From: Clostridia bacterium
GTDB lineage: Bacteria > Bacillota > Clostridia > Oscillospirales > Acutalibacteraceae
Direction of reading: 5' to 3'
Length of the DNA: 49,276 bases
Assembly (NCBI GenBank): GCA_017513245.1
Contig: JAFXGK010000021.1
Span: 1 to 49,276, forward strand
The translations under genes and the position numbers were made by a program. The notes beneath the pieces were generated by a model. The model did not search any database. It was not told the origin of the DNA and saw nothing but the letters and a program-made list of their open reading frames with translations. Shown in pieces: positions 1 to 49,276 of the stretch (position 1 is the stretch's first letter; each line of letters starts with the position of its first letter).

Positions 1-90
<90 letters not shown>

Positions 91-96
91 ACAGAA

Positions 97-132
97 GTTT
101 GCCGATTTAAGGATACCCTTAAGTCGGCAAAC
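97..132 (+). other. 16-bp hairpin after the 5S gene
   Basis: A 16-bp stem (97-112 pairs with 117-132, one G-U pair) with a 4-nt loop (113-116) lies just after the 5S gene. It lacks a T-tract, so it may be an rRNA processing or stabilising stem, or a weak terminator. I see the hairpin directly; its role is inferred. Confidence 0.7.
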
Positions 133-165
133 GCATATTTGGTCTTAGAACAAAAATGCCTGCTT

Positions 166-302
166 ACACGGCTGTTAACTGCAACGCTTGCAAGCGCTCG
201 CTGTGCGAGATGAAGCGAAGCAAGGGTTGGCGCAGTCGTCGGTTGGTGCCAGCGGTAGCGCCGCAGCAACCGCTAACGACAAGAGGTCACAGGTTCGAGC
301 CC
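166..302 (+). pseudogene. tRNA-Asn-like relic split by a structured insert
   Basis: Bases 169-179 copy the anticodon region of the intact tRNA-Asn at 320-395 (CGGCTGTTAAC), and bases 286-302 copy its T-arm exactly (17 of 17). In the intact gene these blocks are about 6 nt apart; here about 106 nt separate them. The insert holds a long imperfect hairpin (235-245 with 267-280). The D-arm and acceptor stem are not recognisable, so this cannot be a working tRNA. It could be a duplication damaged by insertion, or a mixed assembly of variant loci. Confidence 0.55.
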
Positions 303-319
303 GTCAAAATTTAATATTT

Positions 320-395
320 GCCTCAATAGCTCAGTCGGTAGAGCACGCGGCTGTTAACCGCGGTGTCACAGGTTCGAGCCCTGTTTGAGGCGCCA
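320..395 (+). tRNA. tRNA-Asn (anticodon GTT), CCA encoded
   Basis: A full cloverleaf is readable: acceptor stem GCCTCAA/TTGAGGC, D-arm AGCTCAGTCGGTAGAGC, anticodon arm CGCGG-CTGTTAA-CCGCG, T-arm with GGTTCGAGCC, discriminator G and an encoded CCA. The anticodon GTT reads AAC/AAU. It is directly followed by a terminator hairpin. Confidence 0.97.
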
Positions 396-434
396 AAACA
401 AGAAGCTACCCTTTAGGGTGGCTTCTTTGTTTTA
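396..434 (+). terminator. Intrinsic terminator after tRNA-Asn
   Basis: The stem AAGAAGCTACCC / GGGTGGCTTCTT with loop TTTA is followed by TGTTTT, and is flanked upstream by a matching A-run. It sits directly after the tRNA CCA end and so should close the rRNA/tRNA transcript. Confidence 0.88.
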
Positions 435-508
435 GTGTTCATCTTTCTATGGCTCTCACCTATGCCACCGTGTTTCCACAGCCGCGTCGCGGTATCAAGC
501 TGAATATA

Positions 509-553
509 AAAAAAAACAGATAAGCCGTGAAACATCACGGCTTATCTGTTTTT
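509..553. terminator. Bidirectional terminator overlapping the RHH gene stop
   Basis: ACAGATAAGCCGTGA / TCACGGCTTATCTGT is a perfect stem with A-runs on the left and T-runs on the right, so it can work on both strands. The stop codon of the - strand RHH gene (535-537) lies inside the stem. Confidence 0.85.
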
Positions 554-696
554 TCTTCAATGTCTTTTATGTGTTGCTTTAAAACAAGATTAATATATTG
601 CGATAGTGAACGGTCATCATATTCCGCATGCTCTTTCAGTTTTACTAAAATATCATTATCGATAGTTATGCTTATTTTTTCTTTTAAGGGTTTCAA
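535..696 (-). CDS. Ribbon-helix-helix (Arc/CopG/MetJ-type) regulator, 53 aa
   Basis: A 53-aa frame starts with TTG at 696 and has a good Shine-Dalgarno (AAGAGGTG, 703-710 on the opposite strand, 6-nt spacing). Its protein contains KISITIDNDILVKLKEHA, a basic N-terminal beta-strand (about residues 7-12), then two helices with the turn DDRSLSQYI (about 29-37), which is the classic layout of an RHH DNA-binding fold. RHH proteins bind short repeated operators as dimers, and many are antitoxins or plasmid/phage repressors. The gene faces away from the two unknown genes at 802-1522, and the space between holds tandem 10-bp repeats. I infer a local repressor. It is too short and starts with TTG, so standard gene finding may miss it. 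Confidence 0.75.
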   Translation of the reverse strand: MKPLKEKISITIDNDILVKLKEHAEYDDRSLSQYINLVLKQHIKDIEEKTDKP

Positions 697-719
697 AATT
701 ATCACCTCTTGATTATTAT

Positions 720-747
720 ATGATAAAATACTTTAATATCTTGACAA
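720..747 (-). promoter_or_regulatory. Promoter for the RHH gene
   Basis: On the - strand TTGTCA (747-742), a 16-bp spacer and TATCAT (725-720) precede the RHH start. Its -35 overlaps the -35 of the divergent + strand promoter, so a bound repressor could affect both. Confidence 0.5.
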
Positions 748-769
748 GTAGTATAAAGTAGTATAAAAT
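741..769 (+). promoter_or_regulatory. Promoter with tandem 10-bp repeat, for the genes at 802-1522
   Basis: TTGACA (741-746), 17-bp spacer, TAAAAT (764-769). The spacer and -10 are made of two perfect head-to-tail copies of GTAGTATAAA (748-757 and 758-767). Short tandem repeats in a promoter are typical operator sites for RHH proteins; the link to the RHH gene at 535-696 is inference. Confidence 0.6.
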
Positions 770-801
770 AAGATTACAAAGTATTGATCGAGGTGTTTTA
801 T

Positions 802-1140
802 GTGCACAGACTTCCACTAGGCTTTGCTATAGCAATTTTAATTTTTCAACTAGTTCTTGCGATAGGTGATCCGGAAATTTTTGATGAGTCAATTTGGTTC
901 ACAATAGTGTTAAATGCCATATTTATTATTATAGCACTTGTGCGTAGAGCAAATGCTATAGAAGAGGAAAAGGAAAGTATAAATAATCTATTGGCTTATG
1001 AGAAGAAAGAAGTTGAATCGATTTTAAATAACAATAATTTAGATGATGATAAAAAGATTTCAAAAATTATTAAGTTATCAAACGAGGGAAATTCTTTTGC
1101 AACCTTATTTTTAAAAGAATTAAGTAAAAAAAATGAATAG
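802..1140 (+). CDS. Small membrane protein of unknown function
   Basis: I choose the GTG at 802 because GAGGTG (790-795) lies 6 nt upstream; the TTG at 784 would have no ribosome binding site. The 112-aa protein has two hydrophobic segments near the N-terminus (about residues 6-22 and 33-48), then a charged, probably coiled-coil tail rich in E, K and N. I do not recognise a family. It is AT-rich compared with the genes after 1668 and is followed after 13 nt by another unknown gene, so both look like accessory DNA under the promoter at 741-769. Confidence 0.6.
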   Translation: MHRLPLGFAIAILIFQLVLAIGDPEIFDESIWFTIVLNAIFIIIALVRRANAIEEEKESINNLLAYEKKEVESILNNNNLDDDKKISKIIKLSNEGNSFATLFLKELSKKNE

Positions 1141-1153
1141 TGGTGAATAGGTA

Positions 1154-1522
1154 ATGGAAGTTAGATATTTAAGATATACGCTTAAAGAATTTCAAAACAT
1201 TATAGAATATTATCTTGGAACACCTAAAATATACAAATATTGCTATGAAAATTCCAGTGAGTTCAAGGAATTTATTGATAATATAAACGAGAGCAGAAAA
1301 AAAGAAATCAAAAAATTGCACATGGCATATTATGCCGTTAATTGCAAGGAACCATTAGTGCATTTAGGAACTTTCGGCTTAAGCTTTTTAGGGAAGAAAA
1401 TTGCAGAGAACAAAGAGTTTCAAAAACTTGATGAGACAATAAATAGTGATGAGTTTAAAACCCTTTTTACTCGTTTCGATGAGGTATTAGCAGTTAACGG
1501 AATAGAATGGTTAAATGAATAG
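1154..1522 (+). CDS. Hypothetical protein, 122 aa
   Basis: This is a soluble, lysine/glutamate-rich, helical protein with no signal peptide and no motif I recognise. The start ATG at 1154 has only a weak upstream GGTG. It probably shares a transcript with the membrane protein at 802-1140, and a strong terminator follows (1568-1595). The AT-rich composition and the divergent RHH gene suggest an acquired module. A toxin or immunity role is possible, but nothing in the sequence proves it. Confidence 0.6.
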   Translation: MEVRYLRYTLKEFQNIIEYYLGTPKIYKYCYENSSEFKEFIDNINESRKKEIKKLHMAYYAVNCKEPLVHLGTFGLSFLGKKIAENKEFQKLDETINSDEFKTLFTRFDEVLAVNGIEWLNE

Positions 1523-1567
1523 CAAAAAAGTCAAAAAGTCATTCGTTCGCTCTCAAGGTGTATTACC

Positions 1568-1595
1568 AACCCACCCCTCGGGGTGGGTTTTCTTT
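1568..1595 (+). terminator. Intrinsic terminator after the accessory pair
   Basis: AACCCACCCC (1568-1577) pairs with GGGGTGGGTT (1580-1589) and is followed by a T-rich tail. Confidence 0.85.
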
Positions 1596-1607
1596 ATCCT
1601 TTTCACC

Positions 1608-1636
1608 TTGCAAAACCGTTTTATAAGTGTTATATT
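1608..1636 (+). promoter_or_regulatory. Promoter for the DUF3267 gene
   Basis: TTGCAA (1608-1613), 17-bp spacer, TATATT (1631-1636), about 30 bp before the start codon. Confidence 0.5.
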
Positions 1637-1667
1637 ATCACTATATTACTTAAATCGGAGGGATTTT

Positions 1668-2255
1668 ATGAAGGCGTACAGCGAGCTGCCCGAGGGCTAC
1701 AAAGAAATACTTTCAATCGACCTGCAAAAGGATAAAAAATTATCGGCGAAAATTCATATTCTTGCCCTGATTATCGCGGTTTTGGCGGTTGTGCCGATGC
1801 AGTTTTTCGTGCCTGCAACCGAACTGTTTTCCATGGAAGACTTAGGCCTTTATTCTATCCGTTTCGTTTCGATTTTTGTGCTTATAATAGTTTATATGGT
1901 GTTGCACGAGGCGGTGCACGGAATTGCTATGAAAATCTGCGGTACAAAGAAGGTAAAATACGGGTTTACGGGCTCGTACGCATATGCCGGAAGCACCGAT
2001 TTTTACGATAAAAGCGCCTATATTTTCATAGCGCTTGCCCCCGTAGTTTTGTGGGGAATAGTGCTCGCCGCAGTTTGCTTTTTTGTACCGCGAGAGTGGT
2101 TTTGGGTTGTGTATTTTATCGAGGTTAATAACCTTTCGGGCGCTGCAGGAGACCTCTACGTAACGGTGCGTTTTTCCAAATTGCCCAAAGATATTTTGGT
2201 GCGTGACCATGGCGTGGGAATGGCGGTTTTCAGCAGGGAAGAGGATGCCCGATAA
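1668..2255 (+). CDS. DUF3267-type putative zincin membrane peptidase
   Basis: The ATG at 1668 follows GGAGGGA (1657-1663). The 195-aa protein has hydrophobic segments at about residues 29-50, 62-79 and 121-138. The second runs into HEAVHG (His80, Glu81, His84), an HExxH zinc-peptidase motif embedded at the membrane, as in DUF3267 proteins, which are annotated as putative zincin peptidases. The length is normal for that family. The reading frame runs on upstream of 1668 but has no ribosome binding site there. It is probably transcribed alone. The substrate is unknown. Confidence 0.8.
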   Translation: MKAYSELPEGYKEILSIDLQKDKKLSAKIHILALIIAVLAVVPMQFFVPATELFSMEDLGLYSIRFVSIFVLIIVYMVLHEAVHGIAMKICGTKKVKYGFTGSYAYAGSTDFYDKSAYIFIALAPVVLWGIVLAAVCFFVPREWFWVVYFIEVNNLSGAAGDLYVTVRFSKLPKDILVRDHGVGMAVFSREEDAR

Positions 2256-2288
2256 TCGCTTGTACAGTGCGTTTGCAGCATAAATCTG

Positions 2289-2317
2289 TTGACACGTTAA
2301 ACCATTAAAGTTATAAT
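2289..2317 (+). promoter_or_regulatory. Strong promoter before the zinc-ribbon gene
   Basis: TTGACA (2289-2294), 17-bp spacer, TATAAT (2312-2317): a perfect sigma-A consensus, 47 bp before the ATG at 2364. Confidence 0.85.
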
Positions 2318-2363
2318 ATAATTGTCGAAAAAAATCGAAATAGTTTGAGGAGAATCGGAACGT

Positions 2364-2573
2364 ATGAAATGTGAAAAATGCGGCAGCGAGAATTGCCAGA
2401 TAATTCAGGAAACATCCACCTCGGGATCTGATTTTTCCGCATCAAAGGGCTGCTGCGGATACCTTCTTTTCGGACCGCTCGGAATACTTTGCGGCCTTTG
2501 CGGCAAAGGCAAGCAGGTAAAGAGCAAGGGATATTGGATCTGCAACGATTGCGGAAATAAATGGACCGTATAA
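2364..2573 (+). CDS. Small double zinc-ribbon protein
   Basis: This 69-aa protein has an N-terminal CEKC and a C-terminal CNDC pair, the usual halves of a zinc ribbon. Between them is a glycine/cysteine-rich hydrophobic stretch (CCGYLLFGPLGILCG, about residues 30-44) that may enter the membrane. GAGGAG lies upstream of the ATG. Small Bacillota proteins of this layout are common and uncharacterised. It is the first gene after a perfect promoter and overlaps the next gene by 13 nt, so the two are probably translated together. Confidence 0.75.
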   Translation: MKCEKCGSENCQIIQETSTSGSDFSASKGCCGYLLFGPLGILCGLCGKGKQVKSKGYWICNDCGNKWTV

Positions 2574-2944
2574 ACAATAAAAAAATTAAATTTTGGCTGG
2601 CGCTTATGCGTTTCGGCGCGCGATGCGGATGCCATCAAATGGCTAAAAGAAGCTTCTTTTTTCGCGGGTATCAGTTTCCCGTGTGCGCCAGATGTACAGG
2701 CCTTTTTATCGGTGAAATCATATCGGTAATTTGCCTTGCTTTTGGCTTTGAAATCGGGTTTTTGTGGGGGCTTGCCTCGGTGATTCCCCTGTTCGTTGAC
2801 GGCGGTCTGCAGTATATTGAAGTTTTCGAGTCTAACAACATTCGTCGCGTAATTACGGGTGTTGTTGCGGGCTTTGGGCTGACATACGTTTATTATTACG
2901 CAATAGTTTTTGCAATTGAAAAAATAGTAGGGCTTTTTGCGTGA
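2561..2944 (+). CDS. DUF2085 family membrane protein
   Basis: This 127-aa protein carries the pattern CHQMAKRSFFFRGYQFPVC followed by ARCTGLFIG, which I recognise as the signature of DUF2085 membrane proteins. The His and the Cys-x2-Cys pair could hold a metal. Two or three hydrophobic segments follow (about residues 45-75 and 95-120). The start at 2561 overlaps the zinc-ribbon gene by 13 nt, which suggests coupled translation; no separate Shine-Dalgarno is seen. The function of the family is unknown. Confidence 0.8.
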   Translation: MDRINNKKIKFWLALMRFGARCGCHQMAKRSFFFRGYQFPVCARCTGLFIGEIISVICLAFGFEIGFLWGLASVIPLFVDGGLQYIEVFESNNIRRVITGVVAGFGLTYVYYYAIVFAIEKIVGLFA

Positions 2945-2987
2945 AAACAGTTAATTTAAGGCAGGGGAGATTCCCCGGAAGTTTTGG

Positions 2988-3845
2988 GTGACGAGGATGA
3001 AAATCGGCTTAGTGCTTTCGGGCGGAATGGCCAAGGGCGCGTACCAGGTTGGTGCTTTGCGTGCCCTCGGCGAGTTTATACCGCTTGGGGAAATTGAATA
3101 TATAAGCTGTGCATCCGTCGGCGTGCTTAACGGATACGCCTACGCTACGGGAAATCTTGACGAGGTCGAGCGGATGTGGCGTGAGCTGTGCGGCGAGGAC
3201 AAGAAGATGATGATAACCAAGGTTCTGCGAAGCAATATTCTGCAGCAGGATATCATCGATATTTATGACGCCGAAAAGCCGCTTGCGTCGCACTTTTATT
3301 GCTCGCTTTTGGAGGTTGCTCGTCGCAACATGGTCTATAAAGACCTCTCGACGGTCGAGCATTCGCAAATCCCAACCTATCTAAAGGCCAGCGTAGCGAT
3401 GCCGGTATACAACCGTGCCGTTAAGATTGACGGCAAGTCGTATTACGACGGCGCCATGATTGATAATATTCCGGTGTTTCCGCTAACCGAGCTTGATTTG
3501 GATTACGTTATCTGCATTTACTTCGATGATACCAGCTTTAAGTTTGAAAGCGAGGGCTTTGACAGCAGGGTAATTAAACTTACCTTCCCGACCAAGAATC
3601 GCCTTCGTCAGTCGGTGGTGTTTGAGAAGGATAAAATTGACGAAATGTTATCCGAAGGTTATACCCTCACAAAGCCGATGCTTGAAAAGTATTTTGCCAA
3701 CGGCTTTGAGGACGTTGAATACGTAAAGAGGGTTATAGCCGAGAATCAAAACACCGCTTCGGAAAATCTTCGCGTTACGGGCGACGTGCTGGTAACGAAT
3801 CTTAACAAGGTAACCCAAAAGCTTACCAAAAGAAAAATACAGTAA
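2988..3845 (+). CDS. Patatin-like phospholipase
   Basis: The N-terminus LVLSGGMAKGAYQVGAL is the glycine-rich oxyanion loop of patatin-like serine acylhydrolases. The nucleophile elbow reads CASVG (Ser43) rather than the usual GxSxG. The catalytic Asp is in YYDGAMIDNIP (Asp154). The length (285 aa from the GTG at 2988) fits bacterial single-domain patatins. An ATG at 2997 is an alternative start, but the GGAAG at 2978-2982 spaces better to the GTG. No signal peptide is seen, so the enzyme is probably cytosolic and hydrolyses membrane lipids. It is followed by a small membrane protein 15 nt later. Confidence 0.88.
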   Translation: MTRMKIGLVLSGGMAKGAYQVGALRALGEFIPLGEIEYISCASVGVLNGYAYATGNLDEVERMWRELCGEDKKMMITKVLRSNILQQDIIDIYDAEKPLASHFYCSLLEVARRNMVYKDLSTVEHSQIPTYLKASVAMPVYNRAVKIDGKSYYDGAMIDNIPVFPLTELDLDYVICIYFDDTSFKFESEGFDSRVIKLTFPTKNRLRQSVVFEKDKIDEMLSEGYTLTKPMLEKYFANGFEDVEYVKRVIAENQNTASENLRVTGDVLVTNLNKVTQKLTKRKIQ

Positions 3846-3860
3846 TGGGAGGACTAAAGA

Positions 3861-4064
3861 ATGAAAAATGCGTTAAAAACCATATCCATTATTACGGGTA
3901 TTATAAGCATTGCTTCTGCAGTGGCATATCTGCTTATCTACCTTGAGGAAACTGCAGGCCTTATGAGCAAACTTAAGAATAAAATTTCCCGTCGCAAAAA
4001 GACCGAAGATGACCTCCTCGAGGAGGCTGCCGAGCTTTACGGCGAGGAACTGATTGAAGAATAA
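3861..4064 (+). CDS. Small single-pass membrane protein
   Basis: GGGAGG precedes the ATG. This 67-aa protein has one N-terminal hydrophobic helix (about residues 6-27), a basic patch (KNKISRRKK) and an acidic C-terminus rich in Glu. It is 15 nt after the patatin gene and is closed by a terminator, so it probably shares the transcript. No family is recognised. Confidence 0.7.
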   Translation: MKNALKTISIITGIISIASAVAYLLIYLEETAGLMSKLKNKISRRKKTEDDLLEEAAELYGEELIEE

Positions 4065-4078
4065 TATTTGCGCTATTT

Positions 4079-4117
4079 AAAAGACACCTGTACCGATGGT
4101 ATAGGTGTCTTTTGTTT
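4079..4117 (+). terminator. Intrinsic terminator
   Basis: AAAAGACACCT and AGGTGTCTTTT form an 11-bp stem (4079-4113) followed by more T's. Confidence 0.85.
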
Positions 4118-4233
4118 GTTCTATAGAACTGTGCTGGCAGCATATAAAAAATGCCCAAAAATATTCATAATTTTTGGATAAAAATGCAATTTATTATTAT
4201 ATATATAATAATTTGTTAAAAAATTGATAAAAT

Positions 4234-4277
4234 ATTCGTCATTAATTGTTGACGAATTATGCAAATTGCAGTAAAAT
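4234..4277 (+). promoter_or_regulatory. Promoter with inverted-repeat operator candidate, for the tubulin-like cluster
   Basis: TTGACG (4249-4254), 17-bp spacer, TAAAAT (4272-4277). A perfect 8-bp inverted repeat, ATTCGTCA (4234-4241) and TGACGAAT (4250-4257) with an 8-nt gap, covers the -35 box. This is a typical place for a dimeric repressor. No regulator gene is adjacent, so the protein that binds is unknown. Confidence 0.6.
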
Positions 4278-4311
4278 ATTGTTAAATACGTTAGAATAGG
4301 AGGAGGATATC

Positions 4312-6840
4312 TTGAAACGTATAATCAGTTCAATTCTGCTGGTTTTTACAATCATGCTTTCGGTGCTTTTTGTGCCGACTGTAACGACCAATGCGGCACC
4401 GGCAGAAACTAAACGTGCGATAGCCATCGTGTTCGATAACTCGGGTTCGATGTATTTACCGTACAACAAGGACGAAAGTTTCAGAATGGCCTGGTGCCGT
4501 GCGACCTACGCAATGGAAGTTCTGGCCACTATGATGAACGCTTCGGACGAAATGTACATCTACCCGATGCATCCCATCGAAGTAGGCGGCAGTAAATATA
4601 ATTCGTCAAATCCCTTAAAGGTAACGCAGGCCACCGCATCGACGATTAGAAACATCTACACACCCGATCCCAAGGCAACCCCGATTGAAACCATCACGGC
4701 AGCACGTGAAGGTCTTAAGAAGGCGGCAGCCGACGAGAAGTGGTTGATTGTTTTAACCGACGGTACTTCGTTCTATAAGGGCGGCAAGGACCTAAAAGAC
4801 AAAACAATGGCTGAACTTAAAAATGTTCTTACCACTTGCGTGTCTGAGGTTAATACAGCATTCCTCGGAATCGGTAAGGATGCAGTTCAGCCTACCGGAA
4901 TCAGCGGAACCTACCGCTTCATATCCGAAAAGGCAAACGACAGTGCAGACGTACTTGAAAAGCTTACGGCGATGTGTAACAACATCTTCGGACGCGACAC
5001 TCTTCCCGGCAAGGGCAAGACGGTAACCTTTGACGTATCGATGAAAAAACTTATTCTGTTCGTTCAGGGTAAGAACATCAAGGACGTTAAACTGGAGGGT
5101 TACACCCCCATTGGTACCGACGAGCCTAAGTATGGTGAAAAGGGCGGCGGCGGACAAGGAAAGGACTTCACGATAGACAAGAGTCTTCAGGGCGTAATGC
5201 TTACCTTCACCGACGTTGCAGCAGGAGAGTACAAGATAAGCCACAGCGGCGACGCTACAAGCATCGTAACCTACTACGAGCCGGACATTGATATGAGCGT
5301 AGTAATCAAGGATGCCGCAGGCGAGGTTATGGATCCGAAGGAAGAGCTTACAGCAGGCACCTACGTTATCCAGTACAACCTCGTAGACCGCGACGGAAAG
5401 GAAACCAAGTCCGACCTGCTCGGTAAGACCAACTACGAAATCAAGTACACCATAAACGGTGAGGAAAAGGTGGTTAAGGCCGATAAGTCGGGCGAGCTGG
5501 AGATTGAGCTTCAGCCTAACGACACCCTTGATGGTGACTTCACGGTAACCTATCTAAGCGGCTACACCATCCACCGCACGGGACTTGACTTCGGTTGGCC
5601 CTCGGGCGGAATCAAGATGGGACCGCCTCCCGCAGGTAAGCTTGAACTTTCGCTTTCGGGCGCAGATAACAAGTATAATCTTACCGACCTCGAAAGTAAG
5701 GGTAAGATTCGTGTAAACCTCGTGTACGAGGGTAAAGAGGTAACCGGTGACGAACTTAAGCAAGTAACCTTGGTTCCCACAATGAACGGCGGTAACGCAG
5801 CCGCAACCATTGAGCAGGATGATGAAGGCTACTACGTAGCACTCGGTCCCAACGGAACCCTGGTGGACACCGAAACCGGCACCTATACACTGGGCGTAAG
5901 CGGTATTTACACCACGGTAGACGGACTTGACAGTAACAAGGCCGTAGACAAGGTTAAGTTTAAGATTTCCGACAACAGTAACCCCATCAAGATGAAGGTT
6001 ATTGTTGAGCAGGATTATTACCAGATATCCAAGCTAAAGGATGGTAAGCCGATAAAGGTTGCCTTCTCACTCGGCGGCGAGCCGCTAACCGAAGAGCAGA
6101 TGAAAGACCTGCAGTTTGACGTCGATGGCGGAAAGCTTAAGCTTATCACCGAGCGTATCCCCGGTGAATCGGCTTACTCCGTAAGAATCGACCCCAACAG
6201 CAAGCCGAAGGATGACTCCTATAAAATCAAGTTCACCGCAACCGGTAAGAACGAGATCGGCAGGGAAGTAACCGAGAAAGCGTCGGCTAAGATTCAGGTT
6301 CGCGCCTGGCCGCAGTGGTTACGCATCCTGCTCCCCATACTAATCATTCTTCTCATAATCCTCCTCATTGTTATGTATATGCGCCAAAAGGTATTACCCA
6401 AAAAGGTAGGTATCACAGGCAAGCCCGAATACATAGTAAGCGGCGACCCGGTAACGGGTGCACCGCGAATGGAGGGCAAGCTAAAGGCTAAAAAGCGCGG
6501 TGTAATTACCGTCCAGACGCCGAACTACAGCAACCCCCTCGCAAAGACGGGTGTTTCGGTAGAGGTTGAGGCTGTATCGCCCCGATACGTTGCATCAAAC
6601 AAGCGCAGAATGCGCGTTACCGCTGTCAGCCCGATTGGTAAAAACGGTGTTGAATCGTTCCAGTTTGGCAGCAAGGTGTTTAATGTTGACTACGAAACTG
6701 GCAAGTTCGTAGCACCGGGCATGAAACCGGGTGAATTCAAGCCGTATGAAGTATCGGGAACGATACCCGTTAAGGTTTACAAATCAGTCGAGGATATTTC
6801 GGTAAACTTTGACTGTAAAATAGCAGCTAAAAAGAAATAA
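4312..6840 (+). CDS. Secreted, membrane-anchored VWA-domain protein (first gene of the tubulin-like cluster)
   Basis: TTG start with AGGAGGA just upstream (4299-4306). The 842-aa protein has a signal peptide (residues 1-28) and a von Willebrand factor A domain with the metal-binding motif DNSGSM (Asp42, Ser44, Ser46) and a later Asp150 in LTDGT. Beta-rich repeats resembling immunoglobulin-like folds follow. One C-terminal transmembrane helix lies at about 669-691, then a tail of about 150 residues that should be cytosolic. VWA domains bind protein ligands through Mg2+. Next to a tubulin-like GTPase it could be the outside sensor or adhesion subunit, passing information through its tail. Start, signal peptide and anchor are clear; the ligand is unknown. 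Confidence 0.85.
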   Translation: MKRIISSILLVFTIMLSVLFVPTVTTNAAPAETKRAIAIVFDNSGSMYLPYNKDESFRMAWCRATYAMEVLATMMNASDEMYIYPMHPIEVGGSKYNSSNPLKVTQATASTIRNIYTPDPKATPIETITAAREGLKKAAADEKWLIVLTDGTSFYKGGKDLKDKTMAELKNVLTTCVSEVNTAFLGIGKDAVQPTGISGTYRFISEKANDSADVLEKLTAMCNNIFGRDTLPGKGKTVTFDVSMKKLILFVQGKNIKDVKLEGYTPIGTDEPKYGEKGGGGQGKDFTIDKSLQGVMLTFTDVAAGEYKISHSGDATSIVTYYEPDIDMSVVIKDAAGEVMDPKEELTAGTYVIQYNLVDRDGKETKSDLLGKTNYEIKYTINGEEKVVKADKSGELEIELQPNDTLDGDFTVTYLSGYTIHRTGLDFGWPSGGIKMGPPPAGKLELSLSGADNKYNLTDLESKGKIRVNLVYEGKEVTGDELKQVTLVPTMNGGNAAATIEQDDEGYYVALGPNGTLVDTETGTYTLGVSGIYTTVDGLDSNKAVDKVKFKISDNSNPIKMKVIVEQDYYQISKLKDGKPIKVAFSLGGEPLTEEQMKDLQFDVDGGKLKLITERIPGESAYSVRIDPNSKPKDDSYKIKFTATGKNEIGREVTEKASAKIQVRAWPQWLRILLPILIILLIILLIVMYMRQKVLPKKVGITGKPEYIVSGDPVTGAPRMEGKLKAKKRGVITVQTPNYSNPLAKTGVSVEVEAVSPRYVASNKRRMRVTAVSPIGKNGVESFQFGSKVFNVDYETGKFVAPGMKPGEFKPYEVSGTIPVKVYKSVEDISVNFDCKIAAKKK

Positions 6841-6877
6841 TTAATTGTTGTGAAAGCAACAGAATGGAGTGTTAACC

Positions 6878-9800
6878 ATGGCAAAAGAAAAGATTAAAGT
6901 CAACCAGGTCGAAGCCCCTACTCTATTTATCGGCGTCGGCGGTACCGGTTGCGATATCGTTAAGCGCGTTGCAGAAATGTGCCGCCCCGGCGAGACAAAG
7001 AATATAAGCTTTGTCTGCCTTGACACCAACGTAAACGACCTTTCCAACATTCAGAAGAGTGCTGCCAAGATTTATTACGTGCAAACCTCCAATACACAGA
7101 CCGTAGGTGACTACCTCGCTTACGACGAAGGCGCTCGCAGAGATTGGTTCCCCAAGAACGCCGTTATTTATGATAAGACCGTTTCCGAAGGTGCAGGTCA
7201 GGTTCGCGCTATTTCGCGTCTGGCTCTTAACGCCACCATCAAGACCGGTAAGATTCGTCCCCTTTACGATGCTATCGATGACCTTTTCCGCAAGGATGGC
7301 CGTGAGCTCAAGCAGGCTCTCCGTATCGTAATGGTATCCACCTCCTCCGGTGGTACCGGTTCGGGTATTATTCTTCCCCTCGCTATGTACGTTCGCGACC
7401 ACGTAAGCGCAAAGTATCCCAATACCAGCCTTATCGTTCGTTCGCTTATCCTCCTGCCTGAAACCCTCGACAGCGTTATCGACTCGTCGGTTGAGCGTGA
7501 CAGCCAGAGAAGAAACGCCTACGCTACCATCAAGGAAATCAACGCCTTCATGATGAAGGGCTCGGGCTTCTTAGACGTTGAGGGTGACCTCAAGCGTTAC
7601 GGCAACCTCAAGATGGAATTCCCGATTCCCGGTACCGATGATACCAAGGAACTCGGAGTCCTGCCCTTCGACTTCTGCTTCCTTATGGACGGCCAGGATG
7701 CTGAGGATACTACCCTCGTAAGCATCAGCCAGTACAAGCAGCAGGCCGCCCAGGCTCTTTACGAGCAGAACATTGGCCCGATGCAGAAGAACGCCTTCTC
7801 GGTTGAAGACAACATCATCAAGGAAATGTCCAACCCCGGTAACTTTGGTCGTAACCGTTTCGGCGCTATCGGTGCCAGCGTTGTTGCTTACCCCTATGAA
7901 AAGGTTGCTGACTACGTAGCTTACGATTGGGCTATTAACAGCATCGGCGGCGAAGGTGAGGCTGCTAAGTGGCTCCGCTATGACAAGGAATTTGAGCTTA
8001 AGCGTGAGGAAGGCCGCAAGAAGGGCCTCTCCGAGAGCGAAATGCCCAAGCGCGCCGACGTTTATATCGAAAAGCTCAATACCTCTTCCGATAACTTCAG
8101 TAAGGATATGCGCAGCCGCTATCTCGGCGAATCGGGCAGAAAGCGCGTAACCGCATATATCAGCGAATTAAACAAGTACATAATGCAGTCTGTTTACGCT
8201 CAGAAGGATATCAGCATTGCCCAGTCGGCAGCTAATGCCCTTCAGGCTGAAATCGATTTCAAGAGTGAGTCCGCACAGCCGGCCAGCGATTATCTCGATG
8301 CATTACGTTCCTTCGAATATGCAGTAAGAAAGAATGCAAAGCGCGTAGCAGAGGGTGTTGCCGAAGCAGCCTTCCGCAACGATAAGAAGACCGTTAACAA
8401 CAACGCTCCTTACTGCCTTGAGTTCCTTCTTAAGAACGCCTATAAGGAGATTGCACACCCTGTTGCAATGCGTCATCTCCTTTACTCGGTATACGAGATC
8501 TTTGAGAAGCGCATTAAGGACCTTACAATGAAGGATACCGTAAGCAACCTCGACGTATACAGTGAGGAAGGCAATGCCGATAAGTACAACGTTAAGTTCG
8601 GCAAGAGCACTTTCGGTTCTCTTGAGGCTCTCTGTAAGGCAGAGGTTAAGGATCCCAGCCTTGGCGATAAGCTTAAGGGCTGCGAAAAGATTCACGAGCG
8701 TCTTAATGAGATATTCCCTGAGTACTATCAGGCTATCACTGCTCACGCTGAGCGCGAGGCTCTCCTTGCCGCATACCAGATCGGTATCGAGTTTGTTCGT
8801 CAGCTCAATGAAGCATTCGAGCGCTTCTTTGCAACCTTCACCGAGAAGGTTGGCAACCTCAACCGTAAGAAGGGTGACCTTGTTGATGAGCTTTCCTTCC
8901 GCAAGGGTGACTCTACCTTTAATATCTGCAGCTCTCGCGAACTTCTCGACGAGCTCAGTAACTCCACCAAGAACCAGGCTTCCGAGGGCGCACTGCTCGA
9001 TTCCGAGGCTAACGGCGATATCTTCGACGCTATAAAGAAGAACGTTGAGTTCGAGCGCGAGATTCAGGCTATGGAGGTTGTCGAGGAAGACCGCAGAATT
9101 GACATTTTCGATGACGTTCTTGTTGGCTACTTCAAGAAGGACGTTCGCCGCAAGTGCAGCGATACCATCGACGTAAACATCATCGAGGCAATCGCTCTTG
9201 AGCAGCGTCTCCTTGCCCGAATCAAGACTCGTGACGAGAACGAAGAGGGTGAGAAGGTATTCGATAAGGTAACTAACGAGGATAAGGTTCGCCACATTCT
9301 CGAGGTTATCGCAATGGGTCAGCGTCTTGCAGCACCCAGCGTTCAGCGTATGCGTAACGTTGAGTCCCGCGAAATCAGCCTTTGCGCTTACAACCGTTCG
9401 CTCGACGATATGCGCACCTTCCGCGTTAAGGAGCTTATGCCCAAGGGCAACTCGGTTGACAGCGTTTCCAAGTACGAGCTTCGCTTCTTCAACGCACTTT
9501 ACAACCTCACTCCCGATAAGCTTAATAAGTTTGCTGCTGCCCGTCAGATGGAGACCACCAAGCGTCGCAGCGGTCTTTACCACAACGCATACATCGAGTA
9601 TGCAAAGGATATCGGACCCGACTCCACCAAGGGCTCTAAGATTTCTACCCATATCGACAAGCGTTGGGATTCTATCGCTGTTATGCCTGAGCTTGACCTT
9701 GACTATCAGAGAGCAGAAATGCTTAAGATCCATCAGGCTATGATTTACGGTCTGGTATTCGATGCTATCCGTCACTGCAAGTATTCTCTCACTGCAGACG

Positions 9801-10426
9801 ATAAGATGGTTTACAAGTATCGTAACTCCGACGATATCGACGTTTCTCTCGCAGTTTCCAACAACACTCCCTGCGACGAGTTCTACGAGATCGTTGACTC
9901 GCTCTACATCAGCTCCTTCGTTGTAAGCGATATCGACGTTATCAAGGCTAAGAAGAACTACAAGGATAGAATGCATCACGCAAACTATGCCGAGACCGAG
10001 TTCAAGAAGGCTCTTGACAAGTTCGTTATCGATGAGATTCGTGAAGGCTTCGAGATCCCCGAAGGCGAGAAGAGCTCACTCTTCGAAATTCCGGTATACT
10101 ACTATGCATCCCTGCCCAACAATAAGCGCTTCTTAGGCGAGATTTCGGCCATCATCGACGCCGTTATCAAGACCTTCGAGGACGAGCTTCTTATGTGGGA
10201 AGAGAAGGATGACGTTAAGTTCGTACTTTGTAAGATTCTTGACGAGCAGTATAACATTCTTATGGAAAACTATGAGAAGTATCCCAAACTGAGAAACAAC
10301 TACTCTGCAAAGGATAACCCGGTAATCGACACCATCATCAGAAAGATTACCGCTATCGTTGAGTCTACTCCCGAACCGTCCGATTACAAGTCCATGATCG
10401 AAAAGATGAAGGAAAAAGTAAAGTAA
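6878..10426 (+). CDS. Large tubulin/FtsZ-like GTPase (Tubulin_2 / FtsZ-like family)
   Basis: The ATG at 6878 has GGAG 8 nt upstream; the in-frame GTG at 6869 has none. Near the N-terminus, FIGVGGTGCDIV (17-28) matches the first nucleotide loop of FtsZ and tubulin. CLDTN (about 50) fits the second strand. SSGGTGSG (156-163) is the tubulin signature loop that grips the phosphates. RRNAYATIKEIN follows, as in tubulin-like proteins of this class. The other 800 residues are mostly helical, and I recognise no further domain. At 1182 aa it is about three times FtsZ length. No obvious catalytic T7 aspartate loop was found by eye, so hydrolysis is uncertain. It lies between a VWA protein and large membrane proteins, an arrangement that recalls the FtsZ-like families proposed for membrane remodelling. 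Confidence 0.85.
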   Translation: MAKEKIKVNQVEAPTLFIGVGGTGCDIVKRVAEMCRPGETKNISFVCLDTNVNDLSNIQKSAAKIYYVQTSNTQTVGDYLAYDEGARRDWFPKNAVIYDKTVSEGAGQVRAISRLALNATIKTGKIRPLYDAIDDLFRKDGRELKQALRIVMVSTSSGGTGSGIILPLAMYVRDHVSAKYPNTSLIVRSLILLPETLDSVIDSSVERDSQRRNAYATIKEINAFMMKGSGFLDVEGDLKRYGNLKMEFPIPGTDDTKELGVLPFDFCFLMDGQDAEDTTLVSISQYKQQAAQALYEQNIGPMQKNAFSVEDNIIKEMSNPGNFGRNRFGAIGASVVAYPYEKVADYVAYDWAINSIGGEGEAAKWLRYDKEFELKREEGRKKGLSESEMPKRADVYIEKLNTSSDNFSKDMRSRYLGESGRKRVTAYISELNKYIMQSVYAQKDISIAQSAANALQAEIDFKSESAQPASDYLDALRSFEYAVRKNAKRVAEGVAEAAFRNDKKTVNNNAPYCLEFLLKNAYKEIAHPVAMRHLLYSVYEIFEKRIKDLTMKDTVSNLDVYSEEGNADKYNVKFGKSTFGSLEALCKAEVKDPSLGDKLKGCEKIHERLNEIFPEYYQAITAHAEREALLAAYQIGIEFVRQLNEAFERFFATFTEKVGNLNRKKGDLVDELSFRKGDSTFNICSSRELLDELSNSTKNQASEGALLDSEANGDIFDAIKKNVEFEREIQAMEVVEEDRRIDIFDDVLVGYFKKDVRRKCSDTIDVNIIEAIALEQRLLARIKTRDENEEGEKVFDKVTNEDKVRHILEVIAMGQRLAAPSVQRMRNVESREISLCAYNRSLDDMRTFRVKELMPKGNSVDSVSKYELRFFNALYNLTPDKLNKFAAARQMETTKRRSGLYHNAYIEYAKDIGPDSTKGSKISTHIDKRWDSIAVMPELDLDYQRAEMLKIHQAMIYGLVFDAIRHCKYSLTADDKMVYKYRNSDDIDVSLAVSNNTPCDEFYEIVDSLYISSFVVSDIDVIKAKKNYKDRMHHANYAETEFKKALDKFVIDEIREGFEIPEGEKSSLFEIPVYYYASLPNNKRFLGEISAIIDAVIKTFEDELLMWEEKDDVKFVLCKILDEQYNILMENYEKYPKLRNNYSAKDNPVIDTIIRKITAIVESTPEPSDYKSMIEKMKEKVK

Positions 10427-10449
10427 GAAAACTTTAAATTGAATTACTG

Positions 10450-10471
10450 CCCACCGCCTTCGCGCGGTGGG
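10450..10471 (+). other. GC-rich hairpin inside the operon
   Basis: CCCACCGC (10450-10457) pairs with GCGGTGGG (10464-10471). No T-tract follows, so it is more likely an mRNA stability or partial attenuation element between the tubulin-like gene and the next gene than a terminator. Confidence 0.65.
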
Positions 10472-10495
10472 TGGAACGGACGGAGGTGAGTACCG

Positions 10496-12496
10496 TTGTT
10501 TACCGTAATAATAGCGGAAAGAGAATATATTGATAAAAAAGACGAATATCAATCGTTCTTAAGCCCTTTCTTAGATGAAAAGAAGGTAGCCTTCTGCGAA
10601 TGGGATAAAGATAAAGAAACCTTCGCAGAGATGGTTCCCGCCATCTTTGAAACCGTCGGAAGAAGAAAAGAGTGGCGTGCCGTTATAGTCTGTGACGAGA
10701 GCGGACTGAATCAAAAGAATCCTTTCGATTTGGTTACCGAACTCCCCACAAAACTTAACGCTCCCATCGGAACCGATGCCAACAGCGAAATAGGCATAGC
10801 TTACGAGGCCCATCAAAAGGCCGAGCACGAAAAGAAACTTCGCGCCTACGAGCAGGCATCGAAAAACGCTTTGACTCGACTTGTTACATTCCTTTGTGAT
10901 GCTCCTACGGCAACCATGCCCGAAAACGCACTTGACTGTGATACCGAGTATCAGAGATACGTTGTAGAAATCCAGCGCAAGCAGGAGCTTCGAGCAGCTA
11001 TCCTCAAGGATGAACACATCGAAACTTCTAAGCCTACCGAGGTAATCTGCGTTGCAAAGCGCACCTGCCCCGAAGTTACTGCCGATTACGGCACCGTATG
11101 GGAGTCGCACGACGAGGAGGAATACTCCCGCTTCTACGACAGAAATATGTATTTCGACAGAATGAGATATTTGATTTTCGATATTCTGCCGAGAGACCAA
11201 AGAAACTACAAATTCGACTATATCAGATTCTTATATGCTACTATGCTGCTGGCTGCAAACGACGTTCCGGGTGGTTGCTTAAGCGCCAAGCGTATATATC
11301 AGTTGGTATGCGACACCGATGAGGAAGCCCTAAGACGTCTGCTTTACTCGCAGGAGGCTAAGCTTAACCTCACCGAGGAATATCTTAACCAGCGCATATA
11401 TGATATCCAAAGAGCAGTTCCCAAGCGACTGTCCGACCGTGAAGCTAAAAACCTTTTCGGTTCCAGCGCCATGGTTCCGGTATTGCTGGATGAGAACGTA
11501 GAACTCGATAAACTGTACGTTAAGGATAATCGAATCGGACTTGCCAACGGTTGCCCCCGTGAGGAAGAATCGGTGTGGGAAGGCGAGTACTACAAATCCA
11601 AGAAGGAATTTGCATTACTGCTTAAGCATTCACGCCGTTCGCTCAAACGAGCAACCAAAGGCGTTCGCGATAACGAGGATCCGGATTTAAGCAACGTTCA
11701 GTACTTAAACGAGTATCAGCTCGAGGACGCTGTTGAGTATATCGACAACGAAGAAAAGACCATGGTCGAAAATATACCGCCTGATTTATATAATGAAGAA
11801 ATTTATTATAAAAAGCTCTCTGCAGAGAACAAGGCGGTACGAAACAAGGTGCGTCAGCGTATGTATCGCAACTCCACACTCGTGGTTGGCGCGTTGGCAC
11901 TGCTGGCATTTGCCCTTGGCTTCTTTACATTATTTATAAATGTAGGCGATTCCGATTTGCTTAATCTTTCGGCATCGGGAATCATCCTGCTTGTAGCAAT
12001 CGGAGTAATGGTTGTTACGATAATTGCAACCTTATTCTATCTGCGTTGGACCTTGGTTCGTCTTTTTAAGAGATACAACCGAACCATGCACGGAATTTAT
12101 AACGATATTCACGGCGCAATGGAAAAATGCTCGACCTATCTGGGCCACATTTGCAACGTTCGCCGCGGATTCGCAATCCTTAACGCTTCATCCGCTAAGG
12201 AAGATCCCGCACGCGCTAAGGTAATACTTTACCGTAAGCACATTACGGATATCAAGATTGCCAAGGCAAAAACAAGAGAAATCTTCGGTCACTTTATGAC
12301 CGAGCCCGTATCTGGCGCTATTGAAGAATCGGAATACGATTACGATTTCAACCGTCCCGTAGAATATGATTATCCCTTCCCGTATAACGAGGAGCGTAAA
12401 GCCAATATCGACTTTATGCAGCCGGGTCTTCGTGTTCCGGTGCCGGTAGATTTCGTTAAGAGTCTGACTGTAAGGAGGGAAGAGATCTATGATTGA
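10496..12496 (+). CDS. Cluster protein 3: large soluble domain with two transmembrane helices, unknown function
   Basis: TTG start with a strong GGAGGTGA about 6 nt upstream. This 666-aa protein has an N-terminal soluble region of about 455 residues, two membrane helices (about 462-484 and 494-520) joined by a short loop, and a C-terminal soluble part of about 145 residues. I recognise no domain. Both ends should be on the same side, most likely the cytosol, where they could contact the tubulin-like GTPase. It lies 69 nt after that gene and overlaps the next by 8 nt, which points to coupled translation and a shared complex. Confidence 0.75.
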   Translation: MFTVIIAEREYIDKKDEYQSFLSPFLDEKKVAFCEWDKDKETFAEMVPAIFETVGRRKEWRAVIVCDESGLNQKNPFDLVTELPTKLNAPIGTDANSEIGIAYEAHQKAEHEKKLRAYEQASKNALTRLVTFLCDAPTATMPENALDCDTEYQRYVVEIQRKQELRAAILKDEHIETSKPTEVICVAKRTCPEVTADYGTVWESHDEEEYSRFYDRNMYFDRMRYLIFDILPRDQRNYKFDYIRFLYATMLLAANDVPGGCLSAKRIYQLVCDTDEEALRRLLYSQEAKLNLTEEYLNQRIYDIQRAVPKRLSDREAKNLFGSSAMVPVLLDENVELDKLYVKDNRIGLANGCPREEESVWEGEYYKSKKEFALLLKHSRRSLKRATKGVRDNEDPDLSNVQYLNEYQLEDAVEYIDNEEKTMVENIPPDLYNEEIYYKKLSAENKAVRNKVRQRMYRNSTLVVGALALLAFALGFFTLFINVGDSDLLNLSASGIILLVAIGVMVVTIIATLFYLRWTLVRLFKRYNRTMHGIYNDIHGAMEKCSTYLGHICNVRRGFAILNASSAKEDPARAKVILYRKHITDIKIAKAKTREIFGHFMTEPVSGAIEESEYDYDFNRPVEYDYPFPYNEERKANIDFMQPGLRVPVPVDFVKSLTVRREEIYD

Positions 12497-15400
12497 TAAG
12501 ATTATATTCCTCCTTAAGGTCCTCGCCTTTGTATTGCCCTTTATTCTGCTGGCGTTGCTCAGCAATAAGGCAAACCTCAAAAAGCAGGACCGCAGCCGTC
12601 AGTGCTATATGCCCTTCGTGGCAGTGGTATACTGCCTCATCACGGGAGCAATAATATCGCCCATAATCAATCTGGTTATGGACTTTATCAATAAGATTCC
12701 CGTATGGCTCAATCGCTTTGCCGATTGGCTGGCAGGACTCTTCAGCGGCAAGCTTGTAGCAGTTGCCGACTGGATTTCCAAGATGATGGACAAATTCGAG
12801 CATATGCTCGAAACAATCGACCTCACCCTTTGGGCAGGCCTGCTTGTAAACATCTTCATCATCGGCGCCTTTATTGCGTTTAAGGCACCGGTTATCAGAT
12901 TCCTTAAACTCTTCTGCAAAGAGGGTAAAAAGCATTACGAAACCTTCGCCGGACTTGTATATTATAAGGACGGTCGCAAGGGCACCTGGTTCGTAAAGGA
13001 TACCTTTACTCAGGGCGTACTGCTGCTTAAGGTTTTCTATATCGTGACCCTTATTCTTGCCCCCATAGGCGTATGCGTTACCGCATTTATGTTTGATCAC
13101 GAGCTTACCTCGTCGCTCTTCTATCCCGTATTCAGCGTAATAATGGTTGGTGAAGTTTATTTCTACTTCAACGGCCGTTTCAACGAACTGCAGGAGGGAA
13201 GCCTTGAAGGCGAGCGCGAGCACGCAAGCGAAATCTGTGACTATACCCTTATGCGTAACGTTCTGCGTCGCAACTTCGGCGATAAGCTATTAGGTGAAAA
13301 CACCACCGTAAACAACGACCTGCTTTACTATCGTACCAACGACGAGCTGTTAAAGCTCCTCGAGGAGGACGACGATGCAGCCGTTGAATCCTACGGTAAG
13401 TTTATGCATAAGAAGACGCTTGCCGGTCTCGAACTTGATCAGAACTATCTGATGTCGGGACTTGAGCTCTTAAAGGGCAGAAGCATACTCTTTAACAACC
13501 CCTTCTATTACGACCTCATTCCTTATGCCTTCTATCCGATGAACCGCGCTATTCTGCGCCGTAAAAAGGTGCTTATAGTTCTCGGCCGCCACGCGATAGA
13601 GGACGAGATAATGCAGTGGTGTAACGAAGGTCTTACAGCAGTAAACCATATGCCCGAACTTTGGAGCATAGAGGTGCTTGATGCGGCCGGTTCTAATCCC
13701 GACGTCGGTATTATTACCCGCTCGCAGGTACACGACCTTAAGCTCCACGAAGCAAACGAAGCCTTCTTTAAGGACGTTGAATTCGTTATGCTTATCGAGC
13801 CTTCAAAGCTGGTATCCACCGCGCAGATCGGTCTTAACTCTCTCGTGCGTCACTGCCGCAGAGACGGTAAGAGGCTCGTCTTCTGCTCCACCGATAAAAA
13901 CTGTGACGGTATAGTTGATGCGCTTTCGCACATCCTTATGACCAGCCTCGAAGCAGTTTCGGCAACCAAGCGTCACGGCGGCACATCCTCTTATATGTGC
14001 TGGGAGGTTGACGAAGACCATCTGCAGCACCGTATGCTGCCCAACCTCACACGCTACCTCGGCGTTGGTACCGAGCTTTCGTTTACCGCACTTAAAAACC
14101 AGATATCCAAGACCTATTGGTACGGCGGCGACGCGTTCCCCGTACGCGATATGCACTGGATTGTTAAGCAGTACCATTATGACCTGCTCAACTATGCGGC
14201 ACTTCCCACACAGCAGACCCTTGTGGACGAGGTCTTCGAGGCAACGCCCAATATGTGGAAGTCCAACGTTGAGGACTACAAGTACATCACCGTTGAAGAC
14301 GAAAACTACAATATGTTTGAGGTACAGCGTGAGTTCTCTACCCGTGCAAAGAAGCAGGGCTTTATAAACGTCGTATCGTCCGACTATCTTTTGAAGGACT
14401 ATATGGCTGCCAACGATTCGATATTCCACGCCGATTCTAAGGCAATACCCTATATCGTAGCCGACTATGCCGGCACCGAGCGAAACATCATCTACCGAAT
14501 CTGTCTGCGTCTGAGTTCCTATATGGTGCCCGAGAACGAGATTGCGCGTGAGCTTTCGCTTATCGATATGGATACCGAGAATATCGCCGACACCCTCTGG
14601 AAGAGCATTTGTAAGTGCTCGCAGAGCGCAGGTCTGGCAGACGTAAACGGTGAAGAAGAACTCCACATAACCAAAAACGGCAAAAAGTACGTATTTGGCC
14701 CCGGAGTTATCAAATTCACCCGCAAGTATTCCTTCAAAACCGGCGAGCTTGATAATTTCTACAGCATCGATAATAAAGAATTTGTTGACGTATTCTTGGG
14801 TGACCTCTGCAGCGCAGAGTACATCGCAGAAGACGAAAAGGGCGATACCCAGTACCTCGGCAGTGAGCTTCGCGGTCAGGTGTTCCAGAAGTATCTGCCC
14901 GGTCAGTTCTTTACCTTCGGTGGTAAGTATTATGAAATGCTGCGTCTAACCGCCGACGGAACGGTAGTTGTCCGTCGTGCAGCCGACCATATTAACGGTC
15001 GTCCGCAGTATCGCCAGATAAGAAACTACACCTTAAGCAACGTTCAGGATACCGGCGTTATGGGTGATATTAAGGATATTGGCGGCATTAAGGTTACAAA
15101 ACAGAATGCCGATATCTTGGTTGAAACACCCGCATACTGGAGAATGAGTCGTTATAACGATTTTGCTACCGGTAAGCGCATCACCTTAAACGGCGTACCC
15201 AACCGTGAATACCACAATAAGCAGATACTTAAAATCGAATTTGGCGATAAGGTATCGGCTGAGGTTGTTCACACTATGACGCTGCTTATAAACGAAATTT
15301 TCCGTACTCTCTATGCCGACAATCAGGGTATGATTTCGGCAGTATGCGCAGGAGAACTTGATGCTCCGTTTACCTACTCGCTTGCAGGCGCAGACGGCTA

Positions 15401-17204
15401 TGTTCCGTCCGAAAACAGCATCTATATCATCGAGGACAGCCAACTTGATATAGGTCTGCTCGTAAGCGTTGAGCGTAACCTTAACCGTATTTTCTCTATA
15501 ATGTGCGACTATCTTAAGTGGCACACCGAGGCATACGAGGAAAGCATCAATCCTCCGAAAGAGGAGACCGAAAAGCCCGACTACACCAATCCTGAAGAGG
15601 GCGATAAGCCCAAGAAGGAAAGAAAGGGCATCTTTAAATTCTTTGCTAAGATTGGCGGCTTCTTTAAGAAGCTGTTCTCCAAGATTGCTGCATTCTTCAA
15701 AAAGCTGTTTGGCCGTAAGAAGAAAAAGGACAAGCCTGTTGCCGAGGGCGCAGGAGAAGGAGTCGAAACCGCAGCAATTCCCGTGGAGGGTGCTGACGGT
15801 GTTGAGTATACTCCCACCGAGGAAACCGAGGGCGAGGATACTGCCGCTCTGGACGGCGAGGAGATGGATGCTCCCGCTGAAGCCACTGATGAGGAAACCG
15901 ATACCGCGTACGTAGACGGTGAAACACCCGACTATGACGAATTCGGCACCGATGAAGAGTCGGATACCGAAATCACCGACCAAGACGACACCGTCACCGA
16001 TGAACCCATCGATGAGGAAACCGCAGAGGACGGCGATTCTACCGAGGTTACCGACGAGGAAACCGAAGAAGAGGATGAAGAAACTATTTCTAACGAAAGT
16101 ATGATGTTCTTCAGCATTTCCGCACCCAGATACTTAGCCAACACAGCCCCCGAAGACGGCGCTGCAGAGGCTCCTGAAACAGCGGAAGAGCCTGCCGCCG
16201 AAGGCGAAGAGGCAGAAACCCCCGAGGCACCTGCAGAGGGCGAAACACCTGCCGAAGGTGAACCCACTGAAGGTGATACTGAGGGTGAAGCACCCGCCGA
16301 GGGCGAACTCGAGTTTGAACCCGCAGGTGAAACCGCCGTACGCGAGGGCGTCAAGTACGAGCGCAAGCCCTATCACGAGCGTTTCTATATGCTCTACGGC
16401 TTCGATGCTATTCCCGAATCGCTTAACGTTACGGCAACTCTTGAAGCATTAACCGGCCTTGGCTACGATAATGGCTTCTTAGAGCAGGCCCGTAAGGGCA
16501 AAAACGTTGCCGAGAATATCGAAAAATCCTTCGATCCCAACCGCGCAAACAGCCACTACTGTGACTTCTGCGGAGTTGAACTTCTCGGTACCGAATACGA
16601 AATTCTGGCTGACGGCCGCGAACGTTGCATGAGCTGCGGTCGTACCGCCGTTAAGACAGAGGAAGAGTTCCGCAAACTTTATGAAGACGTTATCCGCAAC
16701 CTCAAGGTATTCTACGGCGTAGTAATTAACGAACCCGTAAAGATCCAGATGGTTAACTCCAAAAAGCTGCACAGCCGTCTCGGCAAGCAGTTTGTTCCCA
16801 CCGGCAAGGCCGACGGACGTGTCCTCGGCGTAGCTATTAAGGATAAGGACGGATACAGTCTCCTTATTGAAAACGGTTCTCCGCGAATCAGTGCTACCTT
16901 GACTATGGTACACGAGCTGACCCACATTTGGCAGTACATTAACTGGGATGCCAAGGAGATAAAGAAGCTGTACGGCGCTTCGCAGAACCTCGAAATTTAC
17001 GAGGGTATGGCAAAATGGAGCGAAATTCAGTACGCCTATCTTATCAATGAGTCGGTTACCGGCAAACGTGAGGAAATCCTCACCACACTTCGCGATGACG
17101 AATATGGCAGAGGCTTTGTTAAGTACGTCTCGGTATATCCGTTGTCCGAAAAGGTACAGTTGGAGGGCGAAACACCCTTCACTAACCCGAAAAAGCCGTT
17201 GTAG
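12489..17204 (+). CDS. Cluster protein 4: 1571-aa multi-pass protein ending in a DA1-like zinc-ribbon/peptidase module
   Basis: About five membrane helices lie in residues 1-230. A large soluble region (about 230-1020) follows; parts such as KKVLIVLGR and FVMLIEPS loosely resemble strands of a P-loop or helicase fold, but no Walker A is seen. Residues 1047-1082 form basic amphipathic helices (GGFFKKLFSK type). Residues about 1085-1300 are a very acidic E/T/P/D/A linker. The C-terminus has a four-Cys zinc finger (CDFC ... CMSC, about 1358-1382), then HELTH (1475-1479) and a downstream EGMAKW Glu1505. HExxH-x25-E after a LIM/treble-clef-like finger is the layout of DA1-type gluzincin peptidases. 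The gene overlaps protein 3 by 8 nt. Confidence 0.75.
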   Translation: MIDKIIFLLKVLAFVLPFILLALLSNKANLKKQDRSRQCYMPFVAVVYCLITGAIISPIINLVMDFINKIPVWLNRFADWLAGLFSGKLVAVADWISKMMDKFEHMLETIDLTLWAGLLVNIFIIGAFIAFKAPVIRFLKLFCKEGKKHYETFAGLVYYKDGRKGTWFVKDTFTQGVLLLKVFYIVTLILAPIGVCVTAFMFDHELTSSLFYPVFSVIMVGEVYFYFNGRFNELQEGSLEGEREHASEICDYTLMRNVLRRNFGDKLLGENTTVNNDLLYYRTNDELLKLLEEDDDAAVESYGKFMHKKTLAGLELDQNYLMSGLELLKGRSILFNNPFYYDLIPYAFYPMNRAILRRKKVLIVLGRHAIEDEIMQWCNEGLTAVNHMPELWSIEVLDAAGSNPDVGIITRSQVHDLKLHEANEAFFKDVEFVMLIEPSKLVSTAQIGLNSLVRHCRRDGKRLVFCSTDKNCDGIVDALSHILMTSLEAVSATKRHGGTSSYMCWEVDEDHLQHRMLPNLTRYLGVGTELSFTALKNQISKTYWYGGDAFPVRDMHWIVKQYHYDLLNYAALPTQQTLVDEVFEATPNMWKSNVEDYKYITVEDENYNMFEVQREFSTRAKKQGFINVVSSDYLLKDYMAANDSIFHADSKAIPYIVADYAGTERNIIYRICLRLSSYMVPENEIARELSLIDMDTENIADTLWKSICKCSQSAGLADVNGEEELHITKNGKKYVFGPGVIKFTRKYSFKTGELDNFYSIDNKEFVDVFLGDLCSAEYIAEDEKGDTQYLGSELRGQVFQKYLPGQFFTFGGKYYEMLRLTADGTVVVRRAADHINGRPQYRQIRNYTLSNVQDTGVMGDIKDIGGIKVTKQNADILVETPAYWRMSRYNDFATGKRITLNGVPNREYHNKQILKIEFGDKVSAEVVHTMTLLINEIFRTLYADNQGMISAVCAGELDAPFTYSLAGADGYVPSENSIYIIEDSQLDIGLLVSVERNLNRIFSIMCDYLKWHTEAYEESINPPKEETEKPDYTNPEEGDKPKKERKGIFKFFAKIGGFFKKLFSKIAAFFKKLFGRKKKKDKPVAEGAGEGVETAAIPVEGADGVEYTPTEETEGEDTAALDGEEMDAPAEATDEETDTAYVDGETPDYDEFGTDEESDTEITDQDDTVTDEPIDEETAEDGDSTEVTDEETEEEDEETISNESMMFFSISAPRYLANTAPEDGAAEAPETAEEPAAEGEEAETPEAPAEGETPAEGEPTEGDTEGEAPAEGELEFEPAGETAVREGVKYERKPYHERFYMLYGFDAIPESLNVTATLEALTGLGYDNGFLEQARKGKNVAENIEKSFDPNRANSHYCDFCGVELLGTEYEILADGRERCMSCGRTAVKTEEEFRKLYEDVIRNLKVFYGVVINEPVKIQMVNSKKLHSRLGKQFVPTGKADGRVLGVAIKDKDGYSLLIENGSPRISATLTMVHELTHIWQYINWDAKEIKKLYGASQNLEIYEGMAKWSEIQYAYLINESVTGKREEILTTLRDDEYGRGFVKYVSVYPLSEKVQLEGETPFTNPKKPL

Positions 17205-17219
17205 TCATCTTAATGCAAC

Positions 17220-17280
17220 GCGGTAGCAATTACCGCACGACGCAAAGCCGCGCAGGTATGCAATAGCGTATCTGTGCGGC
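17220..17280 (+). other. Two hairpins between cluster genes 4 and 5
   Basis: GCGGTA/TACCGC (about 17220-17236) and a 15-bp G-U-tolerant stem (17247-17261 with 17266-17280) lie in the 108-bp gap. There is no T-tract. They may stabilise or separate transcripts; no clear promoter is seen here. Confidence 0.55.
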
Positions 17281-17312
17281 ACTTGCGCGAAAAAAGGGAA
17301 GAGGGTAGAAGC

Positions 17313-19250
17313 ATGCTTTGGTATATAAGTTTGTTCCTGTCGATAGCGGTGTTGGCAATTATTTTGCGCATAGCAGTCGATAAGCGCAAGGGTAAAACGC
17401 GCATAGTCTACGTTATGTTAGGTTGCTTTGCGGTTACCTACTTACTGTATTTGCCTCCGTTTTTGGCCCAATACGATAATTTGGCAGCAATCTTAGGCGG
17501 CTTTATAAATGCGCTTCAGGTAATCACGCTCGATGCCGATTATCTTCAGTTCTATGACGTTATAAAGAGCGAAGTAGGCGTTGCCTTCCTTACGAACGCT
17601 TATTATTTCCTGCTTGCATTTATCCATATTGCTCTTCCGCTTGTATCTGCATTAACCGCCGTAACCCTTATTATTCAGTACATTTCCGGTCTGCAGATGA
17701 AAATGATACGCCGAAGAAGAAAAACGCTTCACGTATTTTCCGAACTTAATAACGAGGCTATAGTTTTAGCCCGCAGCATCAGAGAAAACGATAAAAAATG
17801 CGAAATAGTTTTCCTTGATATAAAGGACAACTCCGCAAACAACGATAACCTAAATCAAGATCTTCAAAGCTACGTTCTTAACGAGCATATCGAATCAGTA
17901 AAAGCGCGCGCCAAAAAGCGCAAGGTTTATTATTACTGCATCTCCGCCGACGAGGAAGAAAACCTGAATTCCGCACTTGCAATTCTTTCCTTCCTCAGCA
18001 ACCACCCTCAGGAAATCCAGCGTAACAACTACGTTACTCTGTTTTCTACCGACCCTGCGGTAGAACTTATGCTCGATTCTATTGAAAAAGGTTCTGTAAA
18101 CATCAGCATCGTAGATAAGAATCGAACTGCTTCCTATCGATTATTACAGGAACACCCCCTGTTAAAATACAGCGAAAACGGCGAAATTAACGTTCTGCTT
18201 TGCGGCTTTACCAGCGTTTCGCAGGCGGTATTGCGTGCTATATCCTGGTGCGGTCAGCTACACGGCTACCGCCTTACCGCAACCGTTATAGGCCAGGATT
18301 TAGAATGGTCTGCCGCCGATTTCAAGGCCGATTTCCCGGGCCTTTTCACCGAAAGATACGATATTAATTTTATAGATTACAAAAACGAGGTTGAGTTTTT
18401 TGAAAAGTTAAATAAAACCGACGTAAACTTCACCTACGTTGTCGTATCGGAAAACGATTTCAGAACTACGATTGAGCGTGCAATCGATTTAAGACGCTTT
18501 TTCTACACAACGGATAAAAAATTCGAAAAAGCGCCTCCGATTTTCGCTTATATCGAAAACACCCACAAGGCCGAAGCCGTAGCCGCGCTTGCCACCGCAG
18601 AATCAAACCCTGCCCGCAAGATGCATTACGATATTACACCCTTCGGTACCACCGAAAGCGTATATTCGTTTAAAAACATTACCGGCTCCGATATAGAAAA
18701 CCTCGCCCGCAATATTCACCTCGTTTACGAGGATATATTCAGCGACGGTCCCATCGACGTAAACGGTGCGCTCAAGCGCTACAATATGTTTGAGGTTAAT
18801 AAAAATTCCAGCCGCGCAAATGCGCTTCATATCCGCTATAAGCTTTTAATGCTGGGCCTTGATTATGCCGAGCAAACCGAGGCTGAGGAGGTTGAGCTTG
18901 AGGATTACCTCGATGCCAAAATACTCGAACTTTTAACCTATGCCGAGCACGACCGTTGGATGGCCTTCCTCGAAAGCGAAGGCTGGATATCCTCGAGCAT
19001 CGAGCAGGTAAAGGCCTATCAGGCTTCAGGCATCAGCAGGGGCAGACATAACTGTCCCATCATCAAAATGCATCCGTACATTTGCCCGTTTGAGGAATTA
19101 CCCGGGCGAAGCGAGCAAATGGGTCTTCCCGATTCAACGGTATATGACCGTGAGCTCATTGCCCGAATTCCCGATATTCTTCACGATAAGTGGGGAACTG
19201 CAGGCAAAAAGTATAAGATAATTAAATCCGACATTGAAATCGGCAATTAA
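17313..19250 (+). CDS. Cluster protein 5: membrane protein with TrkA-like Rossmann domains and a RyR-like domain
   Basis: The ATG at 17313 has GGAAGAGGG upstream; the frame is open earlier but has no ribosome binding site. The 645-aa protein has three or four N-terminal membrane helices (within residues 3-125), then two Rossmann-like regions beginning about 139 (LHVFSELN) and about 292 (INVLLCGFTSVSQAVL). These resemble TrkA-N/RCK domains of K+ channels but have degenerate glycine motifs. The C-terminus has AEHDRWMAFLESEGW (about 543-557), then HPYICPFEEL and YDRELIARIPDIL, matching the pattern of prokaryotic RyR domains, which are known to be fused to TrkA-like domains. It may be a ligand-gated sensor or ion-flux regulator for the cluster. 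A terminator follows. Confidence 0.75.
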   Translation: MLWYISLFLSIAVLAIILRIAVDKRKGKTRIVYVMLGCFAVTYLLYLPPFLAQYDNLAAILGGFINALQVITLDADYLQFYDVIKSEVGVAFLTNAYYFLLAFIHIALPLVSALTAVTLIIQYISGLQMKMIRRRRKTLHVFSELNNEAIVLARSIRENDKKCEIVFLDIKDNSANNDNLNQDLQSYVLNEHIESVKARAKKRKVYYYCISADEEENLNSALAILSFLSNHPQEIQRNNYVTLFSTDPAVELMLDSIEKGSVNISIVDKNRTASYRLLQEHPLLKYSENGEINVLLCGFTSVSQAVLRAISWCGQLHGYRLTATVIGQDLEWSAADFKADFPGLFTERYDINFIDYKNEVEFFEKLNKTDVNFTYVVVSENDFRTTIERAIDLRRFFYTTDKKFEKAPPIFAYIENTHKAEAVAALATAESNPARKMHYDITPFGTTESVYSFKNITGSDIENLARNIHLVYEDIFSDGPIDVNGALKRYNMFEVNKNSSRANALHIRYKLLMLGLDYAEQTEAEEVELEDYLDAKILELLTYAEHDRWMAFLESEGWISSSIEQVKAYQASGISRGRHNCPIIKMHPYICPFEELPGRSEQMGLPDSTVYDRELIARIPDILHDKWGTAGKKYKIIKSDIEIGN

Positions 19251-19262
19251 ATAACCTTAAAG

Positions 19263-19289
19263 ACGGCATCCGCGTGATGCCGTTTTTTT
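19263..19289 (+). terminator. Intrinsic terminator closing the tubulin-like cluster
   Basis: ACGGCATC (19263-19270) pairs with GATGCCGT (19276-19283), followed by seven T's. Confidence 0.9.
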
Positions 19290-19309
19290 GTGAAATTAAC
19301 GATTTCATA

Positions 19310-19338
19310 TTGTCTTTTTCCGAGGATTGTGATATATT
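19310..19338 (+). promoter_or_regulatory. Promoter for the SGNH hydrolase gene
   Basis: TTGTCT (19310-19315), 17-bp spacer, TATATT (19333-19338), about 30 bp before the start codon. Confidence 0.6.
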
Positions 19339-19369
19339 CAAAAAAGAAAAACCAAAGTGAGGTAAAGCC

Positions 19370-19924
19370 ATGAAAAAGGTAATATTATACGGCGATTCCA
19401 TTCGTCTTTCCTATATGAACGGAGTAAAAGAACAGCTCGGCTCGGAATTTGAGGTTTATTCACCGAATGAAAATTGCCGATTCGCAAAATTCGTTCTCCG
19501 CCAGATTTTTGAAGACCGTGAAATACTTAAAGATACCGATATCGTCCACCTAAACAGCGGACTTTGGGATATCTGCAATCTCTTTGGCGACGGCACCTTC
19601 ACAACCGAAAAAGAGTATATCGACTGTATGCTTCGCATTGCCGATATTCTGCTTTCAAAATGCAAGAAGGTTATCTTCGCAACCACAACACCGGTTCGCC
19701 CCGAAAACTTCTATAACAGCAATAAAGATATTATTCGCTTTAATGAGATAATCGTTCCGCTTTTAAAGGAAAAGGGCGTTATAATCAACGACCTTTATAC
19801 ACCCGTTGCCGCTGACCTTGAAAAATACATAGCCGACGATATGCTCCACCTGTCCGCTGCAGGCGTTGAGCTTTGCACAGGCCTTGTAGTAAATAAAATT
19901 AAAGAGGCCGCAAAAGAACTTTAA
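19370..19924 (+). CDS. SGNH/GDSL-family hydrolase
   Basis: This 184-aa protein starts KKVILYGDSIRLSY, with the block I GDS motif (catalytic Ser10). NSGLWD (about 63-68) corresponds to block III, and DDMLHLSAAG near residue 157 is the block V DxxH dyad. It has no signal peptide, so it is probably a cytosolic esterase or lipase of unknown substrate. Its length is typical of short single-domain SGNH proteins. It lies 11 nt before an isochorismatase-like gene, so the two are probably co-transcribed from the promoter at 19310-19338. Confidence 0.85.
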   Translation: MKKVILYGDSIRLSYMNGVKEQLGSEFEVYSPNENCRFAKFVLRQIFEDREILKDTDIVHLNSGLWDICNLFGDGTFTTEKEYIDCMLRIADILLSKCKKVIFATTTPVRPENFYNSNKDIIRFNEIIVPLLKEKGVIINDLYTPVAADLEKYIADDMLHLSAAGVELCTGLVVNKIKEAAKEL

Positions 19925-19935
19925 GGGAGAATATT

Positions 19936-20472
19936 ATGAAACACTTTTTGGTTGTAGTTGATATTCAAAACGACTTTGTAAACGGCGCTCTCGGCACCGC
20001 CGAGGCGGTAGCAATGCTGCCTGCCGCTTGTAAAAAGATAAAGGAATGGGACGGCGATATTTTCGTAACCTATGACACCCATTTTGAAAACTATATGGAT
20101 ACCGCCGAGGGGGCAAAGCTGCCCGTAAAGCATTGTATTAAAGGCACTGCGGGCTGGGAGCTCAACGCTCAAATAGCCGCCGCGCTCGAGGAAAAAGATT
20201 ACGTTTCGGTAGAGAAAATCACCTTCGGCTCAACCGTTTTACCTACTTTAATTGAGGATGCGATGGAGGAAGAGGGATTTGACGAAAATTTTGAAATCAC
20301 CTTAATCGGCCTATGTACCGATATTTGCGTTGTATCCAATGCGCTTATTCTAAAGGCTAATTTTCCCGAAGCTTATATAGCGGTTGACAGCGCCTGCTGC
20401 GCGGGCGTAACTCCCGAAACCCACGAAGCCGCGCTCACAACAATGAAAATGTGCCAAATCGACGTGCTGTAA
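19936..20472 (+). CDS. Isochorismatase-family cysteine hydrolase (nicotinamidase-like)
   Basis: This 178-aa protein has VVDIQNDFV with the catalytic Asp near residue 9. A middle segment with YDTHFENY may bind metal. The nucleophile region is GLCTDICV (cysteine followed by TDICV), and the C-terminal SACCAG loop matches the family. The layout fits nicotinamidase and related amidases more than true isochorismatase, and NAD salvage is the likely but unproven role. The length is normal. It shares a transcript with the SGNH gene 11 nt upstream and ends in a terminator. Confidence 0.85.
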   Translation: MKHFLVVVDIQNDFVNGALGTAEAVAMLPAACKKIKEWDGDIFVTYDTHFENYMDTAEGAKLPVKHCIKGTAGWELNAQIAAALEEKDYVSVEKITFGSTVLPTLIEDAMEEEGFDENFEITLIGLCTDICVVSNALILKANFPEAYIAVDSACCAGVTPETHEAALTTMKMCQIDVL

Positions 20473-20482
20473 AATGCATAAT

Positions 20483-20517
20483 AACCTCCGAACAAAACCG
20501 TTCGGAGGTTTCGTTTT
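20483..20517 (+). terminator. Intrinsic terminator
   Basis: AACCTCCGAAC pairs with GTTCGGAGGTT (20483-20493 with 20500-20510), followed by TCGTTTT. Confidence 0.85.
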
Positions 20518-20542
20518 GTATAGGAAAATACCATTTTGTGCA

Positions 20543-20571
20543 TTTACTTTTACTGCATAGAGTGTTATACT
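20543..20571 (+). promoter_or_regulatory. Promoter for the GH35 gene
   Basis: TTTACT (20543-20548), 17-bp spacer, TATACT (20566-20571), 26 bp before the ATG. Confidence 0.6.
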
Positions 20572-20597
20572 CAAAATAGCAGAAAGGGGATAGCAAA

Positions 20598-22355
20598 ATG
20601 CCTGTTTTAAGCTATAACGAAAAAGACTTCCTTTTAGACGGAAAACCCTATACCATTATTTCCGGTGCAATACATTACTTCCGTGTTGTTCCCGAATATT
20701 GGGAGGACCGTCTTTTAAAACTTAAGGCCTGCGGCTTTAACACGGTTGAAACCTATACCTGCTGGAACCTGCACGAGCGCCGCGAGGGCGAGTTTGATTT
20801 CAGCGGTATTTTGGATATCGAGCGTTTTATATCCATCGCCGAAAGCCTCGACCTCAACGTCATAATCCGTCCCGGCCCGTATATCTGCGCCGAGTGGGAA
20901 TTCGGCGGTCTGCCTTCGTGGCTTTTAAAATATGAAAATCTAACCCTTCGCTGTGATGATGAACTGTTCTATGAGAAGGTAACACCCTACTACCGCGAGC
21001 TTTTTGCGCGTATTCGCCCCCATCTTTCAACCAACGGCGGTCGCGTATTTATGATGCAGGTGGAAAACGAATACGGCAGCTACGGCGACGATAAAACCTA
21101 TCTGCAAAAGACCAAGAAAATCTTTGAAGAAAACGGCATAGATTGCCTTTTATTCACCTCCGACGGTACCAACCCCTCAATGCTTTCGGGCGGCACTCTG
21201 CCCGAACTTTTGGCGGTTGCAAACTTCGGCAGTGCCCCTGCCGATAAACTGGCAAAGCTTCACGCATTTAAGCCCAATCAGCCCTTAATGTGCGGCGAGT
21301 TTTGGTGCGGCTGGTTCAGTCACTGGTATGAAGAAGGCCACACCCACAAGCCCGAGGCCATCGCCGCAATGCTCGACGAATTCTTTGAAGCGAACGGCTC
21401 GTTTAACTTCTATATGTTCCACGGAGGTACAAATTTTGGCTTCACAAACGGCGCAAACCATATGGGCGGCACCTATCAGCCGACCATAACAAGCTACGAC
21501 TATTGCGCACCTTTGAGCGAAGCAGGCGATATGACCGCCACCTACGATGCGGTTAAAAAGAGCATCGAAAAGAATACGGGTGTCAAGGCCCCCGATATCG
21601 AGGTTCACGATACTGAAAAAGCCGCCTATGGCGAGGTTACCCTCGGCGAGTCTGCAAACCTGCTTGATAATTTAACCTCCATTTCGACCCCCGTGCACAC
21701 CGTTGCTCCCGCTACGATGGAGCAGCTTGACCAAAACTTCGGTTATATCCTTTATTCGTCGGTAATCAATGGCCCGATTGAAGAGCAGGAACTCGAGTTC
21801 ACCCAGCTGCACGACCGCGCGCACATCTTCCTCGACGGTAAATTAGTCGGCCTTCGTGAGCGCAGCCGTCGCCGTGACAGTGTACAGATTCCGCTAGGCA
21901 TGGGCGAAAGTGTAAGGATCGACATCCTCGTTGAGAATATGGGCCGCGTAAACTACGGTCCCAAGCTTCTTGACCGCAAGGGTATAGTCGGCGGTATCCG
22001 TATAGGCAGCCGCTTCCACTTCGGTTGGGACAACTATTCTCTGCCGATGGAGGATCTTTCAGGTCTTGTCTGGACTCCGGCAACACCTGCCGAGGTTCCT
22101 ACGTTTTATAAGGGTAGTCTTAATATTAAGGGCGCGCCTGCCGATACCTTCGTAAAACTTTCGGGATTTGAAAAGGGCTTTATAACCATAAACGGCTTTA
22201 ACCTTGGCCGCTTCTATAACTCCGCAGGTCCGCAGAAAACGCTCTACGTTCCCGCACCCATACTCCGTGAGGGAGAAAACGAGATAATCGTCTTCGAATC
22301 CGACCGTTGTGTGGAACCCAAAATCGAATTCCTCGATACCCCCGAAATCTTATAG
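20598..22355 (+). CDS. Glycoside hydrolase family 35 beta-galactosidase
   Basis: This 585-aa protein begins with the GH35 signature SGAIHYFR and continues with NTVETYTCWNLHE and RPGPYICAEWEFGGLPSWL. The acid/base Glu158 is in QVENEYGSYG, and the nucleophile Glu234 is in MCGEFWCGW, both in the expected context. The C-terminal part is beta-rich, as in bacterial GH35 enzymes of about 580-600 aa. There is no signal peptide, so the enzyme should act in the cytosol on imported galactosides. It is monocistronic, with its own promoter and terminator. Transport genes are not adjacent. Confidence 0.95.
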   Translation: MPVLSYNEKDFLLDGKPYTIISGAIHYFRVVPEYWEDRLLKLKACGFNTVETYTCWNLHERREGEFDFSGILDIERFISIAESLDLNVIIRPGPYICAEWEFGGLPSWLLKYENLTLRCDDELFYEKVTPYYRELFARIRPHLSTNGGRVFMMQVENEYGSYGDDKTYLQKTKKIFEENGIDCLLFTSDGTNPSMLSGGTLPELLAVANFGSAPADKLAKLHAFKPNQPLMCGEFWCGWFSHWYEEGHTHKPEAIAAMLDEFFEANGSFNFYMFHGGTNFGFTNGANHMGGTYQPTITSYDYCAPLSEAGDMTATYDAVKKSIEKNTGVKAPDIEVHDTEKAAYGEVTLGESANLLDNLTSISTPVHTVAPATMEQLDQNFGYILYSSVINGPIEEQELEFTQLHDRAHIFLDGKLVGLRERSRRRDSVQIPLGMGESVRIDILVENMGRVNYGPKLLDRKGIVGGIRIGSRFHFGWDNYSLPMEDLSGLVWTPATPAEVPTFYKGSLNIKGAPADTFVKLSGFEKGFITINGFNLGRFYNSAGPQKTLYVPAPILREGENEIIVFESDRCVEPKIEFLDTPEIL

Positions 22356-22361
22356 CACCCA

Positions 22362-22391
22362 AAACCACAAGTGTTTACTTGTGGTTTTTTG
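22362..22391 (+). terminator. Intrinsic terminator
   Basis: AAAACCACAAGT pairs with ACTTGTGGTTTT with a 4-nt loop, followed by T's. Confidence 0.9.
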
Positions 22392-22425
22392 CTTTTATTT
22401 TAAATTTTGAGTAATATATTGTTAT

Positions 22426-22454
22426 TGTAATTAATTTTTCAATGTGCTACAATT
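22426..22454 (+). promoter_or_regulatory. Promoter for the HAD gene
   Basis: TTGTAA (22426-22431), 17-bp spacer, TACAAT (22449-22454). Confidence 0.6.
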
Positions 22455-22484
22455 CTTGTGTAATTTTGGCGAGGAGAGATAAAA

Positions 22485-23144
22485 ATGCAGATTAAAGCGG
22501 CAATATTCGATATGGACGGCACCTTAGTGGATTCGCTTGGATTCTGGGAAATCTATTGGGAAAAGATGGGCAAAGATTTTTTAGGTGTTAGCGGATTTCG
22601 TCCGTCTTTGGAGGATGACAGAGCCATTCGCACCATGACTATGGCCGGCGCGATGGCACGAATCCATAAAAACTATAACATTGCCAAAACCGCACAAGAA
22701 CTTACCGACTATGCAAACAAATATATAGCCGAATTCTACGTAACTCAGGTTGATTTAAAGCCGGGCGTTCGTGAGTTCCTCGATTATTTAAAGGCTAACG
22801 GAACCCGTATGTGTATCGCTTCGGCAACCAATCTTGATAACGTAATGCTGGCGGTGGACCACTGCGGCATACGTGATTATTTTGAGGAAATCATTTCCTG
22901 CGCGGCAATCGGCGCAGGCAAAGATAAGCCCGATGTTTTCCTCGCCGCCAAAGACCTTTTGGGCACAAAAATCGAGGAAACCTTCGTTTTTGAGGATTCG
23001 TACATTGCCGTAAAAACAGCCAAGAGCATCGGAATGCCCACGGTCGGCATTTTCGATATAAACAATTCCTACCGCGAGGAGCTTAAAGCCACCGCCGACT
23101 ACTATATCGGCGAAGGTGAAACCATGCTAAAGCTTATAAAATAG
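22485..23144 (+). CDS. HAD-superfamily phosphatase (beta-phosphoglucomutase-like)
   Basis: This 219-aa protein starts [17 protein letters not shown], the DxDGT motif of HAD phosphatases (nucleophile Asp9, Asp11). Motif II is IASATN (about 107-112). Motif III/IV is GKDKPDVFL and [20 protein letters not shown]. The helical cap after motif I gives subclass I, like beta-phosphoglucomutase and phosphoglycolate phosphatases. The substrate cannot be read. The gene lies 8 nt before the D-serine ammonia-lyase gene, so they are probably co-transcribed; this pairing is not one I know. Confidence 0.9.
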
Positions 23145-23152
23145 GTGACGAT

Positions 23153-24427
23153 ATGTTAAAAGAAAAACTGGCCCGCTTAGAGGAGGTCTGCTGGCGAAAC
23201 GACGGTATAAAGCCGGCGGAAATCGCCATACCGCAGTGCGAGCTTAAATTCTCCGATATCGAGGCTGCAGCCGCGCGATGGCAGCGCTTTGCTTCGTATT
23301 TCAAGGTGGCTTTTCCTGAAACCGAAGCCACCGACGGTATACTTGAAAGCCCCCTTCGCGAAATTCCTGAGATGAAGGCATATCTCGAAAAAGAATATGC
23401 CACCGAAATAAACGGCGGCCTCTGGCTTAAGATGGACAGTCATCTGCCCGTATCGGGTTCTATTAAGGCCCGTGGCGGCGTTTATGAGGTGCTCGCAACC
23501 GCAGAGGAAATCGCCCTGCGCGAGGGACTAATAACCCTCGACAGCGACTATAGCGTGTTCGCCGATGAAAAGATTAAATCCGTGCTTTCTCGCTATTCCA
23601 TAGCCGTCGGCTCAACGGGTAATCTTGGCCTCTCTATCGGAATTATGAGCGCAAAGCTCGGCTTCCGCGTGACGGTTCATATGTCGTCCGACGCACGCGA
23701 ATGGAAGAAAAATATGCTCCGAACTAAGGGCGTAAAGGTTGTAGAATACGAAAGTGACTATAGCGAAGCCGTCCGCAAGGGCAGGGAAGAAGCCGAAAAA
23801 GACCCTTACTGCCATTTCATCGACGACGAAAATTCCAAAACCCTGTTCCTCGGCTACTCCGTTGCCGCCTTAAGGCTTAAAAAGCAGTTGGAAGAAAAGG
23901 GAATAAAGGTTGACGCGGACCACCCCTTAAACGTCTATCTGCCCTGCGGCGTAGGCGGCGGCCCGGGAGGGGTTGCGTTTGGCCTTAAGCAGATGTTCGG
24001 CGATAACGTTCACTGCTTCTTTGCAGAACCCGTAAGCGCCTGCTGTATGATACTCGGAATGTCAACGGGCCTTCACAGCAAAATATCCACCGAGGATATC
24101 GGTATCACCGCGCGTACTGCGGCTGACGGTCTTGCGGTCGGTCGTGCATCCGGATTTGTCGGCCGCCTTATGGAGCCGTTTATGAGTGGTTGCTACACCC
24201 TGACCGACGAGCGTATGTGCCGCCTGCTTGCCGCCCTGGCCGATTCGGAGGATATATTCCTTGAACCGAGCGCGCTTGCAGGAATGTACGGCCCCATACT
24301 TACCGAAAGCTCGGAGGAATTCGGCATTTTCGGTAAAAATAAAAACCGCACCCATATCGTGTGGGCGACGGGCGGAAGCATGGTACCGGCTGACGAAATG
24401 AAAAAATATTACCTTTCGGGTAAATAG
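23153..24427 (+). CDS. dsdA: D-serine ammonia-lyase
   Basis: PLP-dependent enzyme turning D-serine into pyruvate and ammonia. The 424-aa protein has [11 protein letters not shown] (PLP-binding lysine about residue 105), [11 protein letters not shown] (phosphate loop), [22 protein letters not shown] and [14 protein letters not shown], which match D-serine dehydratase over its whole length (E. coli about 442 aa). The start ATG follows the HAD gene by 8 nt. It likely detoxifies or catabolises D-serine in the cytosol. A strong terminator follows. Confidence 0.93.
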
Positions 24428-24464
24428 AAAAAAGACACAGTGCTTTGCACTGTGTCTTTTTTAT
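24428..24464 (+). terminator. Intrinsic terminator after dsdA
   Basis: A 16-bp perfect stem (24428-24443 with 24447-24462), with an A-run on one side and a T-run on the other, so it may work in both directions. Confidence 0.92.
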
Positions 24465-24516
24465 TATGATAAATACCTCACATTTGGGCAAAATAGCATA
24501 AAAAGGAGAGATTATT

Positions 24517-24951
24517 ATGATACACGAAGATACTATAAAACTATTGCGCGAATGTGATGCAGGCGTAAAAATGGGGGTTTCATCCATCGATGACGTTATG
24601 CCATACGTAAGCTCAGAACGCCTGCGTGATGACCTTGCCCACTGCCGCAAGGAACACGTAGAACTCGCGCTCGAAATCCAAAACAAGCTCGGCAAATGCC
24701 ACGACGACGGCAAGGATCCCTCGATTATCGCCAAGGGCATGTCCTGGATGAAGACCAACGTAAAACTCGCTATGAACGAGTCGGATCCCACCGTGGCCGA
24801 CCTCATAACCGACGGCTGCAATATGGGCGTTAAGACACTAAACCGCTATCTTAACGAGTACGCGGCCGCCGACGAGCCCTCGAAGGATATCTGCAAAAAG
24901 CTTATAAAGCTTGAGGAGAAGTTGGCCGAGCAGTGCCACGCATTTTTATAA
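24517..24951 (+). CDS. All-helical protein, ferritin-like candidate
   Basis: AAGGAGAG precedes the ATG. This 144-aa, all-helical protein shows about four amphipathic segments with acidic and His residues (LRECD, CRKEHVELALEIQ, KLEEKLAEQCH), suggesting a four-helix bundle of ferritin-like or DUF2383-like kind. I do not recognise the family with certainty and see no definite di-iron ligand set. It appears monocistronic, between the dsdA terminator and the gtrA-like promoter. Confidence 0.7.
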   Translation: MIHEDTIKLLRECDAGVKMGVSSIDDVMPYVSSERLRDDLAHCRKEHVELALEIQNKLGKCHDDGKDPSIIAKGMSWMKTNVKLAMNESDPTVADLITDGCNMGVKTLNRYLNEYAAADEPSKDICKKLIKLEEKLAEQCHAFL

Positions 24952-24956
24952 AAATA

Positions 24957-24985
24957 TTGTGTTTTTAGGATAGAGATGGTATAAT
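24957..24985 (+). promoter_or_regulatory. Promoter for the GtrA-family gene
   Basis: TTGTGT (24957-24962), 17-bp spacer, TATAAT (24980-24985). Confidence 0.65.
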
Positions 24986-25017
24986 CAAACCAAGATCATT
25001 TTAGTCGGAGGTTTGAT

Positions 25018-25467
25018 ATGAAAAAAAGCAACGTGTGGCAATTCATAAAATTTACCCTGTTTTCCATCTCTGCAGGCGTTATACAAATAGGCTCCTATAC
25101 TCTGCTTTACGAACTGCTTAAAGGTCAGGAATGGTTTTTAAACACCCGTTTTTCACCCTTCAGTACCGATGAGGCCTATCTGCACGCCGTAGCATATCTT
25201 ATATCACTTGTTTTATCTGTATTGTGGAACTTTACCTTTAACCGCCGCTTTACCTTTAAGTCGGCCGCAAACGTACCTGTCGCAATGCTCAAGGTAGCAG
25301 CATTTTACCTTGTGTTTACACCGCTTACCCTTTGGCTTGGTCCTCTCGCCGTGGCGGCAGGTGTGAACAATTATATCGTTGAGCTTCTCACAATGCTTTC
25401 AAACCTTATCCTCGAATATCTTTTCTGCAAGTTTGTAGTATATCGAGGCAAAGAAAATACCATTTAA
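25018..25467 (+). CDS. GtrA-family membrane protein
   Basis: CGGAGG precedes the ATG. This 149-aa protein has four hydrophobic helices (about residues 12-32, 55-76, 87-108 and 117-140). FNRRFTFKS after the second helix is the usual GtrA mark. GtrA-like proteins help move lipid-linked sugars across the membrane or modify surface polymers. No glycosyltransferase partner is adjacent. It is monocistronic and terminated. Confidence 0.9.
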   Translation: MKKSNVWQFIKFTLFSISAGVIQIGSYTLLYELLKGQEWFLNTRFSPFSTDEAYLHAVAYLISLVLSVLWNFTFNRRFTFKSAANVPVAMLKVAAFYLVFTPLTLWLGPLAVAAGVNNYIVELLTMLSNLILEYLFCKFVVYRGKENTI

Positions 25468-25468
25468 C

Positions 25469-25505
25469 AAAAAAGCCGTTTTATCGCTCGATAAGGCGGC
25501 TTTTT
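25469..25505 (+). terminator. Intrinsic terminator
   Basis: A long stem (25470-25486 pairing with 25489-25505, two G-U pairs) ends in TTTTT. Confidence 0.85.
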
Positions 25506-25508
25506 CTA

Positions 25509-25536
25509 TTGATATTTTTCGCTCGTGTGATATAAT
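25509..25536 (+). promoter_or_regulatory. Promoter for the amidohydrolase-GNAT fusion operon
   Basis: TTGATA (25509-25514), 16-bp spacer, TATAAT (25531-25536), 29 bp before the ATG. Confidence 0.65.
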
Positions 25537-25565
25537 CTTAGTATGCAAAGAATAGGGGTGTAGAT

Positions 25566-27242
25566 ATGAAAATATTTGACGCACATACTCACGCAATGGC
25601 TGAAAAACCTCAGCCTGAACTGCTGCTTGCCGAGATGGAAAAGGCAGGCGTTTTCGGCGGCTGTGTTTTCTCAAATCGTCCATACCATTCGTATGAGGAT
25701 ATCGGCACGTCGTTCGACGAAAGAATGAACGAGGTTCTCGCATGGGCAAAAGGCTACGAGGACCGAATTTTCCCCGTTATGTGGATACATCCGTACGAGC
25801 CTAATATCATCGAGAATATACATAAAGCGGTCGAAAACGGCATCTGCGCATTCAAAATAATCTGCACCGATTTCTACGTATATGAGGAGGAGTCACTTCG
25901 CGTCCTGAGTGAAATTGCTTCGCTCGGTGTTCCCGTCTTTTTCCATTCGGGCATTCTTTGGGACGGTCGCGTATCCTCGAGTTACAACCGCCCCGTAAAC
26001 TGGGAGGCCCTCATTAACATAAAGGGACTTCGCTTTTCTATGGGTCATTGCTCGTGGCCGTGGATTGACGAGTGCATCGCCCTTTACGGCAAGTTTTTAA
26101 ACGCATTGCTCACGGGTGACACCGCCGAAATGTTCTTTGATATCACCCCCGGCACCCCCGATATTTACCGTGAAGAGCTGCTTACTAAGCTCTTTACCAT
26201 CGGCTACGACGTAGGCGATAATATTATGTTCGGCACCGACGCATATTCGAGTCATTACAGCGCTGACTGGTCTGAAAAATGGCTTGAAACCGACAAGAAA
26301 ATAATGGACAAGCTCGGTGTCAGCCGCGAAAATCGTGAAAAGCTTTACTATAAAAACCTTATGCGTTTTTTAGGTAAGGATGATGCCGCCGTTTCGCATA
26401 ACGCCCCCGATACCGATAACGCAAACGCTTGGTCGCCCGTAAATCCCCGCGTGGCCGAGGTTGCAGAGAAGTGGTATAAAAAACTCGGCTTCCCGAGCCG
26501 CTTCGATAAAGAATTCCGGAAAGCCCTCAGCGAAACGCCGGTGTCCGATGCCGTTACGGTTGAGGATTTTAAATCGGGCACCGAAGGTAAGCGAAATTTA
26601 ATAACCGCGCTCTGGCTTTGCGAAGAGCTCGCGGAAAAATACAGACAAAAAGGAATAGCCGAAGAAGTTCTGCTGGATACACTTTCGGACCTCGTAATCT
26701 GGACCGAAACCTGGAGTGATATTAAGGGTGAACTCTATTTGGGCGAAAACGAGTGGCTTGCACGTCACCTTGGTATGCGCCTTGTAAAGCTCGGCCGTCT
26801 GCAGTACTGTATGGCTGAAAGTGAGCACGATATCGAAAAATACGGCATAAAGAAAGGCGACGCCGTGCTTGAGGTACATATACCTGCCGTAGGTCCTTTA
26901 AGTGCCGATGAATGTGTTTCTTCGCTCGCGGCTGCAAAACCCTTCTTCGCAAAATATTTTCCCGATTTTGAGTATAGCGTCCGCACCTGCCATTCCTGGC
27001 TTTTAGACCCCACCTTGTCGGAGGTGTTAAAAGAGGGCAGCAATATTTTAAAATTCCAAGAGCTGTTTGATATCGTACATACCGAAAAGGCCGACGATAT
27101 CATACGCTACGTATTCCCGTGGGATACGGACCGTCATAATATCCGTTACCGCGTGGCCGACGGCAGCCTTGCCGTCGCAGTTAAAAAGCGTATCAACGCG
27201 GGCGGCGATTTCCTTTGCGGACTCGGCGTTATTAAAGAATAG
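25566..27242 (+). CDS. Fusion of an amidohydrolase and a GNAT-like acyltransferase domain
   Basis: The N-terminal part (about 1-275 of 558 aa) is a metal-dependent amidohydrolase-2 type TIM barrel: FDAHTH (His7, His9), a VFFHSG histidine, MGHCSWPW and the late FGTDAY aspartate. The C-terminal part (about 285-558) matches a two-part GNAT-like acyltransferase (NAT_N plus GNAT_C type), including WTETWSDIKGELYLGENEWL, LQYCMAE, VLEVHIPAVGPLS and CHSWLLDP...GSNILKFQ. Such C-terminal domains usually stand as separate proteins. The fusion suggests linked hydrolysis and acyl transfer on the same compound. It is followed after 11 nt by another gene in the same operon. Confidence 0.82.
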   Translation: MKIFDAHTHAMAEKPQPELLLAEMEKAGVFGGCVFSNRPYHSYEDIGTSFDERMNEVLAWAKGYEDRIFPVMWIHPYEPNIIENIHKAVENGICAFKIICTDFYVYEEESLRVLSEIASLGVPVFFHSGILWDGRVSSSYNRPVNWEALINIKGLRFSMGHCSWPWIDECIALYGKFLNALLTGDTAEMFFDITPGTPDIYREELLTKLFTIGYDVGDNIMFGTDAYSSHYSADWSEKWLETDKKIMDKLGVSRENREKLYYKNLMRFLGKDDAAVSHNAPDTDNANAWSPVNPRVAEVAEKWYKKLGFPSRFDKEFRKALSETPVSDAVTVEDFKSGTEGKRNLITALWLCEELAEKYRQKGIAEEVLLDTLSDLVIWTETWSDIKGELYLGENEWLARHLGMRLVKLGRLQYCMAESEHDIEKYGIKKGDAVLEVHIPAVGPLSADECVSSLAAAKPFFAKYFPDFEYSVRTCHSWLLDPTLSEVLKEGSNILKFQELFDIVHTEKADDIIRYVFPWDTDRHNIRYRVADGSLAVAVKKRINAGGDFLCGLGVIKE

Positions 27243-27253
27243 GAGAATAAAAA

Positions 27254-27661
27254 ATGCATCTTATCGTCTGCCTCGATAAAAGCGGCGGAATGTCGCTTTT
27301 CGGCAAGCGCCAAAGTAAGGACCGCGTCCTTCGTGCCGATATTTTAGATAGCGTCGACACCCGACTTTGGATGAGCGAATATTCCTTTTCGCAGTTTGAA
27401 GAGGAAAGCGATAAAGTATTGGTTGATTCCGATTATCTCAATAAGGCAGGGGAGAACGACTACTGCTTTTTGGAGCTTGAGGACGCAGAGGCCGCTCTGT
27501 CCGTAGCCAAAACCGTAACCGTTTATAACTGGAATCGGGCCTACCCGTCCGACCGTAAGTTCCCCGTAGCCGATTACAAAAGCCGTTGGCAACTATTGTC
27601 GGCCGAAGATTTCGTCGGCTCGTCGCACGAAAAAATAACGAAAGAGGTATATAGCCTGTGA
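27254..27661 (+). CDS. Conserved clostridial protein of unknown function
   Basis: AGGAG (27241-27245) precedes the ATG. This 135-aa soluble protein has LIVCLDKSGGMSLFGKRQSKDRV at its start and VGSSHEKITKEVY at its end, a pattern I know from Clostridia, where it is often labelled ribonuclease Z although it has no metallo-beta-lactamase motif. I therefore do not assign an activity. It follows the amidohydrolase fusion by 11 nt and overlaps the nuclease lipoprotein gene by 4 nt. Confidence 0.8.
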   Translation: MHLIVCLDKSGGMSLFGKRQSKDRVLRADILDSVDTRLWMSEYSFSQFEEESDKVLVDSDYLNKAGENDYCFLELEDAEAALSVAKTVTVYNWNRAYPSDRKFPVADYKSRWQLLSAEDFVGSSHEKITKEVYSL

Positions 27662-28596
27662 AAAAACTAATAGCTTTAATACTCTCGCTTTTACTCTGCT
27701 TTTCGGCAGTAGCCTGCGGCGGTACCCAGCCTGCAGGGGATGACGTATCTTCCACCGTCTCCGATACAAACGATGCTTCAAGCGGTCAGACTGCCACGGG
27801 CGAACTTGATATCAACAATCTGCCCGAGTATGTAGATACCCCCTTCGTTTCTCTCGGAAAAACCACCTTCACCTCGGCTGAGAAGACCACAGAATCTTTC
27901 GAAACCTATGCCGAGCTCGATTCGCTCGGTCGCTGCGGCGTTACCTTTGCCTCGGTCGGCAAGGATATTATGCCCACCGAAGACCGCGGAGCAATCGGTC
28001 AGGTCAAGCCCACCGGCTGGCACACCGTAAAATACGACTGCGTTGACGGTAAATATCTTTATAACCGATGCCACCTTATAGGCTTTCAGCTCACGGGTGA
28101 AAACGCAAATGAGAAAAACCTTATTACGGGCACCCGTTATATGAACGTTGACGGTATGCTTCCGTTCGAAAATATGGTTGCCGACTACGTGAAGGAAACC
28201 GGCAATCACGTAATGTACCGCGTAACCCCCATCTACGTCGGAAACGAGCTTCTCTGCCGCGGCGTGCAGATGGAGGCTTACTCGGTTGAAGACGACGGCG
28301 ACGGCATCGATTTTAACGTCTATGTATTTAACGTTCAGCCCGGTGTCGAAATCGACTATAAAACGGGCGAGAGCCGTCTTTCGGACAGTACTCCTGCCGT
28401 TTCGTCCGAACCCGAAAACAGTGATGCTACAGTAACCTTCGCACTCAATACTAACACCAAAAAATATCACCGTGTTGACTGTGACAGCGTTAAGGATATG
28501 AACCCCAATAATAAAAAAATCTATACAGGACCGCTTTCGGGACTCGAAGGATACTCCCCCTGCGGCAACTGTAAACCTTTAGAGGCGCTTAAATAA
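27658..28596 (+). CDS. Secreted DNA/RNA non-specific endonuclease lipoprotein
   Basis: GTG start overlapping the upstream stop by 4 nt. This 312-aa protein has a lipoprotein signal (FSAVAC, Cys19-20 region), a Ser/Thr-rich linker, then a beta-beta-alpha-metal nuclease core: YNRCHLIGFQLTG, ANEKNLITGTRYMN (metal-binding Asn) and a following YRVTPIY. This is like the competence-type nuclease EndA and its relatives in Bacillota. A C-terminal KKYHRVDC...CGNC piece resembles a small metal-binding knot seen in secreted nucleases. It probably degrades external DNA for nutrition or uptake. Confidence 0.88.
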   Translation: MKKLIALILSLLLCFSAVACGGTQPAGDDVSSTVSDTNDASSGQTATGELDINNLPEYVDTPFVSLGKTTFTSAEKTTESFETYAELDSLGRCGVTFASVGKDIMPTEDRGAIGQVKPTGWHTVKYDCVDGKYLYNRCHLIGFQLTGENANEKNLITGTRYMNVDGMLPFENMVADYVKETGNHVMYRVTPIYVGNELLCRGVQMEAYSVEDDGDGIDFNVYVFNVQPGVEIDYKTGESRLSDSTPAVSSEPENSDATVTFALNTNTKKYHRVDCDSVKDMNPNNKKIYTGPLSGLEGYSPCGNCKPLEALK

Positions 28597-29315
28597 TGGA
28601 ACAAAACAGTTTTAAAAAGGGAATAGTCGATGGCCTGCCGATTTGTGTAGGCTATTTCGCCGTTTCCTTCGCCTTCGGCATTTTTGCGGTAGGGCAGGGG
28701 CTTACCTGGCTTGAGGCGGTGCTGATTTCGGTTACCAACCTGACCTCAGCAGGTCAGCTTGCAGGCGTACCGATAATAGCGGGCGGCGGCACCTTTGCCG
28801 AACTCGCCGTATCGCAGCTTGTAATCAATTCGCGATATTCGCTTATGTCGGTATCGCTGTCGCAGAAACTGTCGGGCAAGGTAAAACTTTGGCAACGCTT
28901 TATAATAGCCTTTGGCAACACCGACGAAATCTTTGCCGTCGCAACCGCAAATCCCGGTCTTGTTGGTTCTCGCTATATGTACGGCCTTATCATAACCCCC
29001 GTACTCGGTTGGTCGGGCGGAACTCTTCTCGGCGCCGTAGCGGGCGATATTCTGCCGGCCATTGTAGTAACCTCGCTCGGCGTAGCAATATACGGAATGT
29101 TTATTGCCATTGTAGTACCGCAGATAAAGCGCGAGCGTTCTGCCGCCGTGTGCGCAGGTATTGCGGTAGCGCTCAGTTGCGCCTTTTATTTCGTACCCGC
29201 GCTCTCAAAGGTGCCGAGCGGATTTACAATTATCATCTGTGCGATAGCGGCAGCGCTTATAGCGGCGCTGTTGTTCCCACTTCCCCGAAAGGAGGGCGCA
29301 GCCGATGATAAGTAA
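28596..29315 (+). CDS. azlC: AzlC-family branched-chain amino acid exporter subunit
   Basis: The ATG shares one base with the upstream stop. This 239-aa, very hydrophobic protein has FKKGIVDGLPICVGYFAVSFAFG and SRYSLMSVSLSQKL, typical of AzlC. AzlC and AzlD together export branched-chain amino acids or analogues such as 4-azaleucine. The small partner overlaps it by 11 nt, so the two are translated together. They follow the nuclease gene without a gap, so they probably share the promoter at 25509 unless an internal one exists. Confidence 0.93.
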   Translation: MEQNSFKKGIVDGLPICVGYFAVSFAFGIFAVGQGLTWLEAVLISVTNLTSAGQLAGVPIIAGGGTFAELAVSQLVINSRYSLMSVSLSQKLSGKVKLWQRFIIAFGNTDEIFAVATANPGLVGSRYMYGLIITPVLGWSGGTLLGAVAGDILPAIVVTSLGVAIYGMFIAIVVPQIKRERSAAVCAGIAVALSCAFYFVPALSKVPSGFTIIICAIAAALIAALLFPLPRKEGAADDK

Positions 29316-29622
29316 GGAATTTTTACTCTATTTACTCGTGCTTGCAGGTACTACCTACCTCGTTCGTATGATACCGCTTGTACTGTGCAAGAAGAAAATC
29401 GAGAACCGATTTTTACTTTCTTTCCTGCACTACGTTCCGATAGCCGTGCTCTCGGCTATGACCATTCCTGCAATCTTCTACGCAACCGACAGCATCTTGA
29501 CCGCTACGGTTGGCTTTGCGGCCGCCATCATTTTGGCCTATTTCGGACAAAGCCTTGTTACGGTAGCCGCGGCATCCTGCGCCTGCGTGCTGATTGCCGA
29601 GCTTATAGCAAAATTATTCTAA
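29305..29622 (+). CDS. azlD: AzlD-family small subunit of the amino acid exporter
   Basis: This 105-aa protein with about four membrane helices starts within azlC (AAAGGAGG upstream). The pattern TYLVRMIPLVLCKKKIENRFLLSFL followed by YVPIAVLSAMTIPAI is that of AzlD. It forms the export complex with AzlC. No terminator is obvious after it; the argG regulatory region begins about 10 bp downstream. Confidence 0.92.
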   Translation: MISKEFLLYLLVLAGTTYLVRMIPLVLCKKKIENRFLLSFLHYVPIAVLSAMTIPAIFYATDSILTATVGFAAAIILAYFGQSLVTVAAASCACVLIAELIAKLF

Positions 29623-29630
29623 AAATCATC

Positions 29631-29765
29631 ATATTTATGCAAAATTGTGCATATTACCCAACTAAAAATGCATAAATATTGAATAATTATGTAATTATAT
29701 GCTTGACAAAGTATAATTTTAGTCATATAATAGTGCTTGTGTTAAAAAACGTGCATAAATATTCA
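29631..29765 (+). promoter_or_regulatory. argG control region: promoter and three ArgR-box-like motifs
   Basis: TTGACA (29703-29708), 17-bp spacer, TATAAT (29726-29731): perfect consensus. The 11-mer TGCATAAATAT occurs three times: reversed at 29631-29641, forward at 29669-29679 and forward at 29752-29762. The last extends to TGCATAAATATTCA (29752-29765), close to the ARG-box half-site pair TGAATWWWWATTCA. Sites before and after the promoter suit looping or roadblock repression by an arginine repressor. The ArgR link is inferred. Confidence 0.7.
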
Positions 29766-29778
29766 GGAGGCATTCCCA

Positions 29779-30996
29779 ATGAACAAAGAAAACATCAAAA
29801 AAGTAGTTCTTGCCTATTCGGGCGGACTTGATACATCTATAATGATTTCCTGGCTTAAGGAAAACTACAACAACTGTGAGGTTGTAGCTGTTTCGGGTAA
29901 CGTTGGTCAGGCCGACGAGCTTGAGGGCCTTGAAGAGAAGGCAATAAAGACCGGCGCATCCAAGCTTTATGTTCTCGATCTTACCGAGGAATACGTAAAC
30001 GATTACATCATCCCCACAATGAAGGCAGGCGCCGTATACGAGGAATACCTCCTCGGTACCAGCCACGCACGTCCCTGCATTGCAAAGGGTCTTGTTGATA
30101 TCGCAATTAAGGAAAACGCCGACGCTATCGTTCACGGCTGCACCGGCAAGGGTAACGACCAGGTTCGTTTCGAGCTTGCAATAAAGCATTTTGCACCCAA
30201 TATGCCCATTATCGCTCCGTGGCGTGAGTGGGAGCTTAAGTCCCGCGACGAGGAAATCGAGTATGCCGAGGCACACAACATTCCGCTTAAAATTAACCGC
30301 GAGACCAACTACTCCAAGGATAAGAACCTCTGGCACTTATCTCACGAGGGTCTTGACCTCGAGGATACCGGCAACGAGCCTATGTACGAAAAGGAAGGCT
30401 TCCTTGAGATGGGCGTATCTCCCATCGCAGCACCCGACAAGCCCACCTACATCACCCTCGATTTCGAGCAGGGAATACCCGTAGCCCTCGACGGCGAGAA
30501 GATGACCGCTAAGGAAATCATCTTAAAGCTTAACGAAATCGGCGGCGCCAACGGTATCGGCATTATCGATATCGTAGAAAACCGTCTCGTTGGTATGAAG
30601 TGTCGCGGCGTTTACGAAACCCCCGGCGGCACCATCCTCTACAAGGCACACAGCGTACTCGAGAGCATCTGCCTCGATAAGATGACCCTGCACGAAAAGC
30701 AGAAGTTATCCATCACCTTCGCCGAGCTTGTATACAACGGTCAGTGGTTCACTCCTCTGCGCGAGGCTCTTTCGGCCTTCGTTGACAAGACTCAGGAAAA
30801 GGTTACCGGTAAGGTACGCTTAAAGCTCTATAAGGGCAATATGATTAACGCAGGCGTTTGGAGCCCCTATTCGCTCTACAGCGAGGAAATCGCAACCTTC
30901 GGCGAGAGTGACTATGACCAGCGCGATTCTGCCGGATTTATCAACCTTTATGGTCTGCCGATTAAGGTTCAGGCAATGGTTGACGGCAAAAAGTAA
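29779..30996 (+). CDS. argG: Argininosuccinate synthase
   Basis: Joins citrulline and aspartate with ATP hydrolysis to AMP, the seventh step of arginine synthesis. The 405-aa protein has the PP-loop [12 protein letters not shown] at its start, then [38 protein letters not shown] and [11 protein letters not shown], all hallmark ArgG blocks. AGGAGG lies 9 nt upstream. It forms an operon with argH 65 bp downstream, with a hairpin between, under the ARG-box-like region. Confidence 0.97.
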
Positions 30997-31006
30997 AGAA
31001 ATTTCT

Positions 31007-31031
31007 GTCCTGCACAACTATTGTGCAGGAC
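31007..31031 (+). other. Hairpin between argG and argH
   Basis: GTCCTGCACAA (31007-31017) pairs with TTGTGCAGGAC (31021-31031). Only a weak T-tract follows (ATTTCTGC), so it is probably a partial terminator that lowers argH expression, or an mRNA-stability stem. Confidence 0.65.
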
Positions 31032-31061
31032 ATTTCTGCTATTTAAAAGGAGTAAGAAACT

Positions 31062-32432
31062 ATGGCAAAAATGTGGGCAGGAAGAACAAGCGGCGTGACC
31101 GACAGTCTGGCCGATGACTTCAACTCATCAATACATTTTGACTGCAGAATGTACCGTCAGGACATTATGGGAAGTATGGCCCACGCGGCTATGCTCGGCA
31201 AGCAGGGAATAATAACAAAAGAGGAATCCGAAGCCCTCATAGCCGGCCTTTCGGATATCTTAGCCGATCTTGAAAGCGGCTCGCTTGAGTTTGATATGAC
31301 CTGCGAGGATATTCATATGTTCGTTGAGCAGGTGCTTACAAACCGTCTTGGTGACGTTGGCAAAAAATTGCATACCGCTCGCAGCCGTAACGATCAGGTT
31401 GCGCTCGACTTGCGTATGTACCTGCGTGATGAGGTTGACGAAATACTTGCATTCCTTCGCGAGCTTATCACCACCGTGTGTGACCGCGCCGAGGAGCACA
31501 AGGCCACCATTATGCCGGGCTACACACATCTTCAGCGTGCCCAGCCGATAACCTTCGGCCATCATCTTATGGCATACGCTATGATGCTCTTGCGTGACGT
31601 TGACCGTTTTTGTGACTGCAAAAAACGCATAAACGTATCTCCAATCGGCAGCTGCGCGCTGGCAGGTACAACTTATAATACCGACCGCGCCTTCGAGGCC
31701 GAAAAGCTGGGCTTCAGCGCGGTTGCGCAAAACAGTATAGACGGTGTTTCCGACCGCGATTTTTGCCTTGATTTTATGGCCGCAGTCAGCACCCTTATGA
31801 TGCATCTGTCCCGTCTGTCTGAGGAGATTATTCTTTGGTCGAGCTGGGAGTTTAAATTTATCGAATTATCCGACGCCTATACTACCGGCAGCTCGATAAT
31901 GCCGCAGAAGAAAAATTCCGATATGGCCGAGCTTATCCGCGGTAAAACGGGTAGGGTATACGGTGACTTACTTGCCCTGCTTACAACCCTTAAGGGACTT
32001 CCGCTTGCCTATAACAAGGATATGCAGGAGGATAAGGAGAGCGTGTTTGACGCCGCCGATACCGTCAAGATGGCCATCCCCGTTATGAACGGAATGCTTG
32101 CTACCATGAAGGTACTGGGCGATAATATGAAGGCCGCCGCCCAAAAAGGATTTATAAACGCTACCGATATGGCCGACTACCTCGTTAAAAAGGGAATGCC
32201 CTTTAGAAGCGCTTATAAAATTTCGGGCGAGCTCGTAGCCGAGTGTATCGACCGCGGCTGTGTGCTCGAAACCCTGCCGCTTGAGGCCTACACCGCAAAG
32301 AGCGAGCTGTTCGACGCCGATATATACGAAACCATCGACCTTGAGGTCTGCGTAAACAAGCGCATATCCGAGGGCGGTACCTGCGTTTCTTCGGTTGAAA
32401 AGCAGATAGAATTTGTAAGAAACAGTCTTTAA
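31062..32432 (+). CDS. argH: Argininosuccinate lyase
   Basis: Splits argininosuccinate into arginine and fumarate, the last step of arginine synthesis. The 456-aa protein begins MWAGRTSG, has TARSRNDQVALDLR and PGYTHLQRAQPITFGHH, and carries the superfamily signature TTGSSIMPQKKNSD (catalytic Ser loop). The length is normal. AAGGAG precedes the ATG. A terminator lies about 70 bp downstream. Confidence 0.97.
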   Translation: MAKMWAGRTSGVTDSLADDFNSSIHFDCRMYRQDIMGSMAHAAMLGKQGIITKEESEALIAGLSDILADLESGSLEFDMTCEDIHMFVEQVLTNRLGDVGKKLHTARSRNDQVALDLRMYLRDEVDEILAFLRELITTVCDRAEEHKATIMPGYTHLQRAQPITFGHHLMAYAMMLLRDVDRFCDCKKRINVSPIGSCALAGTTYNTDRAFEAEKLGFSAVAQNSIDGVSDRDFCLDFMAAVSTLMMHLSRLSEEIILWSSWEFKFIELSDAYTTGSSIMPQKKNSDMAELIRGKTGRVYGDLLALLTTLKGLPLAYNKDMQEDKESVFDAADTVKMAIPVMNGMLATMKVLGDNMKAAAQKGFINATDMADYLVKKGMPFRSAYKISGELVAECIDRGCVLETLPLEAYTAKSELFDADIYETIDLEVCVNKRISEGGTCVSSVEKQIEFVRNSL

Positions 32433-32500
32433 AAAAGCTGATAGGGAATAGCGTGTCGTCCTTAGCGAACGATTACAAAAACCCTTTAAATGACAGAGAA

Positions 32501-32537
32501 TGCGGTATAGCCATGATTGGCCATACCGCATTTTTTT
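32501..32537 (+). terminator. Intrinsic terminator after argGH
   Basis: TGCGGTATAGCC pairs with GGCCATACCGCA (one mismatch), followed by seven T's. Confidence 0.88.
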
Positions 32538-32598
32538 GCTCTGCAGGAAAATTAATTTAAGCATATTTTTGTTTTTGTGCCATTACCCCTTTAAGGTC

Positions 32599-32627
32599 TT
32601 GACGAAATGAGTGAAGCGTGCTATAAT
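32599..32627 (+). promoter_or_regulatory. Promoter of the V-type ATPase operon
   Basis: TTGACG (32599-32604), 17-bp spacer, TATAAT (32622-32627). A perfect 8-bp inverted repeat CATTAACA/TGTTAATG (32630-32637 and 32650-32657) lies at the expected transcription start and could be an operator or a 5' mRNA stem. Confidence 0.8.
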
Positions 32628-32656
32628 GGCATTAACAAAATAGTTGCATTGTTAAT

Positions 32657-32700
32657 GGATCCAGCTGTCTGCAGAGGAGGCTGAATCCGTTTTGTTTTTT
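32657..32700 (+). promoter_or_regulatory. Terminator-like leader hairpin (attenuator candidate) before the V-ATPase genes
   Basis: GGAT..AGC (32657-32665) can pair with GCT..ATCC (32680-32688), followed directly by GTTTTGTTTTTT. It lies in the 5' leader, between the promoter and the first gene. It shares GTTAATGG with the upstream inverted repeat, so two exclusive folds are possible, as in an attenuator. The signal that would switch it is unknown. Confidence 0.45.
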
Positions 32701-32739
32701 AGCAGTAAATTTATCTAAAATATAAAAGGAGATAGAATT

Positions 32740-33348
32740 ATGGAAGTTCAACTTCAGGAGCTTATCGAGCAGATCAAGAAAGACGGCGCAGAGGTTGCAG
32801 AGGCAGAAGCCAAGGCTATAGTCGAAGCGGCAAAATCGGATGCCGAAAAGATTATTGCTGATGCAAAGGCGCAGGCGGAAAAAATCTTAGCCGGCGCAAA
32901 AACTGAAACTGAGCGAATGACTAAATCAAGCGAGGACGCCATCCGTCAGGCGGGTCGCAATCTGCTCATTTCTTTCAGAGAAAGTGTAGCAAGAGAACTT
33001 AAAACTATCGTTGGCGAAAATGTTACTGCAGTCTATTCATCGGATGCATTCGCAAGACTTATTATCAACATTGTTGAAAGCTGGGCAAATAAGCCTGACG
33101 CAGAAGATATTGCGGTGATTTTAAATACTCAAGATCTTAACGAATTAGAAGAAACCTTGCTGGCAGCCCTTAAAGAAAAAATGTTAAAGGGTATCACCTT
33201 GAAGGCGAATGATAATTTTGACGGTGGGTTCCGCATTGCCGTAAAGGACGGCAGCGCATATTACGATTATTCGACAGAGGCGGTTGTGGATATGCTTTCG
33301 AATTATCTTAGCCCCAAGGTTACCGAGCTTTTGAAAGAGGCGAAGTAA
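32740..33348 (+). CDS. V-type ATP synthase subunit E
   Basis: This 202-aa protein has a long Ala/Glu/Lys coiled coil in the N-terminal half (EAEAKAIVEAAKSDAEKI) and a compact C-terminal domain with GGFRIAVKDGSAYYDYSTE, the usual end of V-type subunit E. It forms the peripheral stalk that ties the catalytic head to subunit I. AAGGAG precedes the ATG. It is the first gene of the operon E-DUF2764-A-B-D-I-K. Confidence 0.9.
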   Translation: MEVQLQELIEQIKKDGAEVAEAEAKAIVEAAKSDAEKIIADAKAQAEKILAGAKTETERMTKSSEDAIRQAGRNLLISFRESVARELKTIVGENVTAVYSSDAFARLIINIVESWANKPDAEDIAVILNTQDLNELEETLLAALKEKMLKGITLKANDNFDGGFRIAVKDGSAYYDYSTEAVVDMLSNYLSPKVTELLKEAK

Positions 33349-33353
33349 TAGCT

Positions 33354-33911
33354 ATGGCTGAATATTATTTAATATCGCAGTTGCCGTCTTTGGATGGAAT
33401 AAGTGAAAATACTCCGCTTCCGATTACCGAAGAGCGATTTACAGAACTTTGCAAACGCTTTTTAGGAAAAAGATCGCAGGAGACAATGGAAAAGCTCACT
33501 CTATCGCCTTCCAAAAACAAAGAGTATTCGGGGTCTGCTTTGATTGATGCCTGGAACGAAAGCGAGAGAAATCTTAGATTTGCGCTTGGAAAAGTTCGGG
33601 CGGAGAAAATGAAGAAAGCGTTTGACACGGGAAACAGAATTTTCCCCGTGGAATATATCAAGGCGGCGAGCGCTGCAATGGAAATTGAAAATCCAATGGA
33701 AGCAGAAAAATATCTAAACAGTTACCGATTGGAAATTTTAGAAACGCTAAGGCCCATGGATAGCTTCTCTGAGGATTATATTTTCTACTACGGACTTAAA
33801 TTAAAATTGCTTCTTCGCATAAGGCAGTTTGATACAAACAGCGGAAAAGAGGCATACAAAAATATATACGACTCTATTTTAAATGGAGATAGGTTGGAGG
33901 CAAAACAATGA
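33354..33911 (+). CDS. DUF2764 protein of the V-ATPase operon
   Basis: This 185-aa soluble protein begins YYLISQLPSLDG and has a helical body (NESERNLRFALGKVRAEKM). Proteins of this start and position are the DUF2764 family found in bacterial V-type ATPase operons of the Bacteroides/spirochaete type. It may replace the missing subunit C as the adaptor between rotor and membrane ring, though that is inference. It lies 5 nt after subunit E and overlaps subunit A by 4 nt. Confidence 0.8.
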   Translation: MAEYYLISQLPSLDGISENTPLPITEERFTELCKRFLGKRSQETMEKLTLSPSKNKEYSGSALIDAWNESERNLRFALGKVRAEKMKKAFDTGNRIFPVEYIKAASAAMEIENPMEAEKYLNSYRLEILETLRPMDSFSEDYIFYYGLKLKLLLRIRQFDTNSGKEAYKNIYDSILNGDRLEAKQ

Positions 33912-35677
33912 CCGAAAATAAAGGAAAGGTAGTAAGCATAAACGGAAACTTGGTGTCGGTAGAATTCGACGGAAACGTTTCTATGAACGAAATATGCTAT
34001 GTTTTTGTGGGTGACACCGCCCTTAAAAGCGAGGTTATCCGCATAAAAGGAAACGTAGCGCAAGTGCAGGTTTATGAGATGACCGACGGTATTCAATGTG
34101 GAGATACGGTTGAATTTACGGGAGATATGCTCTCGGCTGATCTCGGCCCCGGCCTGCTCGGTCAGATATATGACGGACTTCAAAATCCGCTCCCCGTTTT
34201 AGCAGAACAGGCCGGCTGGTTTTTGGAAAGAGGCATTTACGCAGACGGACTTAATGCGGAAAAGAAATGGGAGTTTACACCGACTGCAAAGATAGGTGAC
34301 GTAGTTCGTGCGGGCGAACACATCGGTACGGTTCCCGAAGGCCCGTTTACGCATAAAATTTTTATCCCTTTTTATCTGCTGGGAAACTACACGGTAAAAT
34401 CCATTGCAGATAAGGGCGAATACAACGTTAAAGAAACGATTGCGGTTGTAACCGACGAACGTGGCCGTGAAATACCCGTAACCATGTCGTTTAAGTGGCC
34501 TGTTAAACGTGCGGTAAAATGTTATAGTGAGAGATTGGCACCTACCCAAACTATGGAAACCAAGGTGCGACTTATCGACTCTTTCTTCCCCGTAGCAAAA
34601 GGCGGAACCTATTGCACCCCCGGACCGTTTGGCGCAGGCAAAACAGTGTTGCAGCATACCACCTCGAAATATGCAGATGTTGATATTGTTATTATTGCCG
34701 CTTGCGGAGAACGCGCCGGTGAGGTTGTTGAAACTCTTACGGAGTTCCCCGAACTTACCGACCCTAAAACCGGTCGTTCGCTCATGGAACGCACCATTAT
34801 TATATGTAACACCTCCTCAATGCCGGTTGCATCCCGTGAGGCTTCGGTTTACACTTCGGTAACCCTCGCTGAGTATTATCGTCAGATGGGACTTCACGTT
34901 CTTCTGCTCGCAGACTCTACCTCACGTTGGGCGCAGGCGCTTCGTGAAATGTCAGGCAGACTTGAAGAAATCCCCGGTGAAGAAGCCTTCCCGGCATATC
35001 TTGAATCCTATATTGCAGCCTTTTACGAAAGAGCAGGCTATGTACGCTTGCCGGACGGCAGTACGGGCTCCGTTACCATTGGCGGTACGGTTTCTCCTGC
35101 GGGCGGCAACTTTGAAGAGCCTGTAACGCAGGCAACCTTAAAGGTGGTAGGCGCTTTCCACGGTCTTTCCCGTGAGCGTTCGGACGCAAGAAAGTATCCT
35201 GCAATTGACCCTCTTATCTCTTGGTCGAAATATAACAGCGTTATTGACAGTGAAAAGTTAGAATTCTGCAAGAGCATTATTCATCACGGCGATGAGATCG
35301 GCTCTATGATGAAGGTTATCGGTGAAGAAGGTACTACTCTTTTAGATTACATTACCTATTTAAAATCCGAAATGCTTGATGCTGTTTATCTGCAACAGAA
35401 CTCCTTCGATTTGGTTGAGGCGAACTGCTCACGAACACGTCAGCGCTACGTTACTGATAAACTTGTATATATTTTAGGCAGTAATTACGCTCTTCAAAAT
35501 AAAGATGATGCGCGAGGTTTCTTCAACCGTATGCGTCAAAAATTCATTGACTGGAATTATACTGAATTTGAGAGCGAAGCGTTTAAAAAAGCAGAATCCG
35601 AGATTGATGAACTGTATAGCAAAAGCGACGGTAAAATATCCGCGCCGGCTGAAAAACTGTTAAAGGACGGTGAATGA
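33908..35677 (+). CDS. V-type ATP synthase subunit A (catalytic)
   Basis: This 589-aa protein has Walker A GPFGAGKT (about 239-246), the alpha/beta ATPase signature region [12 protein letters not shown], and the non-homologous insert between the N-terminal barrel and the P-loop (about 110-180, with GPFTHKIF) that marks the V/A-type catalytic subunit. It hydrolyses or makes ATP in the A3B3 head. The ATG overlaps the DUF2764 stop by 4 nt, and its own stop overlaps the subunit B start by 4 nt. Confidence 0.97.
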
Positions 35678-36975
35678 GAGTGAATAAAGTATATAATCGA
35701 ATAGAATCCATTACCGGTAACGTTATCACTGTCCGAGCAAATGATGTTAAGTATAAGGAACTGGCACAGATTAATACACGTTTCGGCAAGTCCCTGGCTC
35801 AGGTTAATAAAATTGAGGGAGATATTGTTTCTCTGCAGGTTTTTGCCGGCGGTCAGGGTGTTTCAACGGGAGATGAAGTGCGTTTCCTCGGCCACGAAAT
35901 GAGAGTGTCCTTCGGCGAGGATTTATTGGGCCGCATATTCAACGGTTCCGGTGAGCCGAGAGATAAAGGCCCCGCCCTTACAGACAATATGCAGCCTATC
36001 GGCGGGCCTTCCGTTAATCCTACCAAACGTATTCTTGCCAACCGAATGATGAGAACCAACATTCCTATGATTGATATGTTCAACACCTTGGTTGTTTCTC
36101 AGAAACTCCCCATTTTCTCTATTTCGGGTGAGCCGTACAACCAACTTCTTGCCCGAATTGCAATGCAGGCAGAAGCCGATGTAATCGTTCTTGGCGGTAT
36201 GGGCCTTAAATACGATGATTTTCTTTATTTTAAGGATGCGCTTTCCAAGGGTGGAGCACTCAGTAAAACCGTTATGTTTATTCATACTGCGTCCGATCCT
36301 ACCGTTGAGTGTATGATGATTCCCGATATGGTGTTGGCGGTAGCAGAGCAATTTGCGCTTCAGAATAAAGACGTATTGGTGCTCCTTACCGATATGACCA
36401 ACTTTGCAGATGCTATGAAGGAAATTGCTATTACGCAGGAACAGGTTCCTTCCAACCGTGGATATCCCGGAGATCTGTATTCTCAGCTTGCAGCCCGCTA
36501 TGAAAAGGCGGTTGACTTTGCTGATTCGGGTTCGGTTACCGTTTTAGCCGTTACCACAATGCCCGGCGATGACGTTACTCATCCCGTTCCCGATAATACG
36601 GGATATATTACCGAAGGCCAGTATTATCTTAAAGGCGGCCGTATAGAGCCGTTCGGTTCTCTTTCCCGACTGAAGCAGAACGTAAACGGTAAAACACGAA
36701 AAGACCATCGAGCGCTTATGGATGCCATGATTCGTCTTTATTCTTCCTATAAGGAAACGCTTGAAAAGAAAAATATGGGCTTTTCCATGAGCCGATGGGA
36801 TGAAAAATTACTAAAATACGGCGAACTTTTTGAAAGCAGGCTAATGTCGCTGTCGGTTAATCTTCCGCTTGAAGCTGCGCTTGATTTGGGATGGGAGATT
36901 TTGGCAGATTGTTTTGAAAAAGATGAAACCGGAATCAAGTCAGACCTTACTGATGAATTTTGGCCTAAAGGTTAA
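35674..36975 (+). CDS. V-type ATP synthase subunit B
   Basis: This 433-aa protein has [24 protein letters not shown] and [10 protein letters not shown]...[28 protein letters not shown]. It lacks a Walker A loop, as expected for the non-catalytic B subunit, which completes the ATP site from A. Start ATG overlaps subunit A. A strong AAGGAGG sits after its stop and serves subunit D. Confidence 0.97.
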
Positions 36976-36989
36976 GGAGGTCTGTAGTT

Positions 36990-37622
36990 TTGGCAAAAAT
37001 CAAACTAACTAAGAATGAGTTAAAGGTACAAAAGGACGCACTTAAAATGTACCGTAGATATTTGCCTACTCTGACACTGAAAAAGCAACAGCTCCAATCG
37101 GAGATCCGTACAATTGAAGCCAAGGCGAAAGCCGTGAGAAGGGAAAGAGAAGATCTTGAATTCGGCTTTCGTGAATGGATTGCAGTTTTTAGTGAAATTG
37201 ATGCCTTCCCGAAAGGAATTATAACCGTGAGCAATATTCGCAAAGGAAAAGGCAATATTGCAGGCGTTGATATTCCCACGTTTGAGGGCGCGGATTTTTC
37301 GCGAGGAGATTACGATCTTTACGAAACACCTCTATGGGTCGATATTGCCGCAAACCATATGGAAAAGGCAATGTCCCTTGATTTAGAGGCGGAAGTGTTG
37401 GATGAACAGGTCAGGTTGTTAGAGATTGAATTGCTTGCAACCTCGCAAAGAGTAAACCTGTTTGAAAAGGTTAAAATCCCCGAAACCCAGGAAAATATCA
37501 AAAAAATATCGATTTATATGGCCGACCAGCAGGTTAGTGCCGTAGTGCGTTCAAAAATATCAAAACGCAAAATAGCCCTTCGTAATGCTGTGGCTTCCGA
37601 AAAGGAGGTTTATGCATTATGA
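36990..37622 (+). CDS. V-type ATP synthase subunit D (central shaft)
   Basis: TTG start with AAGGAGG upstream. The 210-aa protein is mostly two long helices forming a coiled coil (residues about 1-70 and 125-205), with KIKLTKNELKVQKDALK at the N-terminus, which is the subunit D pattern. It transmits rotation between the A/B head and the K ring. It overlaps subunit I by 4 nt. Confidence 0.93.
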   Translation: MAKIKLTKNELKVQKDALKMYRRYLPTLTLKKQQLQSEIRTIEAKAKAVRREREDLEFGFREWIAVFSEIDAFPKGIITVSNIRKGKGNIAGVDIPTFEGADFSRGDYDLYETPLWVDIAANHMEKAMSLDLEAEVLDEQVRLLEIELLATSQRVNLFEKVKIPETQENIKKISIYMADQQVSAVVRSKISKRKIALRNAVASEKEVYAL

Positions 37623-39541
37623 TAGTGCCTATGAAAAAAGTATCTCTTATTATCAGAGAAAACAAAAAGGATGAAACCCTGAAAAAACTTCGCAAATTGG
37701 GAATAGTCCATATTGAGATAACCGAAGGCTCAGGAGAGCGACTTGCTTTGCTGCGTGAACGGATCGCTTTGCTTGAAAATGCGATTTTTACCATTGGCAA
37801 ACAAAAAAATATTGAGCAAAAGAGCGTGAGCGCTGAAGAGGCTTTGTCCGTTGCGACGAGAATACAAACGCTTGATGCAGAGAAGAAGCAGTGTGTGGCA
37901 GATCGAATTTCGCTTAACTCCGAGCTTGACCGGTTAAAAGGCTGGGGTGACATTGACCCGAGCAGCATCAGTGAATTGGAAGCAAAAGGTTATGAGATAT
38001 CCTTTTACGAGATGCCGAAGAACGAATATGAGCTGCTTGCCGAAAACATCAAAACCGTTCGGATTGATACAGAAAAATCTACTGTCAGATTTATGCTGTT
38101 CAAATCCGAAAGGGAAGAACTTGATGAAGCTGCCGCAACGCTTAATGTATACCGTTTGGCATTGCCACAGTTTTCCACAAGTGAGATGAAGCAAAGGCTT
38201 TCACAGCTCAGCACTCGTATAGACGAAATCGACGCGGCAATTGCCGCCGATGCGTGTTATATCGAGAGCATTAAGGCCGCCGTTGGAGTGACCGAAAAGG
38301 AAATTGAATTTGAAACCTACGCTACGGGTATGGCAGATGAAGATTTATCACCCGAAAGCGAAGCATCACTTTCGGTTTCCTATTTCACAGGTTACATTGA
38401 GGCCGAAAACCTTGATAAACTAAAACAAACCGCCCAAAACAATTCGTGGGGACTTCTTGTAGAAGAACCCTCGGTTGAGGATAACGTTCCCACCAAACTT
38501 AAAAACAACAAGTTTGTAAGTCTTATTTATCCGCTGACCGACTTTTTGGGTACCGTTCCCGGATATTTTGAGTATGACATTTCGGGTTGGTTTTTAGCGT
38601 TTATACTCATATTCTTCGGAATCATTTTCGGTGACGGAGGATACGGATTGCTCATTTGTGCTGTTGCGGCAATCCCGATTATAAAATCGCTTATTACTAA
38701 AAAGCAGATTTCACCTATGTTTTTGCTTGTGGGATTGTTCGGTCTTTCAACCGTTCTGTGGGGAACGCTCACCTGCACTTGGTTCGGACTCTCTCCGGAG
38801 CAGTTACCCGGTTGGTTAAAGAGTTTATCTATACCGGTAATTTCAAACGTGTATGCCGATAAGATATGGCATCCGTTCTGGACCGGTGGCACAGTAGGAC
38901 TTACTACAGCGCAAAATCTGCAGATATTCTGCTTCTCGCTCGCGCTGATTCAACTTACAGTTGCGCATATCAAAGGTGTTTTCAGAAATAAAGGGTCTAT
39001 TAAAATGCTTGGCGATATCGGCTCGATATTACAACTTTTTGGTATCTACTATTTGGTACTGAGTCTGGTTGTAAATGCCGAGGTGTTCAGTTTTGGACTT
39101 GTTATCGGCGGCATCCCCATAGGAACGGTCGCTATTGCGCTGATAGGCGTTGGCTTCGTGCTAAGCTTCGTATTTTCTAACTATGAAGGAAGCATTATTA
39201 AATCCATACTTTCAAGTCTTACCAATATTGTATCGGTTTTGCTTGGTGTGGTAAATGTATTTTCGGATATTGTTTCGTATATACGACTTTGGGCTGTCGG
39301 TCTTGCCGGTGCAGCAATCTCTGCTACCGTTAATGAGCTGGCAGGTCCCTTGCTTGGCAATTTTATGTTTATGATACTTGCTATCGTTCTGTTGGTGTTT
39401 GGACACGGACTGAATATGATTTTAAACATTCTTTCCGTTATCGTCCACGGAATCAGACTTAACACCTTAGAGTTCTCCTCGCATTTAGATATGTCGTGGA
39501 GTGGGCATAAATTCAAACCGTTTAAAGAACAAATTGATTAA
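37619..39541 (+). CDS. V-type ATP synthase subunit I (stator, ion channel half)
   Basis: This 640-aa protein has a soluble N-terminal half with coiled coil (residues about 50-250) that binds the E stalk, then 7-8 membrane helices from about residue 317 (GWFLAFILIFFGIIFGDGGYG). The helix VSYIRLWAVGLAGAAIS holds the conserved arginine facing the K ring. It guides ions to and from the ring. The ATG overlaps subunit D by 4 nt, and subunit K follows after 12 nt. Confidence 0.95.
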   Translation: MIVPMKKVSLIIRENKKDETLKKLRKLGIVHIEITEGSGERLALLRERIALLENAIFTIGKQKNIEQKSVSAEEALSVATRIQTLDAEKKQCVADRISLNSELDRLKGWGDIDPSSISELEAKGYEISFYEMPKNEYELLAENIKTVRIDTEKSTVRFMLFKSEREELDEAAATLNVYRLALPQFSTSEMKQRLSQLSTRIDEIDAAIAADACYIESIKAAVGVTEKEIEFETYATGMADEDLSPESEASLSVSYFTGYIEAENLDKLKQTAQNNSWGLLVEEPSVEDNVPTKLKNNKFVSLIYPLTDFLGTVPGYFEYDISGWFLAFILIFFGIIFGDGGYGLLICAVAAIPIIKSLITKKQISPMFLLVGLFGLSTVLWGTLTCTWFGLSPEQLPGWLKSLSIPVISNVYADKIWHPFWTGGTVGLTTAQNLQIFCFSLALIQLTVAHIKGVFRNKGSIKMLGDIGSILQLFGIYYLVLSLVVNAEVFSFGLVIGGIPIGTVAIALIGVGFVLSFVFSNYEGSIIKSILSSLTNIVSVLLGVVNVFSDIVSYIRLWAVGLAGAAISATVNELAGPLLGNFMFMILAIVLLVFGHGLNMILNILSVIVHGIRLNTLEFSSHLDMSWSGHKFKPFKEQID

Positions 39542-39553
39542 AGGAGAATCATT

Positions 39554-39979
39554 ATGAATTTAGGATTATTAGGAACGGCATTGGCAATGGGCATTGCCGC
39601 AATCGGTTCGGCAATTGGTATCGGCATTGCAGGACAGGCATCAATCGGCGCTTGGAAAAAGTGCTATATGAGCAATAAGGCGGCGCCGTTTATTCTTACC
39701 GTTTTTGCAGGCGCGCCTCTTACGCAGACCATTTACGGCTTCCTTTTGATGCAGCAGATGAAGGCTTCGTCTGCTGACCCGGCCTTTTTGTTAGGCCTTG
39801 GAATTGCATCCGGTGTTGCTATGGCATTTTCTGCCGTATTTCAGGGCAAGGCCGGCGCAGCAGGTGCCGATGCTTTAGCAGAAACGGGAAAAGGCTTTTC
39901 GCAGTACATTACTGTTGTAGGTCTTTGCGAAACCGTTGCATTGTTCGCACTCGTTTTCAGCATGGTAGCGTTAGGATAA
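39554..39979 (+). CDS. V-type ATP synthase subunit K (rotor ring proteolipid)
   Basis: This 141-aa protein is a duplicated hairpin of four membrane helices. The first hairpin has no acidic ion ligand but keeps LTQ (Thr57, Gln58); the second has Gln97 (VFQGKAG) and Glu126 (GLCETVALF). These correspond to the Na+ ligands described for Enterococcus hirae NtpK (Thr64, Gln65, Gln110, Glu139), so Na+ rather than H+ transport is likely. AAGGAG precedes the ATG; a terminator follows. Confidence 0.95.
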   Translation: MNLGLLGTALAMGIAAIGSAIGIGIAGQASIGAWKKCYMSNKAAPFILTVFAGAPLTQTIYGFLLMQQMKASSADPAFLLGLGIASGVAMAFSAVFQGKAGAAGADALAETGKGFSQYITVVGLCETVALFALVFSMVALG

Positions 39980-39992
39980 ACCGCAACTCCCT

Positions 39993-40023
39993 AAGGGCGC
40001 CGCAAAAATGCGGCGCCCTTTTC
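39993..40023 (+). terminator. Intrinsic terminator of the V-ATPase operon
   Basis: AAGGGCGCCGCA (39993-40004) pairs with TGCGGCGCCCTT (40009-40020), followed by TTTC. No gene is seen from here to 40194 apart from a second terminator. Confidence 0.9.
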
Positions 40024-40107
40024 TTATTATGCAATCTTAATGTTATAAAAATCTCGCTTATACCGTCATAAAAACGAAAACGGGTATAATTGAGCGTCGC
40101 CTAAAAC

Positions 40108-40142
40108 AACAGAAACCGGAAGGCATTATGCCTTCCGGTTTC
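40108..40142. terminator. Terminator for the - strand cohesin gene, possibly bidirectional
   Basis: GAAACCGGAAGGC (40112-40124) pairs with GCCTTCCGGTTTC (40130-40142). On the - strand T-rich sequence follows (TTTCTGTTGTTTT), so it mainly serves the - strand genes ending at 40195. Confidence 0.8.
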
Positions 40143-40194
40143 ATATTGCATATTTACTTCGTTAAGAGACGGGGGATAAATATTAAGCTTTTAA

Positions 40195-41724
40195 TTATTC
40201 TTCGTCATCTGCTTCGTGGCGTGCAGTAGGAGTTACCGAAGCAATATTAAAGAAATTTTCCATATCCTCATCGCTTATCGGGTCGTTGTAACGGGCCTTT
40301 TTAAGCTTGCGCGATTTAACGATTAACGCAATGATGAGAATTATGATTATAATGAGAGCCGCCGCGAGCGAGCAGCACATTATTTTTTCGGTAAGGGTAA
40401 AGTTTTTAAACGTTGCAACGGGGTCGAATTTGCCGCCGTCCTGCTTTACGGTGTCATCAGCGGCGGAAAGACTAAACTCGGGCGCACGCTGAATGGTGGT
40501 CTCGAGCATATCCAAACGGAAGAAGCCTTCCTTGCCGTTAGCATAGCAGTAAATAACGTAGAAGTCCGAAAGAGCCTCGTTCTCAGAGCAGAAGGCCTTT
40601 ACGGTGCCGCTGCCGAGGGTGGTTGCGGTTTCATAGTAGCCGTTCGGCACGGTGTAGTTTTCGGGCAGCTCTGCGAATATGTACATTACATTATCAACTG
40701 TCATATAGTTCAGTCGTACAAATTCATCGCGATGCTCTTTATAAACGTAAAAGTCTGCCGCGCCCGTCTGGTCGTGTGTTATGCTGTAGAGAACGTAATC
40801 GCCGCTTTCGCTCTTAAATACGTCAACCTCGGTGCCGTTATATGTGGCCTTATCGAGGTCGAAGCCTGCAGGAATTGCAACACCGGTCAGATCGGCCTTA
40901 ATGTGGTGCATTTCACCGTTTATGATAACTAAAAGGGGATTAAGGTTTATCGACTCTTCAACCGTCGCGCGGCGAATTTTAAGCGAGTAGGTCTTTTTGG
41001 TTCCGTCCTGCGCGGTGACAACAATTTTGAATTCATTATCGCCAACCTCGAGCGTCTTTTCACCTGCGCCCGAAACGGTGGCCTTGTTGTGCGCGGCCTT
41101 GGCGTTGATGGTGACGGCTGCAACCGAATTCTCAACCGTTACGGCATAGGAAAGGGTGTTTCCGCTGAACATGGGGTCGAGCGCCGGTCCGCCGATATCG
41201 AGCGACGAAAGGTTTGCGTTGCTCGACTTTGCAGTGGAAGCAGGCGTCGAAGAGGTCTGCGGTTTTGATGACGTCTGCGGCTTGCTCGAAACTACGGGAG
41301 CCTTAACGTTAAGCTTTGCCGAAGAACCGCTTGCGGAAGTTTTCTTAAGCGAAGAATTAACGTATGAGGCAGACAGGGAAACAGTAGCAGAGCCCTCGGC
41401 CTTTACCTTGAAGGTTATGGGGTAACTAAGTCGTGTTTCACCATTCGCATCTTTAAGAATTCTAACACTGTTTCCCGAAGCGCTGTCGGCGCCCGAAACA
41501 TATTGCAGAACAGAGGTGTTATAGGTGAGGGTTGCATCGACACCGTAGGTTGCCTCGCCTGCGTTGATTGTTGCTGTGATGGTAACAGAGTCACCAACTT
41601 TGGGTGAATTATTGCTGAATGCGATGGTGGTTGTACCTGCGGCCATAGCAGGAACCGTAAACACCGATACAAGCAGCGTAAGAGAAAGCAAAGCGATCAA
41701 AAAGGATTTTTTTAAGCCTTTCAT
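40195..41724 (-). CDS. Membrane-anchored cohesin-like surface protein
   Basis: This 509-aa protein has a signal peptide (residues 1-28, ending MAAG) and a cohesin-like domain (about 29-145: SPKVGDSVTITATI, YGVDATLTYNTSVLQYV, ITFKVKAEGSATVSLS). A Ser/Thr/Pro linker follows, then a cadherin-like beta-sandwich (about 170-255: LSSLDIGG and KKTYSLKIRR), an unrecognised region, a transmembrane helix (about 447-468) and a short basic/acidic cytosolic tail. Cohesins bind dockerins. The gene just upstream on the same strand encodes a protein with a dockerin, so I infer a surface receptor. The start has AAGGAGT that overlaps the upstream stop; the gap between genes is 11 nt. Confidence 0.82.
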   Translation of the reverse strand: MKGLKKSFLIALLSLTLLVSVFTVPAMAAGTTTIAFSNNSPKVGDSVTITATINAGEATYGVDATLTYNTSVLQYVSGADSASGNSVRILKDANGETRLSYPITFKVKAEGSATVSLSASYVNSSLKKTSASGSSAKLNVKAPVVSSKPQTSSKPQTSSTPASTAKSSNANLSSLDIGGPALDPMFSGNTLSYAVTVENSVAAVTINAKAAHNKATVSGAGEKTLEVGDNEFKIVVTAQDGTKKTYSLKIRRATVEESINLNPLLVIINGEMHHIKADLTGVAIPAGFDLDKATYNGTEVDVFKSESGDYVLYSITHDQTGAADFYVYKEHRDEFVRLNYMTVDNVMYIFAELPENYTVPNGYYETATTLGSGTVKAFCSENEALSDFYVIYCYANGKEGFFRLDMLETTIQRAPEFSLSAADDTVKQDGGKFDPVATFKNFTLTEKIMCCSLAAALIIIIILIIALIVKSRKLKKARYNDPISDEDMENFFNIASVTPTARHEADDEE

Positions 41725-41735
41725 AATATAACTCC

Positions 41736-43502
41736 TTAATTAAGTGTCAGTTTACCTAAAATATGCATTTTAATGGCGGCAATATCAATTATATCAATAG
41801 AACCGTCATTGTTTGCGTCACCGTTTAGCAGAGCACCGCCGGTTAAAGTGCGTTTGCCTAAAATATGCATCTTAACCGCGGCGATATCAATAACATCAAT
41901 CGCTCCGTCGTCGTTAGCGTCGCCGCGTACGACCTTTTTGCCATCGGTCGAAACGGTAAGGGTGCAGTCGGCGGCCGCCGTAACGGTCAGCGTGTAGAAG
42001 TTATCGTAGCCCGACTGCGAACGAACGGGAAGTTTCACGACGTTCTTTCCGGCCTTTAGACTATACGTCGCGTTGCCGGAATAGGTTGCGGTTTGCGGCA
42101 TCTTGACGTAAACCGTGGTGTTGCCCGAAATGTTTAAGGTATAGCTTTGATTATACATCGAGAAGGCGGGGGAGAGACCGGCCACGTCAATCTCGGTAAA
42201 GTAGTAGTTGTTAAGCGTATCGTTTTCGGGCGGATACGCAGGCGCCTTCTCGTACATATTCTTATATACGGGAATACGGAAGGTGAGGGAGAGGTTAGTT
42301 TTGCTCATATATACCTCGCGAATCAACTTAGCCGACGAGCGATGGTCATATATGCTCTGTGCGTATTGATGGGTGTAGGGGTTAATATCCTGCACGTCAA
42401 AGTCTTTATAATAATATGTGTCCTGACCTACTGCAATGTATCCCGAAGCGTAAAGCTTGGCGCCGCCGATTATCGATTTCGAGCGCGAGCTCCAGCCCTG
42501 CTCCTTGGCATAGGCAAGTCCGTTTGCGATAACGTCTTCGCCCGATGCCTTGTAGTTGAAGAAGTTGTAGTAGCCGGGGTATTTCTCGGTTGTGCCCGAA
42601 ATAAGGTCGCTTTTTCCTTCGCGTCCTTGCTCGAGTATCAGCGTTGAGGCAAGCACGTAGGGGTTTACGTTGGCCTGCTTGGCGGCGTCAAGAATTATCT
42701 TAACGTAGGAACCTGCGTACACCGCATCGTCCTGCGCGGCGTCAAACCCGTTGGCAAGATATGAGCCCTTGACAAACTCGGCAAGCTCGGCTTCGGTTGC
42801 GGTACCCTCGGTGTAGGACTGCTGCATAAACATATAAACCGCATCGGTATTAATAAAATTGCGCGGGTCCATATAATACTCGATAACCTCCTTAGAGGCA
42901 TCGGTCCAGTTGCCGCTGTAGGTTTTCCATTTGCCGGTGGTCCAGTTGTAGTTTTCGGGCCCCAGCGCACGCCATGAAACACCGTCACTCGTCATATTAA
43001 CCAGCTTGCGGTGACCGAGTGTTTCGTTATGTACCGCCGTTGCAAAGTCGATATCAATATTATCGGCTACGAAGTTCCAGTTGGGGTAAATCGAGTGCAG
43101 CGTTATAAGCGCATCGCGATAGCTTTCGGGGAAGGTGGCAAGCTGTTCGGCAAAGGTGCCCTCGGGAACGACCGGTTGAATAAGATAAACGTACGAGCCG
43201 TGCATATATCCCGTTATATTGTTGTAGGTTATCTTGTACCAAACCGTACCGTCGGTGAAGGTGTAACTGGCAAGAGCCGAAACGTAAACGTTTGAAACCT
43301 TGCCAAGCGAAGCACCGCTTGTGGAGTAGGTAGAGCGTATATTAACGCTGGTACCGCCAACGTATGCGGTTTGAGGTTTGTCAAATACCTTTTCAACAGG
43401 TTTTTCAGCCGTTGCGGCCGAAAGCGCCGAAAATGAAAAAACAGATGAAATTGTCAGAACGAGGCATAAAATGACCGCAACGGTCCGTATCTTCTTCGAC
43501 AT
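41736..43502 (-). CDS. Secreted peptidoglycan N-acetylglucosaminidase with SH3b and dockerin domains
   Basis: This 588-aa protein has a signal peptide (about 1-30), an SH3b cell-wall-binding domain (about 45-110: VGGTSVNIRSTYSTSG, TGYMHGSYVY), and a LytD/Auto-type glucosaminidase domain (about 115-400: YPNWNFVADNID, NPYVLASTLILEQGREG with a catalytic-type Glu, YPGYYNFFNYKA). A beta-sandwich and a C-terminal type I dockerin follow, with two Ca2+ repeats (GDANDDGAIDVIDIAAVK and GDANNDGSIDIIDIAAIK). It cuts wall glycan. The dockerin should attach it to a cohesin, such as the one encoded next. RBS AGGAG lies 7 nt before the ATG. Confidence 0.9.
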   Translation of the reverse strand: MSKKIRTVAVILCLVLTISSVFSFSALSAATAEKPVEKVFDKPQTAYVGGTSVNIRSTYSTSGASLGKVSNVYVSALASYTFTDGTVWYKITYNNITGYMHGSYVYLIQPVVPEGTFAEQLATFPESYRDALITLHSIYPNWNFVADNIDIDFATAVHNETLGHRKLVNMTSDGVSWRALGPENYNWTTGKWKTYSGNWTDASKEVIEYYMDPRNFINTDAVYMFMQQSYTEGTATEAELAEFVKGSYLANGFDAAQDDAVYAGSYVKIILDAAKQANVNPYVLASTLILEQGREGKSDLISGTTEKYPGYYNFFNYKASGEDVIANGLAYAKEQGWSSRSKSIIGGAKLYASGYIAVGQDTYYYKDFDVQDINPYTHQYAQSIYDHRSSAKLIREVYMSKTNLSLTFRIPVYKNMYEKAPAYPPENDTLNNYYFTEIDVAGLSPAFSMYNQSYTLNISGNTTVYVKMPQTATYSGNATYSLKAGKNVVKLPVRSQSGYDNFYTLTVTAAADCTLTVSTDGKKVVRGDANDDGAIDVIDIAAVKMHILGKRTLTGGALLNGDANNDGSIDIIDIAAIKMHILGKLTLN

Positions 43503-43533
43503 TTTCCACTCCTAAGTATTACATATATATCTA

Positions 43534-43562
43534 ATTATATTAAATACGCCTCATTATGTCAA
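43534..43562 (-). promoter_or_regulatory. Promoter for the dockerin/cohesin operon
   Basis: On the - strand TTGACA (43562-43557), 17-bp spacer, TATAAT (43539-43534): perfect consensus, 31 bp before the start codon. Confidence 0.85.
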
Positions 43563-43694
43563 CCTTTTAAGGGCGGTAAATGATAGAAACTAAGGTAAAA
43601 AAAGAACTTTACGGTAAAAACGCCAAGAAAGAGTGAAAATAAACAATAAAACCAACAAACAAAGGTTACAATTGGTTAAAAGTTCGTATAATGC

Positions 43695-43724
43695 TTGACA
43701 TTTATACTAATTTTTTAGTAAAAT
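43695..43724 (+). promoter_or_regulatory. Promoter for the giant modular esterase gene
   Basis: TTGACA (43695-43700), 18-bp spacer, TAAAAT (43719-43724). It is divergent from the dockerin/cohesin promoter 130 bp away. The 283-bp gap between the two genes holds nothing else I can name. Confidence 0.7.
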
Positions 43725-43785
43725 TGATATGCGTATTTGTACCATTTAAAATGGGCAGGTAGTTTTATTAAAAAGGAGTGTTATT

Positions 43786-46700
43786 ATGAAAAAGCTGCTT
43801 AGCATTATTTTGTCGGTAATGCTTATCGTAAGTGCTTTATCGGTGCTTATGGTTCTGCCGACTACAGCAGCCACAACCCCCACGACCCCCGAAAACCTCA
43901 TAGTGAATGGCGACATTTCTATGGGTACTTGGTCCGAGCAGGGCTATACAGAGCCTGCTATGGGCGAGGAAAACTGGGGTATGATAGCCGTCAATAACGC
44001 CTATGGTTGGCGTTCTTCCGGCTACGTAACCGCAGAAACCAACGCATCCTACGGTAAGCCCTATAGCAATGCCGCTATGTACTGGCATAACCGTGGTATC
44101 ATGGTGACCAGCCATCCCGAAAATGTTTCCACTGCGCCTTCTATGCAGGTTAACAAGTGGAATCAGTCTATGCAGGATATTCTTCTTGAGGCAGGCAAGA
44201 CCTATAAGGTTACCGCCAGTGCCACCTTCCTTCCTGCAACAACCGCCTCGAATTATACCGCCAATTTCGATATTGCTATCGTAAATCAGGGCGGTAAGTT
44301 TGTTGATGCCGTAACAAATAAGTTCACCGGTGTTTCAGGCAAGTCGTATGACCTTTGCGATTCGGGCGACGATATTTATAATTCGCTCTACGTTGACACC
44401 AGTGTAGCAGGCTTCCCGACCTTTACGTACAGCGATGCTACTTATTGGGATTTCGGCGGCTTTAAGGAGTATTCCTTTGTCTTCAATTCCGATGACGTTA
44501 TAAAGGACTATGCTCTCACCGCTGATGAAAACGGCTATTACACAGCCACCCTCGCAATTCAGAACAATTCCAGCCTTGTTATGATAGCCGACGATATCTC
44601 GGTATACGAGGTTGCAACCGTTTCGGCAACCGATGGCGGTGTTGTTAACACCGATGCGGTAATAGTTGGCTCTACCGCAACCCTCGTTGCAAAGCCCTAC
44701 TACGGCAACGGCTTCGCAGGTTGGTATCAGGGTGAAACCCTCGTATCCGATAAGGCAACCTACACCGGCGTAGTTACCGATGATATAACCGCAAAGTTTA
44801 ACGTCTTTAACCAGATTGTAGACGGTGACTTTGAATCGGGCACCACCGCAGGTGTTGACGCCTTTAATGCAATAACCAACCACTACGGACATCCCGGCGC
44901 TTGCTATAATGCATCGCTCGTTGCTCCCGTTGGTTCTACTGCATCCAAGCACGGCAACTACGTTGCTCAGCTTAACTTCACCAACAAAACCAGCGCATCC
45001 AACCGTCAGGTTCTTAACATTCCCGTAACCATCGAGAAGAATAAGACCTATTATTTCGAAACCGCAGTTTATAACATTGACACCAACGTTGCAGAACCCC
45101 GTTATAACGTAGTGTTCACTCCCGCAAACACCATCGCTTGGAACTCGGGCAACATTGCTCAGTACGTTGACTCCTTTACCTTCAACTTCTACAGCGAGAA
45201 GAACGGCGTTTCCTCTAACGTTTGGTCCTGGCAGGGAAGTGCCACCGTTGATAGCGGCAAGACCGTTAAAAACTCGGCATTCGAGCTTAACTCCGCCGCT
45301 AACGTTGGCGTTTATCAGCCCAATGAGTGGTCGGTAATCCGCTTTATATTCGAATCGGGCGACAGCGCTGATTTATTCGGCAATGCCGATTCGGTAACCA
45401 TCAATCTTCAGCTTGGCGCTCAGGGTTCGGCTTCTACCACCGGCCGCGACCTTCAGTTCGATAATATGTTCTTCGGCGAGGCTTCGAGCGCAACAGCCGT
45501 TCCCACCGCAACCGCCGGTGGCTATATCAAGACTGAAGCAGGCGCAGAAGCTTCGGCTACACCAATGTATATTAAGAGCACCGCTTCGGGCGCAGCCTTC
45601 GGTGCAAACGATAAAAACGTTTCCTACTATCCCGTAGTAGCAAGCGGCGACGTTGTTACCGCTTGTCCTTACTTTGGCAACTCCTTCGCAGGCTGGTATG
45701 ACAGCGCAGCAGCCGATGCTAAGCTTCTCTCCACCAATGCTACCTATTCAGGCGGCCAGCCCGGTGTTGTTGCCAAGTTTAATCAGTTTAACCAGATTGA
45801 TAACGGCGACTTTGAAGATGGCGACGTTAAAGATTTTTACATTAAGAACGGCGCTTATGGCTCCAGCATTCTCACCGAGGCAAACGGAAACAAATTCTTC
45901 CGTATGCAGACAACCACAACCGGCAACGATTTATACGCATATCAGTTCGGTTTCACACTTGAGAAGAACAAGAAATACATAGTTTCTTATGATCTGCGTT
46001 CGGGTGCCGATGAAAACGGAAACCTCATTTCCACTCAGGGAAGTGCCTTCCGCAGAATGCTCCTTGAGCGCACCGGTGAAAACAAACACACCTGGGGCAA
46101 GGTAACCTTTGCCGACACCTACACCTTAACTTCGGGTAATGATCACAGCGCCTATCGCGGCACGTTCGATGCCTTCCCCTCGGGCGGCAGTGATTTAAAC
46201 CCTGCAGCATCTTCTACGTCCTTCCCGGGCACCTTCACAAAGGATGTAACCGATTGGACCCATTATTCTATTGTTATTGATACTTCTTCCATAAAGATTA
46301 AGGACGTTGAAGCAACCGGCGACAGCGTTGATTTCAACCTCCTTTTCGGACCTAACGGCGCCTGCACAATGGCTCTCGATATCGACAACATCGTGGTTTC
46401 CGAGGTTGTAAACGAGGTTAACGTTGTGGCAGCCGACGGCGGCTATGCAGAGCTTGACCGCACTGCAACGACCGCAGTTCTTCCCGTAACCTACAAGGCG
46501 CATCCCATAGCAGGCTATGGGTTTGTTTCCTGGACCAACGAGGGAGGTTCGGTTGTTTCCGAAAACAGCGTATATACTACCGCAAACGCAGGCACCTTAA
46601 AGGCCAACTTTGAATCGCAGATTCCGGCTACCAATAATAACGGTGGCTTCGTTGCGGATAACGGCGACGGCAACTATATCGCCAAGCCCTATTACGGTAA

Positions 46701-49276
46701 CGTATTCGTAGGTTGGTACAACCTCGACGGTCTTGTATCCGAGGATGCTACCATCGCTTACGGCGACGCTGCTGACTGTGTTGCAACCTTCGCACAGTAC
46801 AACCAGATTGTTGACGGTGCTTTTGATTACGATACGGGCCTTGCTCTTTGGCAGAGCTATGAGGACGTTAACGCTTTCGTTATTGACGCTGCAGACGGTA
46901 TTTCGGGCGCAGGTATGAAGGGTTATTCCAACGGTAACTCGCTTATGTCTGCAAAGTATCCCGTAACCGTTAAGAAGAATTCTTCTTACGTAATGCAGTT
47001 CAATATGAAGATAGGTGATATAACCGCAAACGGTGAAAACACACCCGTTTGGGCACTTATGTTCTCGGGCAGTCCCGACGGCAGTGGCTGGGGCAACTGG
47101 CCTAAGCTTGACAGCTTTAAGATGACCTTAAGCTCTATCAGCAATCCCTCCGTTCAGTATACCGTAAGCGGCTACGATACCGCTCTTACACATCAGGCAT
47201 CGTTCTTCACGTTAAAGGAAACCTTCGGTGACGAGTGGATTGTCGCCACTATCGAGATTTCGCTTGACGACGATACCTCCTATAGCGGCAAGGGCAACCT
47301 CTTTGCCAATTCCGATACCGCAACTATCTATGCGGCCCTCGGCCATAATCAAGCTATATCGCAGTCCACGGTATATTACGATAACTTCAGCTTCTACGAG
47401 AAGACCGATATTGTCTCCTTCGAGCATAAGGAAAACGTTCGTCCCGTACGTCAGGGAATAGGCCCGATGGCAACCGGCAGCGAATATTCCTTCACACTCG
47501 ATAAGGCCGCAGGAACTACCGCAACCGTCGTTCATAACGATTCGGCAGTAGTAGCGGTTGACGGTGTTTACACCATCACACTTGACAGCGCAAACGATAT
47601 TATTGTATCGCTTGATAACGATGATGAGTATCCCGAGGCAGGTAAGGATTTTGAGGGCAACAGCTTAACCGCTTATAACCACGATCTCTACACCAAAAAC
47701 ATTTGGGATGGCGAAATCGTATATCACGAAACCGCACTTATCTATAAGGGCAGAACCGAGATACAGCTTATGTATCCCGTTTCGGATATCGTTTCGGTTC
47801 GCTCCTACGATCTCCAGACCTCCTATGTTGAGGGCTTCGATTTCGAGATCAACGAAAAGGGCAACCTCGTTATCCTCGAAGGCTCCAAGATTCCGGTAGC
47901 CAAGTTTGGTATGACCGCCGATGCGGGCTCAACAAGCGGTTGGCAGTCGGATGACGCAGATGTTTTAATCTCCGAATACAGCGATGCAACCAGCGCAAAC
48001 AGCAGTATCGTTGTTACCTATCTCCACGATACCGAGTGGGAAGGCGCAAAGCAGACCTCTGTTGTAAAGAATTTAAGTGTTTACGAAAAGCTTCAGAACG
48101 GTGAAGACGTTCATATCGTAACCTACGGCGATTCCATGAGCAGCGGTTGGAGTGCCAGCGGCGGTAAAACCAACGTTTATAAGGCTACCAACGACGGTAC
48201 CATGGATTCCAGCGGCGTTTACTTTGCTCCCTATGCTCCCAACTGGATGATTATGTACATCGAAGGACTCAAGAAGATCTATCCCGACGCCAACATCACT
48301 TGGGAGAACCTTTCTCTCGGCGGTAAGGCATCCGAGTGGGGTCTTGCAAACTTCGAGGCTCGTTACAATCTCCTCAAGAATAAGGATATCGACCTCTTTA
48401 TGATCGGTTGGGGTATCAACGATAACGGCGCAGGCCACACCGTTGAAGAGTTCAAGGCAAACGATCAGGGCATAATTGATGCCGTTCGCGCAAAGTGCCC
48501 CGAAACCTCGATTCTTCTTTACGGTGCAAACTGCACTAATACCTATGCCGAGATGTATGATTACGAAACCCTTATGGGTTACGAAGGCGCTCTCCACGAG
48601 CTCGCAGAAGAAAACACCAACACCGCAGCAACCAACCTAACCTCCATATTTATGGACGTTGTTGCTAAGAAGGAGCCCTGCGATCTCCTCGGAAACAACC
48701 TTAACCACGCAAACGACTTCGGTTGCCGCATCTACGCACAGACAATGCTCTCTGCTATGGCCCCCGTCCCCGCAGAACCCACCGTACCGGGCGAGTTCGA
48801 AGAGGGAGAGGACATCAGCGACCTCGTATCTGTAGGCAGCGGCTCCGCAGCCACCACCGACAGCTACACCGCAGATGATAAACTCGTAAACGGCTACGAC
48901 GAGGCCACAATGGGCGACGGCTACTTAAAGGTAACCGCCAACGGCACCAATGCCGGCTATCTCGACGTTGGCTTCCCCGTAGAGCTCGTTAAGGGCGAAA
49001 AGTACCTCGCACACTTCAAGCTCCGCGTACTCTCCATACTTGGTACCGATCGTTTCGACGTTCGCATTGATACCAAGGCAGCATCCTGGTCCGGTTGCCC
49101 CGAAGGCCTTGCAGGTAAGGTTTACGCAAGCTTCGGCTACGGCAGTCTCTACAGCCGTGCCCAAACCCCCGAAATCTTCGGCGGTTGGAATTCCCAGGGC
49201 TATAACAGCAAGGGCTACGTTGATTTCTATATGGTTCTCGACGCAACCGATCTCGCAGCCGAAACCCAGACCGCAT
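43786..49276 (+). CDS. Giant secreted modular protein: CBM-like modules, InlB-type repeats and SGNH esterase (3' end outside the window)
   Basis: An open frame of 1830 codons runs to the window edge from the ATG at 43786, which has AAAGGAG upstream. Residues 1-29 are a signal peptide. Four units follow, each a beta-sandwich module opening with NxIVxGDF-like text (about 38, 346, 666, 1006), as in CBM4/9-type binding modules. InlB-like repeats (GFAGWYQG, SFAGWYDS, GFVSWTNE, VFVGWYNL; about 300, 640, 910, 970) separate them. From about 1290 comes a beta-rich domain, then an SGNH hydrolase with YGDSMSSGW (Asp1449, Ser1450) and GNNLNHANDFG (His1641), and another binding module. It should be a cell-surface or free carbohydrate esterase. 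A C-terminal dockerin or anchor may lie beyond the window. Confidence 0.88.
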   Translation, partial: MKKLLSIILSVMLIVSALSVLMVLPTTAATTPTTPENLIVNGDISMGTWSEQGYTEPAMGEENWGMIAVNNAYGWRSSGYVTAETNASYGKPYSNAAMYWHNRGIMVTSHPENVSTAPSMQVNKWNQSMQDILLEAGKTYKVTASATFLPATTASNYTANFDIAIVNQGGKFVDAVTNKFTGVSGKSYDLCDSGDDIYNSLYVDTSVAGFPTFTYSDATYWDFGGFKEYSFVFNSDDVIKDYALTADENGYYTATLAIQNNSSLVMIADDISVYEVATVSATDGGVVNTDAVIVGSTATLVAKPYYGNGFAGWYQGETLVSDKATYTGVVTDDITAKFNVFNQIVDGDFESGTTAGVDAFNAITNHYGHPGACYNASLVAPVGSTASKHGNYVAQLNFTNKTSASNRQVLNIPVTIEKNKTYYFETAVYNIDTNVAEPRYNVVFTPANTIAWNSGNIAQYVDSFTFNFYSEKNGVSSNVWSWQGSATVDSGKTVKNSAFELNSAANVGVYQPNEWSVIRFIFESGDSADLFGNADSVTINLQLGAQGSASTTGRDLQFDNMFFGEASSATAVPTATAGGYIKTEAGAEASATPMYIKSTASGAAFGANDKNVSYYPVVASGDVVTACPYFGNSFAGWYDSAAADAKLLSTNATYSGGQPGVVAKFNQFNQIDNGDFEDGDVKDFYIKNGAYGSSILTEANGNKFFRMQTTTTGNDLYAYQFGFTLEKNKKYIVSYDLRSGADENGNLISTQGSAFRRMLLERTGENKHTWGKVTFADTYTLTSGNDHSAYRGTFDAFPSGGSDLNPAASSTSFPGTFTKDVTDWTHYSIVIDTSSIKIKDVEATGDSVDFNLLFGPNGACTMALDIDNIVVSEVVNEVNVVAADGGYAELDRTATTAVLPVTYKAHPIAGYGFVSWTNEGGSVVSENSVYTTANAGTLKANFESQIPATNNNGGFVADNGDGNYIAKPYYGNVFVGWYNLDGLVSEDATIAYGDAADCVATFAQYNQIVDGAFDYDTGLALWQSYEDVNAFVIDAADGISGAGMKGYSNGNSLMSAKYPVTVKKNSSYVMQFNMKIGDITANGENTPVWALMFSGSPDGSGWGNWPKLDSFKMTLSSISNPSVQYTVSGYDTALTHQASFFTLKETFGDEWIVATIEISLDDDTSYSGKGNLFANSDTATIYAALGHNQAISQSTVYYDNFSFYEKTDIVSFEHKENVRPVRQGIGPMATGSEYSFTLDKAAGTTATVVHNDSAVVAVDGVYTITLDSANDIIVSLDNDDEYPEAGKDFEGNSLTAYNHDLYTKNIWDGEIVYHETALIYKGRTEIQLMYPVSDIVSVRSYDLQTSYVEGFDFEINEKGNLVILEGSKIPVAKFGMTADAGSTSGWQSDDADVLISEYSDATSANSSIVVTYLHDTEWEGAKQTSVVKNLSVYEKLQNGEDVHIVTYGDSMSSGWSASGGKTNVYKATNDGTMDSSGVYFAPYAPNWMIMYIEGLKKIYPDANITWENLSLGGKASEWGLANFEARYNLLKNKDIDLFMIGWGINDNGAGHTVEEFKANDQGIIDAVRAKCPETSILLYGANCTNTYAEMYDYETLMGYEGALHELAEENTNTAATNLTSIFMDVVAKKEPCDLLGNNLNHANDFGCRIYAQTMLSAMAPVPAEPTVPGEFEEGEDISDLVSVGSGSAATTDSYTADDKLVNGYDEATMGDGYLKVTANGTNAGYLDVGFPVELVKGEKYLAHFKLRVLSILGTDRFDVRIDTKAASWSGCPEGLAGKVYASFGYGSLYSRAQTPEIFGGWNSQGYNSKGYVDFYMVLDATDLAAETQTA

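Follow-up and report, generated by a model that had tools for sequence, protein, structure and literature searches.

A conserved clostridial gene cluster joins a predicted Tubulin_2 GTPase and a VWA protein to a membrane protein with a predicted metallopeptidase module

Proteins of the Tubulin_2 family, also called FtsZl1, and their vWA partners were described in 2010 by Makarova and Koonin (PMC2875224), in a paper that also mentions TubZ; at the level of listings, our literature search found no paper on the function of these proteins. The clostridial cluster analysed here has in common with the FtsZl1 systems, as the available part of PMC2875224 presents them, a GTPase domain with a long C-terminal extension, an adjacent vWA gene, membrane partners, and a canonical FtsZ elsewhere in the genome. 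The vWA/FtsZl1 pairing is already known, and what is new here are the partners, proteins C and D. The first-pass annotation had suggested that the partner set might be undescribed, and in the literature searched we likewise found no description of a VWA-TUB-C-D set, although C or D may be among the associated families left unnamed in the available part of PMC2875224.

The window, the whole 49,276-nucleotide stretch analysed, comes from a gut bacterium of the class Clostridia. As first annotated, it carries five genes on one strand separated by short gaps (Table 1), while C and D overlap by 8 bases; this overlap is the most frequent C-D junction, occurring in 32 of the 48 junctions measured (window included). 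A terminator was also claimed, and a terminator-like hairpin is visible after gene 5, ACGGCATC-CGCGT-GATGCCGT, followed by a T run. The proposed promoter at the front did not hold up: the site at 4249–4277 belongs to a class no commoner than chance (20 found, 19.0 expected), and we dropped promoter strength as evidence.

Table 1. Coordinates of the genes, domains and motifs of the cluster, numbered from the first letter of the window
Feature	Position	Strand	Description	Basis
VWA gene	4312..6840	+	842 aa; signal peptide, VWA and beta-rich regions outside the cytoplasm, a single TM helix (aa 665–697) and a tail of 145 aa	ORF, hydropathy
Approximate VWA domain	4417..5001	+	aa 36–230	Conserved DNSGSM...T...DG motif; limits by eye
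TUB gene	6878..10426	+	1182 aa; alternative GTG start 6869; Tubulin_2/FtsZl1 family	ORF; PF13809, E 4.2e-52, 178 bits
Tubulin_2 GTPase domain	6923..7939	+	PF13809 positions 1–353	T1 and T4 columns invariant in 32 aligned
Protein C gene	10496..12496	+	666 aa; membrane-hairpin protein, no known family	ORF, Pfam scans
Protein C membrane hairpin	11870..12067	+	aa 459–524	Hydropathy
Protein D gene	12489..17204	+	1571 aa; polytopic, possible degenerate SF2-like core, predicted C-terminal metallopeptidase module	ORF; in 53/59 loci
D N-terminal membrane helices	12489..13100	+	aa 1–204	Hydropathy
D core	13452..15548	+	aa 322–1020; possible degenerate Lhr-type SF2 fold lacking Walker A	AlphaFold model, motif spacing, hhalign
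D Cys4 and gluzincin-type metallopeptidase module (predicted)	16341..17201	+	aa 1285–1571	Motifs kept in 34/34
Cys4 zinc-finger-like motif	16560..16637	+	C1358, C1361, C1380, C1383	Invariant
HELTH to presumed third ligand	16911..17003	+	H1475–H1479 to E1505	Motif alignment
RyR gene	17313..19250	+	Alternative GTG start 17274; optional gene; membrane helices, a Rossmann-like region and an RyR domain at the C-terminus	ORF, family profile; near core in 12/59 loci
Approximate RyR domain	18930..19140	+		Alignment, family profile
Terminator-like hairpin and T run	19263..19289	+	3' of gene 5	Read from sequence; absent from terminator scan's list

How constant is this gene set? Among 59 loci, a VWA gene lies directly upstream of TUB in every one, C follows TUB in 54 (four of the other five have a contig end before C) and D is present in 53 (a contig end precedes D in five of the other six). 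Wherever the contig permits, the order VWA-TUB-C-D is constant and on one strand, with locus L056 as the sole exception. The expectation that all five genes travel together did not survive this survey: four do, but a RyR gene is near only 12 of the loci and occurs in only one of the four genomes of the class that carry D. We therefore reject a five-gene unit; the cluster is a four-gene core with one loose RyR gene. Within the class, the D core was found in 4 of 291 genomes and Tubulin_2 in 11 of 291, and all four D-core genomes hold Tubulin_2. The distribution of the cluster across genomes is patchy. The TUB proteins of the set form one clade (support 0.84) of 62 rows, 60 of them distinct, plus one cut-off contig; five of the 62 rows lie on contigs that end before D would be visible. 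Counting the window, the aligned subsets comprise 32 of 60 TUB, 34 of 55 C and 28 of 60 VWA proteins, while the D alignments hold 33 or 34 sequences from 54 D loci, with split, contig-cut and some other copies omitted (L032 was left out of alignment A7 for its long insert). The records of two relatives, L009 (Pseudoflavonifractor) and L057 (Flavonifractor), bear no metagenome-assembled mark, so that living strains may be available for experiments.

Gene 1 is predicted to encode a secreted, single-pass VWA protein with its metal site intact. A Pfam scan gave no VWA match in the window copy and matched VWA_2 in 4 of 28 aligned relatives; the DxSxS motif and the metal-site residues D42, S44, S46, T123 and D150 are invariant in all 28. 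The initial description of a secreted VWA protein with a C-terminal membrane helix is right about secretion and anchoring, but the helix precedes a 145-residue tail and is not terminal. That this gene sits immediately ahead of TUB in all 59 loci, with protease and membrane parts nearby, could also be expected of a machine that handles the VWA protein or a similar surface protein, whether by inserting, displaying or maturing it, with the D protease clearing failed products. We find this distinctly improbable, as the VWA protein's own signal peptide and TM helix should commit it to the general export route and the protease appears to be cytosolic.

The product of gene 2, TUB, is a predicted Tubulin_2 GTPase, as its first description as a tubulin/FtsZ-like protein with GTPase loops implied, and has no predicted membrane helices. 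It scores 178 bits against PF13809 (gathering cut-off 27), the one such match in its genome, and in an alignment of 32 TUBs from the 59 loci the columns of the T1 glycines (GxGGxG) and of T4 (GGTGSG) do not vary; a regular expression recovers T4 in 32 of 32 and T1, inside the first 60 residues, in 31 of 32. These similarities put the tubulin-like assignment beyond chance. Some 800 residues lie C-terminal to the GTPase domain. We reject TUB as the division FtsZ, since it reaches 18.5 bits against the canonical FtsZ model TIGR00065 (cut-off 295.2) and a true FtsZ, at 409.8 bits, is encoded on contig C47 of the same genome. Sequence searches for relatives of solved structure returned nothing useful for the VWA protein, TUB, whole D, the D core or the peptidase module, and none for C.

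Judged from its sequence, protein C is conserved, has a membrane hairpin and belongs to no known family: the window copy has no Pfam family above cut-off, and at 0.01 no family recurs in more than 5 of the 34 C members. Both C and D had been called multi-pass. Hydropathy, the sole basis for this, gives a two-helix hairpin for C, and for D it agrees, the N-terminal helices making the protein polytopic. These helices, and the vWA and FtsZl1 core pair with membrane partners that recurs in the available part of PMC2875224, would suit a membrane-remodelling cytoskeleton in which C and D anchor filaments or rings of TUB, the VWA protein links these to the wall, and the protease serves only to edit the complex or take it apart. 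Such a role is unlikely, if still to be reckoned with: the same part of that paper states that FtsZl1 elements contributing to filaments are not identifiable, although its authors think filaments likely, and remodelling gives no central role to a peptidase motif conserved in 34 of 34 proteins.

That motif belongs to the C-terminus of D, a predicted Cys4/HExxH...E metallopeptidase module. Both the Cys4 and HE[LM]THIWQ...[ED]GM are kept in all 34 aligned D proteins, with Glu at the [ED] position in 33, which gives the HExxH plus Glu pattern of gluzincins. Members weakly match DUF6782 (33/34, best 2.1e-5), BSP (31/34, best 6.4e-5) and DA1-like peptidases (PF12315; 14/34, best 0.0041, window copy not listed); the window D itself scores 12.3 bits against BSP (PF04450), below the gathering cut-off of 23.8. 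BSP and DA1 peptidases carry an HExTHxWQ...EG-type motif, and DA1 has a LIM domain. The protease is a separable module, because the diverged relative L093, which has TUB, C and D, lacks it in D, and because D is split into two ORFs in eight loci, the second of which matches D nowhere before residue 1165. The L093 protein also means that the protease is not required everywhere for core function. The mirror-tree correlation between TUB and the protease module is low (0.40). The protease apparently faces the cytosol; hydropathy is our only guide to topology.

Between the helices and this module, the 700-residue core of D probably folds as a degenerate SF2 helicase of the Lhr type that lacks an ATP-binding loop; motif spacing, co-linear profile alignment and AlphaFold strand order give suggestive evidence for this. 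Strand motifs at residues 10, 39, 84, 109 and 141 of the core agree in spacing with helicase motifs I, Ia, Ib, II and III of L078 (40, 72, 122, 149 and 186), and the AlphaFold model (pLDDT 84.5, pTM 0.86) places strands at 11–14, 39–44, 85–89, 109–115 and 143–147. In hhalign comparisons with Lhr-type helicases, the best two separate alignments lay near one diagonal in four of four cases; two alignments were also obtained from 59 shuffled controls, none of which showed this arrangement. When the helicase sets were smaller, the second-best alignment fell close to the diagonal in two of four comparisons (offset differences 17.5 and 21.5) and far off in two. Scores were closer to background. In the 17-helicase test, which we prefer, the real score was surpassed by 0, 1, 1 and 3 of 60 shuffled controls across four comparisons. 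The smaller sets gave real scores of 39.0, 36.5, 32.9 and 32.7 against 35.6 for the best of 40 controls, and with sets reduced to 2 and 11 helicases the real score beat 30 of 30 controls in all four comparisons, narrowly in two. A group of 17 reversed, shuffled or unrelated controls stayed at or below 23.9 (real 32.7 and 36.5), but larger control sets did reach the real scores. Because the scores lie near those of shuffled controls, the helicase reading is suggestive only. Single-sequence Pfam searches of D cores gave only WH_Lhr (3/33, best 0.13), and the DISARM-like helicases L085 and L086 did not match the core.

Walker A is absent from its expected place in 34 of 34 D cores (two matches in L032 lie elsewhere), and we therefore reject an active helicase. 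TubZ is a tubulin-like protein that moves or positions plasmids. By analogy, an Lhr-like D core might still bind DNA or RNA at the membrane while TUB moves or positions it; the possible Lhr kinship and a conserved basic stretch in D, RRAADHIxGRPxYRQxR, would fit. We nevertheless hold nucleic-acid handling to be most improbable given the missing Walker A, the lack of a recognised DNA-binding partner among the five genes (Pfam) and of any match in the plasmid collection.

Gene 5 had been described as a TrkA/RyR-like membrane protein. A profile of its 10-member family matches solved RyR domains (7.9e-11, for those of ryanodine receptors, and 4.3e-5), which upholds the RyR part, although PF02026 is not listed for the window copy at E 0.1; within the family, PF02026 appears in three members and PF02254 in two, all weakly. 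Channel-like genes with RyR or CASTOR/POLLUX-like regions join the operon in some lineages. Could the cluster then serve in conflict or anti-phage defence? VWA and TUB would sense infection, the effectors would be the metallopeptidase and the channel-like RyR protein, and in some lineages a TIR-made ADP-ribose signal would feed them. Phage RyR-domain proteins bind or cleave cyclic ADP-ribose signals, according to the available part of PMC13232231. Membership of gene 5 in the RyR family and the patchy distribution are in keeping with such a role, and TIR genes do occur nearby: in L002 (Pfam) and L025 (by clustering with that of L002) a TIR-LRR gene separates the RyR gene from the operon, in L024 another adjoins the RyR gene on the operon's upstream side, and a TIR-cluster member is near L013. 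However, among the neighbours scanned these make only 4 of 59 loci, and only one of the four D-bearing genomes of the class has the RyR gene. PADLOC returned a single match over the five proteins, PDC-M18B at 0.037, on which ground we reject a known defence system. Phage and plasmid collections gave no match, nor did viral contigs by one pattern scan, and the G+C content of the cluster (0.485) is close to that of the remaining window (0.466); we reject a mobile element, plasmid or phage origin as the main reading. Defence as a whole seems to us rather improbable.

What, then, might the cluster do? By its make-up it represents a clostridial version of the systems that pair vWA with FtsZl1 (Tubulin_2). 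Our preferred reading of its role, tentative and somewhat short of probable, is an envelope-signal machine with a protease output. The VWA ectodomain would bind a surface ligand or report the state of the envelope, and its cytosolic tail would pass the signal to the Tubulin_2 GTPase. TUB, together with C, might then assemble or switch nucleotide state on the inner face; this change could move the D core, which may serve as a scaffold or ligand-binding domain, and so release the tethered metallopeptidase or direct it at a protein in the cytosol or close to the membrane. The RyR or CASTOR/POLLUX-like channel genes may be regulators or additional outputs in some lineages. All these steps beyond protein anatomy, the coupling of GTPase and protease included, are our inference. 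The first-pass annotation saw a membrane-associated cytoskeletal machine with an external sensor; the tubulin/FtsZ-family domain, the membrane-anchored VWA protein and the membrane association bear this out in part, but it missed the peptidase module and possible SF2 core of D, which make a protease output no less likely than a role that is cytoskeletal only. In its boldest form, the idea is of an undescribed bacterial signalling machine: an external VWA receptor would trigger the tubulin-family GTPase, and this, acting through a dead helicase as a mechanical or ligand-sensing switch, would control the membrane-tethered metallopeptidase, while the ion-channel-like modules would be exchangeable. 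This version is speculative and on the whole unlikely.

In conclusion, this lineage fixes a strict minimal set of VWA, TUB, C and D, with the predicted metallopeptidase module as a testable catalytic output. If the reading of the D core is true, tubulin-family GTPases, Lhr-type helicase folds and BSP/DA1-like peptidases, classes seldom linked, would be joined in one system. Gene 5 shares its RyR domain, recognised by family profile, with bacterial RyR-domain proteins (PDB 3nrt, 4n05) and phage RyDEP; unlike these, it adds membrane helices and a Rossmann-like region and is optional to the operon. The D module has the HExTHxWQ...EG-type motif in common with BSP and DA1-like peptidases, but is fused to a membrane protein within a tubulin-like operon. 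The D core resembles Lhr-type SF2 helicases (PF19306) in the spacing of its motif strands and in two regions matching near one diagonal, whereas it lacks Walker A and DExH, is membrane-anchored and scores near shuffled controls. Compared with the FtsZl1 systems in the available part of PMC2875224, the five proteins show no recognised P-loop GTPase, protein kinase or OmpA domain (Pfam), and the cluster carries C and D instead.

Our analysis establishes the gene array, domains, conservation and modularity of a real and conserved system in which the genes for VWA, TUB (a Tubulin_2/FtsZl1-family protein), C (a membrane-hairpin protein) and D (a polytopic membrane protein with a C-terminal peptidase module) form a four-gene core, with an optional RyR gene. 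The window is contig C33 and belongs to a draft genome of 1.7 Mb that is 91.5% complete, and ORF extraction recovered all five ORFs as the first-pass annotation had described them. Its reading of the second gene as tubulin-like agrees with a match to the Pfam Tubulin_2 profile (178 bits, cut-off 27) that spans positions 1-353 of the 356-position model. TUB is not the division protein FtsZ, because it reaches only 18.5 bits against the FtsZ model TIGR00065 (cut-off 295.2) and a genuine FtsZ, at 409.8 bits, lies on a separate contig of the same genome. The G+C content of the cluster (0.485) is close to that of the remaining window (0.466).

A single pattern-based scan covering 84,980 species genomes yielded at least 59 TUB loci, mostly labelled Clostridia, Clostridiales, Oscillospiraceae or Lachnospiraceae from animal guts, with two labelled Solobacterium and Erysipelotrichaceae. 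As surveyed by tblastn of all five proteins against the 59 loci and by ORF extraction, VWA lies 5' of TUB in 59/59, C is present in 54 and D in 53, ordered and on one strand. The contig ends first in four of the five loci that miss C and in five of the six that miss D, and the sole real exception is L056, a locus whose TUB ORF has only 391 aa. The five genes had been proposed as a single unit; VWA, TUB, C and D do stay together, but RyR occurs in only 12/59 loci. Its position varies: immediately 3' of D, like the window, in L012 and L050; farther downstream in L014, L040 and L043; upstream in L002, L008, L018, L024 and L025; and on the opposite strand in L005 and L042. The cluster is therefore a four-gene core plus an optional fifth gene. 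Identity to the window RyR is 34-42% for the copies of L012, L025 and L050 and 21-25% for six other aligned copies. Distance correlations among the core genes range from 0.40 (TUB versus peptidase module) to 0.83 (C versus D). The sequence 3' of D could be judged in 33 loci, the window included: RyR follows in three (the window; L005, opposite strand; L043, two genes away), a CASTOR/POLLUX-like protein in seven, both in one (L012) and something else in 22, the CASTOR/POLLUX-like label resting on weak PF06241 matches in the two members tested (1.6e-4 and 0.003, both under cut-off). A small lipoprotein-like gene of 155-173 aa (cluster F10) directly follows D in three loci (Table).

Table. Coordinates of features in the window and in related loci
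Feature	Locus	Coordinates	Remark
VWA, TUB, C, D and RyR genes, in that order	window	4312-19250	plus strand
DNA/RNA non-specific endonuclease	window	27658-28596	PF13930
V/A-type ATPase genes: two alpha/beta-type, D, I, C/K subunits	window	33908-39979	Pfam; ordinary
Two genes, cadherin-like domain and dockerin domain	window	40195-43502	minus strand
RyR, TIR/BspA-type LRR and CitMHS-type transporter genes	L002	1261-5929	directly upstream of VWA-TUB-C-D
RyR, TIR/BspA-type LRR and CitMHS-type transporter genes	L025	2555-7312	directly upstream of VWA-TUB-C-D
F10 lipoprotein-like gene	L004	11290-11757	directly after D
F10 lipoprotein-like gene	L014	20034-20549	directly after D
F10 lipoprotein-like gene	L048	16981-17502	directly after D
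Diverged TUB, C, D locus	L093	5565-13965	
Different Tubulin_2 arrangement	L096	5633-15051	
Different Tubulin_2 arrangement	L099	438-5929	

How widely is the system distributed? An even sample of the class has the D core (D residues 322-1020) in 4/291 genomes and Tubulin_2 in 11/291 (9 over cut-off); Tubulin_2 is present in all four D-bearing genomes, on different contigs in the fragmented genome G228. An even phylum-wide sample has the D core and the peptidase module in 2/299 genomes each, the same two for both. The GTDB family sample has Tubulin_2 in 5/60 genomes, and besides the window two of these five carry VWA-TUB-C-D (L098 and L100). These samples overlap the first locus set, L100 being L045 again and L101 being L009 again. 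Their other Tubulin_2 loci L094, L096 and L097 are without C and D, the contig of L099 ends too early to judge C and D, and our own VWA profile matches only L096 among them. In L096 two Tubulin_2 genes in tandem accompany a VWA gene, and a neighbour has the sequence VCPYCF; L099 has a DASGSM-motif protein and then a single Tubulin_2 gene. A tree of 68 TUB domains places the TUBs of the set in one clade (support 0.84) of 62 rows (60 distinct; five on contigs ending before D would be visible) plus L095, whose contig also ends. Searches of plasmids and phages, and one pattern scan of viral contigs, did not find D.

Hydrophobic helices lie within the first 204 residues of D, and a variable acidic linker joins its core (mean column identity 59%, 33 sequences) to the C-terminal module (61%, 34 sequences). 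Four cysteines are invariant in this module, which also carries HE[LM]THIWQ, followed about 22 residues on by EGM in 33/34 members and DGM in the remaining one. Per member, Pfam gives weak matches to DUF6782 (33/34), DUF6055 (32/34), BSP (31/34) and DA1-like (14/34), none of which passes its cut-off in the window copy. D is encoded by a pair of adjacent ORFs in eight loci, where the second ORF covers D only from a residue between 1165 and 1294 to the end; some of these copies could be assembly frameshifts. L093, the most strongly diverged of the relatives seen, has TUB, C (E 1.4e-9) and then a 996-residue D without the peptidase. Together, the two-ORF copies and L093 indicate that the peptidase is a separable module, gained by, or lost from, an older core.

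The D core stretches RSILF, KVLIVLG, DVGIIT, VEFVMLIE and RLVFCST begin at core residues 10, 39, 84, 109 and 141, and in the Lhr-type helicase L078 the motif I, Ia, Ib, II and III strands begin at 40, 72, 122, 149 and 186, so the spacing is similar and the catalytic residues are gone; Walker A is absent at the expected place in 34/34 D sequences. We compared the core by hhalign with the Lhr-type helicases L078-L084 and later with 17 proteins; it aligned to the motif II region at E 0.0081 and to the Lhr beta part at E 0.0024, both weak as scores. Smaller helicase sets gave real scores of 39.0, 36.5, 32.9 and 32.7 against 35.6 for the best of 40 shuffled controls; controls beat the real score in 0/60 and 1/60 runs for seven small helicases and in 1/60 and 3/60 for all 17. 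The placement of the alignments is better evidence than the scores. The two best separate alignments fell near one diagonal in 4/4 comparisons, which are not independent (offset differences 6.5-9.5), and 0/59 two-alignment shuffled controls came within 20 of it; the controls covered one of the two queries, and 101/160 of them gave fewer than two alignments. The smaller helicase sets speak against this: in two comparisons their second-best alignment lay close to the diagonal (17.5, 21.5), and in the other two it lay far away. AlphaFold, run on 33 sequences, modelled the core with confidence (mean pLDDT 84.5, pTM 0.86); strands 11-14, 39-44, 85-89, 109-115 and 143-147 of the model fall on the five stretches, in alternation with helices. 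A dead helicase is a fairly probable reading of the D core; nucleic-acid handling is a rival explanation for the system.

A profile built from ten RyR relatives hits the RyR domains of ryanodine receptors at 7.9e-11 and bacterial RyR structures, for example 3nrt, at 6.1e-5. In two genomes, those of L002 and L025, the gene order is RyR, TIR-LRR, CitMHS-type transporter and VWA-TUB-C-D, as assigned by Pfam scan in L002 and by clustering in L025, and in L024 a TIR-LRR gene likewise follows RyR. According to PMC13232231, RyR-domain proteins of phages bind or cut cyclic ADP-ribose signals made by TIR. This precedent and the TIR-LRR neighbours suggest that the RyR protein may sense a TIR-made cyclic ADP-ribose-type nucleotide; defence is another rival explanation.

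The VWA protein carries a signal peptide, a metal site that is invariant, a single membrane helix and a tail of 145 residues. C is conserved in its N-terminal half and C-terminus, with a membrane hairpin at 459-524; its window copy has no Pfam family over cut-off, its members share none in more than 5/34 at 0.01, and no solved relative was found. We propose that VWA would sense the outside, its tail may reach TUB, TUB and C would act as a relay and the D core would control the tethered peptidase, channel-like modules being optional. The same layout might instead serve surface-protein assembly.

Bacteroides capillosus is now placed in Pseudoflavonifractor. The species is named in Makarova and Koonin 2010 (PMC2875224), where a reviewer lists it among the genomes, so a member of the clostridial TUB group was probably in their set. 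A word search of that paper's main text found no protease, helicase, ryanodine or channel, and our searches of the open-licence literature listed no description of the VWA, TUB, C and D partner set. Tubulin_2 proteins are described as sparse in distribution and irregular in architecture (PMC9871819). FtsZl1, its vWA partners and the membrane-remodelling hypothesis, a further rival for the present system, were defined by Makarova and Koonin (PMC2875224). The interest here lies in D and the strict four-gene set more than in the tubulin-like protein itself.
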